The translations under genes and the position numbers were made by a program. From NCBI RefSeq assembly GCF_014201315.1, contig NZ_JACHDY010000002.1:248001-312000 (forward strand): DNA of 64,000 nt, given 5' to 3'. The notes under the pieces were generated by a model. It ran no database searches and was not told the DNA's origin. It saw only the letters and a list, made by a program, of their open reading frames with translations. The DNA comes from Edaphobacter lichenicola (GTDB lineage Bacteria > Acidobacteriota > Terriglobia > Terriglobales > Acidobacteriaceae). Positions 1 to 64,000 of this stretch are shown piece after piece (positions within the stretch are counted from its first letter, which is position 1; each line of letters begins with the position of its first letter).

Positions 1-752
1 GCCAAGGGTAGATCATCCCGCTTCGCGTCTATTCCTGCCAACTTATCGCCCTATTCAGACTCGCTTTCGCTGCGGCTCGCTCACGCTTAACCTTGCTGAC
101 AAGAATAACTAGCCGGCTCATTATGCAATAGGCACGCGGTCAGACATTCCCTTACGGGCATAGTCCTCCCACTGCTTGTAGGCACACGGTTTCAGGTACT
201 TTTCACTCCCCTCAATGGGGTGCTTTTCGCCTTTCCCTCACGGTACTGGTTCACTATCGGTCAGAAACGAGTATTTAGCCTTACGGGATGGTCCCCGTGG
301 ATTCAAGCAGGGTTTCTCGTGCCCCGCCTTACTCAGGTACCTGCTTCGAGTCTGGATCGCTTTCGTCTACGGGTCTGTCACCCTCTTTGGATCTCCTTTC
401 CAGAAGATTCGACTAGCAACCAGATTGGTAACTCTACTTTTGCAGGCCCTACAACCCCCGAACTACCTAAATAGTACGGGTTTGGGCTGTTCCGATTTCG
501 CTCGCCACTACTATCGGAATCGAGGTTTCTTTCTCCTCCTGGAGGTACTGAGATGGTTCACTTCCCTCCGTTCGCCTGTTCCAACCTATGAATTCAGTTG
601 GACATACCCAGGTTTTACCTGGGTGGGTTTCCCCATTCGGAAATCTCCGGATCAACGCGTGTGTGCCGCTCCCCGAAGCTTATCGCAGCTTGCCGCGTCC
701 TTCATCGCCTGTTTCTGCCAAGGCATCCACCGTGCGCCCTTAGTAGCTTGAC
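1..752 (-). rRNA. 23S rRNA, 5' part (truncated by window edge)
   Basis: Read on the minus strand, the RNA begins near 752 with the characteristic bacterial 23S start (GGTCAAGCTACTAAGGGC) followed by the conserved GCACGGTGGATGCC segment. It continues through domain I to the window edge, so the 3' three quarters and any 5S gene lie outside. The exact 5' end is an estimate from conservation. Open frames in this stretch are not genes. Confidence 0.95.
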
Positions 753-981
753 CATAGAATTTACTCGCACGCAGCAGAGTGACAACCTCTGCAACATAGA
801 GCTATCTACGTTTGATATAGTCCACGCCTGTGTCGTACAACCGTCATCTCAACTTGCGAGAATCAGGTCGGTAACACGAAAATTATTCTAAAGACACTCA
901 ATACTGACGACAGCGTCGCAATCAGAAACAACCTGAGAGCTAGCTGCTCAGCCTTGTAGTTATATTTACCCAATCTATTCA

Positions 982-992
982 GTTGTCAAAAA
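982..992 (-). promoter_or_regulatory. boxA-like antitermination site in the 16S-23S spacer
   Basis: On the minus strand the spacer downstream of tRNA-Ala reads TTTTTGACAAC, close to the boxA element that loads the Nus antitermination complex ahead of 23S rRNA. A second boxA-like site lies ahead of 16S. The rest of the 753-1141 spacer holds no recognised gene. Confidence 0.5.
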
Positions 993-1141
993 TCATCGAG
1001 CGATTCGCATTGCTGCGTCATCACTTCGCGCCCTCGGGCGGCTTGAGCATTCCTGCTCAAGGTTCAACCTCCGCAGCGCAGAGACTCAACCTCAAGCAGA
1101 CATCGCTTGCATCACATATCGAACATGCCAATCGAGAAGTA

Positions 1142-1217
1142 TGGTGGAGCTGAACGGGATCGAACCGTTGACCCCCTGCTTGCAAAGCAGGTGCTCTCCC
1201 AACTGAGCTACAGCCCC
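1142..1217 (-). tRNA. tRNA-Ala (anticodon TGC)
   Basis: A 76-nt cloverleaf with encoded CCA is read on the minus strand: acceptor GGGGCTG, D-arm AGCTCAGTTGGGAGAGC, anticodon loop CTTTGCAAG, and T-arm GGTTCGATCC. Its place between tRNA-Ile and 23S is the classic rRNA-spacer arrangement. Confidence 0.97.
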
Positions 1218-1270
1218 TTGTGATTTACACAAGTACGATGATCAGATTTACCTGACCGTCGGGATAAAGG

Positions 1271-1347
<77 letters not shown>

Positions 1348-1665
1348 GACTCTACAGCACCAGCCTCCAGCTTATCAGCAAGGAGCCTGATGCGCAGGCT
1401 GCTCTGTTGTTGATTCCGAAGAATCAAGAATCGAGCTCTCTCGAAAGGTTTCGAGGACACAGTTGAACGTGCATAGCAGCTACGCCGCTATTGACCATCG
1501 GTGTTGACAGATAGCGAAAAAAAGAAGGTCTAGTTCAGGCTCATCTAAACTCGCCGAAGCTAATTTAGATGGTTCTCGACAACGTCACTTGGAGCTCAAC
1601 TTGGTCGCAAAACCAAGCTGCCTGCATTCGCAGGGCGCTGAAGTGTGTCGAGGCGTTCTCTTTTA

Positions 1666-3167
<1,502 letters not shown>

Positions 3168-3307
3168 CTTGGTTTGCTTGCCGCACATCGACAGGGGTCG
3201 GTGCGGATCAAGCGCCCCCGGTGCTCGAAAACACCCGGAGGTTTATAACTAGTGAGAATGACTAAACCAAATTTCGTATCATCTCACGACTGGCACGTTC
3301 AACTATG

Positions 3308-3319
3308 TTGTCAAAGATC
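3308..3319 (-). promoter_or_regulatory. boxA-like antitermination site in the 16S leader
   Basis: The minus strand reads GATCTTTGACAA about 140 nt upstream of mature 16S and downstream of both promoters. This resembles the rRNA boxA consensus (TGCTCTTTAACAA). Its position is right for Nus-factor loading. Confidence 0.55.
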
Positions 3320-3516
3320 CGAACTGCATCCACCTAAGCGGGCAGCTTTGGATCAAGGACTGAATCGGCATAAGCCATATTCGTGTCCTCGAACTTGATG
3401 CGCTGTTGTCGTCTGTATTTGCTACTTACTCTATCTCTCTCGTTACTTTTTATCGGCCTTGCTTCAGCCTTTCGAGGAGCGCTTCAGTAGCGTGTGACGT
3501 TTTAGCGAACTTTCTG

Positions 3517-3545
3517 AGATTATCAATCTTCAGCTCGTCTGTCAA
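3517..3545 (-). promoter_or_regulatory. rRNA promoter P1 (-35 TTGACA, -10 TAATCT)
   Basis: On the minus strand a perfect -35 (TTGACA, 3545-3540) is followed by a 17-bp spacer and the -10 TAATCT (3522-3517), about 350 bp upstream of mature 16S. This is a strong sigma-70-type match oriented to transcribe the rRNA operon. A related -10 region recurs about 400 bp further upstream. Confidence 0.7.
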
Positions 3546-3922
3546 CTCCTATTTTCGTTTTCTTTAGAATTTGTTTCCCTCCTAAAGGCTTCGAAAACAG
3601 GCCTGACAGTCATTCGCTCAGCACAAAATATCAAAACATCGTGACGCTCGAAGACGAGCGCGGAGCACTTAGCTCCTGGTGCATCTCAGATCAACTGCAG
3701 TGGCTTGGGTTTGGATTGCCGGTAGGCCCTCAGGCTCTAAACCGATATCAAACGCTTGGACTGCGCTCCGTCATCCCTTGTTACTTTGCTCTCGTGTTGC
3801 CAGAGCCAAGGTGCGAAGCAGTGTTGCTTTACTTCTCACCTAGAGTATCGTGCTTTCTGTTTCCGTGCAAGCTTGATGCTTTCCACTTCGTCTCTTGCCA
3901 TATCTCTCTTTGCGACTTCCTG

Positions 3923-3951
3923 AGATTATCAGCGACGGAGGCTCCGCGCAA
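3923..3951 (-). promoter_or_regulatory. Probable second, upstream rRNA promoter P2
   Basis: The minus strand carries TTGCGC, a 17-bp spacer, and TAATCT. The -10 region and start zone (TGATAATCTCAG followed by AAGT-like bases) repeat those of P1. The shared TGATAATCTCAG block suggests duplication or a common discriminator. The -35 is weaker than that of P1. No gene is recognised in the whole 3168-4113 stretch, which otherwise holds only leader sequence. Confidence 0.45.
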
Positions 3952-4113
3952 GCTCAACGCTGTGAATAATTAGGAGTTCCTGTAGAAAAGTCGGTTTTGT
4001 CCAGTAAAGACGCGGGTAAGAAATCTTCGATTCTTTGAACGTGTTGACTGGAATTGCTCCTCGATCTTCGTTTTGAACCGTGAGACTGGTGTACGGTCTA
4101 GAATCGTTCCACT

Positions 4114-4665
4114 ATGGAAGCCAATGAAGTCTCAGAGTTTGCCAATCAGATGAAGGAATCAGGAGAGTCCGGTGGGGAGTCGCTGAAGAGCATCTCGCTC
4201 GGGATCTCGGTTCTGGCGGTGCTGGTCGCCATGGTCACCGTTCTTGGGCATCGCACTCACACCGAGGCGGTGCTGATGCAGTCTCGCGCGGGCGATCAGT
4301 GGAACGAGTACCAGGCGAAGAAGATTCGCATGGATAATCTCTCGGTCACCTTGGATCTGCTGGCGATGGAGCCTACCCTCAACGCTGCTGCCACCGAGTC
4401 GAAGCGGAAGGAGTATGAGGCTCATATCGAGAAGTGGAAGGAAGATCTCTCCGAGGAGCAGAACAAGGCGCGTGAGTTTGAGGCTGAGGTAACTCACGCC
4501 GAGGCCAAGGCCTATCGTTACGATCTTGGCGAGGCGCTTCTGCAGATTGCCGTGGTTCTCTGCTCGGTTACGCTCTTCACCCGGAGACGTGCCTACTTTC
4601 TTCTTGGACTCTCGCTGGGGGCAGCGGGGGTTGTTATCTCCATCTCTGCTTTGCTTGTGCGCTGA
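4114..4665 (+). CDS. DUF4337 family membrane protein
   Basis: This 183-residue protein has the layout of the DUF4337 family. A short acidic N-terminus is followed by a membrane segment (about residues 28-45, SLGISVLAVLVAMVTVLG). A long charged helical, probably coiled-coil, region with many Glu and Lys follows (about 60-135). Two C-terminal hydrophobic segments (about 140-182) are separated by a basic TRRRAY turn. The family is thought to be of unknown function in the inner membrane; no catalytic motif is visible. It stands alone between the rRNA operon promoter and a long non-coding stretch, transcribed away from the rRNA genes. The ATG at 4114 is the natural start. I recognise the family by its overall pattern, not by alignment. 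Confidence 0.75.
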   Translation: MEANEVSEFANQMKESGESGGESLKSISLGISVLAVLVAMVTVLGHRTHTEAVLMQSRAGDQWNEYQAKKIRMDNLSVTLDLLAMEPTLNAAATESKRKEYEAHIEKWKEDLSEEQNKAREFEAEVTHAEAKAYRYDLGEALLQIAVVLCSVTLFTRRRAYFLLGLSLGAAGVVISISALLVR

Positions 4666-5100
4666 GGGCTCTTTTGGTTCGCTGGGAGTTGCGGATGGGT
4701 ACAGGCAGACCTCTTCGATTTCTCGGGATGTCCTACCCCCCCCCCTTATTACCCGCGTGTAAACTATTTATTATGAGCGGCTTACGCACTAGCTAGGCTT
4801 CTAAATACGACATAACAAACGAGTTGCGTACAAATTCCTTCCTTGCAAGTACTTACAGGTGCTGCCTGCCTCAGAGTGACACGCGGCGCGTCCTTTTTCT
4901 TTTTTCTGTACTAGATCCAGTTTAGTGGATTGGCGGTAACTTATACGCCACGCGTATGTTGCTGATCCTAAGGTGATTGAGTCCGGAGAGGGCTTGACAG
5001 CAGAGTTTGGCCGGAAGATCGCGAGAATCGTACCATTTGAAGGCTGAAGGGCTGCTTCTTTTCGCTCAGAATGAGCGGTAATACAGACAACAAGGATGGA
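4666..5100. other. Non-coding stretch with a C10 tract
   Basis: These 435 bases between two convergent genes contain no supported gene. The one noticeable element is an uninterrupted run of ten C residues at 4736-4745. No clear intrinsic terminator was found. Confidence 0.6.
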
Positions 5101-5832
5101 TCAGCTTGAGCTGCCGTTGAGAAGGCGGGCCAGCGTGTAGGCGACTGCGGCTGCGGCTCCTCCGATGAGAACTGTCTGGAGGGCGCTGCGCAGCCACCCC
5201 GTGCCCACCAGCCTTCCCTTCAGTGCTCCGAAGATTGCGAGGGCAACGAGCGTGATGACGACGGAGAGTTTGAGGGCGGTGAGGTTGTCCGGGACGAGCA
5301 TGTAGGGGAGCAGTGGGATGAGTCCGCCGGCGATGTAGGAGATGGCGATGGTGAGGGCGGAGCGGTGCGCGCGGTTTGCGGCGGGCTCCTCGAGGCCGAG
5401 TTCGAAGCGCATCATGAAGTCGACCCAGGCGGTGGGGTTTTGTTTGAGCGCGTTGAGGACTGGGGTTGCGCTGGCGCGATCGACGTCGTAGTGCTCGAAG
5501 ATCTCATAGATCTCTTCTTCTTCGTCGCGGGTGCGTTCGACGATCTCGCGTTCTTCACGGCGGCGTTCGGAGACGTAGTGTTCGGCGTCTCCGCGAGCGG
5601 CGAGATAGCCGCCGAGGCCCATGGCGATGGAGCCGGCGGCGATTTCGGCGAGGCCGGCGAGGACTACGATGCGGGAGGAGGCGACGGCGCCGGAGAGACC
5701 TGCGGCGAGGGCGAAGGGAACGGTGAGACCGTCGGAGAGGCCAATGACGATATCGCGAACGACCTCGGAGGATTCGAAGTGACCTTCGACGTGGGGGCCG
5801 TGGGTGTGGGGTGCGTGGGCTACCTCATGCAT
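5101..5832 (-). CDS. VIT family (CCC1/VIT1-like) iron/manganese transporter
   Basis: This 243-residue inner-membrane protein matches the VIT1/CCC1 family, which exports Fe2+ or Mn2+ from the cytosol. The family signature DIVIGLSDGLTVPFALAAGL is at residues 27-46. A second helix with GSIAMGLGGYLAARGDAEHY follows. The Glu/Arg-rich cytosolic metal-binding segment is at about 84-115, and three C-terminal membrane helices complete it. The N-terminus is His-rich (H6, H9, H11, H14), which could add a metal site. I chose ATG 5832 because a longer GTG-started reading adds 14 residues without family character. It is followed by non-coding DNA and is divergent from the next gene, with about 150 bp between them. 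It appears to be a single-gene unit. Confidence 0.88.
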   Translation of the reverse strand: MHEVAHAPHTHGPHVEGHFESSEVVRDIVIGLSDGLTVPFALAAGLSGAVASSRIVVLAGLAEIAAGSIAMGLGGYLAARGDAEHYVSERRREEREIVERTRDEEEEIYEIFEHYDVDRASATPVLNALKQNPTAWVDFMMRFELGLEEPAANRAHRSALTIAISYIAGGLIPLLPYMLVPDNLTALKLSVVITLVALAIFGALKGRLVGTGWLRSALQTVLIGGAAAAVAYTLARLLNGSSS

Positions 5833-5986
5833 CTGGGTAGTGTAGTGCAGGCTTTGTGCAGGCGGAAGAAGCACTGGACTGGAGCGGTTCTAAGGGATGT
5901 TTTTGCGGGCTGCAGGGAGTCTTTCGAGCAGGCGAACCGTCTGTATGAGCACGGGACTGTGGACGCAAGAGCAAGGCGGATGGTGC

Positions 5987-6805
5987 ATGAGACAGCGGGG
6001 TATGGGGCGTTTTGGAACGATGGCGCTGGTGATGGCTCTGGCAGCTCTGCCGCCCGGATTGCGCGCCCAGCAGGGGGAGGACGATCGCGAGGGCGGGGCT
6101 GTCTTTGCGGGTGGGCAGATGGTTCGGGGAACAGTGACCGCCGCAGCCGCCGATCATCTGACAGTGAAGACTGAGGCTGGCGAGGTGTACCAGGTGGTCT
6201 TCTCCGCGAATACGCGAGTGAATAAAGACCGGCAGCCGGTGAAGGTTACAGATATCAAAGCGGGAGATGGCGTGGGCGCGATGGGGGTACTGGATCCTGC
6301 GACGAAGACGGTGCATGCGGTGTTTGTCGGCGTAATGGACGCCGAGCAGGTGAAGAAGGCGCGGGAGGGGATGGGCAAGGTCTACATCACCGGGAAGGTG
6401 ACGGCGATTGATATGGACGCGCTGAAGCTGACGGTGTTGCGTCCGGATGGTGTGACCCAGGTGATTGGGGTGGATGAGCAGACCTCGTTCAAGCGCGGTG
6501 GGCGTGGGATGTCGATGCTTGCGAGTGGTGCGGGGGTGACCGAGATGGGGCCGGCGGGTGGAAGAGGGAGCGGTGCCGGCAATGCAGCTGGCGATGGATC
6601 GGGTGGAGAGAGTATTACGCTTGCGGACGTGAAGGTTGGAGATGCAGTCGCCGGACGTGGGGCGCTGAAGAATGGATTGTTTGTGCCTACGGAGCTGGGG
6701 GTCTCGGATGCAGCCGCGCGGAGACGACGGCGCGAACTGAGTGGAAACGGAGCTGTTGCGGCTCCCGCTGCGGCTCCGGCAAAACCTGCTGCGGTTCCTC
6801 AGTGA
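5987..6805 (+). CDS. Exported DUF5666-like protein
   Basis: The protein is 272 residues from ATG 5987, which has an AAGGCGGA ribosome site. The signal peptide (about 1-26, ending GLRAQQ) is followed by a region rich in short beta strands. There are repeats of the type VRGTVTAAAADHLTVKT and ITGKVTAIDMDALKLTV, each followed by a KVGDAV or KAGDGV element. This duplicated small-barrel pattern fits DUF5666-like domains, found in secreted proteins of unknown role. The middle carries Gly-rich linkers. The stop codon overlaps the next start (TGATG at 6803-6807), so it is probably translated together with the TonB-receptor-like gene. An outer-membrane-associated or periplasmic accessory role is inference. 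Confidence 0.65.
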   Translation: MRQRGMGRFGTMALVMALAALPPGLRAQQGEDDREGGAVFAGGQMVRGTVTAAAADHLTVKTEAGEVYQVVFSANTRVNKDRQPVKVTDIKAGDGVGAMGVLDPATKTVHAVFVGVMDAEQVKKAREGMGKVYITGKVTAIDMDALKLTVLRPDGVTQVIGVDEQTSFKRGGRGMSMLASGAGVTEMGPAGGRGSGAGNAAGDGSGGESITLADVKVGDAVAGRGALKNGLFVPTELGVSDAAARRRRRELSGNGAVAAPAAAPAKPAAVPQ

Positions 6806-9800
6806 TGCGGGCAATAAGGGCAATAAGGGCAATAAGTTCGAGGGTGATGGAGCGAGGCGAGGCAAAGGTGCGGGGATCGATTCGATCAGCAGCGTTGGGT
6901 TGGGCGTTGGGTCTGGTGTTGGTTGGGACCGCGTGGGGACAGGCCGTGCCGCCGGTTCAACCAGGTGCGGCACCACCGGCGCCGGATGCGGCGCCTGCTG
7001 CTGTTGAGACGCCTGCTACGGTTGAGGCGAGTGGCGGAACGATCAGTGGGACAGTGAAGGCTGGAGCAGTTCCCTTGCCCGGGGTTGCCGTGACGGCGAG
7101 CAATACGCTGACCGGGAAGAAGGATGCGACGACGACCGATGTGAATGGCGCGTTTGCGATGACGGTTCCGCGCAACGGCCGGTACGTGGTGAGGGCTGAG
7201 TTGGCAGCGTTCGCAGCGGAGACGAAGGAGGTTTTGATCAACGCCGCTGGACAGAATGGCGGCAAGCCTGCGCAGGTGGCGGAGTTTGGATTGCAGCTGG
7301 CTTCCCGGGTGCAGCAGCAGGAGGAGCGCCAGGCCGCTGCGACGAGCGCTGGAGTTGCGCGGGGGTTGCAGGCGTTGAGCGTGACTGGGGATGCGTCGGG
7401 TTTGGCTGATGCGACGGTAGGCGGAGGAGGGAGTGCCGGGGCGCAGCTTCCGTCGCTCGCAGGGATTGGGGGAGGCGATGCGGCGGCAAGCGATTCGGTG
7501 ACGGTGAATGGCGCGGTGGGACAGACGAATGGGCTTGCGGGATATAGCGAAGACGATATTCGGGAGCGGGTGCAGGACGCGATTGCGCAGGCGCAGCGGC
7601 AGGGTGGGGCGGTGGGCGATATTGCGAATTCGGTGGCAGGGATGATAGGCGGAATGATGGGAGGGGGAGGATTTGGCGGGCCGGGCGGCGGTGGATTCGG
7701 AGGGCGCGGTGGTGGCGGCGGACGTGGTGGTGGTGGCGGTGGCGGCGGGTTTCGTGGGTTCAATCCTACGCAGCCGCATGGAGCGGTGTTCTACCAGGGT
7801 GGCAACGGTGCGCTGGATGCGACAAACTTTTCGTTGACGGGAGCGCCGGTGGTGAAGCCGGCTTATAGCTCGAACCGGTTTGGCGTGAGCTTTACCGGGT
7901 CGCCGTTTATTCCGGGAGTGGTGAAGGCGAGTACGAAGCAGTTCGTCTTCTTCAACGTGACGGGGCAGCGGAATATTACGCCCTCGAACCTGTACGGCAC
8001 GGTGCCGACCGACGGTACCAATGGAACGGACAACGAGCGGGCCGGAGATTTTTCGCGCCTGGCGCAGACGCTGTATGATCCGGCGACGGGACAACAGTTC
8101 AGCTGCGGCGGCGTGTTGAATGTGATTTGTCCGAGTCAGATCTCTACGCAGGCTAAGGCGCTGCTGAACTTTTATCCTGCGCCGAATATTGCAACGACGG
8201 GACGACAGGGTTACAACTACCAGACGATTACGACGGCGGGAAACAACGCTACGACGGCGGCGCTGCGATACGTGCGGAACTTTGGGCAGAACAACACGTT
8301 TGGCGGGGGACGCAGGCAGCAACAGGGCAACGGGCCTGCGACGTTACGGCAGAATATCAACTTCAATGGAAGCTACTCGCACACGGCTGCGGATAATCCG
8401 AATATCTTTCTGCCACTGGGGGGCGCGACCGAGACGAATGGATATGGCGTGACTGCGGGCTACACGATCGGATATGGGAAGCTGACCAACAACGCTTCGA
8501 TCAACTGGAACCGGTCGCACAGCACGGCGCGGAACTACTTTACGAATGGGAGCGATCCGCTGGATGGGACGGGGATCAGTATTCCGAAGCCGGTGATTGG
8601 GGGCGATGCGGGGATCTATAACGGCCTGCCGAGTGTGAGCCTCCCAAACTTTACCGGGTTGACGCAGGCGCTGCCGAGCGATGCGGTGAATCAGACGATC
8701 TCGTTCTCGGACTTTGTGAGTTACAGATACAAGAAACACAATATGCGCTATGGGTTTGATATACGTCGAATGCATGCGGACACGGTGGGTGGGACGAATG
8801 TGGTGGGGTCGTTCACGTTTACCGGGTATGCGACGCAGAATCCGGCGAGTGCGTGTACGCCTTCGTCGACGGTGGCTTGCCCCGTGGTTCCGCCGAGTGG
8901 ATATGGACTGGCCGATCTTTTGCTGGGGCTGCCGCAGCAGTCGGCAATACAGGCGGCGACGCAGAAGACTTATTTACGCGCGAATGTCTTTGACTGGTAT
9001 GCGCAGGACGATTGGCGGGCGCTGTCGAATCTGACTATGAACTACGGGATTCGATATGAGTATTTTTCGCCATACGTGGAGAAGGATAATCGGCTGGTGA
9101 ATCTGAATCACAATGCGGATTTTTCGGTGGTGACGCCGGTGTGTCCGGTGGCGATTGCGGGGTCTTGTACGGCGGGGACGGTGCGGTCGCTGGTGAATCC
9201 GGACAGGAATATGTACTCGCCGCGGGTGGGGTTTGCGTATCGGCCGAAGCTGAAGATCTTCAAAGATACGGTGGTGCGCGGAGGGTATGGAATCAACTTC
9301 AACACGGGGCAGTATGCGACGCTGGCTAGAAATCTGTCGGCGCAGGTGCCGTTTGCGTTGACGCAGACCAACGTGGTAGGGCAGACGGGATGCACGCCGG
9401 GGACGTTGACGCTGGCGAATGGGTTTGGCTGCTCGACGACGCCGGTGCAGAATAACTACGCTGCGAATCTGGACTATCGACTGGGGCATGTGCAGGTGTG
9501 GAACGTGGATATTCAGCGGACGCTGCCGCTGGGGATCGTGGCGAATATTGGGTACAACGGAGCGAAGGGCGGGGGGCTGGATATTGTGCGGGCGCCGAAT
9601 CGGACGGCGACGGGGGTGCTGAATCCGGGGGCGCAGCCTTTCAACTATGAGGATTCGCTGGGGTTTTCGCGGTTTCAGCAACTGAGCGTGAATGTGAGGA
9701 AGCGGCTGCAGAAGGGGGTTTCGCTGCAGGCGACGTATCACTATGGGCACTCGATCGATAATGCTTCGTCGATTGGCGGGACGACGGTGGTGCCGGCGCA

Positions 9801-10386
9801 GAACGATCTGGATCTGAATGCGGAGGAGGGGAACAGCTCTTTCGATGTGCGACACCAGGTGACTGGAAACTGGGTGCTGGAGCTGCCGTTTGGGCCGAAT
9901 CGGGCGTTCTTTACGAAGGGTGGATTCTGGTCGAGGGCGCTGGATGGGTTCTCGCTTTCGGGGGATTTTACCTTTGCTTCGGGGACTTACTTTACGCCGC
10001 ACTATATTTCGACGGTGTCGGAGACAGCTACGGGGACCAACAACACGCTGCGGCCGGACAGGGTGTTTTCGCAGCCAATCGCGGGGGAACAGAATATTTT
10101 GAACTGGTTCAATGCGGCGGCGTTTGCGGCTCCGGCGAACGGGTATGGGACTGCGTCGCGCGGGTCGATTGAAGGGCCGGGGATTGCAGTTACGGATGCT
10201 TCGCTGTCGCGGACAGTGGCGCTTGGGGAGACGCGGTCATTTGAGATGAGGGTGACGGCGACGAATGTCTTCAACACGGTGCAGTACTCGGGGATTGATA
10301 CGACGTTGAACTCGCAGACGTTTGGTCAGGTGACCTCGGCGGCGACGATGCGGCGGTTGACGGTGCTGGCGCGGTTTCGGTTTTGA
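6805..10386 (+). CDS. TonB-dependent receptor-like outer membrane protein with carboxypeptidase-regulatory domain
   Basis: This is an outer-membrane barrel of about 1180-1193 residues of the large acidobacterial type. A signal peptide (ending near TAWGQA) is followed by a carboxypeptidase-regulatory-like beta-sandwich (about 77-145, GGTISGTVKAG...VNGAFAMTV). A low-complexity Gly-rich stretch encoded at about 7650-7750 comes next. The remainder is a long series of amphipathic strands with Tyr/Phe-rich turns, ending in the barrel-type terminal ARFRF. A clear TonB box was not identified. ATG 6805 overlaps the upstream stop; ATG 6847 is an alternative and would leave the 9-bp triple repeat outside the protein. 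Such proteins are usually assigned to uptake of carbohydrates or other large substrates, but the substrate here is unknown. Confidence 0.85.
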   Translation: MRAIRAIRAISSRVMERGEAKVRGSIRSAALGWALGLVLVGTAWGQAVPPVQPGAAPPAPDAAPAAVETPATVEASGGTISGTVKAGAVPLPGVAVTASNTLTGKKDATTTDVNGAFAMTVPRNGRYVVRAELAAFAAETKEVLINAAGQNGGKPAQVAEFGLQLASRVQQQEERQAAATSAGVARGLQALSVTGDASGLADATVGGGGSAGAQLPSLAGIGGGDAAASDSVTVNGAVGQTNGLAGYSEDDIRERVQDAIAQAQRQGGAVGDIANSVAGMIGGMMGGGGFGGPGGGGFGGRGGGGGRGGGGGGGGFRGFNPTQPHGAVFYQGGNGALDATNFSLTGAPVVKPAYSSNRFGVSFTGSPFIPGVVKASTKQFVFFNVTGQRNITPSNLYGTVPTDGTNGTDNERAGDFSRLAQTLYDPATGQQFSCGGVLNVICPSQISTQAKALLNFYPAPNIATTGRQGYNYQTITTAGNNATTAALRYVRNFGQNNTFGGGRRQQQGNGPATLRQNINFNGSYSHTAADNPNIFLPLGGATETNGYGVTAGYTIGYGKLTNNASINWNRSHSTARNYFTNGSDPLDGTGISIPKPVIGGDAGIYNGLPSVSLPNFTGLTQALPSDAVNQTISFSDFVSYRYKKHNMRYGFDIRRMHADTVGGTNVVGSFTFTGYATQNPASACTPSSTVACPVVPPSGYGLADLLLGLPQQSAIQAATQKTYLRANVFDWYAQDDWRALSNLTMNYGIRYEYFSPYVEKDNRLVNLNHNADFSVVTPVCPVAIAGSCTAGTVRSLVNPDRNMYSPRVGFAYRPKLKIFKDTVVRGGYGINFNTGQYATLARNLSAQVPFALTQTNVVGQTGCTPGTLTLANGFGCSTTPVQNNYAANLDYRLGHVQVWNVDIQRTLPLGIVANIGYNGAKGGGLDIVRAPNRTATGVLNPGAQPFNYEDSLGFSRFQQLSVNVRKRLQKGVSLQATYHYGHSIDNASSIGGTTVVPAQNDLDLNAEEGNSSFDVRHQVTGNWVLELPFGPNRAFFTKGGFWSRALDGFSLSGDFTFASGTYFTPHYISTVSETATGTNNTLRPDRVFSQPIAGEQNILNWFNAAAFAAPANGYGTASRGSIEGPGIAVTDASLSRTVALGETRSFEMRVTATNVFNTVQYSGIDTTLNSQTFGQVTSAATMRRLTVLARFRF
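6809..6835 (+). repeat. Three perfect tandem copies of a 9-mer (GGGCAATAA)
   Basis: GGGCAATAA occurs at 6809-6817, 6818-6826 and 6827-6835. If translation starts at 6805, the repeat encodes in-frame Arg-Ala-Ile triplets at codons 2-10. If it starts at 6847, the repeat forms part of the leader. Copy number change would not alter the frame. Confidence 0.9.
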
Positions 10387-10403
10387 TTTTGAGGGACGAG
10401 GCT

Positions 10404-10439
10404 ATGAGTTTGCGACTAGCTGTGAGTTTGCGACGAGCT
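10404..10439 (+). repeat. Imperfect 18-mer tandem duplication over a start codon
   Basis: Positions 10404-10421 and 10422-10439 match at 16 of 18 bases (ATGAGTTTGCGACTAGCT and GTGAGTTTGCGACGAGCT). The duplication spans the first twelve codons of the VWFA gene and keeps the frame (Met-Ser-Leu-Arg, then Val-Ser-Leu-Arg). The second copy starts with a potential GTG start. Confidence 0.85.
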
Positions 10440-12611
10440 TTCGGTTTGCGAATGGTGGCCACGATGCTGGTGGGTGCGATTGCGTGGATGCCCGTGGGTG
10501 GGTGGGCGCAGCAGCCGGACCAGTCGGGTGGATTCACGCTGAAGGTGCAGAGCGATATTGTGCTGACGAACGTGGTGGTGCGGGACAAGAAGACGGGTGA
10601 GGTGGTGAAGGGGCTGAAGGAGAGCGACTTTACGATTCTGGAGAATGGGAAGCCGCAGAAGATTGCGAGCTTCGACTATCAGAATGTGGATGAAGCTGCG
10701 GTGCTGCGGGAGAAGTCGACCGTGATTGGGAAGGCTACGATTGCCGATCTGGTGAATGGTGAGTTTGCGGCCAATCCGGCTTCGCTGCGGGATCATCGGC
10801 TGATTGTGATGTTCTTCGATTTGAGCAGCATGCAGCCGGAGGATATCGACCGGGCGGTGGAGTCGGCGCAGGATTACGTGAAGAAGAAGATGCAGCCGGC
10901 GGATCTGGTAGCGCTGGTGAGCATGGCTACCGGCCTGAGCATGGATCAGGATTTTACGTCGGATAAGGCGGCCCTATTGAGGGGATTGGGCAAGTACAAC
11001 GGGACCGAGGGGACCGGGTTTGCGAACGGGAACGAAGGGGGCAACTCGGGTGGGACGGCGGATGATGCTTCGAGCTTTACCTCGGACGACAGCGAGTACA
11101 ACGCGCTGAACACGGATCGTGAGCTGTATGCGATACGGACGATCGCGAAGAGTCTCGAGCGGGTCGATCAGCGGAAGAGCCTGTTGTACTTCAGCGGTGG
11201 GCTGACGCGACAGGGGATCGAAAACCAGGCGAGTATGCGGGCGGCTACGAATGAGGCCGTGAAGGCCAACATGGCGATCTACAGCGTGGACTCGCGGGGG
11301 CTGGAGGCTCTGCCGCCGGTGGGAAATGCCTCGACCGGGAGCCTTCGCGGGACTGCGGCTTACAGCGGCGGCGCGATGCAGAGCCAGTTGGACGCGAACT
11401 TCGGCTCGCAGGAGACGCTGGCGACTCTCTCCTCCGACACGGGTGGAAAGGCGTTCTTCGATTCGAATGATTTTGCGCCGGCTTTTCAGCAGGTGCAGCA
11501 TGATACGGAGGCTTACTACATTGTCGGGTTCCGCTCGACCAATACAGCGCGGGATGGAAGCTTCCGGCACCTGACGGTGAAGCTGAATCGCAGCGATGTG
11601 AAGCTCGACTACCGGCCGGGCTACTACGCGCCTGCCGACTTTCAGCACCAGAAGACAGAGGACCGGGAGCAGGCTTTGATGGAGGAACTGCGGAGCGATC
11701 TTCCGGCGACCGATGTTGCGGTGTATCTGCAGGCGTTGTACTTCAGGATGGCAGAGAACAAGTTTTTTGTTCCGGTCTCGCTGATCATTCCGGGGTCGCA
11801 GATTCATAGTGTGAAGAACGGTGACCGGGATAAAGCCAATATCGATGTGATCGGACAGGTGAAGAACGCCGAGGGCATCGTTGTGGGGAACGTTCGCGAT
11901 ACGGTGAAGCTGGCGCTGGATGCGGCGCAGCAGGTTCAGCAGAAGAAGATTCAATATTCGACCGGCTTTACGCTGGCTCCGGGAAGATACCACCTGAAGT
12001 TTGTGGTGCGGGAGAACCAGACGGGCGCGATGGGCAGCTTTGAGACGGACCTGCAGGTGCCCGATCTGAAGAAGACTCCGCTGAAGCTGAGCTCGATTGT
12101 GCTGTCGAGCCAGCGGGTGCCGAATACTGCCAAGAAGGTCGCGAGTCCGCTGGTGCGGGACGGGGTGGAGTGGATTCCAAATGTGCCGCATGTGTTTCGG
12201 CAGGATCAGCATCTCTACTTTCTGTACGAGGTGTACGACCCGGCGAAGGAGAAGGGTGCGCCCGAGCCTGCGAGTTCTCCGGGTTTGACGCGGCGCGAGG
12301 GCGGGCCGGTAAGGGTGCTGACCAGCATTGAATTTCTGATTGGCGGCGTGAAAGTGTATGAAACGCCACTGGTTGAGGCCAAAGCTGTGAACATCCCCGA
12401 GCGCGGCGCCGTGGCGTTCCAGTTCGATGTGCCGTTGACTCCGTTGAAGCCCGGGACCTATGTCTGCCAGGTGAACGTGATTGATGATGCCGGTGGGAGC
12501 TTCAGCTTTCCCCGGATGGCAATGAGGGTGGAGCCGGGGGCGGCACCTGTGGTGGCAGCTCCTGGAGCCGCCGCTACGCCGGTCTCCCCGGGTGGTCCTA
12601 TCCAACGGTAA
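10404..12611 (+). CDS. Acidobacterial VWFA-related secreted protein
   Basis: This 735-residue protein has a signal peptide (about 1-37, ending GGWAQQ). A beta-rich N-domain follows (FTLKVQSDIVLTNVVVRDK, then LKESDFTILENGKPQ). A von Willebrand factor A-like domain is at about 130-400, with a metal-site-like FDLSSM whose last Ser position is Met, so the MIDAS motif is incomplete. The order VVRDKK-TGEVV-GL-ESDFTILENGKPQ is the signature of the VWFA-related acidobacterial domain. The C-terminal half (about 400-735) is beta-rich and of unknown role. ATG 10404 follows GAGGGACGAGG. It lies 17 bp after the receptor-like gene and is probably co-transcribed with it. A surface binding or assembly role is inference. 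Confidence 0.85.
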   Translation: MSLRLAVSLRRAFGLRMVATMLVGAIAWMPVGGWAQQPDQSGGFTLKVQSDIVLTNVVVRDKKTGEVVKGLKESDFTILENGKPQKIASFDYQNVDEAAVLREKSTVIGKATIADLVNGEFAANPASLRDHRLIVMFFDLSSMQPEDIDRAVESAQDYVKKKMQPADLVALVSMATGLSMDQDFTSDKAALLRGLGKYNGTEGTGFANGNEGGNSGGTADDASSFTSDDSEYNALNTDRELYAIRTIAKSLERVDQRKSLLYFSGGLTRQGIENQASMRAATNEAVKANMAIYSVDSRGLEALPPVGNASTGSLRGTAAYSGGAMQSQLDANFGSQETLATLSSDTGGKAFFDSNDFAPAFQQVQHDTEAYYIVGFRSTNTARDGSFRHLTVKLNRSDVKLDYRPGYYAPADFQHQKTEDREQALMEELRSDLPATDVAVYLQALYFRMAENKFFVPVSLIIPGSQIHSVKNGDRDKANIDVIGQVKNAEGIVVGNVRDTVKLALDAAQQVQQKKIQYSTGFTLAPGRYHLKFVVRENQTGAMGSFETDLQVPDLKKTPLKLSSIVLSSQRVPNTAKKVASPLVRDGVEWIPNVPHVFRQDQHLYFLYEVYDPAKEKGAPEPASSPGLTRREGGPVRVLTSIEFLIGGVKVYETPLVEAKAVNIPERGAVAFQFDVPLTPLKPGTYVCQVNVIDDAGGSFSFPRMAMRVEPGAAPVVAAPGAAATPVSPGGPIQR

Positions 12612-12676
12612 GGAAGTGGCTATTGACAGTGTTAAATACGAGGCCGATGATGATGGCGAACTAGTGAGGTCCTCTT

Positions 12677-13588
12677 ATGAGACCGCAACTTGGCTTGGCT
12701 CTTCTTCTCCCTGTCTTCGCTTTTGCGCTTTCCAACCCTCCCCTGACGGCGCAGAAGCTTTCGCAACCCGCCACCCCTGACGCGGCTCGCGATTTACGTC
12801 ATCAAAGCGCAGACTGGTTTGCAATCGAGCCGCATCTCCCTGATCCGGTGACTGCGAGCCCGCAAAAACTGGAAACCGCGGGAGACGTTCTGCGAGCGCG
12901 ACGCTTTCCGGAAGATGCGCTGGTCTACTACGGTTATGCGCTGCAGCGCGGCGGACCGGAGCAGGAGTTACTCATTCGAATTGGTGTGACGGAGCTTGAA
13001 CTGCGGCATATCGACGTTGCGCGGCTTTACTTCCTGCGGGTCGTTCGTCTGCAGAAGAAGAATGCCCAGGGTTGGAACAATCTTGGTGCGGCCGAATATG
13101 TGGAAGGGCGTTATGGGGCGGCAATCTCCGACTACAGCAAGGCGATCAAGCTGGACAAGAAATCGGCGATCTATCACTCCAACCTTGGAACCGCGCTCTT
13201 TGAAGAGAAGAACTTCGAGAAGGCGCGGCAGCAGTTCGATATCGCGCTGACGCTGGATCCGGACATGATGCAGCATCATGGAGCAAGCGGGATTGAGGCC
13301 CACATGCTCTCGCCGGCGGATCATGCGCATTACAGCTTCGAGATAGCGCGGCTCTACGCTCATCGCGGCGATGAAGAGAATATGCTTCGCTACCTTACGC
13401 TGGCCAGCGAAGGTGGATACGATGTGCTGGGATCGATGGGTTCGGACGAGGTGCTGGCGAAGTATCGCAAGGATCCGCGCGTGATAAGCCTGGTGCGGAA
13501 TGCGAACGCACTGCGGAACGCAAAGACCTCGGTTGCGGATGCGCGGAGCGGAGGCGTACCGCCACTGTTGCCACAGGTTCCCAACTAA
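12677..13588 (+). CDS. Exported tetratricopeptide-repeat protein
   Basis: This protein has 303 residues. A signal peptide (about 1-25, ending LTAQK) is followed by helical repeats over about 55-270. TPR-like units are evident in GWNNLGAAEYVEGRYGAAIS and IYHSNLGTALFEEKNFEKAR, and DYSKAIKLDKKSA links them. The last part is basic and ends in a Pro-rich tail. It follows the VWFA gene by 65 bp in the same direction, so it may belong to the same unit and act as a periplasmic scaffold; partners are unknown. The ATG at 12677 is preceded by GTGAGG. Confidence 0.8.
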   Translation: MRPQLGLALLLPVFAFALSNPPLTAQKLSQPATPDAARDLRHQSADWFAIEPHLPDPVTASPQKLETAGDVLRARRFPEDALVYYGYALQRGGPEQELLIRIGVTELELRHIDVARLYFLRVVRLQKKNAQGWNNLGAAEYVEGRYGAAISDYSKAIKLDKKSAIYHSNLGTALFEEKNFEKARQQFDIALTLDPDMMQHHGASGIEAHMLSPADHAHYSFEIARLYAHRGDEENMLRYLTLASEGGYDVLGSMGSDEVLAKYRKDPRVISLVRNANALRNAKTSVADARSGGVPPLLPQVPN

Positions 13589-13593
13589 TTGCA

Positions 13594-13785
13594 CTATTTA
13601 TAGGGGCAGTGACGACAATCTGAGTTACAACAGTAGCCGCGCTTGAGATGATAGGCAGCGGTGAAGACGAGATATGGACCTTCGTAGTAGAAGTCTTCGG
13701 GCAGGAGCTCCTGGGGCGCGTCTTCAGCGGGTGGAACCGGCGGTGGAATGACGGCGGGTTTGATGGAGTCCTGCATTGCTGACAT
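13594..13785 (-). CDS. DUF5522 family cysteine-rich miniprotein
   Basis: This 63-residue protein matches the compact DUF5522 pattern. After a Pro-rich N-terminus comes LPEDFYYEGPYLVFTAAYHL, then KRGYCCNSDCRHCPYK at the C-terminus. Four Cys (CC-x3-C-x2-C) could bind a metal ion, a suggestion from spacing only. It is a short cytosolic protein of unknown function. It converges with the TPR gene (5-bp gap) and shares the region upstream with the GH1 gene. The start is ATG 13785; an alternative ATG lies three codons in. Confidence 0.8.
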   Translation of the reverse strand: MSAMQDSIKPAVIPPPVPPAEDAPQELLPEDFYYEGPYLVFTAAYHLKRGYCCNSDCRHCPYK

Positions 13786-13786
13786 A

Positions 13787-15423
<1,637 letters not shown>

Positions 15424-15444
15424 GTGGTCCCGCGGGTGTTGGAG

Positions 15445-16845
15445 TTACTTGGGGGCGTCCTGGGCGAGGCGGAGGCCGGAGAATTGCCATCGCGTGGCGG
15501 GTGAGAAGAAGTTTCGGTAGGTGGCGCGGATGTGGGTGGCCGGCGTAACGCAGGAGCCTCCACGAAGAATAACCTGCGAGGACATGAACTTGCCGTTGTA
15601 CTCGCCGAGCGCGCCGGGAAGGGGCTTGTAGCCGGGATAGCCGGTGTAGCCGCTGGCGGTCCACTCCCAGACATCGCCGAAGATCTGCTGCAGGCCGGGA
15701 AGCGCCGACGCTGGAGTCGGATGGAGGTTGCCGGTCTCGAAGAGGTTGGCCTGGACGGCGGGGATCGCGGTGAGACTCTGCGCGGGGTTCGGTTGATAGG
15801 TGAGGAGCGCGGGTTGCGAATCAACTACTTTGCGGAGAAGGCTGAGCTGGCTGGCGGCGTGCTCCCACTCGAACTCGGTGGGGAGACGGTGCCCGGCCCA
15901 GCGAGCGTAGGCGTCGGCCTCGAAGAAGCTGAGATGGCAGACGGGGGTTTCGCTGAGGTCGTCAAGCGAGCGGAAGCCTTGCATGGTGTAGATGGACCAG
16001 CCGGAGTTGGTCTCTTCATCGCGACGCCAGTAGAGTGGGGCCTGCCAGCTTTCGGCGCGGTTGGTAGTCCAGCCCTCGGAGAGCCAGAGCTCGGGGCGGT
16101 TGTAGCCGTTCTGGTCGATGAAGGCGAGGAATTCGGCGCAGGTGACCAGACGCGTGGCGAGGCGGTACGGCGCGAGATAGACGGGGTGGCGCGGAGTCTC
16201 GTTGTCGAAGGCGAATGCGGAGACGGACTGGATGGGGTCGGTGGGATCGAGCTTGAAGCCGATTTGGGTGATGCCGCCTGCGAAGTCGATCCAGTCGAGC
16301 GGCGGCGCGATGGTGTCGAGCTTCTGCTTCACGGGTGACTCGAGGTAGGGAGGATGCAGCGGGTTGGTGAAGAGAGCGTGCTTGATGTCAGTGGCGATGA
16401 GCTCCTGGTGCTGCTGCTCGTGCTCGAGGCCGAGGGCGATGCGGCGGGCGGCTTCGTCTTCAAGCGGATGCTGCATCAGGGCCGTCATGGCAGCGTCTAC
16501 GTGAGTGCGGTAGGCGAGGATCGAGTCGAGGGGAGGACGGGAGAAGGAGGCGCGGAGTTTCTTCTCCGGCATCTCGCCGAGGGAGTTGTAGTAGCTGTTG
16601 AAGAGCCAGTGAAAGTCGGGATGGAAGGGCTGGTAGCCGGCGGCGAACTCGCGGAGGATAAACGTCTCGAAGAACCAGCTGGTGTGGGCGAGATGCCACT
16701 TGACCGGACTGGCTTCCGAAGAGGACTGGACCATCATGTCTTCTGGAGATAGGGGACTACAAAGATGTCTGGTCGCCTGGCGAACGGCTTTGTATCGCGC
16801 GAGGAGTGATGTAGCGGCGGCGGTTGTATCAGCTGTCTGGGACAT
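15445..16845 (-). CDS. egtB: Ergothioneine biosynthesis protein EgtB (sulfoxide synthase)
   Basis: The protein is 466 residues, with the two-domain structure of EgtB. An N-terminal DinB-like helical domain carries the iron-binding histidines: WHLAHTSWFFETF at about 50-62 (H51/H54), and HEQQH at 142-146. A C-terminal formylglycine-generating-enzyme-like domain follows (about 200-466), with ETPRHPVYLAPYRLATRLVT, WEWTASGY and ending RWQFSGLRLAQD. EgtB is a non-haem iron enzyme that joins oxygen, a thiol donor and hercynine. No egtD-like methyltransferase is adjacent, so the pathway partner must be elsewhere or the substrate differs (OvoA is the related alternative). ATG 16845 has GAGAAGA upstream. 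Confidence 0.88.
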   Translation of the reverse strand: MSQTADTTAAATSLLARYKAVRQATRHLCSPLSPEDMMVQSSSEASPVKWHLAHTSWFFETFILREFAAGYQPFHPDFHWLFNSYYNSLGEMPEKKLRASFSRPPLDSILAYRTHVDAAMTALMQHPLEDEAARRIALGLEHEQQHQELIATDIKHALFTNPLHPPYLESPVKQKLDTIAPPLDWIDFAGGITQIGFKLDPTDPIQSVSAFAFDNETPRHPVYLAPYRLATRLVTCAEFLAFIDQNGYNRPELWLSEGWTTNRAESWQAPLYWRRDEETNSGWSIYTMQGFRSLDDLSETPVCHLSFFEADAYARWAGHRLPTEFEWEHAASQLSLLRKVVDSQPALLTYQPNPAQSLTAIPAVQANLFETGNLHPTPASALPGLQQIFGDVWEWTASGYTGYPGYKPLPGALGEYNGKFMSSQVILRGGSCVTPATHIRATYRNFFSPATRWQFSGLRLAQDAPK

Positions 16846-16978
16846 ATTCTTCTCGCTTGGTGAAGAGATAGCGAACAGAGATGTGATGCCCTGTAGGACT
16901 TCAAAGTTGCTGAAAGGTTACGCCAGTCCGGTGACCCGTGCGCGCAAACGGCGCTTCCTTCGCAGCTTCCAATGCTGC

Positions 16979-17656
16979 TTACGGCTTGTTGATCACACCG
17001 AGATCGACCATGCCGTTCACAAAGTATTGCACTGCGAGGGCAACCAACAGCAGGCCCATGATGCGGACCAGGATTCGGACGCCGGTCTCTCCCATAGCGC
17101 GAGCGACGCGATCCGAATTCCCGAGGACGAGGTAACAGATCATCGCCGTAATGAAGATGGATACTAAGATCGCTACCATCTGCCAGCGCGTCTGGGCCTG
17201 GCCGACCAATACCATCACGCTGGTGATGGAGCCTGGGCCTGCGAGCATCGGAATGCCGAGCGGGACGATGCCGGCGTCTTCTTTCTGAGCGGCTTCGGTG
17301 GTCTCCTCCGTCGACTCCTGCGTAGGCGAGCGCTTGGCCTCGAGCATGTCCAGACCGATGAGCAGAAGGATGATGCCGCCGGCGATCTCGAAGGCCGGAA
17401 GCGTGATGCCGAACATCTTGAAGATGTACTGCCCAGCGACGGCGAACGCGCTGAGCACGACCAGCGCCGTGACAGACGCCTTCCAGGCCATCTTTCGTCG
17501 GCGCGCCGCATCCGCACCAGCCGTCACCGCGAGAAAGGTGGGCAGAGCGGCAAACGGGTCGACGAGAAAGAAGATGGAGCTGAGCGCGAGAACAGAAAAC
17601 TGCACATACGCCGAGTGCTCCAGCCCCGAGAGACTGACGGCATGGGGATTGAACAT
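16979..17656 (-). CDS. MarC family integral membrane protein
   Basis: The protein is 225 residues with about six transmembrane helices and a typical MarC pattern. LSSIFFLVDPFAALPTFLAV is near the N-terminus, IAGGIILLLIGLDMLEA in the middle, and VPLGIPMLAGPGSITSVMVL next, with a hydrophilic Glu/Thr-rich loop (about 106-127). MarC proteins are inner-membrane proteins once linked to antibiotic resistance; the substrate is unclear. The gene is on its own, divergent from the aminotransferase gene with 64 bp between starts, so promoters must be very compact. The preceding codon, GTG 17659, is an alternative start. Confidence 0.88.
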   Translation of the reverse strand: MFNPHAVSLSGLEHSAYVQFSVLALSSIFFLVDPFAALPTFLAVTAGADAARRRKMAWKASVTALVVLSAFAVAGQYIFKMFGITLPAFEIAGGIILLLIGLDMLEAKRSPTQESTEETTEAAQKEDAGIVPLGIPMLAGPGSITSVMVLVGQAQTRWQMVAILVSIFITAMICYLVLGNSDRVARAMGETGVRILVRIMGLLLVALAVQYFVNGMVDLGVINKP

Positions 17657-17720
17657 CACTCTCTATTCTCCCATGCCGGGCAGCCGTTATAATGGTGCTT
17701 CAGCGCCTAGGAGCGTACGA

Positions 17721-18662
17721 ATGCCCATACAGACCACCACGAATATCTGGCACAACGGGAGCCTGATTCCCTGGGACAAAGCCCAGATTCACGTTATGTC
17801 CCACGTCGTCCACTACGGCTCGTCCGTCTTTGAGGGCATTCGCTGCTACGCCCAGCCGAACGCCGCCAGCATCTTCCGCCTGCCGGAACACATGGCTCGG
17901 CTGGTCGATTCGGCCAAGATCTACCGGATGCCGCTTCCCTACACCGTGGAACAGCTCTCGGCCGCAGTGATCGATGTGGTCGAAGCTAACGGCGTTGCTC
18001 CTTGCTACATCCGCCCGATTGCCTTTCGCGGGTATGGTGAGCTTGGCGTCAATCCGCTGAAGTCGCCGGTTGAGGTCTACATCGCAAACTATCCCTGGGG
18101 CAAGTACGTTCCGGGCACCTCCGGAGCCGATGTCTGCGTGTCGAGCTGGAGCCGGCTTGCTCCGAATACGATGCCGACGCTCGCCAAGGCCGGTGCGAAC
18201 TATATGAACTCGCAGCTGATTCGCATGGAGGCCGAGATCAACGGCTACTCCGAGGGCATCGGCCTCGATACCAATGGCTACCTCTCTGAAGGCTCGGGGG
18301 AGAACCTGTTCCTGGTGCGCGGTGGCGCGCTCTACACCACTCCGCTGGCGAACTCGGTTCTAAACGGTATCACCCGCAGCTCCGTTCTCACCCTGGCCAA
18401 GCAGCTCGGCATCGAAGTGGTCGAGCAGGCGCTTCCCCGCGAGATGCTCTATATCTGCGATGAGGCCTTCTTTACTGGAACCGCCGCCGAGGTAACACAC
18501 CTCCGTTCGGTCGATCGGATTATGGTGGGCGACGGCACGATGGGCCCGATCACCAAGGCTCTGCACGATGAGTTCTTCGGCATCGTCCACGGCACACTGC
18601 CGGACCGCCACAACTGGCTGACGCCGGTGAATGTGAAGGTCGGCGAACCGGTCGGCGTATAA
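17721..18662 (+). CDS. ilvE: Branched-chain amino acid aminotransferase
   Basis: This 313-residue class IV PLP enzyme transfers the amino group between glutamate and the keto acids of Leu, Ile and Val. The PLP lysine is K156 in LAKAGANYMNSQ. The phosphate-binding and substrate motifs SEGSGENLFLV and FFTGTAAEVTHLRSVD are present, and VVHYGSSVFEGIRCY is the typical N-terminal element. An AGGAG site at 7 bp before ATG 17721 fixes the start; a longer reading into the divergent gene is spurious. The gene ends at a strong intrinsic terminator and looks monocistronic. Confidence 0.95.
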   Translation: MPIQTTTNIWHNGSLIPWDKAQIHVMSHVVHYGSSVFEGIRCYAQPNAASIFRLPEHMARLVDSAKIYRMPLPYTVEQLSAAVIDVVEANGVAPCYIRPIAFRGYGELGVNPLKSPVEVYIANYPWGKYVPGTSGADVCVSSWSRLAPNTMPTLAKAGANYMNSQLIRMEAEINGYSEGIGLDTNGYLSEGSGENLFLVRGGALYTTPLANSVLNGITRSSVLTLAKQLGIEVVEQALPREMLYICDEAFFTGTAAEVTHLRSVDRIMVGDGTMGPITKALHDEFFGIVHGTLPDRHNWLTPVNVKVGEPVGV

Positions 18663-18684
18663 GCAACTGAAAAGTCACAAATAG

Positions 18685-18718
18685 AGAAGAGGCAGCCATA
18701 GCGGCTGCCTCTTCTTTT
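18685..18718 (+). terminator. Intrinsic terminator after ilvE
   Basis: A 13-bp perfect stem (AGAAGAGGCAGCC with GGCTGCCTCTTCT, 18685-18697 and 18703-18715) has a 5-nt loop and runs into TTTT. It lies 22 bp after the ilvE stop. Because the stem begins with A-rich sequence, it may work weakly on the other strand for the cupin gene. Confidence 0.9.
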
Positions 18719-18793
18719 GTGTGTGCCAGTTCCCCTCGCGTTGTTCGGGCCTTGGATAACCGAACGATACCGTGACGGTATCGCACCCTCCGG

Positions 18794-19165
18794 TTATAGA
18801 TTGATCCTGTCGCCGTGGCTCGGAGGCTGGCTGGTGACGAGTATGCGCGTTGGGTTCGAACTGCGGTTGAAGACCTGATGCTGCTGGCCGGGAGAGACCT
18901 CTATACCTGCGCCGGCTTGAAGGACGAAGCTGTGCCGCTCCACGTCAATGGTCAGCTCTCCTTCAAGAACATAGAAGAACTGGCGGGAACGGAGGTGGAG
19001 GTGCCGGACTTCGCTTGTGCCGGGTGGCATGAGCTCTTCGATGATGCTGAGGTCGGTTGTCCTGACGAGATGCCAGCCGTCGCAGTCGTCTCCTTGAGGG
19101 CCACCCCATCGGTAGTGCTCGGCCGTCTGTGGGCTGATGATCTGCGGGCTGATGATCTGAGTCAT
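18794..19165 (-). CDS. Small single-domain cupin protein
   Basis: This 123-residue protein has one cupin barrel. Motif 1 is PGTSEVRHLHLRSRQFFYVL with His-x-His. The usual following Glu is Gln here, so the metal site may be altered. Motif 2 is complete in GAGIEVSPGQQHQVFN. The start is ATG 19165; an upstream-extended reading has no family character. Codons 2-12 contain a duplicated Ile-Ile-Ser-Pro-Gln. The substrate is unknown. It is downstream of the sigma-54 regulator and DUF6982-like gene on the same strand, with a 22-bp gap, so co-transcription is possible. Confidence 0.75.
   Translation of the reverse strand: MTQIISPQIISPQTAEHYRWGGPQGDDCDGWHLVRTTDLSIIEELMPPGTSEVRHLHLRSRQFFYVLEGELTIDVERHSFVLQAGAGIEVSPGQQHQVFNRSSNPTRILVTSQPPSHGDRINL
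19131..19160 (-). repeat. 15-mer tandem duplication at the cupin start
   Basis: Plus-strand GGGCTGATGATCTGC and GGGCTGATGATCTGA (19131-19145 and 19146-19160) differ at one base. On the minus strand they encode the repeated Ile-Ile-Ser-Pro-Gln immediately after the start of the cupin gene. The frame is kept. Confidence 0.88.
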
Positions 19166-19187
19166 CGGGAGTCGTTCCAGTTGCGAG

Positions 19188-19799
19188 CTAGTTGGAGCCT
19201 CGCGGAACGTTTCGCATTCCGAGGACGTGGAAGTCCTTGAGGCCGCCCTTGAGAACATAGACCAGCGCGTTATTTCCATTCGGATCGGTCGGTCGCAGGA
19301 AGAAGCCCGACTCGAGCACGAAGTCCCGGGTGTTGCTGATGATGCCTTCGATCATCTCTCCGTCGTAGAAGTAGACGCGCACCCACAGGCCCGGTACGAC
19401 GGGCGCATGCTCGTGAAAGTGGAGAGCCCTGTGACGCAGATCGCCATCGAAGGTCTTGACGAAAAAGACGGCCTTCGCATCCTTGGTGGGGACATCCTCC
19501 ACGACGTCCGAGTCCAGGAGCTTCAGCCGGATCGAGTCCAGGGGATAGACGGGATCATTGCGCAGAAGCTGTTCGATCGAACCAAGCTCCTGCGGTTCCG
19601 CGAGACCGCGAACAGCATGGTTCTCGTAACGGACGACGACTCGATACGCGTCGGAGGGCTCTTTTTCGGCGACCTGGGATCTGGCCTGGGACCCTACGAT
19701 GCGTGGTTGTTCCGCGGAGACAGGTCGTACTGCTTGATCTTGTACAGGAGCGCCTTGTAGCTGATTTGCAGATCGTTTGCCGCGGCCTTCCTGTTCCAT
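19188..19799 (-). CDS. Conserved protein resembling DUF6982, overlapping the sigma-54 regulator
   Basis: The protein is 203 residues. The N-terminal 50 or so are polar and of low conservation. About residues 50-203 form a beta-rich domain containing KAVFFVKTFDGDLRHRALHF, GLWVRVYFYDGEMIEGIISN, and GFFLRPTDPNGNNALVYVLK. This pattern resembles DUF6982, a domain of unknown function; the call is from memory of the pattern. ATG 19799 has an excellent GGAGG site and is the only credible start ahead of the conserved domain. The gene therefore overlaps the upstream regulator's end by 106 bp in another frame, suggesting translational coupling. A signalling role is inference from the neighbour. Confidence 0.65.
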   Translation of the reverse strand: MEQEGRGKRSANQLQGAPVQDQAVRPVSAEQPRIVGSQARSQVAEKEPSDAYRVVVRYENHAVRGLAEPQELGSIEQLLRNDPVYPLDSIRLKLLDSDVVEDVPTKDAKAVFFVKTFDGDLRHRALHFHEHAPVVPGLWVRVYFYDGEMIEGIISNTRDFVLESGFFLRPTDPNGNNALVYVLKGGLKDFHVLGMRNVPRGSN

Positions 19800-21139
19800 C
19801 CAGTTCCCTCCAGTACCTGTGCAATTGCCGTCGACTCCGCATCTCCCTTAAGGTTGCGGACCATCGCCTTGAGCCCGGCGCCACTTGGCGTCTCCTGGGC
19901 TGCTGCCGCTGTAGCTGCTCCCCCTTGATAGACGGTGGAGGGGGAGAGCTCGTCGACGATGGATCTCTCTTCGCCAAGCACCAGATAACGGTTGACTACA
20001 TTTTCCAACTCGCGCAGGTTGCCCGGCCAGGAGTGTTCCGACAGTGCGTCCAGCAGGTTTTGCGAGAAAGGGAGCGGATCGCGACCGTACCGCTTGGCCC
20101 CCTTGCGCATAAAGTACTCCGACAGCACGGGAATCTCCTCGCGACGCTCCCGCAACGGCGGAATGCTGAGGGTAAATCCGTTGAGGCGATAGTACAGATC
20201 CTCGCGGAAGGTCTTGTTGGCCATCGCCTCCTTCATATTGATGTTGGTGGCGGCGATCACGCGTACATCCACCTTCATCGGCGAGCGGCTGCCCAGACGG
20301 GAGAAGGTACCGTCCTGCAGGACCTGCAACAGCTTGGCCTGGAGAATGGCGGGCATCTCGCCGATCTCGTCGAGAAAGATCGTTCCCCCGGTGCAGACTT
20401 CGAACTTGCCGGGCTTGGTCTTAACCGCTCCGGTAAAAGCTCCCTGCTCGTAGCCGAAGAGTTCGCTCTCCAGCAGGTCGGCCGGGACTGCAGCGCAGTT
20501 GACCTTGAGAAAGATGTTCTGGCTGCGGGCCGACATCTTGTGGGTGTAGAGGGCGAGGATCTCCTTGCCGGTCCCGCTCTCTCCCAGAATAAGGAGTGGA
20601 ATGTCCGCGCGAGCTACCAGGGCGGCCTGAGCTTCCAGTTCGCGCATTCTCTTGCTCGAGCGCACAAAGGAGTGACTCTCGTTGAGCGGAATCTCTTTCA
20701 GTGCGTCGGCGACGGGAATCTTCTTCTCGGCAGAGGCCAGGTGCTCCTCGATGGCCTGCTCGACATCGCTGCCGGTAAACGGCTTCATCACAATGGCACG
20801 GACACCCAGACGAATGACCATCTCCAGATCGCGAAGTTCGGCGGAGCATGACAGGACGACCACTGCGAGATTCGGCTTGGTGCAACGAATATGGGTTAGG
20901 AGGGGCAGCGGGTCGCGGTTGGTATGCAGGGCAAGCAAAAGCAGATCCGGCTGCTCGGCCTTGTCCAAACGCTCCAGCAGGGTCTGCTCGTCAGAAAAGA
21001 GACTGAGCGAGTACCGGGTGCCGAGGGTAGACCGAAGATAATCCAGAACCGCGAGATCCGGCTCCAGAATCAGAATCTGGGCACGCGTTCGCGTATTGGG
21101 CTTCAAGGCAGGAACGGGATAAGAAAGCGCAGCTGACAT
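19694..21139 (-). CDS. Sigma-54-dependent response regulator with degenerate receiver (PrsR-like)
   Basis: This protein has 481 residues. The receiver-like domain (about 20-140) keeps the acidic pocket (LEPD), the Ser of VVVLSCS and K119 in VMKPF. At the phospho-acceptor position, where PDLLLLD is expected, it reads PDLLLLALH, so A70 replaces Asp. The AAA+ domain (about 155-395) has Walker A GESGTGKE (186-193), the sigma-54 contact loop GAFTGA (233-238) and Walker B GGTIFLDE. A Fis-type helix-turn-helix is at the C-terminus (NRKAAANDLQISYKALLYKI). It activates sigma-54 promoters by ATP hydrolysis. Regulators of this kind (PrsR) accompany exosortase/EPS loci. ATG 21139 follows GAGG; longer readings are spurious. 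Confidence 0.88.
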   Translation of the reverse strand: MSAALSYPVPALKPNTRTRAQILILEPDLAVLDYLRSTLGTRYSLSLFSDEQTLLERLDKAEQPDLLLLALHTNRDPLPLLTHIRCTKPNLAVVVLSCSAELRDLEMVIRLGVRAIVMKPFTGSDVEQAIEEHLASAEKKIPVADALKEIPLNESHSFVRSSKRMRELEAQAALVARADIPLLILGESGTGKEILALYTHKMSARSQNIFLKVNCAAVPADLLESELFGYEQGAFTGAVKTKPGKFEVCTGGTIFLDEIGEMPAILQAKLLQVLQDGTFSRLGSRSPMKVDVRVIAATNINMKEAMANKTFREDLYYRLNGFTLSIPPLRERREEIPVLSEYFMRKGAKRYGRDPLPFSQNLLDALSEHSWPGNLRELENVVNRYLVLGEERSIVDELSPSTVYQGGAATAAAAQETPSGAGLKAMVRNLKGDAESTAIAQVLEGTGWNRKAAANDLQISYKALLYKIKQYDLSPRNNHAS

Positions 21140-21648
21140 ACAAAGTACCTCAAAGTGCAGATCCGGACTGTTTCCCAAACCTGCGGTGATCCTGAACCCG
21201 GTTGGCCCCCAGGGACAGGCTGTACTCGATCCAGACAGTTGCAAAAGCGGGAGAGTCATCCGAACCACCCGCGCCAGCAGATTCTAGCTCGACTAACACA
21301 ACAATTGCACAAAAATGTTACGAACTTTGCCGACAAAAGAGATAAAGGTTTACCACTCTTCTATCGAGTAGGCCTAGCTTACATGGTACTGGCACGAGTA
21401 AAACGAAAAAAATGTGAACTTTTTTTTACGAGTTACTTTGGTGAAAGGGGGCTTGGTGACCTCAAAATCCAATGGAAAAGCACCACTTCAATCCGATTTT
21501 GGGGTTTCCCCGTATATTGCTTCCTACGGTTGAGACCGGGAAATCCTCACTATCCCGCCCCGGTGTCCCGGAAATGGTGCTTGACGTGCAGTGTGAAGGA
21601 TATTGCAAACTTGCGGTTTCTGCCCAACGCCGATAGGAAAAAATAACC
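21140..21648. other. Divergent control region between two sigma-54 activator genes
   Basis: About 510 bases without a gene separate the two activator genes. The region is AT-richer than its surroundings (runs of A and T near 21400-21430). It contains AGTTACTTTGGT at 21431-21442, which recurs upstream of one beta-helix surface gene and nearly so upstream of another, and a candidate sigma-54 promoter at 21575-21590. Confidence 0.6.
21575..21590 (+). promoter_or_regulatory. Candidate sigma-54 (-24/-12) promoter
   Basis: TGGTGCTTGACGTGCA has the invariant GG and GC separated by ten bases and fits the TGGYRYRNNNNTTGCW consensus with two mismatches. It points towards the activator gene whose start is 59 bp downstream, which would allow autoregulation. 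This is a by-eye match only. Confidence 0.35.
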
Positions 21649-22737
21649 TTGGATCACCACGCCGAATCCGCCGCCTCTCTTAATCTGCCGCCACTTGAGA
21701 TCTTTTTTGGCAAGACAGCCGTTATGCAGGCGGTTCGAAACAAGCTGGAGCGCGTTGCCGAGACTGACGTCCCGGTGCTGATCCAGGGGGAGAGCGGAAC
21801 CGGCAAGGAGATCTGTGTGCGCCTGCTGCACGCCTTCTCTTTGCGGGCCAAAGGTTCGCTCGTCAAAGTAAGCTGTCCGGCAATCCCTCACACGCTGCTC
21901 GAAACTGAGCTGTTCGGCTATGAAAAGGGCGCTTTCACGGGCGCTATGTCCACAAAGCTGGGGCGCGTCGAACAATCGCACAACGGCACGCTGTTTCTGG
22001 ATGAAGTCGGAAGCCTCGACCTGGGAGTTCAATCGAAGCTGCTTCAAGTGCTGCAGGATGGAACGTTTGTTCGCGTGGGCGGCCATGAACCCCGGAGCAT
22101 CGTGACCCGCCTGGTCTCGGCCTCGAACACAGATCTTCGCAGCCAGGTCGAGGATGGAAGCTTCCGCCTGGACTTCCTCTTCCGCATCAATGCGGTCACG
22201 ATCAACCTGCCTCCGCTGCGTCAACGGATCGCCGACCTGCCCATCCTGATCGATTACTTCATCGATCACTATGCAAGAATCTTCCACAATGCACCGGAAT
22301 TACTCTCCAAGAGCGCAGTCCGCCTGATGCAGAACTATCATTGGCCGGGAAATATCCGCCAACTGGAGAACCTCATCCGCAGCTATGTGCTGATCGGCAG
22401 CGAGGAGGCCTTGGTCGCGGAGCTTATGCCCGAGACTCCGCGCGGCGGCATCACTACCGATATCGACCTCAGCGAACCAGTCTCGCTGAAGAACATTACG
22501 AAGAAGGCGACTCAGGATCTTGAGCGTCAGATCATCCTGAAAGTTCTGCAGGAGAATAGCTGGAATCGTCAGAAGACGGCGAAGTGGCTTCAGATCAGCT
22601 ATCGGTCCCTGCTCTATAAGCTGAGCGAGGTCGGCATGCCTGAGGTTCCGCCGCGGCCTCTGCGGATACCGCACCTGGTGAAGAAAGAAGAGCGGACGCT
22701 GAAGCCTGCACTGTCCTCGCGGACGCGCATCTATTGA
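21649..22737 (+). CDS. Sigma-54 activator without receiver domain
   Basis: The protein is 362 residues and consists of an AAA+ domain directly at the N-terminus, with no sensor or receiver. Walker A GESGTGKE is at 47-54, the GAFTGA loop at 94-99, and Walker B NGTLFLDEVG follows. Arg fingers in FRLDFLFRIN and a Fis-type HTH (about 313-337, NRQKTAKWLQISYRSLLYKL) complete it. The HTH resembles that of the divergent regulator (WNRKAAANDLQISYKALLYK), so both may bind similar sites. The start is TTG 21649 behind AGGA; an internal ATG at 21724 would cut the domain. Without an input domain it may be controlled by abundance or by a partner. It lies next to the EPS operon. Confidence 0.85.
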   Translation: MDHHAESAASLNLPPLEIFFGKTAVMQAVRNKLERVAETDVPVLIQGESGTGKEICVRLLHAFSLRAKGSLVKVSCPAIPHTLLETELFGYEKGAFTGAMSTKLGRVEQSHNGTLFLDEVGSLDLGVQSKLLQVLQDGTFVRVGGHEPRSIVTRLVSASNTDLRSQVEDGSFRLDFLFRINAVTINLPPLRQRIADLPILIDYFIDHYARIFHNAPELLSKSAVRLMQNYHWPGNIRQLENLIRSYVLIGSEEALVAELMPETPRGGITTDIDLSEPVSLKNITKKATQDLERQIILKVLQENSWNRQKTAKWLQISYRSLLYKLSEVGMPEVPPRPLRIPHLVKKEERTLKPALSSRTRIY

Positions 22738-22768
22738 ACTGCGTCTTCTGATGAACTGCCTCTTCTGA
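22735..22768 (+). repeat. 17-mer tandem duplication at a stop codon
   Basis: TGAACTGCGTCTTCTGA (22735-22751) and TGAACTGCCTCTTCTGA (22752-22768) match at 16 of 17 bases. The first copy begins with the stop codon of the activator gene. The 17-bp unit lies outside coding sequence. Confidence 0.85.
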
Positions 22769-22967
22769 TTCGCATTCCGTTGAGTTCGAAAGAAATGTCC
22801 TGCCGGACGGGCCCACTGCGCTTGCCACCCCACAAACGAAGACCTGTTTGCGGGGACCCCGATTCGCGCGGTCACTTCGTGACTTGTATACCTTTTTCTG
22901 GTGGAAAGGCACCACCTGTCCTCCCGTTGGTCGGAACGAGAGTGAGACTTGTTGTCTGTGGCGGCAG

Positions 22968-24344
22968 CTACTGCGCGCCCTGTCTTCGGATGATCGTCTT
23001 GATCGTCTCGAACATGATCAGCAGATCGAGCCCAAGCGTCATGTGCTTGATGTAGTAGAGATCGAACTCCAGCTTTTCGCGACTCTCCGCCAGCGTCGCT
23101 CCATAGCCATAACGAACCTGCGCCCAGCCTGTGAGGCCCGGGCGGATCATGTGGCGAAGGTTGAAGTAGGGAATCTGTTCGGTGAGCCACGGCACAAACT
23201 CGGGCCGCTCCGGGCGCGGACCCACAAAGCCCATATCGCCGCGCAATACATTCCAGAGCTGCGGGACCTCATCAAGACGGGTCTTGCGCATAAACATGCC
23301 GACACGGGTCACGCGTGGATCGTTCTTGGTCGCCCACTTTGCTCCGGCGACCTCTGCATCGGTTCGCATCGTGCGGAATTTGTAGACCGTGAAGTTCTTT
23401 CCGCCGAGACCTACCCGCGTCTGCCGGAAGAAGATCGGGCCTGGGGATGACAGCCGCACCATCAACAAGACGATGGGGAAGAACGGCAGGAACAGAAGCA
23501 GACCGACCGCGGCCGTCAGCGTCGAGACGATTCGCCGGGCAATCTGCTGAGAGGGCTTTACGCGGAAGCCCTCGCTGTAGATGAAGCTGCTGGGATGAAG
23601 CCCGTCGAGATGCAGCTTGCCGGTAAGCCGCTCCAGCAGGGATCCGGCATCCTCAATGACAACTCCGTTGAACCGCAGCTTGAGCAGCTCTCGGACGGGA
23701 AACTCGCCGCGACGGTCCTCAATGGCAACGATGACGCGATCAACGGGCGGCTTGGGTACAGAGAATCTCTCCAGCGCAGCGTGGATGGCCTCTTTGCGCT
23801 GGTCGCGGTCAGCGACGACGCCATCCCAACCCAGGACCTCCATGCCCGCGTCCTTGCGGGCTTCGAGCAGGTTGACGATGGTCTGGGCACGCTCGCCCGC
23901 TCCAAGAACATAGACCCGCTCCCGGAACATCTCCCGGCCGATGATCCACTCGTACGCGCTGCGCCAGGCGACCAGTGCCAGGGTGAGAAAGATGAGACCA
24001 AGCAGCAGAACGTAGTGGGCGATGTCGGCTGCGGGAAAGAGGTAGATGATCGCCGAGAGCAGGAACGACAGGAAACCGAGGACCAGCAGCAGGCGAAAGT
24101 AGATCTCCCAGCTTGCGGAGATGCGCTGCGGCTCATAGAGATCGAAGTAGTACGAGCAGAGCAGCGTCAGGATCGTCAGGCCAAGAATCTTCAGCCCCCC
24201 GTTCTCATAGTTCAGAACGAGATAGGTATCCGGCCCCAGCAGCAGCACCGTCGCCAGCAGGAAGCAACCACTCACAATCAGCGCTTCGCACAGCAGGAGA
24301 ACGATGGTACGCGTGGGATAGTACACGTTGAAAAGCCGGATCAT
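22968..24344 (-). CDS. Exosortase-associated undecaprenyl-phosphate sugar transferase (EpsB_2/TIGR03013-like)
   Basis: The protein is 458 residues. Five N-terminal membrane helices (about 10-130 and one near 280) flank a cytosolic NAD-binding-like domain ([20 protein letters not shown]). The C-terminal bacterial sugar transferase domain carries [15 protein letters not shown], the KFRTM motif, [20 protein letters not shown] and [15 protein letters not shown]. The enzyme transfers a sugar-1-phosphate to undecaprenyl phosphate and starts EPS repeat-unit synthesis in the inner membrane. It is the last gene of the minus-strand export operon, 18 bp after the kinase gene. The exosortase context supports the TIGR03013 subtype; the sugar is unknown. 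Confidence 0.9.
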
Positions 24345-24362
24345 CTGGTCAATCGCTCCCTG

Positions 24363-25313
24363 TTACGGTTTGGCGGCATCGTATCCATAGTAGCTGCCGA
24401 CCTGGGGCGCTTCCTGCACAGCATTCAAGACAAATCCGAGAATGTTTGAGGCTTTCAACTCACTCTGAGCGCGCTGCGCAACGGGGAACTTCGTCTCTCC
24501 GCTGCGTGCCACCAGCAGAACGCCATCGCAGGCGCGGGCGAGGTTGACGGCATCGGAGACGGGCAGGACAGGAGAAGAGTCGACGATGATCCAGTCGAAG
24601 TGCGGCGCTGCCAGTCGAATCAGTTCTTCAAAGCGTGGGCTGCCTGAGAGGTCGGCTGCCTTATCGCCGCCGTTGCCGCCTGCAATAAAGGTCAGGTTCT
24701 GCGTGATTGCGGCAGTTCCCGCGGTCATTCCCTCAAACGGCTCCGACCGCTGCATCACCTCGACCAGACTCGCCTTGCCGGCGAGATAGTCCGCGAGGCC
24801 AGGATGCGACTCACAGCCGAGAAGTTGATGGAGCGTATAGCGCCGCATGTCGCCGTCAACCAGCAACACCTTGCTGTTTTTGTGACGGGCGAGGCTCATG
24901 GCGAGATTGGTCGAGATAAAGCTCTTGCCCTCCTGGGGCAGGCCGCTGGTCACCATGATGCTCTTGAGCGGGCTGATGTCGCGGAGCTCGAAGATTCGGG
25001 AGCGAAGGCTCCGGAACTGCTCGACCGCAGGCCCCCGTTCCAGCAGGGAGGGCAGGTGCTCGAGAGACAGCGCCCAGGGGCGGACGGGAATCTTGTTGAC
25101 ATCGAGCGCATTTGGGTCCACCCGAACGACAGGTGCCTCGACATAGGGCTCAGCAACCGGAGTAGAGCTTGCCTGCTCTTCCTCGGCTGTGGCCACGGCG
25201 GTCGCATAGATGGCGGAGTGCACCGGCTGCTCTGGGATACGCGGCTCCGGCTCGCGCCGCTCCAACCTGCGCTCGGACTCTGCCTTTTGGAGTGCTTCAT
25301 AGATGCGGCTCAT
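24363..25313 (-). CDS. Exosortase-associated tyrosine autokinase (CpsD/BY-kinase family)
   Basis: This 316-residue cytosolic P-loop kinase has Walker A SGLPQEGKSF (123-132), Walker A' LLVDGDMRR (150-158) and Walker B WIIVDSSPV (241-249). A C-terminal tyrosine cluster SYYGYD (307-312) offers Y308, Y309 and Y311 as autophosphorylation sites. The N-terminal 80 residues are polar and Glu/Arg-rich, beginning MSRIYEALQKAE as is typical for the exosortase-linked subtype. It should work with the separately encoded chain-length protein two genes upstream. Its ATG overlaps the stop of the ATPase gene (ATGA), implying coupling. Confidence 0.9.
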   Translation of the reverse strand: MSRIYEALQKAESERRLERREPEPRIPEQPVHSAIYATAVATAEEEQASSTPVAEPYVEAPVVRVDPNALDVNKIPVRPWALSLEHLPSLLERGPAVEQFRSLRSRIFELRDISPLKSIMVTSGLPQEGKSFISTNLAMSLARHKNSKVLLVDGDMRRYTLHQLLGCESHPGLADYLAGKASLVEVMQRSEPFEGMTAGTAAITQNLTFIAGGNGGDKAADLSGSPRFEELIRLAAPHFDWIIVDSSPVLPVSDAVNLARACDGVLLVARSGETKFPVAQRAQSELKASNILGFVLNAVQEAPQVGSYYGYDAAKP

Positions 25314-26236
25314 CGATCGTGCCTTCCCGGCTCTCTGTTGAAAGCGGCTATAAAGTTATCTTCTTTCGAGTTGAAAGCGGTCTGCTTGTCGCCGTTGCCG
25401 AGGACAGCCGAAGAGAGCATGAACGGCTGTACCTCCAGCTCAAGCTCTGCCGCCACGCCCTCGACGATCGTCGCGGTCACCTGCTGAACCTGTTCGACAT
25501 AGGCCACAATCAGCGAGTGCTCGCACAGCAGGTTGATGATGCGCGGAATTCCCCGGCTGGCACGATGAACCAGATCCAGCGCCTCAGGCGAGAAGAGCGG
25601 CCAGCTTGCACCGGCTATTCTCAGGCGCTCGGCGACGTAAGCGTGGGTCTGGCTCTCGGTCAGGGCCTGCGTGCGGCACCACAGCGAGACGCGCTGCCGG
25701 AGCTGGCGCACGCTCGGATGGCGCAGCTTCTCTTCAAGCTCCGGCTGCCCGGACAACACAATCTGCAACAGCTTCTCCGACGAAGTCTCAAGATTAGTCA
25801 GCAGCCGAATCTCTTCCAACAGCTCCCAGGAGAGGTTCTGCGCCTCATCGACGACCACCACGCAGGTCTCCTCCATGCGGAAGCGTTCGATCAGCCAGCG
25901 ATTCAACTGCAGCAGCATGCCCGACTTGGTTCGCGTCGCCGGCACAATGCCGAAGTCGGTGAGCACAAACTCCAGGAAGTCCAGCACGTCCAGACGCGGG
26001 TTGAAGACGAAAGAGGTTGAGACCTTGCGACCGCTGAAGGAGGCCAACGCCCGGCGCAGCAGAGTCGTCTTGCCGGTGCCCACCTCGCCCGTCAGCACCG
26101 TGAACCCCTTGCGTGCGGAGATGCCGTACTCCAGGCAAGCCAGCGCCTCCCGGGTGTGCGGCATCATGTAGAGAAACCGAGGGTCGGGGCTGGTTCCGAA
26201 GGGACTGCTCTGGAGCTTGAAGAAGGTGTTGTACAT
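25310..26236 (-). CDS. Exosortase-associated ExeA-like AAA ATPase (TIGR03015-like)
   Basis: This 308-residue protein has the ExeA/GspA-like start MYNTFFKLQSSPFGTSPDPR, in which a helix precedes the P-loop domain. Walker A is GEVGTGKTT, Walker B CVVVVDEAQNL, and sensor VLSGQPEL and RGIPRIINLLCEHSL complete the AAA fold. In exosortase/EPS loci this protein is constant; a role in the energisation or control of polysaccharide assembly is assumed. ATG 26236 starts one base after the stop of the chain-length gene. A GTG-like longer start adds five residues and is less likely. Confidence 0.85.
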   Translation of the reverse strand: MYNTFFKLQSSPFGTSPDPRFLYMMPHTREALACLEYGISARKGFTVLTGEVGTGKTTLLRRALASFSGRKVSTSFVFNPRLDVLDFLEFVLTDFGIVPATRTKSGMLLQLNRWLIERFRMEETCVVVVDEAQNLSWELLEEIRLLTNLETSSEKLLQIVLSGQPELEEKLRHPSVRQLRQRVSLWCRTQALTESQTHAYVAERLRIAGASWPLFSPEALDLVHRASRGIPRIINLLCEHSLIVAYVEQVQQVTATIVEGVAAELELEVQPFMLSSAVLGNGDKQTAFNSKEDNFIAAFNREPGRHDR

Positions 26237-26237
26237 C

Positions 26238-27776
26238 TCAGCCCCCCGCATTCATCAGCGGCTTGCCGCCCGCGGTTACGTCCGGGCTGCGACGGCCGAA
26301 TAGGTTCCGCTTCATGGCCACCGGCTCCGCTTCGCCGGAGAAACCAATGACGGCGAGGGTGGGAAGCTTGGTAAACGCCCAGATATCGCGCTCGTTTCGA
26401 ATAGCCGTATCCAGGTACTCGAGCAACGCGATGATGAACAGACCCAGTGCCAAGCCGCCGGCAAAGCCTCCGATGATAAAGACCGAACGCTTGGGAAAGG
26501 AGGGTGATTCGGGAAGATTAGGTTCATCCATAACTCGGAACTGCTCTCCTTGCTGCCGACGCTCAAGGTCGGTTGCCATCTTGGCTGTTTGTATCTTGTT
26601 GAGCAGATCGTCGTAGAAGGTCTGCGCAGTGCTGGTGTCGCGCGTAATGCTCTTGTACTCCTCCTCCACCGCGGGGCTCGAGGCAATGCGATCCTGATAG
26701 GTCCGAAGCTGAGCCTGAATCTCGGCCTGATCACGCTTCTTCTGCGCGATGGCTTGTTCCATGGAACGCAGCTGAGCACGCATCTGCTGCACGCTGAGGG
26801 AGTCGGTCGGCTTCGGAGCGGAAGACGCCGACGCAACCGAGGGCGCGGGGGCCTGGGCAAGTTTGCGTTCCAGCTCATTGACCTTTCTCTGCGTGCTGAC
26901 CACGTCTGGATAGTCGTCGGTGTAACGCGCCTTCAAATCCGCCAGTTGAGACTGAAGCTGCTGCAGTTCAAGCTGCTGGGCCTGAGGGGCCACTGCTACC
27001 CCGCCGCGGTCCGTAGTCTGCGGCTGTTGGGCCTGCTGCAACGCCATGATCGATTCGGCATAACTCCTATCCTGCTCCATGCGGGCCAGCGCCTGGGTCG
27101 CGGCATCCAGCTGTGTATTCAGGGTGGTCAGCATGTTCATGTTCGACGCCTCTGCGCCTGGTAGCTTCCCCATGTAAGTCTGCTGGAACTTGGCGAGTTT
27201 GGCGTCCTGCTCGTCCAGCTTGGCCTTGGCATCAGCCAGTTGACTCTTCAGAAACTCGGTTGTTCCTGCTGCCGAGGCTGCCCGGTCGCTGAGGTTTTCA
27301 CTCACGAAGAGCGATTGAATCTCGCCGCAGACCAGTTGGGCCGTGCGGGCATCGTTCGCCTGAAAAGAGATGAAGAACCCCGGCAGACCGTTGGTTCGCG
27401 CAATCTCCGATTGAATGGGCGTGATCCCGATATTTTTGCGGGTCAGATCGATGCGTTCGTCCATCGACAGCTTGCTATTCGCGAAGAGGTTGAAGCGTTC
27501 GATGATCGGCTGCAGCCGCGACCGGCTCAAGATCTGCTCCTTCATAGAGGCCAGCCGTCCGCTGAGGTCCTCGGTGACGACGGCCTTGACGTAAGACTCA
27601 GGAACCTTCTGCTGCTCCACCAGAACCAGTGTCTGCGAAATATACTGCGGCTGCACCAGAAACGTAAGAGCGAACCCGACGATGGGAAAGATGATCGCGG
27701 GAATCGCAAGGATCCACCATCTTCGTTTCAGAATGATGAGGTAGTCCTGCACCGTCAATGCGCGATGGCCAAGCAT
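26238..27776 (-). CDS. Polysaccharide chain-length determinant (Wzz/GumC family, TIGR03007-like)
   Basis: This 512-residue inner-membrane protein has one helix near residues 20-42 (ILAIPAIIFPIVGFALTFL). A large periplasmic part is predicted to form coiled coils (about 175-370, many Gln/Ala/Leu heptads). A second membrane helix lies near 440-460, preceded by the Pro-rich PNLPESPSFPKRSVFIIGG. There is no fused kinase domain; the kinase is a separate gene. It governs EPS chain length and links polymerase and outer-membrane exporter. It is the third gene of the operon, 9 bp after the barrel gene. Confidence 0.9.
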   Translation of the reverse strand: MLGHRALTVQDYLIILKRRWWILAIPAIIFPIVGFALTFLVQPQYISQTLVLVEQQKVPESYVKAVVTEDLSGRLASMKEQILSRSRLQPIIERFNLFANSKLSMDERIDLTRKNIGITPIQSEIARTNGLPGFFISFQANDARTAQLVCGEIQSLFVSENLSDRAASAAGTTEFLKSQLADAKAKLDEQDAKLAKFQQTYMGKLPGAEASNMNMLTTLNTQLDAATQALARMEQDRSYAESIMALQQAQQPQTTDRGGVAVAPQAQQLELQQLQSQLADLKARYTDDYPDVVSTQRKVNELERKLAQAPAPSVASASSAPKPTDSLSVQQMRAQLRSMEQAIAQKKRDQAEIQAQLRTYQDRIASSPAVEEEYKSITRDTSTAQTFYDDLLNKIQTAKMATDLERRQQGEQFRVMDEPNLPESPSFPKRSVFIIGGFAGGLALGLFIIALLEYLDTAIRNERDIWAFTKLPTLAVIGFSGEAEPVAMKRNLFGRRSPDVTAGGKPLMNAGG

Positions 27777-27785
27777 GATGACTCC

Positions 27786-29129
27786 TTAAAATTGCCCCAG
27801 ATTCGTGGACCGGGGAGTGAACGTGACTCCAAATCCAATTGTCTGGTAGGTGGTGTCGACTATGTTTTGTGTGACCGGCACAATGAGATTATTGCTGAAG
27901 GACTGGCTTACCGCCGTATAGCTTGCATACCCGGAGAAATGAGTACTGAATCGGCGTGTAAGCTGGAAGCCGCCATAGACAGTGTCATAGGTTTCATTGC
28001 TCGAGACGAGGGAGGGGCCGGTGAAGAACTGCGTCAGGCCGGTGCTTCGAGAGTAAGAAGCGCTCAAACCAAGGACCCAATTCCGGCCGTAGTTGCGGCC
28101 TGCCGAAGCTGCGACCGAGTTGGAGGTTGCACCGGGCAGGACTCCGGATCCGCCGTTCGCTCCCCGCGCATAGTTTACCCCTGCATGCCAGTTCTGATAG
28201 CCGTAAGAGAGTCCCGCCGTCACCGAGACATTGGTCGTATCCGGAATGAGGGTGCTGTTGGAGCTCGAAATCCATTGCGGACCGACCGTGGCGTTAAAGC
28301 TGAGCGTTCGGCTCAACACGCGCTGATAAGAGACGTTGAGGCCCCGGGTTTGAAAGTCGGGTTCATTCACGCCCGAACTCGTGCTGCCGTAAGAAAACGT
28401 CGAATAGACGCCTGAGACGCTGACGGAGCTTCGTGCATCGATGCGATGATTCAACGCGACGACACCAGAGACCTGGGTTGTATCAAGACCTTCTTCGTTG
28501 CTGCCTAAATAATGAAGCTTTCCCCAGCTGCCAGACCCGCTGATGGAAGAGTTGTGGGAGATCTGCCGCTCGGCACTGCCGCTCAGGCTATTGCCGATGC
28601 GATCGCCGTTGGTCGTCAGGATTGTCCCGATCGGCCCCGCGCCGGGGCCCTGAACCGGAGTCGATCCGAGGTCGCCTACGCCAGGGATTCCGGATAGTCC
28701 TGTGGTGGGCGATTGCGGCAGGTAGCTGAAGGAGTCCGAGACATTGAAGATCCAGTTACGGGTCACATACCCCTGAGACGCCGCGATGTTCCAGAAGCTG
28801 TTGGTTCCCTGGCCCGCCTGGTTGCCGAAAATGACACCACCTGCGAAGAGCACGCTGAAAGGTCGCGCCGTACTGCGGCCGGTGTAGGCGGCATTGGCGG
28901 AGAGATTGGTCGCGTAAGTCGTCTGCCCGGACTGGTAGTAGCCGTACTGAATCACCTCCGAGGCGGTGAGAGCGTAGTGAAAGACCCCATCGAGATTGGG
29001 CAGGTTAGGACCCAGGGCAGAGGACATCGATGACTCAGCGGTCGGCAGAGCCTGGCCCTGTGCGAGGGAGGGAGCCATCGCCAGCAACAAGCCAAAGATC
29101 AGTGTTTGAATCTTCATATCTTCCTTCAT
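27786..29129 (-). CDS. Exosortase-locus outer-membrane beta-barrel protein
   Basis: The protein is 447 residues from ATG 29129, with ATG 29117 as an alternative. A signal peptide (ending LAQGQA) is followed by about 400 residues of alternating strands rich in Ser, Thr, Tyr and Gly, ending in GFGVTFTPRSTNLGQF with terminal Phe as in outer-membrane proteins. It may be the pore-like or anchoring protein of the EPS exporter. The family resembles the hypothetical barrel present in many exosortase loci, by position and type. Its start overlaps the export gene's stop (ATGA). Confidence 0.75.
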   Translation of the reverse strand: MKEDMKIQTLIFGLLLAMAPSLAQGQALPTAESSMSSALGPNLPNLDGVFHYALTASEVIQYGYYQSGQTTYATNLSANAAYTGRSTARPFSVLFAGGVIFGNQAGQGTNSFWNIAASQGYVTRNWIFNVSDSFSYLPQSPTTGLSGIPGVGDLGSTPVQGPGAGPIGTILTTNGDRIGNSLSGSAERQISHNSSISGSGSWGKLHYLGSNEEGLDTTQVSGVVALNHRIDARSSVSVSGVYSTFSYGSTSSGVNEPDFQTRGLNVSYQRVLSRTLSFNATVGPQWISSSNSTLIPDTTNVSVTAGLSYGYQNWHAGVNYARGANGGSGVLPGATSNSVAASAGRNYGRNWVLGLSASYSRSTGLTQFFTGPSLVSSNETYDTVYGGFQLTRRFSTHFSGYASYTAVSQSFSNNLIVPVTQNIVDTTYQTIGFGVTFTPRSTNLGQF

Positions 29130-29806
29130 GGGACGACGATCGTGTCTCCGGAAAGAAGCGAGACCCCTGCATTTCCGCCCTTGAGCGCCTGCTTGTAGTT
29201 GAACGGGATCTTCTGCTGTTTGCCGTCGACGGTTCGCAGGATGTAGATGCGCCTGGAGTTCGCAAACTGCGTCAGACCGCCACCGGTAACGATCGCCTGC
29301 AACGGGGTCATTCCCGGAGTCATGACGACGGGGCCGACCTTGCCCACCTCGCCTACCAGGAAGATCCGCTTGCTGTTGACCGCGAGAACCACCACGTTGA
29401 CCACGGGATCCTGAATGTACTTTTTGAGTCGCTGGCTAATGTCGGTCGAGAGCGCAGTCGGTGTCATTCCGGCTGCTGTGATATCTCCCACCAGTCCCAT
29501 CGAGATCATTCCGTCCGGCCGCACCGGGATCGTGCCCGAGAGCGTAGGCTCCTTCCAGACGGTGATCTGCAGGGAATCTTCCGGCCCGATAATGTAACGC
29601 GCCGCGTCCATCGGGCCTGCATAGTTCGGACCCGCCGTTGCGGTAGTACTCGGTGCGGCGGGAGCGGCCGTCTGCTCACTCGCCGGCGTGGCGTCCGGTG
29701 CTGCACTTTTCGTAGCTGCAGCCTCTGATGTGACCTGTGCTGCCAGTGGCCCGGCCGCAACCGGAAGCAGCAGCAGCAAGGCGCCCATGGAACAAAACCG
29801 CTTCAT
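29126..29806 (-). CDS. Polysaccharide export protein (Wza/EpsA family)
   Basis: The protein is 226 residues from ATG 29806 with GAGGG upstream. A signal peptide ends in GPLAAQ with no lipobox, and an Ala/Pro-rich linker covers about 27-65. The polysaccharide-export domain YIIGPEDSLQITVWKEPTLS and IPVRPDGMISMGLVGDI follows, then a SLBB domain (RIFLVGEVGKVGPVVMTPGM, QAIVTGGGLTQFAN, and LLSGDTIVVP). It forms the outer-membrane/periplasmic exit for EPS. It is the first gene of the six-gene minus-strand operon. The region upstream (29807-30296) also serves the divergent exosortase genes. Confidence 0.92.
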   Translation of the reverse strand: MKRFCSMGALLLLLPVAAGPLAAQVTSEAAATKSAAPDATPASEQTAAPAAPSTTATAGPNYAGPMDAARYIIGPEDSLQITVWKEPTLSGTIPVRPDGMISMGLVGDITAAGMTPTALSTDISQRLKKYIQDPVVNVVVLAVNSKRIFLVGEVGKVGPVVMTPGMTPLQAIVTGGGLTQFANSRRIYILRTVDGKQQKIPFNYKQALKGGNAGVSLLSGDTIVVP

Positions 29807-30235
29807 CGAATAGCCCTCAACCTTCCTCTTGCCCATTCGCCCTGGATTCACTCACTTATTCTGACGCATCCCCTTGCGCGTGAGGGTACCTCGCCTTGAA
29901 TCCATTTAGAAGATCACGCCGCCCAGGGAATACTCTCTGTCACCCCATCGCTTGAGGATCGGTGAAGACCCCCGAATCTTCTATCGGCAAATACTATGCT
30001 TCTAGCAACGCGATGGCCAAAACTCGCACCTCATCGCTTTTTTCTTGAGAAAACTGGAAAATATAGGTATCTGAGGGAAAACTATCGTGCTGCCCTCCTT
30101 GGGCTTGCTGTGGTATGCAGATTATCAGTGCAAGTGTGAAAACTTTTTCCCATAGGACGTATCGTTGCTACCACTTTTGTGTCGATAGACTCTAAACCGG
30201 TGAACAAACCCAGTTTCCGGGAAGAGGCCCGTGAA

Positions 30236-30264
30236 TTGCTTACAGGGATCAGGTGAAGTATAAC
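30236..30264 (+). promoter_or_regulatory. Probable sigma-70-type promoter of the exosortase operon
   Basis: TTGCTT (30236-30241), a 17-bp spacer and TATAAC (30259-30264) give a near-consensus pair about 33 bp before the exosortase start codon. A GTTGCTACCACTTTT element at 30164-30178 weakly resembles the box found upstream of the beta-helix genes. The rest of the 29807-30296 divergent region shows no gene. Confidence 0.45.
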
Positions 30265-30296
30265 GTCATACGAGAACACCGGGGACAACTCCTACC

Positions 30297-31208
30297 ATGC
30301 CCTACGCAGTGGATCTAGCCGCGAAGGAGACCAATCCAGAGCTGCCTCTTACCTCCCCTTCCGGCACGACGGCCCGGCTTGGCTGGCTTGCCTACGCTTC
30401 GATTGCCCTCCTCCTGGTTGTTCTGTACTACCGCGTCGCTATCAAACTGGTATACGACTGGTCCACCATTCCGGATTACTCTCATGGCTTCCTTGTCCCC
30501 TTTTTCGCAGCCTTTCTCATTTGGGACAAAAGGAAGGTGCTCCAGGCCACCCCGATCCGCCAGAGCTGGTTTGGAGTTCCGCTGGTCGTCTTCTCCATCG
30601 TCGTTCTGATCCTGGGCGTCTATGGCGTGGAACTCTTCACCTCGCGCATGTCCTTTATTTTTTTGATGACCGGCCTGATCTGGACCTTCTTCGGCTGGGC
30701 GATGGTCCGTGCCCTTCGCTTCCCCCTCCTGGTTCTTGTCCTCGCGGTTCCCTTTCCCGCGATTCTCTTCAACCAGATCACCTTCCCGCTGCAGTTGCTG
30801 GCCTCGCGGATCGCCAGCGAAATTCTGCCGCTGCTGGGTGTACCTACCCTCCACGAAGGCAACGTGATCGAGCTGCCGGTGATGAAGCTGGAGGTCGCCG
30901 AGGCCTGCAGCGGTATCCGCTCACTGATGAGCCTGTTCACGCTCGCAGTCTTCTACGGCTACTTTCTGGAGCGGACCAACCGGCGTCGTATCCTTCTTGC
31001 TCTTGCCAGCATTCCCATTGCCGTCGCGGCCAACGTGGCGCGCATCGTCGGTACCGGCTTATGCGTCCAGTACTGGGACCCGGAGAAGGCGCTCGGCTTC
31101 TTCCACGAGTTCTCCGGCTGGGTGATGTTTGTCATCTCTCTGGCCTGCCTCTACCTGGTTCACCGGGCCATGCAGCTGATCTCCCCTGCAAAGGCACAAA
31201 CCACATGA
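30297..31208 (+). CDS. Exosortase (EpsH/XrtA family)
   Basis: This 303-residue integral membrane protease/transpeptidase has about eight helices. The catalytic triad pattern is complete: C204 in EVAEACSGIRSL, R249 in AANVARI, and H270 in GFFHEFSGW. The N-terminal conserved element is PDYSHGFLVPFFAAFLIW. Exosortases recognise PEP-CTERM tails, cleave them and are linked to EPS production. A candidate substrate is encoded at the window's right end. The stop codon overlaps the start of epsI (ATGA at 31205-31208), so the two are coupled. ATG 30297 is behind a GGGGAC site. Confidence 0.95.
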   Translation: MPYAVDLAAKETNPELPLTSPSGTTARLGWLAYASIALLLVVLYYRVAIKLVYDWSTIPDYSHGFLVPFFAAFLIWDKRKVLQATPIRQSWFGVPLVVFSIVVLILGVYGVELFTSRMSFIFLMTGLIWTFFGWAMVRALRFPLLVLVLAVPFPAILFNQITFPLQLLASRIASEILPLLGVPTLHEGNVIELPVMKLEVAEACSGIRSLMSLFTLAVFYGYFLERTNRRRILLALASIPIAVAANVARIVGTGLCVQYWDPEKALGFFHEFSGWVMFVISLACLYLVHRAMQLISPAKAQTT

Positions 31209-31870
31209 GATCCCCACGTTTCTGGCTTGTGATCCTTCTACTGGCCGTGACGGCCTTTATTCTGCAGAGCCGCGGCGACACCGACCGCATCCCAGCAAGC
31301 CAGCCTCTCAGCCAGATGCCGGAGCGCTTCGGGGACTGGAGCGCGCAGGACGTCCCGCTCACCGACGATACCCTGGCGGTGCTCGGCAAAGGCGACTTCC
31401 TCAATCGCGTCTATACGGGTCAGCCAGCGGCGGCGGGTAGTCCGATGACAAAAGCCGCCCCCATCAGCCTCTTCATCGGCTACTTTGCCAGCCAGCGCAC
31501 CGGCCAGACGATGCACTCTCCACAGAACTGCCTGCCGGGCGCCGGTTGGACTTTCGACTCGCAGAGATACACCAGCTTCCAGGACATCAATGGCAAGCAA
31601 TACAAGGTTGGCGAATACGTTATCAGCAACGGAGATATTAAGCAGTTTGTCATCTACTGGTACCAGGCACACGGCCGCAGCATCCCCAACGAGTACAAAG
31701 CAAAGCTCTACATGGTGGCCGACGCGATCCGCACCAACCGCACCGATGGCGCCCTGGTTCGGGTCATCACCCAGGTTCTGCCGTGGGAGTCGTTAGACAG
31801 CGCCAGGGATCGGGCTACCCAATTCACCCAGCAGATGGCTCCCAATCTGCCCCGCTTTATTCCCAACTAA
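31205..31870 (+). CDS. EpsI family exosortase-associated protein
   Basis: This 221-residue protein has one N-terminal membrane helix (about 6-20, RFWLVILLLAVTAFIL). A periplasmic domain follows with the EpsI hallmarks: MPERFGDWSAQDVPL, IGYFASQRTGQTMHSPQNCL, then PGAGW and FVIYWYQAHGR. The invariant Cys of SPQNCLPG is present. EpsI is fused or adjacent to exosortases and is needed for EPS production in some species; its biochemical role is not settled. The start overlaps the exosortase stop; a longer frame upstream is an artefact. Confidence 0.92.
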   Translation: MRSPRFWLVILLLAVTAFILQSRGDTDRIPASQPLSQMPERFGDWSAQDVPLTDDTLAVLGKGDFLNRVYTGQPAAAGSPMTKAAPISLFIGYFASQRTGQTMHSPQNCLPGAGWTFDSQRYTSFQDINGKQYKVGEYVISNGDIKQFVIYWYQAHGRSIPNEYKAKLYMVADAIRTNRTDGALVRVITQVLPWESLDSARDRATQFTQQMAPNLPRFIPN

Positions 31871-31939
31871 AGAAACCGGTAGACCAAACTTTCACCTAAG
31901 TTGTATATCGCACAGCCATGCCGGGTCGCGACAGTATCA

Positions 31940-31983
31940 ATTACAGTGCGAGAATGACAAGATTACAGTGCGAGAATGACAAG
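31940..31983 (+). repeat. Perfect 22-mer tandem duplication
   Basis: Two identical 22-bp copies (31940-31961 and 31962-31983) lie between epsI and the TPR lipoprotein gene. Each contains GAGAATGACAAG. The unit length is not a multiple of three and both copies lie upstream of the chosen start codon. Confidence 0.92.
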
Positions 31984-32014
31984 ATCGTTTGAAGAACAGT
32001 TGAGGAAATGCGCG

Positions 32015-34312
32015 ATGCGAACCACCCTCCCCCTGGCAGCCCGTCGAATCTCAACAGTGCTGGCCGTCTCTCTTGCCCTTGGACTCACCGCGGGCTGTCA
32101 TCGCGATCCCAACAAGCAGAAGCTGCGCTATCTTGAAAGCGGCAAACGCTACGCCGACCAGGGCAAGCTCAAGGAGGCGACGATTCAGTTCGCCAACGCC
32201 CTCAAGGTCGACCGCAACTACGCCGATGCTCACTACCAGCTCTCCAAGGTCTTCCTCAAGCAGGGTTCGGTCATGCCGGCGTACAGCGAGTTGATGCGCA
32301 CGGTGGATCTGCAGCCCGCCAACCTCCAGGCGCGTATCGATCTGGGCAACATTCTGCTCGCCGGCAAACAGATCGACCGGGCCGCCGCACAGGCCACCGC
32401 GGTCCTCGCCATCGACAACAATAATGCCGACGCCCATGCTCTTCTTTCGAGCATCGCCGCAGCCAAAGGGGACCGCATCGAAGCTCTGGCGCAGATTCAG
32501 CAGGCTCTCGCGGCAGACCCGAATCGCGCGGCATTCCATGCTTCGCTCGGCCTTTTGCAGAGCAACGATCCAGCCACCGCCGCCGCCGGGGAAGACCAGC
32601 TCCGTAAGGCCGTTTCGCTGGACGGAAAGAACGTGACAGCACGTGTCGTCCTGGCCTCGCTTCTGCAGAAGAAGGGGGATCTTCAGGGTGCCGAGGATCA
32701 GATGAAGGCAGCCATCGCGGCCGACCCGAAGAGCGTGATGGCGCGCGCCAGCCTCGCGGATCTTTACATGCGGCAAAAGGACACGGCCAAGGCCGAGCAG
32801 ACTCTTCACCAGGCATCGGAGGATCTCTCCGACTCCGAGAGCGGTGCAGGAATGCTGGCTACCTACTACATCCGCACCAACCAGCTTGCCGCGGGCGAGA
32901 CCGCCTACGCAGACCTTATCTCCAAACATCCGAAGAGTGCGCCGCTCAAGATCGCTTACCTGCGACTTTTGATTCTGAACAAGGATCTGCCCAAAGCGAG
33001 GACCGTCGGCGCGGAGCTATCCAAAACCGACCCCAATATTCCTGAGGTTGCGGTTCTCAACGGCATGCTTATGCTCAACGATGGCAAGACCGCCGATGCC
33101 TTCGCCATGCTGCAGAAGGCGGCCAAGGCCAATCCCGACAATCTGGTCGTCAAGCTCTGGCTCGGCCGGGCAGCCCGCGCCAAAGGCGACATGGGCGTTG
33201 CGCAGCAGAGCTTCCGCGATGCCGCCAAACTCAGCCCGGGAAGTCTGGAGGCGCAGGCCGGTCTTGCGGAGATCTCGATCGATACCCACGACTTCAGCAC
33301 GCTTCATCAGGTAGCCGATACGGCCATCTCCATTAACCCACAGATCGCGGGCCCCTATATCTGGCGCGGCATCGCCGAAGGCAGCCAGAAAGAGCTCGAC
33401 AAGGCAGACGCAGACTTTCATCAGGCCATCAAGCTGGATCCGAAGAACTCCACCGGCTATCTGGAACTGGCGCAGCTTCGGCTCTTCCAGCAGAAGACTC
33501 CTGAGGCCAAGACCCTGCTCGAACAGACCCTCGAGCTGAACCCTAACTCCTCCCGCGCTCTCCGTCTGCTGGCCACCACTCTCCTGTTTGAAAAACAGCC
33601 GGCCAACGCGATCAGCCGAGTGCAGGACCAGATCGCGAAGACTCCGCAAAATGGCGACATGTACAACCTGCTGGCTGAGCTGCAACTGAGCACAGGCGAT
33701 GCGAAAGACGCGCTGGCCTCGTCAGAGAAAGCGATGCAGCTGAACCCGAGCGACAACGCAGCGGTGGTCACCTACACCCGGGCCGAAGTTACAGCCGGCG
33801 ATCCCGCCAAGGCCGTGGCCAAGTGGCAACAGTGGACCACGGACCATCCCTCCGACGCGCAGGGTCTTACCATACTGGGGACCATGCAGGAGTCGCAGGG
33901 CGATCGCAATGGAGCCATGGCCAGCTACAAGAAGGCCCTTGCCGTACAACCCGAGCAGCCCATCGCCGCCAACAACCTCGCCTACCTGATGGTGGACACC
34001 GGGCAGAACCTGGACGTTGCCCTCTCTCTGGCCCAGATAGCGCGGCGCGCCATGCCCTCTTCTCCGAACACAGCCGACACCCTGGCCTGGATCTACTATC
34101 AGAAGGGCAACTTTGCTTCGGCCCGCGATCTTCTCGAGGATGCCCTCAAGGCTGCTCCTAACAGCGCGTCCATCCACTATCACCTGGGAATGACGTATAC
34201 CAAGCTGTCCAACACCGCCGATGCGATGACTCATCTGAAGAAAGCGGCGGCGTTGGCTCCGAACACCCAGACCGCGAAGGACGCCGACAAGGAACTGGCT
34301 CTGCTGGGCTAA
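32015..34312 (+). CDS. Exosortase-system TPR-repeat lipoprotein (PrsT-like)
   Basis: This 765-residue protein has a lipoprotein signal with lipobox LTAGC (C28). Almost the whole mature part is tetratricopeptide repeats, with units such as EATIQFANALKVDRNYADAH, DYADAHYQ-type turns and DTLAWIYYQKGNFASARDLL. About eighteen to twenty repeats are estimated from the length. PEP-CTERM TPR lipoproteins (PrsT) accompany exosortase loci and are thought to be periplasmic scaffolds. ATG 32015 has GAGGAA upstream and gives the cleanest signal peptide; ATG 31976 would add 13 residues. It is probably transcribed with the exosortase genes (144-bp gap holding the 22-bp duplication). Confidence 0.88.
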   Translation: MRTTLPLAARRISTVLAVSLALGLTAGCHRDPNKQKLRYLESGKRYADQGKLKEATIQFANALKVDRNYADAHYQLSKVFLKQGSVMPAYSELMRTVDLQPANLQARIDLGNILLAGKQIDRAAAQATAVLAIDNNNADAHALLSSIAAAKGDRIEALAQIQQALAADPNRAAFHASLGLLQSNDPATAAAGEDQLRKAVSLDGKNVTARVVLASLLQKKGDLQGAEDQMKAAIAADPKSVMARASLADLYMRQKDTAKAEQTLHQASEDLSDSESGAGMLATYYIRTNQLAAGETAYADLISKHPKSAPLKIAYLRLLILNKDLPKARTVGAELSKTDPNIPEVAVLNGMLMLNDGKTADAFAMLQKAAKANPDNLVVKLWLGRAARAKGDMGVAQQSFRDAAKLSPGSLEAQAGLAEISIDTHDFSTLHQVADTAISINPQIAGPYIWRGIAEGSQKELDKADADFHQAIKLDPKNSTGYLELAQLRLFQQKTPEAKTLLEQTLELNPNSSRALRLLATTLLFEKQPANAISRVQDQIAKTPQNGDMYNLLAELQLSTGDAKDALASSEKAMQLNPSDNAAVVTYTRAEVTAGDPAKAVAKWQQWTTDHPSDAQGLTILGTMQESQGDRNGAMASYKKALAVQPEQPIAANNLAYLMVDTGQNLDVALSLAQIARRAMPSSPNTADTLAWIYYQKGNFASARDLLEDALKAAPNSASIHYHLGMTYTKLSNTADAMTHLKKAAALAPNTQTAKDADKELALLG

Positions 34313-34361
34313 CCCTCTTCCAAGGCGTCAATCCTGCATCGGCCGAGTTAGCTCACGAGTA

Positions 34362-35555
34362 TTACTCTCCCCGCAGCAGACTCGCGTAGACACTGGTGAT
34401 CTGGCCCATCATGGCCTCTGTCGTGAACTTCTCCGCGGCCAGCCTCTTTCCAGCTTCCCCCATCTGCTTTGCCTTCGCGGTATCGGAGAGCAGGTCGACA
34501 ATCGCGGACGCCAGAGCATCAGGATCGTCCGCGGGGACGATGATTCCACTCACACCGTCCTGAACCGCCTCTGCATTGCCGCCTACGTTAGTGGCGACTA
34601 CAGGAAGGGCCGCAGCCATTGCCTCGACGATCGCATTCGAAAAGCCTTCGCTCCGTGATGGCAACACGAAGACCTCAGCGGTGGAGAGGTAGTCGCGCAG
34701 ATTGGTCACGCCTCCAACGAAGTGAAAGCGGTCGGACAGCTTCAGCTCGCTGACCAGTGCCTGCAGCTCCTGAAAATACTCCGGCTCCAGAACATCGCCG
34801 GCGATACGGAACGACGAATTGGGAAACTTTTCTGCGACGGAGGCGGCGGCCCGGATAAAAACATCGTGCCCCTTCACCCGGCGAATATTCCCAACCGTCG
34901 CAACAATAGATTGTCCGCCAGATTCTCCAGAGAGTTCTGCTGATCTAGGGTCCGCGTTCCAGTCCGCCAGATCGAGCCCGTTGTACACCGTCTGCACGCG
35001 CGACGGATCGACGCCGTCCACCTCAATGCAATGCCGACGCACCTGTTCGGAGACGGCAAACACCTTGTCGGGAGCGCCTGCCATCAGGCGATAGGCTGCA
35101 TGATGCTTGCCGGTTCGAAGGATGCCCATATCTCTTCGACTCCAGATGAGCTTCGCATTTGACATCGCTTTGGTTACAAATCCTGCCCAGATATCGGAGC
35201 TCTCAAAGAACGTCTGAACGATCCGGATTCGCTGCTCCTTGAGGAACCTTCTGAGATCAAGGCTGCCTCGCATCGCCGTGAGATCGTAGGTGCGCTGCAG
35301 GGGCAAAAGGTATACGGAGCATGGCGGCGACTTCAGCCCAGCGCTATCCGGATGGGCTGAGAACGTCAGAATCGAGACGCGATATCCATACTGCGGCAGC
35401 AGTCCCGCGAGCTTGAGTACAATCCGTTCGCCGCCACCCAGTGTTTTGGGGAACTGATCGAGCACGAGCAGCACGTGAGGCAGTTCAGCATGCGCCGTGT
35501 CCCTGCTCGACTCCTCCCCGTTGCTCGATTCCTCAAAGTATAGCGGCCTGATCAT
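34362..35555 (-). CDS. Glycosyltransferase family 4
   Basis: The protein is 397 residues in the GT-B fold. The N-domain begins LPHVLLVLDQFPKTLGGGER, with the glycine-rich acceptor loop. The C-domain carries ATVGNIRRVKGHDVFIRAAA and the GT4 signature SRSEGFSNAIVEAMAAALPV followed by VVATNVGG. The acceptor and sugar are unknown. It is a retaining transferase expected on the cytosolic membrane face during EPS repeat-unit assembly. It is followed on the same strand by no close gene and preceded by the ligase gene at a 71-bp distance. Confidence 0.9.
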   Translation of the reverse strand: MIRPLYFEESSNGEESSRDTAHAELPHVLLVLDQFPKTLGGGERIVLKLAGLLPQYGYRVSILTFSAHPDSAGLKSPPCSVYLLPLQRTYDLTAMRGSLDLRRFLKEQRIRIVQTFFESSDIWAGFVTKAMSNAKLIWSRRDMGILRTGKHHAAYRLMAGAPDKVFAVSEQVRRHCIEVDGVDPSRVQTVYNGLDLADWNADPRSAELSGESGGQSIVATVGNIRRVKGHDVFIRAAASVAEKFPNSSFRIAGDVLEPEYFQELQALVSELKLSDRFHFVGGVTNLRDYLSTAEVFVLPSRSEGFSNAIVEAMAAALPVVATNVGGNAEAVQDGVSGIIVPADDPDALASAIVDLLSDTAKAKQMGEAGKRLAAEKFTTEAMMGQITSVYASLLRGE

Positions 35556-35626
35556 GCGTGTTCAGAGCTTCCCAAAACCAAGGACGCTGTAGGGGGCGGG
35601 CGGAAGACCACGATGGCCGCGCGCAT

Positions 35627-36961
35627 CTACCGGTACGCCAGAAATGGATTCGTTGCGACGGTCACTTCGGGGATAGCAGCTTCCGTCACGGGTTCAGTCT
35701 CGACCAGCTGAAGCGCACGGCTCGCAATGGCCACAAGGACCCAAAGCATGCCCATGATCTCGAGATAAGTCCATCGATCGCCGAAAAAGTTCGCGACAAT
35801 ACAAGAACACATGGCGACAAACAGTCCCAGCCCGAGCCCTCGATACAGCGGATCCTCGGCTCGTTTAAAGAGCCGGTAGGCCAAGGCAAGCACCTGTTGC
35901 AGCATCACAAGCACGATGATCATTCCGATGATCCCTGTCTCGACCATCACTTTGACGTACCAGTTATGGGTATCTCTCAGCCCGTCTACGTGAGCCGACA
36001 GCTGATAGCTGGCGTAGCCGATTCCCAGGACGGGATCGCTGAGGATGGATGCCTCTGCCGCCTCCCACAACCTGACCCGCTCCTGCGCAGACTCCTCCAG
36101 CTTTCCATTGGAGTTTTTAGTCATGTTAACCCGCTCACGAACTGCGGTCGGAACAATGGCTTGCCAGGTAAAGAGAAAGACTGCGGCGACCACGATAAGC
36201 TTGCGATCTTTCAGGAATCCAAGAACGATGACGCTGACGATGAGGGCAAGGTACGATCCACGCGAGAACGTGTACAAGTCAGCAAATATTGTTACGGCCA
36301 CAAGCCCATAGAAGATCAGCCGAAACTTCTTCCTTTTGACAAACTGGACGAAACCCCAGAAGAACATGGCGAACTGGGCGAGAAAAGCTGCCGTCTGATT
36401 CGAACCATAGGCGAGCGGGCCCGTATCTCTCTTATTTTCATCGAAAGTGCCCCAGCTCCTGGACAAACTTTCCATGAGACAACTCCTGTCGATTGCCAGG
36501 AGAGTAAACGCTGTGATAGCAATCACCGTTCGCACCGCCTTCCGATCCTCGACGACCATACCGGCTGCGGTGAAGACCAAAGGAATCAGCATGTAATCTT
36601 TCCACGTCACAAAGTTGGTGTCGGAGATCCAGATCGGTGGAGGCGCGTTGCCGAGCGCTGTACCAAGCCACATCGAAAAATACAGATAAATTCCGAACAC
36701 CAACCAGATTGTGTAGAGCGGCGATTTTGGTATCGATTTTCCCTTGATTATGGCGCCTATAATGACGGCAATTACCAGGATGGTCAGCATATTGCCACCC
36801 AGCGGATAGTCCAGGAAGTGATCCCGCATCGTGCGATAAGGCAGGAAAGGTATCAGGTAGTACAGTCCCAGCAGGGGGCGTCCGGTCAAGGAGAGGATAC
36901 ACATGATCCAGAACCCGAGGTAGGCGATCAGCGGAATATAGTGTGCGAGGCCTAGTCCCAA
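35627..36961 (-). CDS. Exosortase-associated O-antigen ligase-like protein (Wzy_C)
   Basis: This 444-residue membrane protein has about ten to twelve helices. It has the layout of the putative O-glycosylation ligase of exosortase loci: YLIPFLPYRTMRDHFLDYPL near the N-terminus, a Wzy_C core with LYTFSRGSYLALIVSVIVLG, and a large periplasmic loop with ERVRLWEAAEASILSDPVLG and the conserved His of LRDTHNWYVKV. It may polymerise EPS or transfer glycans to protein. The start is TTG 36961 behind GAAGGG; no good ATG precedes the conserved part. Confidence 0.85.
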   Translation of the reverse strand: MGLGLAHYIPLIAYLGFWIMCILSLTGRPLLGLYYLIPFLPYRTMRDHFLDYPLGGNMLTILVIAVIIGAIIKGKSIPKSPLYTIWLVFGIYLYFSMWLGTALGNAPPPIWISDTNFVTWKDYMLIPLVFTAAGMVVEDRKAVRTVIAITAFTLLAIDRSCLMESLSRSWGTFDENKRDTGPLAYGSNQTAAFLAQFAMFFWGFVQFVKRKKFRLIFYGLVAVTIFADLYTFSRGSYLALIVSVIVLGFLKDRKLIVVAAVFLFTWQAIVPTAVRERVNMTKNSNGKLEESAQERVRLWEAAEASILSDPVLGIGYASYQLSAHVDGLRDTHNWYVKVMVETGIIGMIIVLVMLQQVLALAYRLFKRAEDPLYRGLGLGLFVAMCSCIVANFFGDRWTYLEIMGMLWVLVAIASRALQLVETEPVTEAAIPEVTVATNPFLAYR

Positions 36962-37028
36962 AATTCACCCTTCCCACTGCCCGCAAGTCTCTCCCACCAG
37001 ACTCGACGCCACAGTTTCGAGTTAGCCG

Positions 37029-38135
37029 TCAGAGCCATACTTTTTTCCGCCCTGCAGCAAAGTTATAAAAGGCAAGCGCCGCAGCCGCATTGAGCATCAC
37101 GAACGTGCTGGCGATGCCAACGGGCTTGAATCTCTTGGCGGACGGAATCAGGGATCCGCAGGCGGCTGCAACGTAGAATAGCACCTGAAGCCAGAAGATT
37201 GCGCCGTAAAAAGGCCCTCCCAGAACACCGGAGGCAACCAGCATCAGCGGAAGAAAGATGGGAATCAGCAGCCGAAGCAGTTTGTGGCTGACAAAGCGAA
37301 AGAGAAGCGGATTCGACGGCGAGAGCAGCCACGGAGCCAGTTGGAGTAATTGGTAGTTCCCGGTCAAGGTGCGAACCTTTCGCGAGAACTCCTTCCCTTT
37401 TTCGTCAAAAAATCGGTCCCGCGCAATCGCTGCCGGTTCAAAGACAACCCGTTTGCCTTGCCGCGCTACATTCATTGGGACGAAGACATCATCCAGAATC
37501 GTTCCGGGAGGAATGGCACAGTAGAGCTCGCGGCGAATGGCATAGATCGCGCCGGTCACGCCGACCACTGACCCCGACGCAGATTCAAGCTTCCGCACCA
37601 TCTTTTCGATCTTCCAGTAGATGCCAAGCCCTTCGTGCGAAGGCACTCCAGCGTCTTCGAGTAGCAGCTCCCCACTCACTGCGCCCACGGTTGGATCCGC
37701 AAAACAGGAAGCAAGCTCCGCGATCGCGTTCGGTTCCACAGACTGCCGCGCATCCAGAAAAACCAGAATCTCGCCCTTAGCGCGATCGACAGCCGCATTC
37801 AAAGCACGAGCCTTGCCGCCGGACTCTTCAAGCAGAATTGGGACAACAGGGGGAGGCTGTTCCAGAAGAATCTCTGCGGTCCTGTCGGTCGATCCGTCCG
37901 AGGCCACCACGATCTCAAGCCGTGCCTTTGGATAGTTCAACATACGAAGGTTTTCCAGCTTCGATGGAAGATTTGCCTCCTCGTTGCGCGCCGCAATCAG
38001 GATAGAAACGTCAGGAGTATAGTCCGTTTTCCGGATGGATTGCCTTCGAAAGTACACCCAGATCGACAGCAGGACGGCGTAGCCAAAGTACGCGTAGGCC
38101 GTAAGCGCAAGGCATATCCAGAAAAGAAACTTCAC
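37029..38135 (-). CDS. Membrane-anchored glycosyltransferase family 2
   Basis: The protein is 368 residues. The N-terminal membrane segment (about 2-24) precedes a GT-A domain with PDVSILIAARNEEANLPSKL and VVASDGSTDRT. The metal-site element reads LVFLDARQS, so the usual DxD third position is Arg. Two to three C-terminal helices (about 280-360) follow. This is the hyaluronan/cellulose synthase-like layout with cytosolic catalysis. Its substrate is unknown. It is 67 bp upstream of the ligase gene on the same strand, so the two and the GT4 may form one unit. Confidence 0.85.
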   Translation of the reverse strand: MKFLFWICLALTAYAYFGYAVLLSIWVYFRRQSIRKTDYTPDVSILIAARNEEANLPSKLENLRMLNYPKARLEIVVASDGSTDRTAEILLEQPPPVVPILLEESGGKARALNAAVDRAKGEILVFLDARQSVEPNAIAELASCFADPTVGAVSGELLLEDAGVPSHEGLGIYWKIEKMVRKLESASGSVVGVTGAIYAIRRELYCAIPPGTILDDVFVPMNVARQGKRVVFEPAAIARDRFFDEKGKEFSRKVRTLTGNYQLLQLAPWLLSPSNPLLFRFVSHKLLRLLIPIFLPLMLVASGVLGGPFYGAIFWLQVLFYVAAACGSLIPSAKRFKPVGIASTFVMLNAAAALAFYNFAAGRKKVWL

Positions 38136-38610
38136 CGTTCCGTCCCGTTGTAGCCGACGCTGCCAGCCGTAAGGGCGCGAAGCAGGAAAGGACAGTGCGG
38201 GTTCGCATCACGGGAAAGAACCAGCCTCCCCCGGCCAAACGCTGCAATCCTCCAGATGCCAGCTCCAGGTTTCACAATCCCTCAATGGACGTCATTCTAC
38301 TAAACAGATCTCTTGAACCAATATGCACCGAGCGGCGAGCCTGGTTCTCTTTTTTTGCCGGCGTTATCCTCAACGGAATGATACGTCTATCCCAAAACGG
38401 ACCTCATGCCTCTTTCAGGTGATCCCGTATATCGATCGCGGCTGGCAAATCCAATCCGCTCGACTAAACTGGTAACGCGCCTTACCGACCATTTTTAGGG
38501 TGAGACACTCTCGAGAACCGTGATTCAGGTAGAGATCAGGCTGACAACGTTTTTCGAAGACAAACCAGCACGCACGTGAGACCTTCCAAGTACGTTTCCA
38601 TTCGAGTTCA
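38136..38610. other. Divergent intergenic region
   Basis: These 475 bases separate the GT2 gene (minus) from the flippase gene (plus). No open frame with coding character, RNA gene or repeat was recognised. It should hold both promoters, but no convincing -35/-10 pair was identified. Confidence 0.5.
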
Positions 38611-40140
38611 ATGTCCAGCAAAAAGCGATTCGCGATCAATGTCGTAACGAACTGGATAGCCATGGCTGTCGGCATGGTCGTTCCCTTCTTTCTGGCTCCC
38701 TTTGTGGTTCGTCATCTGGGCGCGACGATCTACGGCATCTGGATTCTGGCTGTCTCGACAGCCGCGTATCTCAATATGCTGGACCTGGGCTTGCGCAGCG
38801 CGATCACGCGCTTTGTCTCAAAGAGCGCAACCGAGGGCGATACCCAGGCAGCACAGAAGGCAATCGCCGCCACACTCTGGTTTCGTGGCCTGATCGCCGC
38901 AGTGATGGTGCTCATCAGTATCGCGTTGAGTATCTGGTTCGGTAAGATCTTCAAAATCCCCCACGACTTAGTACGCCCGGCACAAGTCACGGTTCTGCTC
39001 TGCTCTTTAGGAGTCGCCTCTACGTTGGTCGCAGGCGTCTACGGGGGTGTGCTCCGAGCGATCAACCGCTTCGACGTCCTGAGCGGGATCACCATGACCC
39101 AGACTCTGGTACGAGCCGTTGGAGTCATCCTCATTCTTCGCAGTGGCCATGGTCTCTTAGTCCTGGCCATCTGGGAGTTTGTGATCGTCTTCGGGTCTGC
39201 CGTTTCAGAGTTTGTGTTTGCGTTCAAACTGTACCCACCGTGCCGAATTCTTGTCTTTAGGCCCGACATGAAGACCCTGAAGAGTATCTGGTCCTACAGC
39301 TTCAAAGCATTTGTCATCATCGTGGCCGTGCAGATCGTCTTCTATACAGACAACGTCGTGGTCGGCGCCTTCCTCTCTGTCGGCGTCGTCACCTTCTACT
39401 CAATCGCTGGAAGTCTGGCAATGTACTCCGGACAAATAGCTACCGCCATGGGATCCACCTTTATGCCCATGGCGAGTGGTTTCGACGCAAGCGGTAACGC
39501 GGCCAATCTGAAAAAATTGCTGGTCCGGGGAACCCAGGCCATGCTCGGGCTTATGTTGCCAATTGGCATCACCCTGCTATTGCGTGGGAAAACTTTCATC
39601 GGCCTCTGGATGGGTCCGCAGTTCAGCGAGACCTCCGGCACAATTCTTCAAATCTTATTAATCAGCCAGTTCTTCTCCATTGCCAATGCGACGGCCGGTC
39701 AGATCGCTTACGGAATCAATAAACACAAGACCGTAGCGACCTGGGCCGCAGCCGAGGCGGCGCTGAATCTTGGGTTGAGTCTCATCCTCGTCAAGACCAT
39801 TGGGATATACGGCGTTGCATGGGGCACCTCAATCTCACTGACGCTGAATCATCTCATCTTCTGGCCTCGGTTTGTTAAGCGGGAGCTCGGCATTCCAGTA
39901 CCGATTTACCTTTGGCAGGGCTGGGGCAAGGTTACGCTGTGTTCGTTACCGTATGCCCTGGCCACCTATCTGGCGGATCGCCGGTGGCACCCTGGCTCGC
40001 TTTCTGCATTCTTCCTACAGGTCGCGCTGGTACTCCCCGTGTTTGCTCTATCGGCGTTGATCATGTTCAACGACGACGCAATGGCCTTGTTTCGAAGGTG
40101 GCGAACATCGCGACTCCAGAGTGCACAGACTATTTCCTAG
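38611..40140 (+). CDS. Polysaccharide flippase (Wzx/MATE-like)
   Basis: This 509-residue inner-membrane protein has about twelve to fourteen helices. The conserved N-terminus FLAPFVVRHLGATIYGIWIL is followed by LNMLDLGLRSAITRFVSKSA, typical of Wzx-type flippases. The polysaccharide-synthesis C-terminal domain occupies the last third. It moves lipid-linked repeat units across the inner membrane. ATG 38611 is the natural start. Its 3' end overlaps the convergent GT2 gene by 11 bp. Confidence 0.9.
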   Translation: MSSKKRFAINVVTNWIAMAVGMVVPFFLAPFVVRHLGATIYGIWILAVSTAAYLNMLDLGLRSAITRFVSKSATEGDTQAAQKAIAATLWFRGLIAAVMVLISIALSIWFGKIFKIPHDLVRPAQVTVLLCSLGVASTLVAGVYGGVLRAINRFDVLSGITMTQTLVRAVGVILILRSGHGLLVLAIWEFVIVFGSAVSEFVFAFKLYPPCRILVFRPDMKTLKSIWSYSFKAFVIIVAVQIVFYTDNVVVGAFLSVGVVTFYSIAGSLAMYSGQIATAMGSTFMPMASGFDASGNAANLKKLLVRGTQAMLGLMLPIGITLLLRGKTFIGLWMGPQFSETSGTILQILLISQFFSIANATAGQIAYGINKHKTVATWAAAEAALNLGLSLILVKTIGIYGVAWGTSISLTLNHLIFWPRFVKRELGIPVPIYLWQGWGKVTLCSLPYALATYLADRRWHPGSLSAFFLQVALVLPVFALSALIMFNDDAMALFRRWRTSRLQSAQTIS

Positions 40141-41098
40141 AGCTGCGTCGAGCTTCTTGAAGCTCCTCACGGCAACGTCGGATGGGCCACCAGTAACGTA
40201 GATCCCAACGTCTGCCGGCGAACTTCTTATAGACCATGTTCGCAATAATCACGTAGCGGTCAAAGGGCACAACCAAGCCGAAAAAGGGCCATTGCACAAG
40301 GGACTCTATCGCATACGCCCAGTATCGTTCATTCTGGTTCTCTCTCATCGCAACAGAAACGTTGAAGAGTATCTTTGCCTCGATCCTTCGCTTCCAAACA
40401 AGCTTCCGGATTCCTGAAAGATCTTTGACAAGAGTCTGGTCGAGCATCTCCATCGAGCCACTCGCAATGTTCAAGATTCGTTTACTCAGACTGTTCTCGA
40501 CCTGGCGATACAGTATTAAACTCGCCGGGACCTCTTGAAAGACCTGGGACGAGTAGCGTCGAACCAGCCGAATCCATAGATCCCAGTCTTCGGCAGGTAC
40601 CGCATTAAAGCACCCAACATCCAGGAGCGCCGATCGACGAATCACAGAGGTCGAAGGCAGAATCGGAGTGCGATACCGTAGCGCCGGCCAGAGTTTACTC
40701 GCTGGAAACGCAGCCATTTCATACGTGGAGCCGTTTTCATAGAGATAAGTGAACGCTGAATACACCAGCATCAGGTTTGGATTTTCTTCAATCACTCTGG
40801 TCTGCTGCTCCAGCTTCTCCGGAAGCATCACGTCATCACTGTCGAAGAGGGCGATCCAATCTCCCGAGGCTTCACGAATCGCAGTGTTTCGTGCGCCTGA
40901 TAAACCCTGGTTCTCTTGTTTGATATACCGAACACTGGATCCGTAGGAGAGTGCGATCTCTTCAGTCCGGTCGTTGGATCCGTCATTCACGACAATGATC
41001 TCGTGCGGCTTACAGGTCTGCGCTAGAACGCTGTCAATGGCCTCCCGAAGGTATGGTTCGGCGTTATAGGCAGGAATCGCAACCGTAATTTTCGTCAT
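40130..41098 (-). CDS. Glycosyltransferase family 2
   Basis: The protein is 322 residues from ATG 41098. A GT-A fold is shown by ITVAIPAYNAEPYLREAIDS, VVNDGSNDRTEE, NQGLSGARNTAI and the DxD-type motif IALFDSDDVMLPEKL. The catalytic base region VPAEDWDLWIRLVR is present. The C-terminal third is basic with an amphipathic segment that may bind the membrane. The substrate is unknown. Upstream-extended starts add up to 11 residues. It converges with the flippase gene and overlaps it by 11 bp. Confidence 0.88.
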   Translation of the reverse strand: MTKITVAIPAYNAEPYLREAIDSVLAQTCKPHEIIVVNDGSNDRTEEIALSYGSSVRYIKQENQGLSGARNTAIREASGDWIALFDSDDVMLPEKLEQQTRVIEENPNLMLVYSAFTYLYENGSTYEMAAFPASKLWPALRYRTPILPSTSVIRRSALLDVGCFNAVPAEDWDLWIRLVRRYSSQVFQEVPASLILYRQVENSLSKRILNIASGSMEMLDQTLVKDLSGIRKLVWKRRIEAKILFNVSVAMRENQNERYWAYAIESLVQWPFFGLVVPFDRYVIIANMVYKKFAGRRWDLRYWWPIRRCREELQEARRSSRK

Positions 41099-41428
41099 CT
41101 TCGTAAAGTTCGCGCCCATCACTGGTGTCATAGTCTTCGAGATATATGTGAACGGGCTCTGATCTCGAGTGGCTCAATCGCATCGCATCGATCATACCCG
41201 ATGCGGTTGATAGAGAACCCCTTAGACTTATGCCTGAATGATAAAATGAGCAGGTCAAGAGCAGTTCACCCAATAGCTCGCGACCCAGTGTAATTCCCTT
41301 CAGACGATCCAATCATCATTTTTTGTGGATTTGAGTTACAGCTTCCGTTGCAGACCGTACAGTCACAGAACAGATACGATTGCGAAAGTCGTCAAAATTG
41401 TTCCTATCCGGATCTCCGAGCTTTCCGT

Positions 41429-42004
41429 ATGTCTAAATTTTCAGAAGATATCGCACGTTACCGATCCGTGGGCCTTCATGGAAGGCACCTCTGGCTGAAC
41501 CCCGCGATATGGGCGATAACAATCTATCGATTGGGTAATTGGCTGTACACCGCAAAACCCTTTTTCCTGATTCGGATTCCACTGAAGATCGTATTTTTTT
41601 TCGCGTATCTGTTCTGCGAGGTCGTCATGGAGATGTCTCTCGATCCTCAGGCGACGATCGGCGGGGGCCTTTACATCGGGCACAGCGGCGGCGTTCACAT
41701 CAACCCTGAGGCAATCATCGGAAACAACTGCGACATCGCTCATCATGTAACCATCGGCGCCTCTGCTATGGGCCGCAAAGGCGCTCCTGTCCTCGGCGAC
41801 CGGGTCTACGTCGGCACAGGCGCAACGGTAATTGGAAAGATCAAGATAGGCAGCGGAGCGAAGATCGCAGCCAATACACTCGTCATGAGCAATATCCCAG
41901 AAGGGGCAACGGTCATGGGAGTGCCCGGCCGCATCGTCATGCGAGCCCCGAAGACTGCTGCATCCCCTGCCCTGCCGGTAGCGGAGACTACAGATGCAAA
42001 ATGA
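41429..42004 (+). CDS. Serine-acetyltransferase-like hexapeptide acetyltransferase
   Basis: The protein is 191 residues. The N-terminal helical part (MSKFSEDIARYRSVG) includes a hydrophobic segment (about 42-70). A left-handed beta-helix follows with hexapeptide repeats: ATIGGGLYIGHSGGVHINPE, AIIGNNCDIAHHVTIG, and GDRVYVGTGATVIG. The catalytic His of the serine-acetyltransferase group lies in IGHSGGVHI. In this setting it more likely acetylates an EPS sugar than serine. ATG 41429 gives the family start. It begins a tight plus-strand run whose next gene overlaps it by 11 bp. Confidence 0.85.
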   Translation: MSKFSEDIARYRSVGLHGRHLWLNPAIWAITIYRLGNWLYTAKPFFLIRIPLKIVFFFAYLFCEVVMEMSLDPQATIGGGLYIGHSGGVHINPEAIIGNNCDIAHHVTIGASAMGRKGAPVLGDRVYVGTGATVIGKIKIGSGAKIAANTLVMSNIPEGATVMGVPGRIVMRAPKTAASPALPVAETTDAK

Positions 42005-43958
42005 TACCGAGCGACAGGATCTGCGCCGGCGTATCAAAGAGGCCATCGCCTCCAAGGACGCAGGCGCCGCGGTCCGTCGTGCGCGAAGACTTCTTGCTGC
42101 TGCCTCCAGCAAGCCGGCTGATGTTATGTTCTGTGCCTCGGCGTTCACCGGCATAGCCGAAGCTCTCACCAACGACCTGCGAGCCAAACGACTCAAGACC
42201 TACATCGTGCGCTCTGTCACGGTCGAGCCGATCCTTCCCTTCCTAACCACCGAGGCGGTGCTGTCAAACTACGTGCTCGACCTCACCGTCGGCGGCTACG
42301 GCTCCTACGTCGATGAGCTGCTCAATCCGCAAAGCGCACTTGCCAGGTTCAAGCCTGACCTCGTCCTCATCCTCCTCGATCTCGAGGACATTGCCGGAAG
42401 ACTACCGGACCTATGCGCAGATGGCATCGGCAGTGCAGTCGAAGCGGAGATTGAAGAATCCGTGGCTCGCGTGGCGCAGCTGCTCAAAAACTTTCGCTCG
42501 GGAAGCTCCGCTCGAATCCTCTTTCAGGGCTCCGTCGTCCCGGACCGCACCTCGCTCGGCGATGTTGCTGAAGCGAATCTCCCCCACGGCCTGAGCAATG
42601 CCGTTGCTCAGCTGAATCAAAGACTCGCTGCACTTTGCCGCACCATCTCCGACTGCGTCTTCTTCGATGTGGATCATCTCGCCGCACGCCACGGTCGTGC
42701 CAGCTGGCGGGACGCTCGAATGTTTCTGGCATCGCGTCTCCCTATATCCTCGACGTCGTTCGGAGCCTATGCGGGAGGCCTGGTCCGCTCGTTCTCGCCG
42801 CTCCTCCGGGCTCCACGAAAGGTTCTCTGTACGGATCTCGACAACACCTTGTGGGGCGGAGTTCTCGGTGAAGAAGGCCCTGAAGGAATCGCCACGGGAA
42901 CAGCATTCCCAGGCAACTGCTATCTCGAGTACCAGCGATATCTCAAACAGCTATCGTCTCGAGGCATTCTGCTTGCCATCGTCTCGAAGAACAACGACGC
43001 AGATGTTCGCGAGGCCTTTCAAGTCCGCGCCGCCGACCTCGGACTCACTCTGGACACCTTCGTCGCGACAAAGATCAGCTGGAACGAAAAAGCAACCTCG
43101 ATTCGCGAACTCGCGGAGGAGCTCTCCCTCGGCCTTGACTCCTTCGTCTTCGTCGATGACAACCCCGTCGAGTGCGAAGCCATCCGCCAACAACTACCGG
43201 AAGTCGCGGTCGTCGCAGCGCCAATCGACGAACCCTGGAGACTAGTTGAACTCCTGTCGGCGCAGCCATTCTTTGATGCAGCCGTGGTGACCGACGACGA
43301 CATCAATCGCCTGAACGAGTACAAGGCGCAGGCCCAACGAGCAGAGCTGGCCAACAGCGCGAGCAATCGCGACGAGTTTCTCGCCTCGCTCGAGATCGTC
43401 TGCACCTTCCTCAGCGCTTTGGAGGCCCCACTTGCCCGTTCGGTTCAACTCCTCGCGAAGACCAACCAGTTTAATCTGACCACTCGACGCCACTCGGCAG
43501 CCGAGGTGGAAGAGTTCGCCTCTGTCGCAGGTGGCCAGGCAATCGCGGTTCGTGTGCGCGACCGTTTCGGCGATGCCGGCGTCGTAGGCCTCGCCCTCGC
43601 ACGCACACAGGGTGATACTTGTTCCATCGATTCTCTGCTGCTATCGTGTCGAGTGATCGGCCGTGGTATCGAAACAGCGCTGTTGGCGTACCTCGGCCAG
43701 AACGCCATCAGAGCAGGAGCCACGCGTCTGGTGGGTGAGTTCATTCCAACGAAAAAAAACGCCCCTTGCGCCGACTTCTATCTCGATCACGGCTTTGTCC
43801 AAGACCCTTCGCTAGCCCCTTCGCCGACAGACACATCACCCGACTCCATCTTTTATCAACTCGATCTCACCATCGCCGCCCCTGAAAGTCCCAAGTGGCT
43901 AACCCTGGAAGGAAAGGAATCGAATGAGTTCTCAGCAAGTGCCGTCGTCGCTTCGTGA
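41994..43958 (+). CDS. FkbH-like HAD-IIIC protein with C-terminal acyltransferase-like domain
   Basis: The protein is 654 residues. An N-terminal region of about 270 residues is SGNH/BF1531-like. The HAD-superfamily IIIC domain has CTDLDNTLWGGVLGEEG (near 280-296) and later motifs GILLAIVSKNNDADV and SFVFVDDNPVECEA. A C-terminal GNAT-like part follows (about 450-630, with DRFGDAGVVGLALA and NAPCADFYLDHGF). FkbH proteins load a phosphoglycerate-derived three-carbon unit onto an ACP. Here the ACP gene follows with a 35-bp overlap, so the pair probably makes an acyl or glyceryl decoration. The substrate of the pair in EPS loci is inference. Confidence 0.85.
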   Translation: MQNDTERQDLRRRIKEAIASKDAGAAVRRARRLLAAASSKPADVMFCASAFTGIAEALTNDLRAKRLKTYIVRSVTVEPILPFLTTEAVLSNYVLDLTVGGYGSYVDELLNPQSALARFKPDLVLILLDLEDIAGRLPDLCADGIGSAVEAEIEESVARVAQLLKNFRSGSSARILFQGSVVPDRTSLGDVAEANLPHGLSNAVAQLNQRLAALCRTISDCVFFDVDHLAARHGRASWRDARMFLASRLPISSTSFGAYAGGLVRSFSPLLRAPRKVLCTDLDNTLWGGVLGEEGPEGIATGTAFPGNCYLEYQRYLKQLSSRGILLAIVSKNNDADVREAFQVRAADLGLTLDTFVATKISWNEKATSIRELAEELSLGLDSFVFVDDNPVECEAIRQQLPEVAVVAAPIDEPWRLVELLSAQPFFDAAVVTDDDINRLNEYKAQAQRAELANSASNRDEFLASLEIVCTFLSALEAPLARSVQLLAKTNQFNLTTRRHSAAEVEEFASVAGGQAIAVRVRDRFGDAGVVGLALARTQGDTCSIDSLLLSCRVIGRGIETALLAYLGQNAIRAGATRLVGEFIPTKKNAPCADFYLDHGFVQDPSLAPSPTDTSPDSIFYQLDLTIAAPESPKWLTLEGKESNEFSASAVVAS

Positions 43959-44172
43959 CATTCTCGCCGATGTTCTCGAAATCTCGCCCGAAGAGGTCAC
44001 ACCCGAGCTCGGCGTCGGTACCATTGATACCTGGGACTCCTTCCGCCATCTGCAGGCGATCCTCGCGATCGAAGGCGAATACAACGTTCAGTTGGATCCC
44101 TCCCGCATCCCGGAGCTGACAACCGTCTCGCTCATCCAGGCAGAGTTGGTCGCCAAGGGAGCGACGCTTTGA
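43924..44172 (+). CDS. Acyl carrier protein (FkbH partner)
   Basis: The protein is 82 residues, acidic and helical, with the phosphopantetheine site at S39 in TIDTWDSFRHLQAIL. The usual D-S-L is D-S-F here. Helix I (SLRDILADVLEISPEEV) and the last helix (TTVSLIQAELVAKG) fit the ACP fold. It overlaps the FkbH-like gene by 35 bp and is translated in another frame. It would carry the group loaded by FkbH; the acceptor enzyme is unknown, the hexapeptide acetyltransferase being one possibility. Confidence 0.9.
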   Translation: MSSQQVPSSLRDILADVLEISPEEVTPELGVGTIDTWDSFRHLQAILAIEGEYNVQLDPSRIPELTTVSLIQAELVAKGATL

Positions 44173-44252
44173 AAACGGAAGACCTGGGCTTTACGGTCCG
44201 TCACGCCGGAGTCGCACTTCCAAAACTCTGGCCGACGACCGAGTTGAATTGA
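44169..44252 (+). pseudogene. Possible remnant of a VOC/glyoxalase-fold gene
   Basis: A TTG overlapping the ACP stop opens a 27-codon frame that ends at TGA 44250-44252. Residues FTVRHAGVALPKLW resemble the first strand of vicinal-oxygen-chelate proteins (HxGIAV-like, then a small/Pro turn). Proteins of this fold are sometimes found in FkbH/ACP clusters. This could be the N-terminal stump of a deleted gene, or simply untranslated spacer. The evidence is limited to these 14 residues and the position. Confidence 0.3.
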
Positions 44253-44262
44253 GACGAATCCG

Positions 44263-45054
44263 GTGACCAAGCCGCCAGACAGACTCTACCTCCTCTATCA
44301 CGAACTGCGGCCCAGCCGAAGCGACTACTCCTACATCGTCGAAACCTCTCAGTTTGAAAAGCACGTCGATCTTTTTCTCGAACTTCGAAAGAGACAACCG
44401 CCTGGTTTCTATCCAGAGATCACCTTCGACGACGGGCACCTCTCAAACTTCGAGTTCGCTCTCCCCATCCTGCAATCACGCTCCGTCATGGCATGGTTCT
44501 TCATCACAACAGGCTGGACCGGGCAGAGACCAGGCTACATGGGCTGGCCGGAGCTGCGCGAACTGCAACAAGCCGGCCAACAGATTGGTGCACATGGATG
44601 GTCCCACGCACTCCTCACCCATTGCGATCCGTCACAGTTACAAAAAGAGCTGGTCCAGGCGCGCCTCACCCTCGAAGACAAACTTGGAACTTCCATTACA
44701 ACGATGTCCCTGCCCGGCGGACGATCGAATCAGCGCGTCCTGGCTGCCTGTCGTGACGCCGGCTACACCCAGGTTTTCACCTCGGGGCCAAAAGCAGAGC
44801 CACAACCAGCGGGAGCGACTGTAGGCCGCTTGAACATTCGCGGCGACATGACCCTGGAGTGGATCGCAAAGCTCTTCCAGCCCGAGAGCGGCGTCCTGTC
44901 CAGTCTCCAACGACAGCACCAGATAAAATCCACCGTGAAGACTCTGCTGGGAGACAAGCTCTACGAAAAGCTTTGGGCTCTTCTCAATCGACAAGAGCCA
45001 GATACCGACGCCGGAGAAGCTGCTGCCAATGAAGATACTGCACATTATCAGTAG
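44263..45054 (+). CDS. Polysaccharide deacetylase family protein (NodB-like)
   Basis: The protein is 263 residues. The NodB-type motifs are present: motif 1 PEITFDDGHLSNFEFA with two Asp, motif 2 QIGAHGWSHALLTH giving the His-x3-His metal pair, and motif 3 MSLPGGRSN with the conserved Pro-Gly-Gly-Arg. It has no signal peptide, so it may act on cytosolic lipid-linked sugars or be exported with others. It removes N- or O-acetyl groups. The start is GTG 44263. The stop overlaps the following GT4 gene by 26 bp. Exosortase loci often contain a deacetylase. Confidence 0.88.
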   Translation: MTKPPDRLYLLYHELRPSRSDYSYIVETSQFEKHVDLFLELRKRQPPGFYPEITFDDGHLSNFEFALPILQSRSVMAWFFITTGWTGQRPGYMGWPELRELQQAGQQIGAHGWSHALLTHCDPSQLQKELVQARLTLEDKLGTSITTMSLPGGRSNQRVLAACRDAGYTQVFTSGPKAEPQPAGATVGRLNIRGDMTLEWIAKLFQPESGVLSSLQRQHQIKSTVKTLLGDKLYEKLWALLNRQEPDTDAGEAAANEDTAHYQ

Positions 45055-46195
45055 CAGCGGAATGTACGGTGCAGAGGCCGTGATCCTTAACATGTCGCGC
45101 ACGCTGAATGAGAGCGCGCATTCAAGCATCCTCGGCGTCTTTTCGAACTCGGCGAACCCTAACCTCCAGCTTCACGAAGTTGCGACAGCTCAGGGGATCG
45201 ACTCGCATCTGATCTCGTGCACGGGACAGATTGATCGAACCGTACCCACAAGCATTCGTGAGCTTGTCGCTCGCACCAACGCGGATGTCATCCACGCGCA
45301 CGGTTACAAGGCAGACCTGTACTCCTACTTCGCCTTGCGCCAATCAGCCGTTCCGCTCGTCTCCACCTGCCACACCTGGTACGACAACGATCTGGCGGTC
45401 TCCCTCTACGGCATGGCGGACCGCTTCGTGCTCCGGAGCTACGCGGCCGTAGTCGCGGTCTCGGAGGAGGTAAGACAACGGCTGTTGAACGCTGGCGTTC
45501 GCAAAGAGAAGATCCATCTCATTCGAAACGGCATCGACCTTCGCCCCTTCGACAACGCACTTCCTTCGTTGCGCGAGATCTCCTCGCATGATCGCTCTCC
45601 CATAGTCGGACTTGTTGGCAGACTCGCCACGGAGAAGGGCGTAGATATCTTTCTTCGAGCCGCAGCACGCGTTCTGATCGAGCTTCCGTCGACAAAGTTT
45701 GTCGTAGTCGGCGACGGACCGGATCGCGAACAGCTTGAGTTACTTATTGATGAGCTGCAGATTCGCGAAAACGTCTCGCTGCTGGGACGTCGAGACGACA
45801 TGCCCTCCGTCTACGCCTCGCTCGACATCATGGTCTCGGCCTCTCGCCGCGAAGGCCTCCCTATTGCTATTCTCGAGGGCATGGCAAGCAGCCTGCCCAT
45901 CATTGCAACCGCAGTAGGCGCGGTGCCAACCATCGTTCTCAACGGCAGGACGGGAGTACTCGTTCCTGCGGAAGACGTCGCGGCCCTGGCATCCGAGATC
46001 GTCAAGCTACTCACCAATCCCTCGCAGCGACAACAGCTCGGAGCAGCAGCAAAAAAACTCATCGAAGAAGAGTTCTCCGCCCAGCGAATGACGGCGGACT
46101 ATCTTCACGTCTATGAGCAAGCGATCGCAACCAAAACGCAGACCGCGTCCACTCGTTCCACCTCCGCCGCAGTCTCGCAAGGAAAAACCAAGTGA
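45029..46195 (+). CDS. Glycosyltransferase family 4
   Basis: This 388-residue GT-B protein begins MKILHIISSSGMYGAEAVIL. The C-domain has IVGLVGRLATEKGVDIFLRA, FVVVGDGPDREQLE, and the GT4 Glu motif SASRREGLPIAILEGMASSL. The last 20 residues are Ser/Thr-rich and probably flexible. The acceptor and donor are unknown. Both ends overlap neighbouring genes (26 bp upstream, GTGA downstream), giving one tight operon 41429-47397. Confidence 0.9.
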   Translation: MKILHIISSSGMYGAEAVILNMSRTLNESAHSSILGVFSNSANPNLQLHEVATAQGIDSHLISCTGQIDRTVPTSIRELVARTNADVIHAHGYKADLYSYFALRQSAVPLVSTCHTWYDNDLAVSLYGMADRFVLRSYAAVVAVSEEVRQRLLNAGVRKEKIHLIRNGIDLRPFDNALPSLREISSHDRSPIVGLVGRLATEKGVDIFLRAAARVLIELPSTKFVVVGDGPDREQLELLIDELQIRENVSLLGRRDDMPSVYASLDIMVSASRREGLPIAILEGMASSLPIIATAVGAVPTIVLNGRTGVLVPAEDVAALASEIVKLLTNPSQRQQLGAAAKKLIEEEFSAQRMTADYLHVYEQAIATKTQTASTRSTSAAVSQGKTK

Positions 46196-47397
46196 CCCAA
46201 GACACCCGGCGACCCACTGTCTTCATGATGGATCTCTGGGCCACCGTGCCCTACTACACGGCGTATCTCTCGAAGGCTCTCCTAAAGAAGCGCGTCAATC
46301 TAACGGTCGGCTCCATCTCCTACTACCTCGACCCCGGCTGTTTCTCAAATCGAGGCGTCAAGCTCGACCCGGGATTTATGGACGTCGTCGGCAAGTTCCA
46401 ACTGCCGCGACTGCCGCGCAGAGTTTTAAAACTCCTGGAATCGCTTCTCAATCTAGCCGCCCTGTCGATGCGCTTCTTCATCTCGCCACCTGACATCGTT
46501 CACGTACAGTTTCTCCCTATGGTGACCGAGCGCCTCCCGCTCGATCTATGGTTCGTCCGCCTCTGCCGCCGACGCGGCTCGAAGATCGTGCTAACAGTCC
46601 ACGATCTACTCCCCCACAACACAGGCGAGAGCCACAGGCAGACCTTCCACGATCTGTATCAAATGGTCGACCGCATCATCTGTCACTCCGAGAGCATCCG
46701 CGAGAGGCTCGCGATTGAGTTCGCAGTGAAAGAAGAAAAAGTCGCAGTCATTCCTCACGGCCCATTCTTCTACGACCTTCCTGCAACTGCCGAACAGACC
46801 CTGCAAAGCTTCGAGCTCGATCCACGAAAGCTGCTCGTGCTGTGGCAGGGCATCCTCTCTCCCTACAAGGGAATCGATCTCCTGCTCGAGGCCTGGCAGA
46901 GCGTGGAAGCATCTGTAGAAGACGCTCGACTGTTGGTCGTAGGCACCGGACCGGCAGAGCTGATCGAAAAGATTCGCGAACAGATTCGCAGCCTGAAACT
47001 GCAGCGTGTTCAGCTTCACCCACGCTTCATCTCGACCGAAGAACTCGTAGCTCTCTACCGAGCGGCAGACATCGTGGTCTATCCCTATCGCGCCATTACG
47101 ACCAGCGGAGCGCTCGCGACCGGACTGGCGTTGGGCAAAACCATCGTCGCCAGCGATCTCCCCGTCTTTCGTGAGCTGCTCACAGAGCGCGAGAGTGCAT
47201 TTTTTTTTGATCCCCAAAAACCGGCCGAACTGGCCAGTGCGCTCACTCAACTGCTGAACGATGCGCTTCTAAGAGAACAACTTGCAGAGAATGTGCGAAA
47301 GATGAACTTTGGCGAGCAATCCTGGCTGTCCATCGCGGATAAAACAATTGAGTGTTACAGATTCGTCCAGCCTCTTCAGCTATGGTATAAAAATTAA
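46192..47397 (+). CDS. Glycosyltransferase family 4
   Basis: This 401-residue GT-B protein has an N-domain with FMMDLWATVPYYTAYLSKAL and SKIVLTVHDLLPHNTGESHR. The C-domain has LLVLWQGILSPYKGIDLLLE and the later part DIVVYPYRAITTSGALATGL, where the canonical E-x7-E is reduced. GTG 46192 overlaps the previous stop (GTGA). The sugar is unknown. It is the last gene of the decoration/assembly run; a control region for the surface-protein genes follows. Confidence 0.88.
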   Translation: MTQDTRRPTVFMMDLWATVPYYTAYLSKALLKKRVNLTVGSISYYLDPGCFSNRGVKLDPGFMDVVGKFQLPRLPRRVLKLLESLLNLAALSMRFFISPPDIVHVQFLPMVTERLPLDLWFVRLCRRRGSKIVLTVHDLLPHNTGESHRQTFHDLYQMVDRIICHSESIRERLAIEFAVKEEKVAVIPHGPFFYDLPATAEQTLQSFELDPRKLLVLWQGILSPYKGIDLLLEAWQSVEASVEDARLLVVGTGPAELIEKIREQIRSLKLQRVQLHPRFISTEELVALYRAADIVVYPYRAITTSGALATGLALGKTIVASDLPVFRELLTERESAFFFDPQKPAELASALTQLLNDALLREQLAENVRKMNFGEQSWLSIADKTIECYRFVQPLQLWYKN

Positions 47398-47699
47398 GTA
47401 GTTCCTTTTTTGAAGCGTTCGTCGTAGCAAGTCGTCGCTCTTTCTATCTGCCGGTTCTGATGAGTTAGGGGATTCGCTCTCAAGAGCAATCTTTCTCAGG
47501 CGGGCAAGACCAATTCGATATAGAGCGACTCAATTCGTATCCTCCCTGTTCCCAACCATCCTGCATTGCGCTGGACCTGCTTCGTTGGCTCCAAGACACG
47601 CCACGAACGTCATGACCTCTGCCTCGTCGAGCCCCGAACCGTGTGTGCAACGAACGTGGGATAGCAGTATCGGCCTGAATATTCTTTACTTCAGTAAAT

Positions 47700-47711
47700 A
47701 GTTACTTTGGT
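47700..47711 (+). promoter_or_regulatory. Shared upstream box A (AGTTACTTTGGT)
   Basis: AGTTACTTTGGT ends 254 bp before the start codon. The same 12-mer is at 21431-21442 between the sigma-54 activator genes, and ATTACTTTGGT is at 53851-53861, 255 bp before the giant paralogue's start. Equal spacing in otherwise diverged DNA suggests a regulator site. Confidence 0.45.
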
Positions 47712-47844
47712 AATTAATCCTTAATCCCCAAGCTCTGCCTTTTTTGTGTCATTTGCGAACTCTTACTGCATGCAAACCTAGCTGGACATGCAGATGAGGG
47801 ACTTTGCCTCGCGATAGACGAAGTGGGCCCCGGTTTCCGTTAGA

Positions 47845-47864
47845 GGGTAACTGTAGTAACCATT
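47845..47864 (+). promoter_or_regulatory. Shared upstream box B (imperfect palindrome)
   Basis: GGGTAACTGTAGTAACCATT; its core GGTAACTGTAGTAACC matches its own reverse complement at 12 of 16 positions, as an operator would. It ends about 100 bp before the gene start. The near-identical GGGTAGCTGTAGTAACCACT lies at the same distance upstream of the giant paralogue (53995-54014). Confidence 0.5.
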
Positions 47865-47964
47865 TCCAAACAAAATATTCATCCGGATGTCCGGGCTCCG
47901 ATTTACTTTCGGCTCAGGCAGCGCGATTTGACTAACCAATTCCTCTTTTTTTACGGAGCATATT

Positions 47965-50373
47965 TTGCGAAAAGTATTCAGAACCCTCGTAACCATCCTC
48001 TCCCTCGCGCTCATCTTCTTCGGTCTGGATTGGACCTCCCCGTCACAGACAGCAAATGCCGCTACAGCGCTTGCCATCAGCACCACCTCGATCCCACAAG
48101 CCACCTATGAGAAGGCCTACACCACCACGCTCAAAGCGACGGGTGGCACGTTGCCTTATCACTGGAAGGTCGCCTCCGGCACTCATCCCCCAGGCTTCGC
48201 TCTTAATTCGGGCACGGGCCAGCTCTATGGCACGCCGACCAAGGACGGATCGTACCCGCTTACCTTTTCGGTTACAGATTCGTCAAAGTCGGCCCAGACA
48301 AAGACCGTAAAGCTTACAGTTGTCGTGGCGACCTCTAACTCCTCATCCGCGTCGCTCGCGATCACATCGGCGACCCTCGCCGCCGGCACCGATGGCGCAG
48401 CCTATGCCTCGCAGTTGAAGGCCAGCGGCGGCAAGCCCTCCTACACGTGGTCGATCACCTCCGGCAAACTGCCGGCCGGACTCACCCTCGCGGCCACCAC
48501 CGGCATGATCTCCGGCACGCCCTCGGCGACCGGCACCTCCACCTTCACCGCGACCGTCAAAGATAACAGCAACCCACAGGAGACCAAGTCCGCAAGCACC
48601 TCCATCGCCATTGCAGCGGAAGGAACGCAGACGGCTGGTCCGGGCACCACGTGGTACATCCGCCCGGATGGCGGCACCAACACCCAGTGCACGGGCAAGA
48701 AAAACGCGGCCTATCCCGGATCTGGCTCGGGTCAAGCGTGCGCCTTCAATCATCCCTACCAGATGCTGGATTCCTCGGGCAGCTGGGCCAGCTTCGCAGG
48801 CGGCGACACAATCCAATTTGTGAACACCAGCGGCAGGTCCGACACCTACTACATGGGCGAGCAGAATGGCGGCGTGGGAACAGACTGGCACAGCCAGCTC
48901 AGCGGCATCTGCCCTGCGCCGAATTCAGGGAACGGCGAAGGATCGCAGTGCATCCTACCCGCTCCTCCCTCGGGCACGTCCGGCCAGCACACCCGGATCC
49001 TGGGCCAGAACGCCGGCAACTGCCACGACTCCGGTCACACTCACCTGGTCAATCCGACCGTCCTGAGCGGTATCGATGCTGCCTTCGTAGTCCTCGATAC
49101 CCGCGGAACCGACTACGTGGACATCTCCTGCATCGAGATCACCCAGCCCGACACCTGCACCACAGTCGCCGGCGCAGGGCAGTGCGGCACCAACGCCAAC
49201 TACGTGCGCTATGGCGGACTCCTTCTCAACTACCTGACCGAACAAGGTCCCTCCAACCTCACCCTTAAGGATGTCGCCATCGTCGGCACCGCAGGCAGCG
49301 GTATCCTCGGAAGCAAGCTCAACAAATCCGGTAGCGATGTCTTCTCCGCCAGCGATGTCTACGTGATCGGCAACGGACAGGCAGGCTGGAACGGCGACGG
49401 AGGAGGGTGCAACACCTCCTGCGAGACCGTCGGAACCATGAATATCTCCTACGCGACGGTCGACTGGAATGGCTGCGTCGCCGTGAAGCCTTACGACATG
49501 ACCAAGCCTGATACGCAGAACAAATTCAACCACTGCTACGGGCAGGAGTCGGGTGGCTACGGCGACGGCTTCGTCCAGATCGCCGCCGGCAACATGACCA
49601 TGAACGTGGATCACAGCCACTTCCGCTGGAATACGCAGGACGGATTCGACTCACTTCACTTGAGTGACGACGTGAAGACCTCTCCGGCGATCCACATCTC
49701 CACCTCCTGGTCCGAGGGCAACGGCGGTCAAACCTTCAAGCTCGGCGCAGGAGCAGCCTCCTCTGCCATCAACAACGTCTCCATCAGCAACTGCCGGGTT
49801 CTGAGCAACGCCTCGGCCTTCCCGCTCAATCCCTCGGGCTGGGCTCTGGACAGCGCCGACACCTGCCGCGCCGCCGGCGATCAATGGGCCTTCCAGATGA
49901 ACAACGGCACCGTCATCACGCTCGAGAACAACACCTCGGTCGGCTACGGCAACACCATGTACGACGTCGAGTGTGCCGCGCAGGCTCCTAACTGCACGGC
50001 CAACGGCGCGAAGTTCATCTTCCGCAACAACATCAGCAAGGGCTATCCCGATCCTGGCAATAGCAACACGCTCGCCTCCGGCATCTACCTTGGCGTCGGA
50101 AATGTCTTCGCCAACTCTGGATCGGAGATCGATCACAATCTGTGGAACACCGTAGCCACAGGCTGCCCAGAGTCTTTTCTGGCTGGACAGGAAAAGATCT
50201 TCACCTGTGGCAATCCCGATCTGGTAGGTGAGTCCAACATCAACGCCATCAATCCCAATATCAGTTCCTCGAGTCCGGCCATCAACTCCGGTATCGCAAT
50301 CTCCGGAGTCACGACCGACTTCAACGGAAAGACCAGAGCCAACCCGCCAGCCATCGGCGCCATGGAACCATAA
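47965..50373 (+). CDS. Secreted protein with two Ig-like domains and a parallel beta-helix
   Basis: The protein is 802 residues from TTG 47965 (GGAG upstream). A signal peptide ends TANAA (about 33). Two putative-Ig (He_PIG-like) domains follow at about 34-125 and 129-222, each with a GG-x-PxxW and SGTP or YGTP signature. A cysteine-rich right-handed beta-helix region begins at TTWYIRPDGG (about 230) and runs to the end (AIGAMEP). The helix part has many Asn/Gly turns and no recognised lyase residues. It ends without an anchor, so it is probably secreted or held through the Ig part. The last 575 residues are close to 90% identical to the giant paralogue's, without indels. Confidence 0.8.
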   Translation: MRKVFRTLVTILSLALIFFGLDWTSPSQTANAATALAISTTSIPQATYEKAYTTTLKATGGTLPYHWKVASGTHPPGFALNSGTGQLYGTPTKDGSYPLTFSVTDSSKSAQTKTVKLTVVVATSNSSSASLAITSATLAAGTDGAAYASQLKASGGKPSYTWSITSGKLPAGLTLAATTGMISGTPSATGTSTFTATVKDNSNPQETKSASTSIAIAAEGTQTAGPGTTWYIRPDGGTNTQCTGKKNAAYPGSGSGQACAFNHPYQMLDSSGSWASFAGGDTIQFVNTSGRSDTYYMGEQNGGVGTDWHSQLSGICPAPNSGNGEGSQCILPAPPSGTSGQHTRILGQNAGNCHDSGHTHLVNPTVLSGIDAAFVVLDTRGTDYVDISCIEITQPDTCTTVAGAGQCGTNANYVRYGGLLLNYLTEQGPSNLTLKDVAIVGTAGSGILGSKLNKSGSDVFSASDVYVIGNGQAGWNGDGGGCNTSCETVGTMNISYATVDWNGCVAVKPYDMTKPDTQNKFNHCYGQESGGYGDGFVQIAAGNMTMNVDHSHFRWNTQDGFDSLHLSDDVKTSPAIHISTSWSEGNGGQTFKLGAGAASSAINNVSISNCRVLSNASAFPLNPSGWALDSADTCRAAGDQWAFQMNNGTVITLENNTSVGYGNTMYDVECAAQAPNCTANGAKFIFRNNISKGYPDPGNSNTLASGIYLGVGNVFANSGSEIDHNLWNTVATGCPESFLAGQEKIFTCGNPDLVGESNINAINPNISSSSPAINSGIAISGVTTDFNGKTRANPPAIGAMEP

Positions 50374-50430
50374 CAAAAACAACAAACAAACCCAGCCGGC
50401 CGCGTCACTCCACGCGGCCGGCTTTTTTTG
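48640..50430 (+). repeat. Long direct repeat, copy 1 (beta-helix half plus terminator)
   Basis: This stretch matches 58844-60636 over about 1.8 kb at a constant offset of 10204 bp within the coding part. It ends at a hairpin with the same stem. The direct orientation means homologous recombination between the copies could delete or duplicate about 10.2 kb. Boundaries are approximate. Confidence 0.85.
50394..50429 (+). terminator. Intrinsic terminator after the first beta-helix gene
   Basis: A 12-bp perfect stem (AGCCGGCCGCGT with ACGCGGCCGGCT, 50394-50405 and 50412-50423) has a 6-nt loop and ends in TTTTTT. The same stem sequence is found after the giant paralogue. Confidence 0.92.
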
Positions 50431-50527
50431 CGCTCCCTCCACTCTCTGCCGTCCGCCAACAACCTCCAATCACGAACGTCTATACTGGGCTCGCAAAACT
50501 CATAGAGTCCCTCGGAGACCGGAGCTT

Positions 50528-52315
50528 ATGAACGTTCGCATTTGTCTCAAGACGCTGTGCGTACTGATTGTCGGATGTGCATGCCTGCCGCTTTATGGAA
50601 CAACCTGGTATGTGCGACCTGATGGAGGGACTCGATACTCCTCCAACGTCTCTAACGGTCAATGCGATGGCAAAGCCGACGCCGCACCCTCTGGCGGAAA
50701 GTCGAATCAACACTGCGCGTTCAAGGACGTTCGTATGCTGTGGCAGGACGGCAGCTACTCCAATGGCACGAAATTTCCCAGCTGGGGGTGGGTCATCGGT
50801 GGAGGCGATACAGTCATCCTCCGTGGTTCGATCGGGACCGGCGTCTCTTATAGGATCGGGTGGGATCATCCCTCATACTCTTGTGAGAAGAACACGTGCT
50901 GGGGCCTGACGGGAGACGCATACTCCTCCGGAGTTCCTCCGCCACCTTCGGGCACTGCGGCGCAGCACACGCGTATCCTCGGCGAAAACTATGCCTCGTG
51001 CCGAAGCGCTTCGGCTAAGACACAGCTTCATGGTGGATGGGCAGTCTTTAACGTGCTTGATCTCTCCGGCACATCGTATGTCGATGTGGCTTGTCTGGAC
51101 ATCACAGACTTCTCCGCCTGCGGCAAAGCCGCGCAGAAGGTCGGCTGCGATTCCAGCCAGGACTTCGCGCAGAATGGAATTCGACTCACCAATAAAACGA
51201 CCAACCTCACCCTGACCGATCTTCGTCTTCACGGCCTGGCTGTTTCAGGAATCGCTGGCCCGACCGGAGACGGTGTGGTCATGGACTACGTCGATATCCT
51301 GGGCAATGCTAGTTCTGGCTGGAACGCCGACGACGGAACCACCGGCAAAGGCAGTCTGCTGGTGCAGCACTACGACATCAGCTGGAACGGTTGCGCCGAG
51401 GAGTATCCCATCGTGCATCCTCTGCCCTATGGAGACTGCACCGATCAGGACCATGGCGGATACGGGGACGGCTTCGGAACCACCACAAAAGATAGCGACC
51501 CTCCCGGCTGGCAAGCGCACTTCGATAAGGGAACCGCCAGCTACAACACCCAGGATGGATTGGACGCGCTCCATATCGGCGGAGCGGGATCCAGCATGAC
51601 CGTTACGGACAGCCTCGCCTTCAGCAACATGGGACAGCAGCTGAAAGTAGGTGGCGCGACTGCGACATTGATCGGCAACTACATCGTCGGGAACTGCGAC
51701 GCTATGTCCCACGAGATCCCAGGCACACCGCCTGGGTACAACGCCAAATTGAGCCAATTTTGCCGTGCAGGCGACACCGCTATCTTTATCGATATGCCGG
51801 TAGATCGGCCCGCGATCTTCCAACGCAATATTGTCTACTCGAACAACCACGTTGCTCTGGAGCTCGAGTATGTGGGAGATCCATCGCCCAGGGCCGCTAT
51901 CAAATATGACGACAACATCTTTGTCGGCTTCCCTAACTCGGAAGGAAACAACCCGTCGCCGATCTACAGCGAAACTGACCTGAAGATGTTGACCAATCCA
52001 GGAGCCAGCTTCACCAACAATGTCACTTACCATCCAAAGGGCGACTGGAGCTGTCCCGCCACCTCGCTGCATGAGACCGGAGGCAGCTGCAACAACCCGC
52101 ACCTGAAAGATGAAACCTGGCATCCGTATGGGTACGGGGATGTTTTACCTGTCAAAGCAGTGGACAAAAGTTCGTCGCGGCTTGCACCTGAACCTCACGC
52201 AACCTTGCATCCTTCCACCGTGATAGAGTCCCTCGGAGCAGCAGCGCTGGTGACGGGCGCATGGCAGGTATGGCGACACCTGCGTGACCGAAGTGACCGA
52301 GCAGCAAAGTCCTAA
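50528..52315 (+). CDS. Secreted beta-helix protein with a PEP-CTERM-like tail
   Basis: The protein is 595 residues from ATG 50528. The signal peptide (about 1-24) is followed directly by TTWYVRPDGGT, the start shared with the two beta-helix paralogues. The helix region (about 25-540) lacks Ig domains and is only distantly similar to theirs. The C-terminus has PEP at 554-556, a hydrophobic stretch (about 564-582, VIESLGAAALVTGAW) and a basic end (RHLRDRSDR). This order (PEP, membrane segment, Arg cluster) is that of exosortase substrates. The spacing after PEP is unusually polar, so a plain membrane anchor is the alternative. It overlaps the convergent GT2 gene by 4 bp. Confidence 0.75.
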   Translation: MNVRICLKTLCVLIVGCACLPLYGTTWYVRPDGGTRYSSNVSNGQCDGKADAAPSGGKSNQHCAFKDVRMLWQDGSYSNGTKFPSWGWVIGGGDTVILRGSIGTGVSYRIGWDHPSYSCEKNTCWGLTGDAYSSGVPPPPSGTAAQHTRILGENYASCRSASAKTQLHGGWAVFNVLDLSGTSYVDVACLDITDFSACGKAAQKVGCDSSQDFAQNGIRLTNKTTNLTLTDLRLHGLAVSGIAGPTGDGVVMDYVDILGNASSGWNADDGTTGKGSLLVQHYDISWNGCAEEYPIVHPLPYGDCTDQDHGGYGDGFGTTTKDSDPPGWQAHFDKGTASYNTQDGLDALHIGGAGSSMTVTDSLAFSNMGQQLKVGGATATLIGNYIVGNCDAMSHEIPGTPPGYNAKLSQFCRAGDTAIFIDMPVDRPAIFQRNIVYSNNHVALELEYVGDPSPRAAIKYDDNIFVGFPNSEGNNPSPIYSETDLKMLTNPGASFTNNVTYHPKGDWSCPATSLHETGGSCNNPHLKDETWHPYGYGDVLPVKAVDKSSSRLAPEPHATLHPSTVIESLGAAALVTGAWQVWRHLRDRSDRAAKS

Positions 52316-53214
52316 CTAGGCCTGGGGCCCCCGATCAGATTCAAGAACAGAGACCCTGCGGTTCTGGGATTGTCCATGTCAAACGGATAGAGCGCTACCG
52401 CGCGCAAGGAACTCCTCAGGGCTGCCCACGGCCGGTTATGCCGCTTCAAGGTCTCCGCTCGCTGCTTGTAAGCTCGTGCCAACGAGATCTGGCGCTCGCG
52501 CAATCCACAACCTTCCGCGCCATAGTGCTTGCGAATGAACGCTAGCTGCCCCCTAAGCATTCGCTCAGGATCGCTGGACATGGAGCCCGAAGACACCCGG
52601 TAGTAGGCAATGATCTCGGGGATGAACGCAACTTCATATCGAAAAGCGATCCGAAGGCAAAGATCGCGGTCCTCTGTCGTTCGCAGCGTCGTGTCAAAGA
52701 GCCCGACCTCGTCGATCGATCGTCTTCGGAACGTAAGGGTGGGACAGGGAAGCTCAACCTTGCGCATGTAAATCTGCGGAGCGATGCGACCTTCAGCGAA
52801 TTTTGAATTTCCCCGAAATGTCCCTCCGAGCCGACCCTCTGCGTCGATGATCGTGATAAGGCCATAAGCAAAACCAGCCTCCGGCCGCTCCGCAAGGGCC
52901 TTCACCGATTCGGACAGACGGCAAGGCAACCACACATCGTCGGCATCAAGCAAAGCTACGAACTCGCCTGCCGAGGCGCGAATAGCAGTGTTTCTCGCTC
53001 CTGGTAGTCCTTGATTTTCCTGTTTGATGTACTTCATCCTGGACCCAAGACGGAGGAGGAAGGGAGCAACCACTTCCTCAGTATTATCGGTACTGCCGTC
53101 GTCCACCAGCCAAATCTGCCAATCCTCGAACGTCTGCGACAGGACGCTCTCAATGGCCGCGGGCAGGTACCGAGCACCATTGAACGCGGGAATAATAACG
53201 TCGACCTTAGCCAT
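52312..53214 (-). CDS. Glycosyltransferase family 2
   Basis: This 300-residue GT-A protein carries VDVIIPAFNGARYLPAAIES, VDDGSTDNTEEVV, NQGLPGARNTAI, and DxD-type FVALLDADDVWLP. The catalytic region TLRTTEDRDLCLRIA is present. It resembles the GT2 at 40130-41098 closely in the N-domain (shared MKYIKQENQGL-like element), suggesting duplication. The substrate is unknown. It lies alone on the minus strand between surface-protein genes. Confidence 0.88.
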   Translation of the reverse strand: MAKVDVIIPAFNGARYLPAAIESVLSQTFEDWQIWLVDDGSTDNTEEVVAPFLLRLGSRMKYIKQENQGLPGARNTAIRASAGEFVALLDADDVWLPCRLSESVKALAERPEAGFAYGLITIIDAEGRLGGTFRGNSKFAEGRIAPQIYMRKVELPCPTLTFRRRSIDEVGLFDTTLRTTEDRDLCLRIAFRYEVAFIPEIIAYYRVSSGSMSSDPERMLRGQLAFIRKHYGAEGCGLRERQISLARAYKQRAETLKRHNRPWAALRSSLRAVALYPFDMDNPRTAGSLFLNLIGGPRPS

Positions 53215-53850
53215 CTTGCGTACTTTTTACACCTTTTGGGTCTTTGGAATCGTCTACGGACGAACACCGCGAACTATGAGAGATACTCCGGTTACAACTA
53301 AGTCTTCGTCACGATAGTCAGAGAAGTCTTTCAGTAGCCGCGACTGCTCCCCTTCATGTCAAGGTGTCGTTGGCTGTCGTGTGTCCCCGCGACCAGGTTG
53401 TCAACATGCGGCGCGATCTCTCGCTCTCCCGTTAATGTGTCTTTTGACTTATTGAGCAGCAGAATAGCACAGGAGACAATGCTGCTTGTGTGTGATGCGA
53501 TCCGTAGCAAAGGGAACTAGCGCATCTCCCGCACCACGACGAGCACTTCGCCACCTCCTCCTTCTCACTCCAGATTCCAGGCTAGGCGCAGAATTCTGCG
53601 ACAGGCTTGTGCGAGCTTGTTTCAATTCGCAAGCGTTGTGGAGTCCGCATGTCTCTCCAGAACGCTCGCGCGCTGTTTGCCGTAAGTCCTGGATTCTTCG
53701 TTGGTGTAAGTAACTTCACCAGTAACAAAACCATTCTTTCTTCCCTATCGAACGTGTCCGAAAAAGAGACATCTCCTGAAGCCGCTCTTACTCCTCGTAC
53801 TACTTCCGTGGTATGTCCCGGATGAAGTTGTAGTCCGATACTTGTCTCGG

Positions 53851-53861
53851 ATTACTTTGGT
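53851..53861 (+). promoter_or_regulatory. Shared upstream box A (ATTACTTTGGT)
   Basis: ATTACTTTGGT ends 255 bp before the start codon of the giant gene, the same distance as AGTTACTTTGGT from the smaller paralogue. Ten bases (TTACTTTGGT) are common to all three occurrences in the window. Confidence 0.4.
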
Positions 53862-53994
53862 TTTGTCTCTAACCAAATTAGAACCTCTGATTCGCCTGTC
53901 TCATTGTTCCTCTCTCTACAAAGGCGTTTTTGTGCCTATAACCGAGAGAATTTTGCCTTAATCACACGGAAGTTGCACTCCAGCATCCCCTATC

Positions 53995-54014
53995 GGGTAG
54001 CTGTAGTAACCACT
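53995..54014 (+). promoter_or_regulatory. Shared upstream box B
   Basis: GGGTAGCTGTAGTAACCACT differs from the box at 47845-47864 at two positions and lies about 101 bp before the start of the giant gene, as the other does for its gene. Confidence 0.5.
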
Positions 54015-54115
54015 TTCTCACTGTAGTTTTCAGTTGATGCGACGGCTTCGAGTAATTTTCCCAAACTCCAAGTCGTTCCAGTGTCGATAAGTCTTGATGT
54101 AACTAGAGGTGCGAT

Positions 54116-57100
54116 TTGGCGAAACTTTTTAGGGCTATTGCAGCAACCGCAGGCTTCGCGCTTCTTCACTTTTGTCTCGGCTGTGGCGCCGGACTGGTTC
54201 CGGTCAACATCACGCCCAGTATCAGCCAGGTTGTTCCCCAAACCATCGCCGCGGGTTCAAAGAACCAGACCATCAAGGTCTCGGGAACCAATTTCACGAG
54301 CGAGAGCGTCATCCTCTGGAATGGCAGCCCACTCTCAACGTCTGTCGTTGACTCGAATACTCTATCGAGCGCACTTGCAAGCAACATCGTCGCAACGCCC
54401 TCCACCGTGCAATTGCAGGTGCAGAACACTGTTACAAAAGCTTCTTCAACATCTGTACCGGTGGTAATCACGACGCCCGCGACCGGTGCGTCCGCTTCTA
54501 CGCTGACGCTGTCCACAACATCTTTACCCCAGCCAGCCCTCGGCGCTCTTTATAGTGTGGCGTTGACCGCAAACGGCGGAACTCCCGCATATATCTGGAG
54601 TGTTACAGCTGGGCAGTTGCCTTCTGGACTTAGCCTGTCCTCGACGGGAGTTATCTCCGGCGCACCCACTTCGAGCAGGAATTTTTCATTCACAATCACA
54701 GTGACTGACTCCAGTTCCCCAGCGCAAACGGCAGCAGTGCAATTCGGTTTGAATATACCTGCAGCGCCCCCCGTCTCCACGCCTCCCCCTCCGGTCACAA
54801 CGCCTCCGCCTCCAACCACACCCCCAGTTAGTCCCACGCCTCTGCAAATCACCCCTTCGCTTCCAGCCGGCGTAGTTGGTTCGATGTATTCAGGTTCACT
54901 CCAGGCAAGTGGAGGTACCGCGCCCTACGCCTGGTCCTCGAGCACGTTACCCGCTGGACTTAGCCTCGGAAGCAACGGCACTCTCTCCGGAGATCCAACT
55001 TCGAGCGGAAGCACTACTGTAACCTTTACAGTTGCAGACTCAAGCAGTCCAGCATTGACCACCTCAGTCGCCGCAACACTTGTGGTCGCTCCGCAGCCTC
55101 TAACAATCACCGTCGTCAGCCTGCCTGCCGGCCAGACCAACTCTCCCTATTCAGCGTCGTTGCAGGTAAGTGGAGGGACAGCGCCCTACACCTGGTCCGC
55201 CAGTGCACTACCCGTTGGACTCACTCTTACGAACAACGGCATCATCTCCGGAACGCCAACAGCTTCCGGCAACTTTCCAATCGTAGTCACGGTCGCCGAC
55301 GCCGGTTCACCAACCCTGACCACAAAAGCTGCGTTCACTCTATCGGTCAGCGCGACAATCCAGCCCCTTATCATTACCTCAACTTCCCTTGCGCCAGCCA
55401 CCTCCAGCAAACCTTATAGCGCCTCGCTCGACGCCTCTGGAGGCACAGCTCCCTACACTTGGTCCGCCGGCGCGCTCCCTGCTGGACTCACTCTCACCAG
55501 CAACGGAATCATCTCCGGAACCCCGACAACGACCGGCGCCTTCTCCATCACTGTCACGGTCACCGACGCAGGTTCACCCTCTCTCAGCGCCAAGACTTCG
55601 TTCAGTTTGTCAGTCGCCGCCACAATCCAGCCCCTTAACGTCACCTCCGCTACCCTGGCAGGCGCCACCTCCGACCAACCATATAGCGCCTCGCTCAACG
55701 CCTCCGGGGGAACAGCTCCCTACGCTTGGTCTGCCAGCGCTCTCCCTGCCGGACTCAGCCTTCAAAGCAACGGCATCCTCTCCGGAACCCCAACCCTGAC
55801 CGGCAGCTTCCCTGTCACCTTCACGGTCACCGACGCCGGTTCCCCCACCCAAACCGCGAAAGCAACGCTTAGTATCTCTGTCACCGCCGACATCCAACCC
55901 CTCACCATTACCTCCACTTCCGTTGCCCCAGCCACCTCCAACAAACCGTACAGCGCCTCGCTCGACGCCTCCGGAGGCACAGCCCCCTACACCTGGTCCG
56001 CCAGTGCTCTCCCTGCCGGACTCAGCCTTCGAAGCAACGGCATCCTCTCCGGAACCCCGACCACGACCGGCAGCTTCCCCATCACCTTCACCGTCACCGA
56101 CGCCGGTTCCCCCGCTCTGACCGCCAAGACTACGCTTAGTATCTCCGTCACCGCGGCCATTCAACCCCTTACGATTACCTCTACCGCCTTTGCGGGCGCG
56201 ACGGCCAACCAACCCTACAGCGTCTCACTCAACGCTTCCGGAGGAACAGCTCCCTACTCCTGGTCCGCCGCCGGGCTCCCTGCTGGGCTCTCACTCTCCA
56301 GCAACGGAATCATTGCAGGAACCCCGACCGCAACCGGCAGCTTCCCCATCACCTTCACCGTCACCGACGCCAGTGCACCCGCCGTGACCGCAAAAGCTAC
56401 GTTTGGTCTTTCGGTCACTGCGCCAATCCAGCCCCTCACGATTACCTCTACTGCAATCGCGAGTGCAACCTCCAACCAACCCTACACCGCATCCCTCAAC
56501 GCCTCCGGAGGGACCGCTCCCTACATCTGGTCCGCCGCAGGGCTCCCTGCCGGACTCTCTCTCGCCAGCAACGGAATCATTGCAGGAACCCCGACCGCAA
56601 CCGGCAGCTTCCCCATCACCTTCACCGTCACCGACGCCGGCTCCCCAACCCTGACCACGAAGGCAACCCTGACCCTCTCCATCGCTACAGCCATCCAGCC
56701 CCTTACGATTACCTCTACTGCGTTTGCGGGCGCCACCTCCAACCAACCCTACACCGCATCCCTCAACGCCTCCGGAGGAACAGCTCCCTACACCTGGTCC
56801 GCCGCTGGGCTCCCTGCCGGACTTTCTCTCGCCGGCAACGGAATCATCTCCGGAACCCCCACCGCGACCGGCAGCTTCCCCATCACCTTCACCGTCACAG
56901 ACGCTGGCTCCCCAGCCCTCACCGCAAAGGCCACCCTCACTCTCTCGGTCACGACACCCATCGCACCTCTCTCCATTACCTCCACCGCATTTGCAGGAGC
57001 CACCTCCAACCAGCCCTACGCCGCCACTCTCAGCGCCACCGGCGGAACCACTCCCTACACATGGTCCGTCACCGGCCTGCCCGCAGGTCTCACCCTCGGC

Positions 57101-60100
57101 AGCAACGGCGTCATCGCCGGAACTCCCACCGCCACCGGCAGCTTCCCCATAGCCATCACCGCCACCGACGCCGGATCACCAGCCCTCACCGCAAAGGCCA
57201 CCCTCACTCTCTCGGTCACGGCACCCATCGCGCCTCTCTCCATCACCTCCACCGCATTTGCAGGAGCAACCTCCAACCAGCCCTACACCGCCACACTCAG
57301 CGCCACCGGCGGAACTGCTCCCTACACCTGGTCCGTCACCGGCCTGCCCGCAGGTCTCACCCTCGGCAGCAACGGCGTCATCGCCGGAACCCCCACCGCC
57401 ACAGGAACCTTCTCCATCACCGTCACCGTCACCGATAGCCAGAGCCCAGCCAAGACCGCCTCCGCCACCATCCCACTCGCGGTCACCGCAGCCATCGCGC
57501 CGCTCTCCATCACCTCCACCGCATTTGCAGGAGCCACCTCCACCCAGCCCTATAGCACCACACTCAGCGCTACCGGCGGAACCGCTCCCTACACCTGGTC
57601 CGTCACCGGCCTGCCCGCAGGTCTCAGCCTCAGCAGCAACGGCGTCATCGCCGGAACCCCCACCGCCACTGGCAACTTCTCCATCAGCGTCACCGTCACC
57701 GATAGCCAGAGCCCAGCCAAGACCGCCTCCGCCACCATCCCACTCTCGGTCACCGCACCCATCGCGCCGCTCTCCATCACCTCAACCGCATTTGCAGGAG
57801 CAACCTCCAACCAGCCCTACAGCACCACACTCAGCGCCACCGGCGGAACTGCTCCCTACACCTGGTCCGTCACCGGCCTGCCTGCAGGTCTCACCCTCGG
57901 CAGCAACGGCGTCATCGCCGGAACCCCCACCGCCACAGGAACCTTCTCCATCACCGTCACCGTCACCGATAGCCAGAGCCCAGCCAAGACCGCCTCCGCC
58001 ACCATCCCACTCGCGGTCACCGCAGCCATCGCGCCGCTCTCCATCACCTCCACCGCATTTGCAGGAGCCACCTCCACCCAGCCCTATAGCACCACACTCA
58101 GCGCTACCGGCGGAACCGCTCCCTACACCTGGTCCGTCACCGGCCTGCCCGCAGGTCTCAGCCTCGGCAGCAACGGCGTCATCGCCGGAACCCCCACCGC
58201 CACTGGCAACTTCTCCATCAGCGTCACCGTCACCGATAGCCAGAGCCCAGCCAAGACCGCCTCCGCCACCATCCCACTCGCGGTCACGGCACCCATCGCG
58301 CCGCTCTCCATCACCTCCACAGCATTTGCAGGAGCCACCTCCAACCAGCCCTACAGCACCACACTCAGCGCCACCGGCGGAACTGCTCCCTACACCTGGT
58401 CCGTCACCGGCCTGCCTGCAGGTCTCAGCCTCGGCAGCAACGGCGTCATCGCCGGAACCCCCACCGCCACAGGAACCTTCAGCTTAACCACAACGGTTAC
58501 AGATAGTGAAAGCCCGACAAAGACTGCGTCGGCCACAATCTCACTGCTCGTTGCGGTTCCTCCGCTGACAATCACTTCCTCAACCCTTCCCTCAGGCACC
58601 GATGGAACAACCTATTCCGGCACTCTACAGGCAAGCGGAGGAACACCCGCCTACACGTGGTCGATCAGTGGCAGCCTGCCCAGCGGATTGACTCTCGCGG
58701 CTACCACCGGCGTGATCTCCGGTACACCCTCGGTAACCGGCACCACCAGCTTCACCGCAACCGTAAGCGACAACGGCAGTCCCGTCCAGAGTAAGTCAGT
58801 CACCGTCTCGATCACACTCAGTGCAGCACAGCCACCCCCTGGTCCGGGTACCACGTGGTACATCCGCCCGGATGGTGGCAGCAACACCCAGTGCACGGGC
58901 AAGACCAACGCGGCGTACCCCGGATCGGGCACGGGTCAAGCCTGTGCCTTCAATCACCCCTACCAGATGATGAACTCCTCCGGCAGCTGGGCCAAGTTTG
59001 CGGGCGGCGACACGATCCAATTTGTGAACACCAGCGGCACGTCCGACACCTACTACATGGGAGAACAGAATAGCGGCGTGGGAACGGACTGGCACGCGCA
59101 GCTCAGCGGAATCTGCCCTGCGCCGAATTCAGGTAACAGCGAAGGTTCCAGCTGCATCCTTCCTGCTCCTCCCTCGGGCACGGCCGGCCAGCACACCCGG
59201 ATTCTGGGCCAGAACGCCGGCAACTGCCACGACTCCGGTCACACTCACCTGGTCAATCCGACCATCCTGAGCGGTATCGATGCCGCCTTCGTGGTCCTCG
59301 ATACCCGCGGCACCGACTACGTGGACATCTCCTGCATCGAGATCACCCAGCCCGACACCTGCACCATGGTCGCTGGCGCAGGCCAGTGCACTGACTCCAA
59401 AAACTACGTGCGCTACGGCGGACTCCTTCTCAACTACCTGACCCAACAGGGTCCCTCCAACCTCACCCTGCAGGATCTCGCAATCGTCGGCACCGCAGGC
59501 AGCGGTATCCTCGGAAGCAAGCTCAACAAATCCAGCAGCGATGTCTTCTCCGCCACCGATGTCTATGTGATCGGCAACGGACAAGCTGGATGGAATGGCG
59601 ACGGCGGAGGATGCAACACCTCCTGCGAGACCGTGGGAACCATGAATATCTCCTATGCGACGATCGACTGGAATGGCTGCGTCGCCGTCAAGCCTTACGA
59701 CATGACCAAGCCCGATACGCAGAACGCCTTCAACTACTGCTACGGGCAGGAGTCGGGAGGCTACGGCGACGGCTTCGTCCAGATTGCCGCCGGCAACATG
59801 ACCATGAACGTGGATCACAGCCACTTCCGCTGGAATACGCAGGACGGATTCGACTCACTTCACTTGAGTGACGACGTGAAGACCTCCCCGGCGATCCATA
59901 TCTCCGACTCCTGGTCGGAGGGCAACGGCGGTCAAACCTTCAAGCTCGGAGCCGGGGCCGCTTCCACCGCCATCAACAACGTCTCCATCAGCAACTGCCG
60001 GATTCTGAGCAACGCCTCGGCTTTCCCGCTCAATCCCTCCGGCTGGGCTCTGGACAGCGCCGACACCTGCCGCGCCGCAGGCGATCAATGGGCCTTCCAG

Positions 60101-60577
60101 TTGAACAACGGCACCGCAATCACGCTCGAGAACAACACCTCGGTCGGCTACGGCAACACCATGTACGACATCGAGTGTGCGGCGCTGGCTCCTAACTGCG
60201 CGGCCAACGGCGCGACGTTTATCTTCAGAAATAACATCAGCAAAGGTTATGCCGATCCCGGCAATAGCAACACGCTTGCCTCCGGCATCTACCTTGGCAG
60301 CGGAAATGTCTTCGCCAACTCTGGATCCGCGATCGATCACAACCTGTGGAACACGATAGCCACAGGCTGCCCGGATAGTTATCTAAGTCAGCAGGAGAAG
60401 ATCTACACCTGCGGCGATCCCGATCTGACAGGTGAGTCCAACATCAACGCCATCAATCCCAACATTAGTTCCTCGAGTCCAGCCATCAACTCCGGTATCG
60501 CAGTCTCCGGAGTCACCACCGACTTCAACGGAAAGACCAGAGCCAACCCGCCAGCCATCGGCGCCATGGAACCATAA
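54116..60577 (+). CDS. Giant Ig-repeat beta-helix surface protein (2153 residues)
   Basis: The start is TTG 54116 behind AGAGG. The signal peptide ends in CLGCGAG, so C23 may be lipidated although the lipobox is not typical. An IPT/TIG-like domain follows (about 34-118). Sixteen putative-Ig domains come next (about 125-1575), with a Pro/Thr linker after the first. Thirteen of them (from 55100) form regular 87-89-residue units with SGGTAPYTWS and SNGVIAGTPTATG signatures. A Cys-rich beta-helix (about 1576-2153) closes the protein, about 90% identical to that of the 802-residue paralogue. It is probably a cell-surface adhesin or matrix protein: a stalk of Ig domains presents the helix. The domain order is unusual because the helix is at the tip. 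Its function is not demonstrated. Confidence 0.82.
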   Translation: MAKLFRAIAATAGFALLHFCLGCGAGLVPVNITPSISQVVPQTIAAGSKNQTIKVSGTNFTSESVILWNGSPLSTSVVDSNTLSSALASNIVATPSTVQLQVQNTVTKASSTSVPVVITTPATGASASTLTLSTTSLPQPALGALYSVALTANGGTPAYIWSVTAGQLPSGLSLSSTGVISGAPTSSRNFSFTITVTDSSSPAQTAAVQFGLNIPAAPPVSTPPPPVTTPPPPTTPPVSPTPLQITPSLPAGVVGSMYSGSLQASGGTAPYAWSSSTLPAGLSLGSNGTLSGDPTSSGSTTVTFTVADSSSPALTTSVAATLVVAPQPLTITVVSLPAGQTNSPYSASLQVSGGTAPYTWSASALPVGLTLTNNGIISGTPTASGNFPIVVTVADAGSPTLTTKAAFTLSVSATIQPLIITSTSLAPATSSKPYSASLDASGGTAPYTWSAGALPAGLTLTSNGIISGTPTTTGAFSITVTVTDAGSPSLSAKTSFSLSVAATIQPLNVTSATLAGATSDQPYSASLNASGGTAPYAWSASALPAGLSLQSNGILSGTPTLTGSFPVTFTVTDAGSPTQTAKATLSISVTADIQPLTITSTSVAPATSNKPYSASLDASGGTAPYTWSASALPAGLSLRSNGILSGTPTTTGSFPITFTVTDAGSPALTAKTTLSISVTAAIQPLTITSTAFAGATANQPYSVSLNASGGTAPYSWSAAGLPAGLSLSSNGIIAGTPTATGSFPITFTVTDASAPAVTAKATFGLSVTAPIQPLTITSTAIASATSNQPYTASLNASGGTAPYIWSAAGLPAGLSLASNGIIAGTPTATGSFPITFTVTDAGSPTLTTKATLTLSIATAIQPLTITSTAFAGATSNQPYTASLNASGGTAPYTWSAAGLPAGLSLAGNGIISGTPTATGSFPITFTVTDAGSPALTAKATLTLSVTTPIAPLSITSTAFAGATSNQPYAATLSATGGTTPYTWSVTGLPAGLTLGSNGVIAGTPTATGSFPIAITATDAGSPALTAKATLTLSVTAPIAPLSITSTAFAGATSNQPYTATLSATGGTAPYTWSVTGLPAGLTLGSNGVIAGTPTATGTFSITVTVTDSQSPAKTASATIPLAVTAAIAPLSITSTAFAGATSTQPYSTTLSATGGTAPYTWSVTGLPAGLSLSSNGVIAGTPTATGNFSISVTVTDSQSPAKTASATIPLSVTAPIAPLSITSTAFAGATSNQPYSTTLSATGGTAPYTWSVTGLPAGLTLGSNGVIAGTPTATGTFSITVTVTDSQSPAKTASATIPLAVTAAIAPLSITSTAFAGATSTQPYSTTLSATGGTAPYTWSVTGLPAGLSLGSNGVIAGTPTATGNFSISVTVTDSQSPAKTASATIPLAVTAPIAPLSITSTAFAGATSNQPYSTTLSATGGTAPYTWSVTGLPAGLSLGSNGVIAGTPTATGTFSLTTTVTDSESPTKTASATISLLVAVPPLTITSSTLPSGTDGTTYSGTLQASGGTPAYTWSISGSLPSGLTLAATTGVISGTPSVTGTTSFTATVSDNGSPVQSKSVTVSITLSAAQPPPGPGTTWYIRPDGGSNTQCTGKTNAAYPGSGTGQACAFNHPYQMMNSSGSWAKFAGGDTIQFVNTSGTSDTYYMGEQNSGVGTDWHAQLSGICPAPNSGNSEGSSCILPAPPSGTAGQHTRILGQNAGNCHDSGHTHLVNPTILSGIDAAFVVLDTRGTDYVDISCIEITQPDTCTMVAGAGQCTDSKNYVRYGGLLLNYLTQQGPSNLTLQDLAIVGTAGSGILGSKLNKSSSDVFSATDVYVIGNGQAGWNGDGGGCNTSCETVGTMNISYATIDWNGCVAVKPYDMTKPDTQNAFNYCYGQESGGYGDGFVQIAAGNMTMNVDHSHFRWNTQDGFDSLHLSDDVKTSPAIHISDSWSEGNGGQTFKLGAGAASTAINNVSISNCRILSNASAFPLNPSGWALDSADTCRAAGDQWAFQLNNGTAITLENNTSVGYGNTMYDIECAALAPNCAANGATFIFRNNISKGYADPGNSNTLASGIYLGSGNVFANSGSAIDHNLWNTIATGCPDSYLSQQEKIYTCGDPDLTGESNINAINPNISSSSPAINSGIAVSGVTTDFNGKTRANPPAIGAMEP
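55100..58564 (+). repeat. Tandem array of thirteen Ig-domain units (267-bp period)
   Basis: Units begin at 55100, 55367, 55634, 55901, 56168, 56435, 56702, 56969, 57236, 57503, 57770, 58037 and 58304. Twelve are exactly 267 bp; the last is 261 bp. Similarity rises along the array: the first units differ widely, those from 56969 are nearly uniform. Units 57236-57769 and 57770-58303 form a 534-bp higher-order pair differing at few bases. All length changes keep the frame. Confidence 0.95.
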
Positions 60578-60636
60578 ACAAAACAACAACCTGCAAACCC
60601 AGCCGGCCGCGTCACTCCACGCGGCCGGTCTTTCTT
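58844..60636 (+). repeat. Long direct repeat, copy 2
   Basis: Second copy of the repeat at 48640-50430, covering the beta-helix half of the giant gene and its terminator. The stem of the hairpin is kept, but the T-tract differs (TCTTTCTT instead of TTTTTT). Confidence 0.85.
60603..60636 (+). terminator. Intrinsic terminator after the giant gene, possibly bidirectional
   Basis: The stem CCGGCCGCGT/ACGCGGCCGG (60603-60612 and 60619-60628) has a 6-nt loop and is followed by TCTTTCTT. On the other strand the hairpin is followed by a T-rich stretch, so it may also end the convergent dehydrogenase transcript. Confidence 0.85.
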
Positions 60637-60708
60637 GCGCCCCTTAACCAGGTCATGGGCGATGTCCGAAAGAAAAGCCGCACGCAACCAGAAAGCGACG
60701 CCTTCACC

Positions 60709-62076
60709 CTAGCAACGAACGATCTTGTCCGACTTGATCCCCTTCGTCGCATTCCGCGAGTCCACCACCAGCTTCGACTTGTTCACAATGTCCTTGTAGT
60801 CGTAGTCCGTATGGTCCGTCATGATCAGAACGCAGTCGTACTGTCCCAGGTCATCGAGCGGCGTACAGGTCATATTCAGGTTGTAGTGCCGGCCTCTGCC
60901 CACGGTCGGGAAGTAAGGATCGTTGTACTGCACCTCAGCCCCCTGCTCCCGCAGCAATTCGATCACGGTCAGCGACGGCGACTCACGCAGGTCATCAATG
61001 TCCTTCTTGTAAGCCATCCCCAGCATCAGGATGCGCGCCCCGTTCACAGCTTTTTTATTCTGGTTCAGCCCCTTCGCGACGTACTGCACCACATGCGCAG
61101 GCATCGCCTCATTCACCTCGCCAGCCAGCTCGATGAAGCGCGTGTTGAAGTCGTACTCCTTCGCCTTCCAGCTCAGATAAAACGGATCGATCGGAATGCA
61201 ATGTCCACCCAGCCCCGGCCCCGGATAGAACGGATGAAACCCGAACGGCTTCGTCGCCGCAGCGTCGATCACCTCCCAGATATCCATCCCCATCTTCAGC
61301 GCCAGCACCTTCAACTCGTTGACCAGAGCAATATTCACGCAGCGATAGATGTTCTCGAGCAGCTTCGTCATCTCTGCTGCGCGCGTCGAAGACACCCTCA
61401 CCGAGCGCGTAAAGATACCCTCGTACATCACCGCCGCCAGCTCTGTGGCAATCTCTTCATGGCCGCCCACGACCTTCGGAATATCACGCCGCGCCACTGT
61501 CGTGTTGCCCGGATCTTCACGTTCCGGCGAGAACGCCACATAGAACACACCCTGCTCGGCCACGGCACCCTTACTCTGCACCTTCAGTCCATTGCGGTTC
61601 TCCGCCTCGAGGATCGGGATCATCAGATCCTCCGTAGTCCCCGGATACGTCGTGCTCTCGAGCACCACCAGTTGGCCCTCCTGCAGCCACGGAGCGGCAG
61701 CCTTCGCCGTATTCTCCACGTAGCTCAGGTCCGGCTCGCGATGTTCGGTCAGCGGCGTCGGCACGCACATAATGATGGCGTCCATATCGGAGAGCCCGGC
61801 AAAGTCCGCCGTAGCCTTGAATCCATGCGCCCGCGCGCTCTGAATCTCCTCAGCAGGAATCCGAAAGATATAAGACCGGCCCGCCTCGAGATCTGTAACC
61901 TTTTTAGTGTCAATATCAAATCCTGTCACCTTGAAACCCGCCTCCGACAGCAGCAGAGACAGCGGCAACCCGACATACCCGAGCCCGATCACTCCGATCT
62001 TCGCGGTACGGTTCTCCAGACGCGTCATGCGCTCCTGCGCAATCTTCGGCAAAACAACTTGGCTTTGTGTCAACAT
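60709..62076 (-). CDS. UDP-sugar 6-dehydrogenase (WbpA/WbpO-like)
   Basis: The protein is 455 residues from ATG 62076. The NAD fold is KIGVIGLGYVGLPLS (27-40). The central domain has CVPTPLTEHREPDLSYVENT and ESTTYPGTTED. The catalytic Cys is C293 in GPGLGGHCIPIDPFYLSWK. The C-domain carries MLGMAYKKDIDDLRESPSL. The enzyme oxidises a UDP-hexose(N-acetyl) at C6 to the uronate, feeding EPS. The pattern resembles the UDP-GlcNAc/GalNAc group more than UDP-glucose dehydrogenases. ATG 62028 with AGGAG is an alternative start. A longer reading adds 43 residues without family character. Confidence 0.9.
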   Translation of the reverse strand: MLTQSQVVLPKIAQERMTRLENRTAKIGVIGLGYVGLPLSLLLSEAGFKVTGFDIDTKKVTDLEAGRSYIFRIPAEEIQSARAHGFKATADFAGLSDMDAIIMCVPTPLTEHREPDLSYVENTAKAAAPWLQEGQLVVLESTTYPGTTEDLMIPILEAENRNGLKVQSKGAVAEQGVFYVAFSPEREDPGNTTVARRDIPKVVGGHEEIATELAAVMYEGIFTRSVRVSSTRAAEMTKLLENIYRCVNIALVNELKVLALKMGMDIWEVIDAAATKPFGFHPFYPGPGLGGHCIPIDPFYLSWKAKEYDFNTRFIELAGEVNEAMPAHVVQYVAKGLNQNKKAVNGARILMLGMAYKKDIDDLRESPSLTVIELLREQGAEVQYNDPYFPTVGRGRHYNLNMTCTPLDDLGQYDCVLIMTDHTDYDYKDIVNKSKLVVDSRNATKGIKSDKIVRC

Positions 62077-62464
62077 AGTCTCGATTATCGCATCCACCTT
62101 CCGCACTTCATCATTTTGAAACTCGATCAAAACATCGGAGTTCCAGTAAATTATTCGCCTTCTCAACCACGCTTCACACTTCGCACGCAAACCGCATGAA
62201 ACCATGCGGGCTGTATCCCCCAGAAAGCCCTAAGCCGTCCAATTATTTTTACTTCATCCTGCCGGCGATCGATCAGCCCTCTTCGGTCGTCCGGGTCGCA
62301 CGAAAGTCGCATTGACCTGCATCTTCCCGCTCCTCAAACTTAAATCACGCTGCCCTCTGCCAGCGGCACTAGCTTTCGTCCTGCAAACCCTGATAATAAG
62401 GGAGGCATCACGTCACTAAACATCTTTGCAACGCCCCAGCACGGTACGTCTGGGTGGAGGAATG
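62077..62464. other. Divergent intergenic region between nucleotide-sugar genes
   Basis: About 390 bases between the dehydrogenase (minus) and the epimerase (plus). No gene, RNA or repeat was recognised. A GGAGG ribosome site ends it at the plus-strand gene. Confidence 0.5.
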
Positions 62465-63436
62465 ATGGCCCGTTATCTCATCACCGGAATCGCAGGCTTC
62501 ATCGGCTCATCCCTGGCCCACACTCTCGTCGAGCAGGGACACGACGTACGCGGCATCGACAACCTCTCCACCGGCAACCTCGACAACCTCGCCGACATCC
62601 GCCACGCCATCGACTTTCATGAGATGGACCTCCAGGATGCCACCGGCATGAAGTCCGCCTGCGACGGCATCGACTACATCCTCCATCAGGGTGCCCTCGC
62701 CTCGGTCCCGCGCTCGGTCAAAGATCCCCTTACCTCGCACGAATCCAACATCAACGGCACGCTGAACCTGCTCATCGCAGCGCGTGACGCCAAGGTTCGC
62801 CGCATCGTCTACGCGGCCTCCTCCTCGGCCTACGGCGACCAGCCCACCCAGCCCAAGCAGGAAGACATGCTCCCCCGCCCGCTCTCGCCCTACGCCGTCC
62901 AGAAGCTCACCTGCGAGTACTACCTCCAGTCCTTCTACCGAGCCTACGGCCTCGAAGGCGTCTGCCTGCGCTACTTCAACATCTTCGGCCCCCGCCAGGC
63001 CGCCGACTCGCCCTACTCCGGCGTCATCGCCCAGTTCACCTTCAAGATGATGGAGGGCACCGCCCCTACCATCTTCGGCGACGGCCTCACCAGCCGCGAC
63101 TTCAACTACGTCGACAACGCCGTCAGCGCCAACCTCCTCGCCTGCCTCGCGCCCAGCGAAGTAGCCACCGGCCGCGTCTTCAACATCGGCACCGGCAAGA
63201 GCCACACCCTCAACGAGGTCTACGCCACCATCGCTGGCCAGCTCGGCTTCACCGCCCAGCCGATCTACGGCCCCCCAAGAGCAGGCGACATCCAGCACTC
63301 CCTGGCCGACATCACCCGCGCCAGCACCGAGCTGGGCTATCTACCCAAAGCCCACTTCCACGAAGGCCTCAAGAAGACCGTCGCCTGGTACCTCGAAGAG
63401 AAGCAGAAAAAGGAAGTCACAGCTCTCAAAGCCTGA
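62465..63436 (+). CDS. NAD-dependent UDP-N-acetylglucosamine 4-epimerase-like (WbpP-like)
   Basis: This 323-residue extended short-chain dehydrogenase has nucleotide motif TGIAGFIGSS (7-16). The catalytic set is YAASSSAYGD and SPYAVQK (Tyr-x3-Lys). The pattern HQGALASVPRSVKDPLTSHE closely resembles WbpP, which interconverts UDP-GlcNAc and UDP-GalNAc. Together with the divergent dehydrogenase it would give UDP-GalNAcA-type sugars (inference). ATG 62465 is behind GGAGG at a good distance; the preceding ATG 62462 is too close. Confidence 0.9.
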   Translation: MARYLITGIAGFIGSSLAHTLVEQGHDVRGIDNLSTGNLDNLADIRHAIDFHEMDLQDATGMKSACDGIDYILHQGALASVPRSVKDPLTSHESNINGTLNLLIAARDAKVRRIVYAASSSAYGDQPTQPKQEDMLPRPLSPYAVQKLTCEYYLQSFYRAYGLEGVCLRYFNIFGPRQAADSPYSGVIAQFTFKMMEGTAPTIFGDGLTSRDFNYVDNAVSANLLACLAPSEVATGRVFNIGTGKSHTLNEVYATIAGQLGFTAQPIYGPPRAGDIQHSLADITRASTELGYLPKAHFHEGLKKTVAWYLEEKQKKEVTALKA

Positions 63437-63456
63437 CTTGCTCAAGGCCTGACTTG
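63425..63456 (+). repeat. 16-mer tandem duplication at a stop codon
   Basis: CTCAAAGCCTGACTTG (63425-63440) and CTCAAGGCCTGACTTG (63441-63456) differ at one base. The stop codon of the epimerase gene (63434-63436) lies within the first copy. Confidence 0.85.
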
Positions 63457-63566
63457 AAAAACGAACGAACACGAAGAGGCCGCCGGCAAACCAGGCGGCC
63501 CCTCACCATGACGTTCTCTCCTCTCACCAGGGGCTGCTCCGCAACCTCCGATGAGATCCACTCAAA

Positions 63567-64000
63567 CTACGCGCGCATCCGACGCAACAATGCACCCGCA
63601 GAACCAATCAGGCCCGTTCCCAGAAGCAGCAGCGAACTCGGCTCCGGAACCGGTGAGACCTCACCGGAAAAATCGACGCCGTAGTCCGCACCATTAGCCT
63701 GGAGAACTTGAAACGTCAACGTATTGACTCCGCTGACAAAATCGTTCGAGTTGAGCGACACCCGCGTAGGATCGCCGATACAGGTTGGTATACCGTTCGA
63801 GCAATGCGGATACGAGTCTCCCGTCGGCGTGATCTCCAGGTTCCCATTCAGAAATACCGCAACCGTATCGTCCGCGTAGATATTCAGGTAGCCGCTCGCG
63901 CCGCTAGGATTCTTGGTGTCAAGGGTGAACGTGCTGGTGAAGAAGTAGTTGGCATTTGGCGTCGCGACAAACGGACTCGACTGTGGTCCCGTCTGGGCCC
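63567..64000 (-). CDS. PEP-CTERM sorting-signal protein, C-terminal part (5' end beyond window)
   Basis: The frame stays open to the window edge, so about 143 C-terminal residues are visible. The visible part is a beta-rich domain (NYFFTSTFTLD, GYLNIYADDTVAVFLNG, with two Cys in HCSNGIPTC). A typical PEP-CTERM tail closes it: SPVPEPSSLLLLGTGLIG, then SAGALLRRMRA, i.e. VPEP, a hydrophobic stretch and an Arg-rich end. It is an expected substrate of the exosortase encoded at 30297. It converges with the epimerase gene. The function of the beta domain is unknown. Confidence 0.92.
   Translation of the reverse strand, partial: AQTGPQSSPFVATPNANYFFTSTFTLDTKNPSGASGYLNIYADDTVAVFLNGNLEITPTGDSYPHCSNGIPTCIGDPTRVSLNSNDFVSGVNTLTFQVLQANGADYGVDFSGEVSPVPEPSSLLLLGTGLIGSAGALLRRMRA

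Follow-up and report, generated by a model that had tools for sequence, protein, structure and literature searches.

A giant He_PIG-repeat protein of Edaphobacter lichenicola with a homogenised interior block and a PL9-like beta-helix tip

Periscope Proteins are, in the sections of the literature cited here, single-chain proteins with tandem repeats of more than 50 amino acids that are at least 80% identical, and their repeat number differs between close strains; SasG, Sgo_0707/SHIRT, Rib, Esp and CdrA belong to them (PMC8201768, PMC9704523). In Gram-positive members the adhesin is typically N-terminal and a wall anchor sits at the C-terminus; the Gram-negative inverse autotransporters place an effector at the C-terminus and anchor through a beta-barrel, as described in the relevant section of PMC9704523, where CdrA appears as an exopolysaccharide-binding member. 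These sections treat length variation mainly as a trait of adhesins from human-associated bacteria, linked in part to immune pressure (PMC8201768, PMC9704523). The protein described here appears to bring Periscope-like variation to relatives of soil Acidobacteria, on a chain with a polysaccharide-lyase-like tip encoded in an apparent own-exopolysaccharide (EPS) locus. It differs from Periscope Proteins in that its lipobox-like anchor is N-terminal and its lyase-like tip C-terminal, in that its host is an acidobacterium, and in that a second gene shares its tip.

The window analysed is a stretch of 64,000 nucleotides of Edaphobacter lichenicola, and the source organism is an Edaphobacter/Tunturiibacter relative, related to tundra-soil bacteria. 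The giant stalk-and-tip gene (54116..60577, + strand) is a single open frame with a TTG start that encodes 2153 amino acids, and its N-terminus is kept in relatives. It begins with a signal sequence (54116..54184, +) with a lipobox-like CLGC, whose Cys23 (codon 54182-54184) would be the lipidated residue. A lipobox-like GCG, in the form [LIFV]GCG, is found in all 15 giant N-termini read, and from this motif the protein is probably surface-anchored. A PEP-CTERM sorting signal was sought, and no PEP-CTERM family was among the NCBIfam matches at E 0.01; a choice-of-anchor Q match stayed below its threshold (18.2 bits versus 25). Rfam, run over 47000-64000 at gathering thresholds, gave zero matches.

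The initial annotation had described thirteen units of almost exactly 267 bp in one gene; the array is real, and by Pfam the count is 16 He_PIG domains (PF05345; 626.6 bits against a cut-off of 24, in 16 stretches). Units 3-14, twelve in a row, are exactly 267 bp long, units 2 and 15 are 261 bp and unit 16 is 264 bp; Tandem Repeats Finder reports a period of 267 with 12.3 copies at 55172-58467. The units lie on the + strand. Unit 1 (54500..54835) is a diverged He_PIG with a Pro-rich linker, units 2-10 (54836..57232) form the older part, units 11-14 (57233..58300) the homogenised block, unit 15 (58301..58561; 87 amino acids) is diverged, and unit 16 (58562..58825) is the last He_PIG, at which the tract common to a shorter gene of the locus starts. 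In a three-unit stalk model the individual domains are confident (pTM 0.58 overall), and the stalk may be rod-shaped. The closest solved sequence relatives of the units are the cadherin-like domains of the SraP stem (S. aureus), which also stand near the top of the fold matches. SraP has few modules, against 16 in the giant gene, and a lectin-type binding region. Antisense and shifted-frame ORFs within the array were taken as by-products of the repeat.

Units 11-14, of 89 amino acids each, are 94-99% identical at the nucleotide and 90-98% at the amino acid level, and so fall within the repeat length and identity of the Periscope definition given in the cited section of PMC8201768. The 534-bp two-unit duplication reported earlier is present, its copies (57236..57769 and 57770..58303, both +) differing at 7 of 534 positions, and the first units have indeed drifted: nucleotide identity between adjacent units, from unit 2 to unit 14, runs 59, 68, 76, 84, 77, 82, 87, 82, 86, 94, 94 and 95%, starting at 59 and reaching 94-95 toward unit 14. 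The statement that the units near the beta-helix end are nearly identical did not hold, as unit 15 is 84-86% identical to units 11-14 and unit 16 about 60%; because these two units next to the tip have diverged, the young block (57233-58300) is interior and does not abut the tip. Divergence, which if equal among all units was to count against recent homogenisation, is uneven: third codon positions in units 11-14 are 90-99% alike mutually and 48-60% alike to units 4-9, which points to homogenisation of the DNA and rules out protein-level constraint alone. When the order of units 3-15 was permuted 5000 times, the distance effect was matched in 0 shuffles, the position effect in 57 and the adjacent-pair 3′ trend in 20; the corresponding numbers were 0, 72 and 11 for M8UP22 and 2, 541 and 198 for the G014 array, where the trend is weaker. 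Of the proposed expansion or gene conversion at the 3′ side, turnover of units stands for units 11-14, and adjacency of the block to the tip does not. A strictly 3′-terminal polarity was rejected also on a count over 70 arrays of at least six units, uncorrected for relatedness, in which the neighbours with the highest similarity fall in the last half 40 times, in the first half 18 times and at the centre 12 times.

The older units are one-to-one orthologous with those of M8US30 (2-10) and M8UP22 (2-8). This correspondence extends over units 1-10 for M8US30 and 1-8 for M8UP22 and includes the last unit; since the 5′ units are orthologous in this way, the reading that each genome duplicated its entire giant gene recently and on its own was rejected. 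Units 11-14 are closer to one another than to M8UP22. The earlier suggestion that stalk length may vary between strains is borne out by one pair: two strains with one species name, G063 and G064, have 16 and 19 units in a locus that is about 99% identical, and the gap is exactly 267 amino acids, or three units, within the homogenised block. The stalk appears, on comparison of these sequences, to gain and lose whole units between close relatives, a difference in unit number that rests on a single pair in which the 16-unit assembly could be collapsed. That near-identical units and length differences are assembly artefacts altogether is very improbable. The array holds an exact repeat of 282 bp at lag 534, so a short-read assembly could miscount by multiples of two units; collapsing units 13-15 of G064 would yield the G063 number; and N-runs of 94-103 bases lie within the arrays of three relatives (G025, G002 and G029), whose unit numbers were dropped as evidence for this reason. 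The window, however, is without any N, 7 sites distinguish its 534-bp copies from each other, units 13-14 of G063 differ by 5-7 nt from the nearest G064 units, and arrays of 12, 13 and 19 units are found in genomes of one to three contigs (G068, G066 and G064).

The tip (58841..60574, +; 578 amino acids, 18 Cys) is predicted with confidence as a right-handed beta-helix, the fold of the PL9 lyases (Pel9A, 1ru4; Bacteroides rhamnogalacturonan lyase, 5olq). No family was found for it in Pfam at E 10 with HMMER filters on, and sequence searches of the PDB at E 1 and E 10 gave no match. The first search with PF22842 matched nothing in the window's own genome at E 0.001 and elsewhere yielded short partial matches only (6 of 61 genomes), and a usable PL9 relative was found in one of 396 genomes; in a profile comparison with a single PL9 relative only the N-terminal end aligned. 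What the tip shares with the PL9 pectate-lyase core is a motif with matching spacing, D-x23-[D/Q]D-x2-D followed by FKLG. In this core (59768..59944, +; D1885, Q1909, D1910, D1913, H1916 and K1943) the PL9 calcium residues Asp209, Asp233 and Asp237 and the base Lys273 were checked: equivalents of Asp209, Asp237 and Lys273 are kept, and all 53 aligned tips (53 of 53) have Gln in place of Asp233, which may alter or abolish activity. The tip differs from PL9 in this Gln, in its cysteines and in its length (the 1ru4 chain has 400 residues). Among 71 tip frames from non-duplicate loci, distant ones among them, 61 have the [D/Q/E]DGxD core, 35 the first loose pattern, 43 the Lys pattern and 21 both. 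Profile support for the tip-PL9 relation is moderate and sensitive to how the alignment is built: once insert columns are taken out, the probability drops to 6% at a score of 31.0, the best of 40 column-shuffled controls reaching 23.4 and the reversed control 16.7. As a beta-helix family, the tip is new to Pfam, and it has a likely active site.

By fold the tip resembles AlgE, RbmB, tailspikes and GH136 to about the same degree as PL9, so that this criterion by itself does not decide among them. An enzyme of another beta-helix kind (an epimerase, a glycosidase or a tailspike-like depolymerase) that modifies EPS otherwise is conceivable and on balance improbable, as residue spacing and FKLG fit PL9; the other families were compared by fold. 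RbmB, a matrix lyase acting on a biofilm polysaccharide, is 10% identical to the tip over 310 aligned residues, and its solved chain of 348 residues leaves it without a long stalk. A Periscope-like adhesin, whose beta-helix would bind EPS or another surface without cutting and whose stalk would set reach, as in CdrA, is a less remote yet still rather unlikely alternative. The stalk features match, CdrA is listed as an exopolysaccharide-binding Periscope Protein in the cited part of PMC9704523, and the Gln in place of a calcium Asp favours binding; against this, 52-53 of the 53 aligned tips retain the acid cluster and the Lys, which seems to go beyond the needs of pure binding, and the nearest folds are mostly enzymes. 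The giant tip of G064 carries a frameshift; if this is not a read error, it would be surprising in an enzyme of importance.

An even chance is given here to the reading that the protein is a lipid-anchored, Periscope-like stalk that presents an EPS lyase resembling PL9, and that this protein has a secreted partner. The N-terminal lipid anchor would carry the stalk of He_PIG domains, and the stalk would extend the C-terminal PL9-related beta-helix into the exopolysaccharide of the cell itself; there the tip would most likely cut or trim a uronate-containing polymer. Recombination between near-identical units of the interior block would shift stalk length by whole 267-bp units. As the tip is lyase-like and the locus apparently one for the cell's own EPS, the place within the slime at which the enzyme acts may depend on stalk length; paired tethered and free copies and culturable relatives of different stalk lengths make the idea directly testable.

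The giant gene adjoins nucleotide-sugar genes in what looks like an own-EPS locus. A nucleotide-sugar dehydrogenase (60709..62205, −; TIGR03026, 402.8 bits, cut-off 189.8) and an epimerase-like gene (62426..63436, +; best match TviC, 280.4 bits, under its cut-off of 760) lie downstream, and a family 2 glycosyltransferase (52312..53214, −) upstream. The short partner gene (47965..50373, +; 802 amino acids) encodes He_PIG units and the same tip, 92% identical in amino acids to that of the giant gene, with a secretion-type signal, and would deliver this tip untethered. The middle gene (50228..52315, +; possible start 50528) has a diverged tip, 36% identical, and a hydrophobic C-terminal stretch. 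The second and third tip genes and the lyase-like core were absent from the initial annotation.

The architecture, first thought uncommon, is not rare in its group: of 62 genomes from the genus, 31 contain tip relatives. Among 299 class genomes drawn, 22 have them, and 16 of these 22 are genus members. At least 70 of at least 206 collected tip proteins carry six or more units, a collection from length-limited searches and not a rate. In the literature searched, nothing was found on He_PIG or 'putative Ig domain' in Acidobacteria or on Acidobacteriota with exosortase/PEP-CTERM, and for tandem-repeat Ig-like surface proteins in Acidobacteria the only match was a survey of isopeptide bonds.

In a tip tree that excludes the frameshifted G064 tip, four of eight genomes show concerted evolution of the giant and the short tip; in the other four, the window's genome among them, the two are unpaired, and the short tip of G000 groups with that of G025 at a support of 100. 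Gene conversion may repeatedly equalise the tips of the two genes, and tethered and free forms would then share specificity. Tentatively, the whole could be an enzyme on a length-tunable arm, in which a lipoprotein's recombining Ig stalk sets the capsule depth of a lyase-like tip, gene conversion holds it and its secreted copy to one specificity, and both tips are replaced jointly by a tip of another type in the related species G014 and G065. The neighbour reading excludes G074 and G075, and one of the two G007 tip loci was excluded. For G014 and G065 the tips are 32-37% identical in amino acids and two neighbouring GT4-type genes 86-87%, and the adjacent GT2 is likewise diverged, at 55%.

The giant gene (54116 to 60577, forward strand) encodes a protein of 2153 amino acids that, judged from its sequence, is well supported as a stalk whose units turn over and which bears a lipobox-like motif at its N-terminus. 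A hydrophobic signal whose last residues are CLGCGAG (Cys23, codon at 54182 to 54184) is followed by 16 He_PIG domains and a 578-amino-acid tip. The motif [LIFV]GCG was found in all 15 giant N-termini read, a set that includes near-duplicate species and one array gene lacking a tip. One database version of the giant protein (P0121) starts 207 residues late, so that the signal and lipobox are missing together with most of the first domain. The same genome, 4.88 Mb in 15 contigs with the 64-kb window being bases 248001 to 312000 of contig 2, holds another frame of 2070 amino acids that has two He_PIG domains but does not match the tip (locus L084, C2, bases 601000 to 612000).

With borders set on a GGTxPYxW-type motif, units 3 to 14 are each exactly 89 amino acids long, units 2 and 15 are 87 and unit 16 is 88. 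Identity between adjacent units is 48 to 59% at the 5′ end and climbs unevenly to 94 to 95% in units 11 to 14, where every pair shares 94 to 99%, and it then drops, unit 15 sharing 84 to 86% and unit 16 about 60%. The pattern is also seen at third codon positions. Units 11 and 13 (98%) and 12 and 14 (99%) are closer than units 11 and 12 (94%), the pattern expected of a two-unit tandem duplication. The 534-bp duplication proposed in the initial annotation agrees with this pairing, its copies differing at 7 of 534 positions. The polarity toward the 3′ side that was also proposed holds for the older 5′ units and the homogeneous block, but not for units 15 and 16, which lie beside the tip and are diverged; such polarity is expected of an array recombining in its interior, here biased to the 3′ side.

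Related loci occur in genomes labelled Edaphobacter lichenicola M8US30 (G025), X5P2 (G002) and M8UP22 (G063), with tips of 94%, 82% and 82% amino acid identity, respectively, and homologous proteins bear the names Tunturibacter empetritectus and T. psychrotolerans. According to PMC11447935, the genus name in its corrected form is Tunturiibacter, whose type species has E. lichenicola as its basonym; strains of this kind serve as tundra-soil Acidobacteriota in PMC11924767. Units of the window genome pair one-to-one with those of M8US30 over units 1 to 10 (86 to 97% nucleotide identity; last unit 94%) and with those of M8UP22 over units 1 to 8 (84 to 91%; last unit 84%), whereas units 11 to 14 are 94 to 99% identical among themselves and 87 to 91% to M8UP22 units 11 to 15. 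This pairing indicates old, stable units at the 5′ end and at the last position, and turnover of the zone between them inside each genome. For orthologous units, dN/dS is 0.21 and 0.15, indicative of purifying selection.

Strain-variable stalk length is supported by one sequence pair, M8UP22 with 16 units and G064 (protein P0157, named T. empetritectus; main contig 4.898 Mb) with 19, each of which represents a species of its own in the set searched, though their proteins bear one species name. Their DNA is 98.5% identical in the opening 3.4 kb of the frame and 99.1% identical in a 4.9-kb stretch that begins at the array end and passes through and beyond the tip, and the proteins differ by a single 267-amino-acid gap, the broken G064 tip set aside. 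Units 1 to 12 correspond in both, and units 14 to 16 of M8UP22 match 17 to 19 of G064. In G064, units 12 and 15 show 2 differences in 267 positions, and a 186-bp exact repeat common to both, at a lag of 801, offers a ready place for three units to be lost or gained. The M8UP22 number may instead reflect assembly collapse, yet its units 13 and 14 are 5 to 7 nucleotides off the nearest G064 units, so that plain collapse would not be the whole story. Unit numbers are not given for M8US30, X5P2 and G029 because runs of N (94 to 103 bases) lie within their arrays. Among at least 206 tip-matching proteins listed, units range from 0 to 19 and at least 70 proteins have six or more, counts that are not rates. 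In the G064 giant gene (L092) a frameshift breaks the tip, the remainder lying in another frame, which may be a real loss or a read error.

The short gene (47965 to 50373) carries a tip 92% identical in amino acids to that of the giant, and the shared tract runs from the start of unit 16 to about 66 bp beyond the stop; the signal of the short gene ends in SPSQTANAATA and has no lipobox. In the tip tree, which includes eight genomes having both tips, the giant tip clusters with its own genome's short tip in X5P2, M8UP22, G068 and G066 (support 98 to 100), that of M8UP22 joining the shorts of both M8UP22 and G064, while in the window genome, M8US30, G014 and G065 it does not, and shorts pair with shorts (support 100). 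A forced topology separating all giants from all shorts was rejected (AU 1.5e-44), in a test that also spans distant tip types. Between the window genome and M8US30, dS is 0.10 to 0.17 for neighbour genes, 0.156 for short tips and 0.351 for giant tips, and giant against short within the window genome gives 0.241. Tree and dS together indicate that the two tips are homogenised in some lineages, not recently in the window genome. The giant tip was the more diverged in all three comparisons made. Both genes bear a different tip type (32 to 38% amino acid identity) in G014, G065 and G066, even though neighbouring GT4-type genes stand at 74 to 87% and the dehydrogenase, read in part, at 91 to 99%; the adjacent GT2 is itself low, at 55 to 57%. 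The middle gene (50228 to 52315) has a third, diverged tip (36%) with its own NTQDGLDALH and QQLKVG motifs and a hydrophobic stretch at its C-terminus. Large proteins at L069, L073, L078, L097 and L100 have the tip toward the N-terminal side, whereas their C-terminal part is of another kind and contains GATD, so that the tip is reused in other architectures.

Upstream genes match an EPS export protein, a chain-length determinant, an XrtA-associated ATPase, a tyrosine kinase, an EpsI/exosortase-like protein and glycosyltransferases, several with scores below curated cut-offs. Directly downstream of the giant gene lie a nucleotide-sugar dehydrogenase and an epimerase-like gene, which from their families could supply uronate-type sugars. 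Six window genes (deacetylase-like, two GT4-type, GT2, dehydrogenase and epimerase; 50% amino acid identity or more) served as EPS markers in 29 genomes, the 31 tip-positive ones less G074 and G075. At least one marker was present in the stretch fetched around a tip gene in 27 of the 29, window genome included; none of the six was found in the stretches fetched from G022 and G007 (one of two loci in the latter), nor at additional tip loci belonging to some of these genomes (L070, L073, L077, L081 and L086). That the tip has a predicted lyase-like activity acting on the cell's own EPS is the best supported reading, with the chances about evenly balanced. A protein fragment at the window edge (63567 to 63998, reverse strand) ends in VPEPSSLLLLGTGLIG, which we take to be a PEP-CTERM-like signal. 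Adjacent tRNA-Ala and tRNA-Ile genes, a pair often found in the spacer of ribosomal RNA operons, lie at 1142 to 1347 on the reverse strand.
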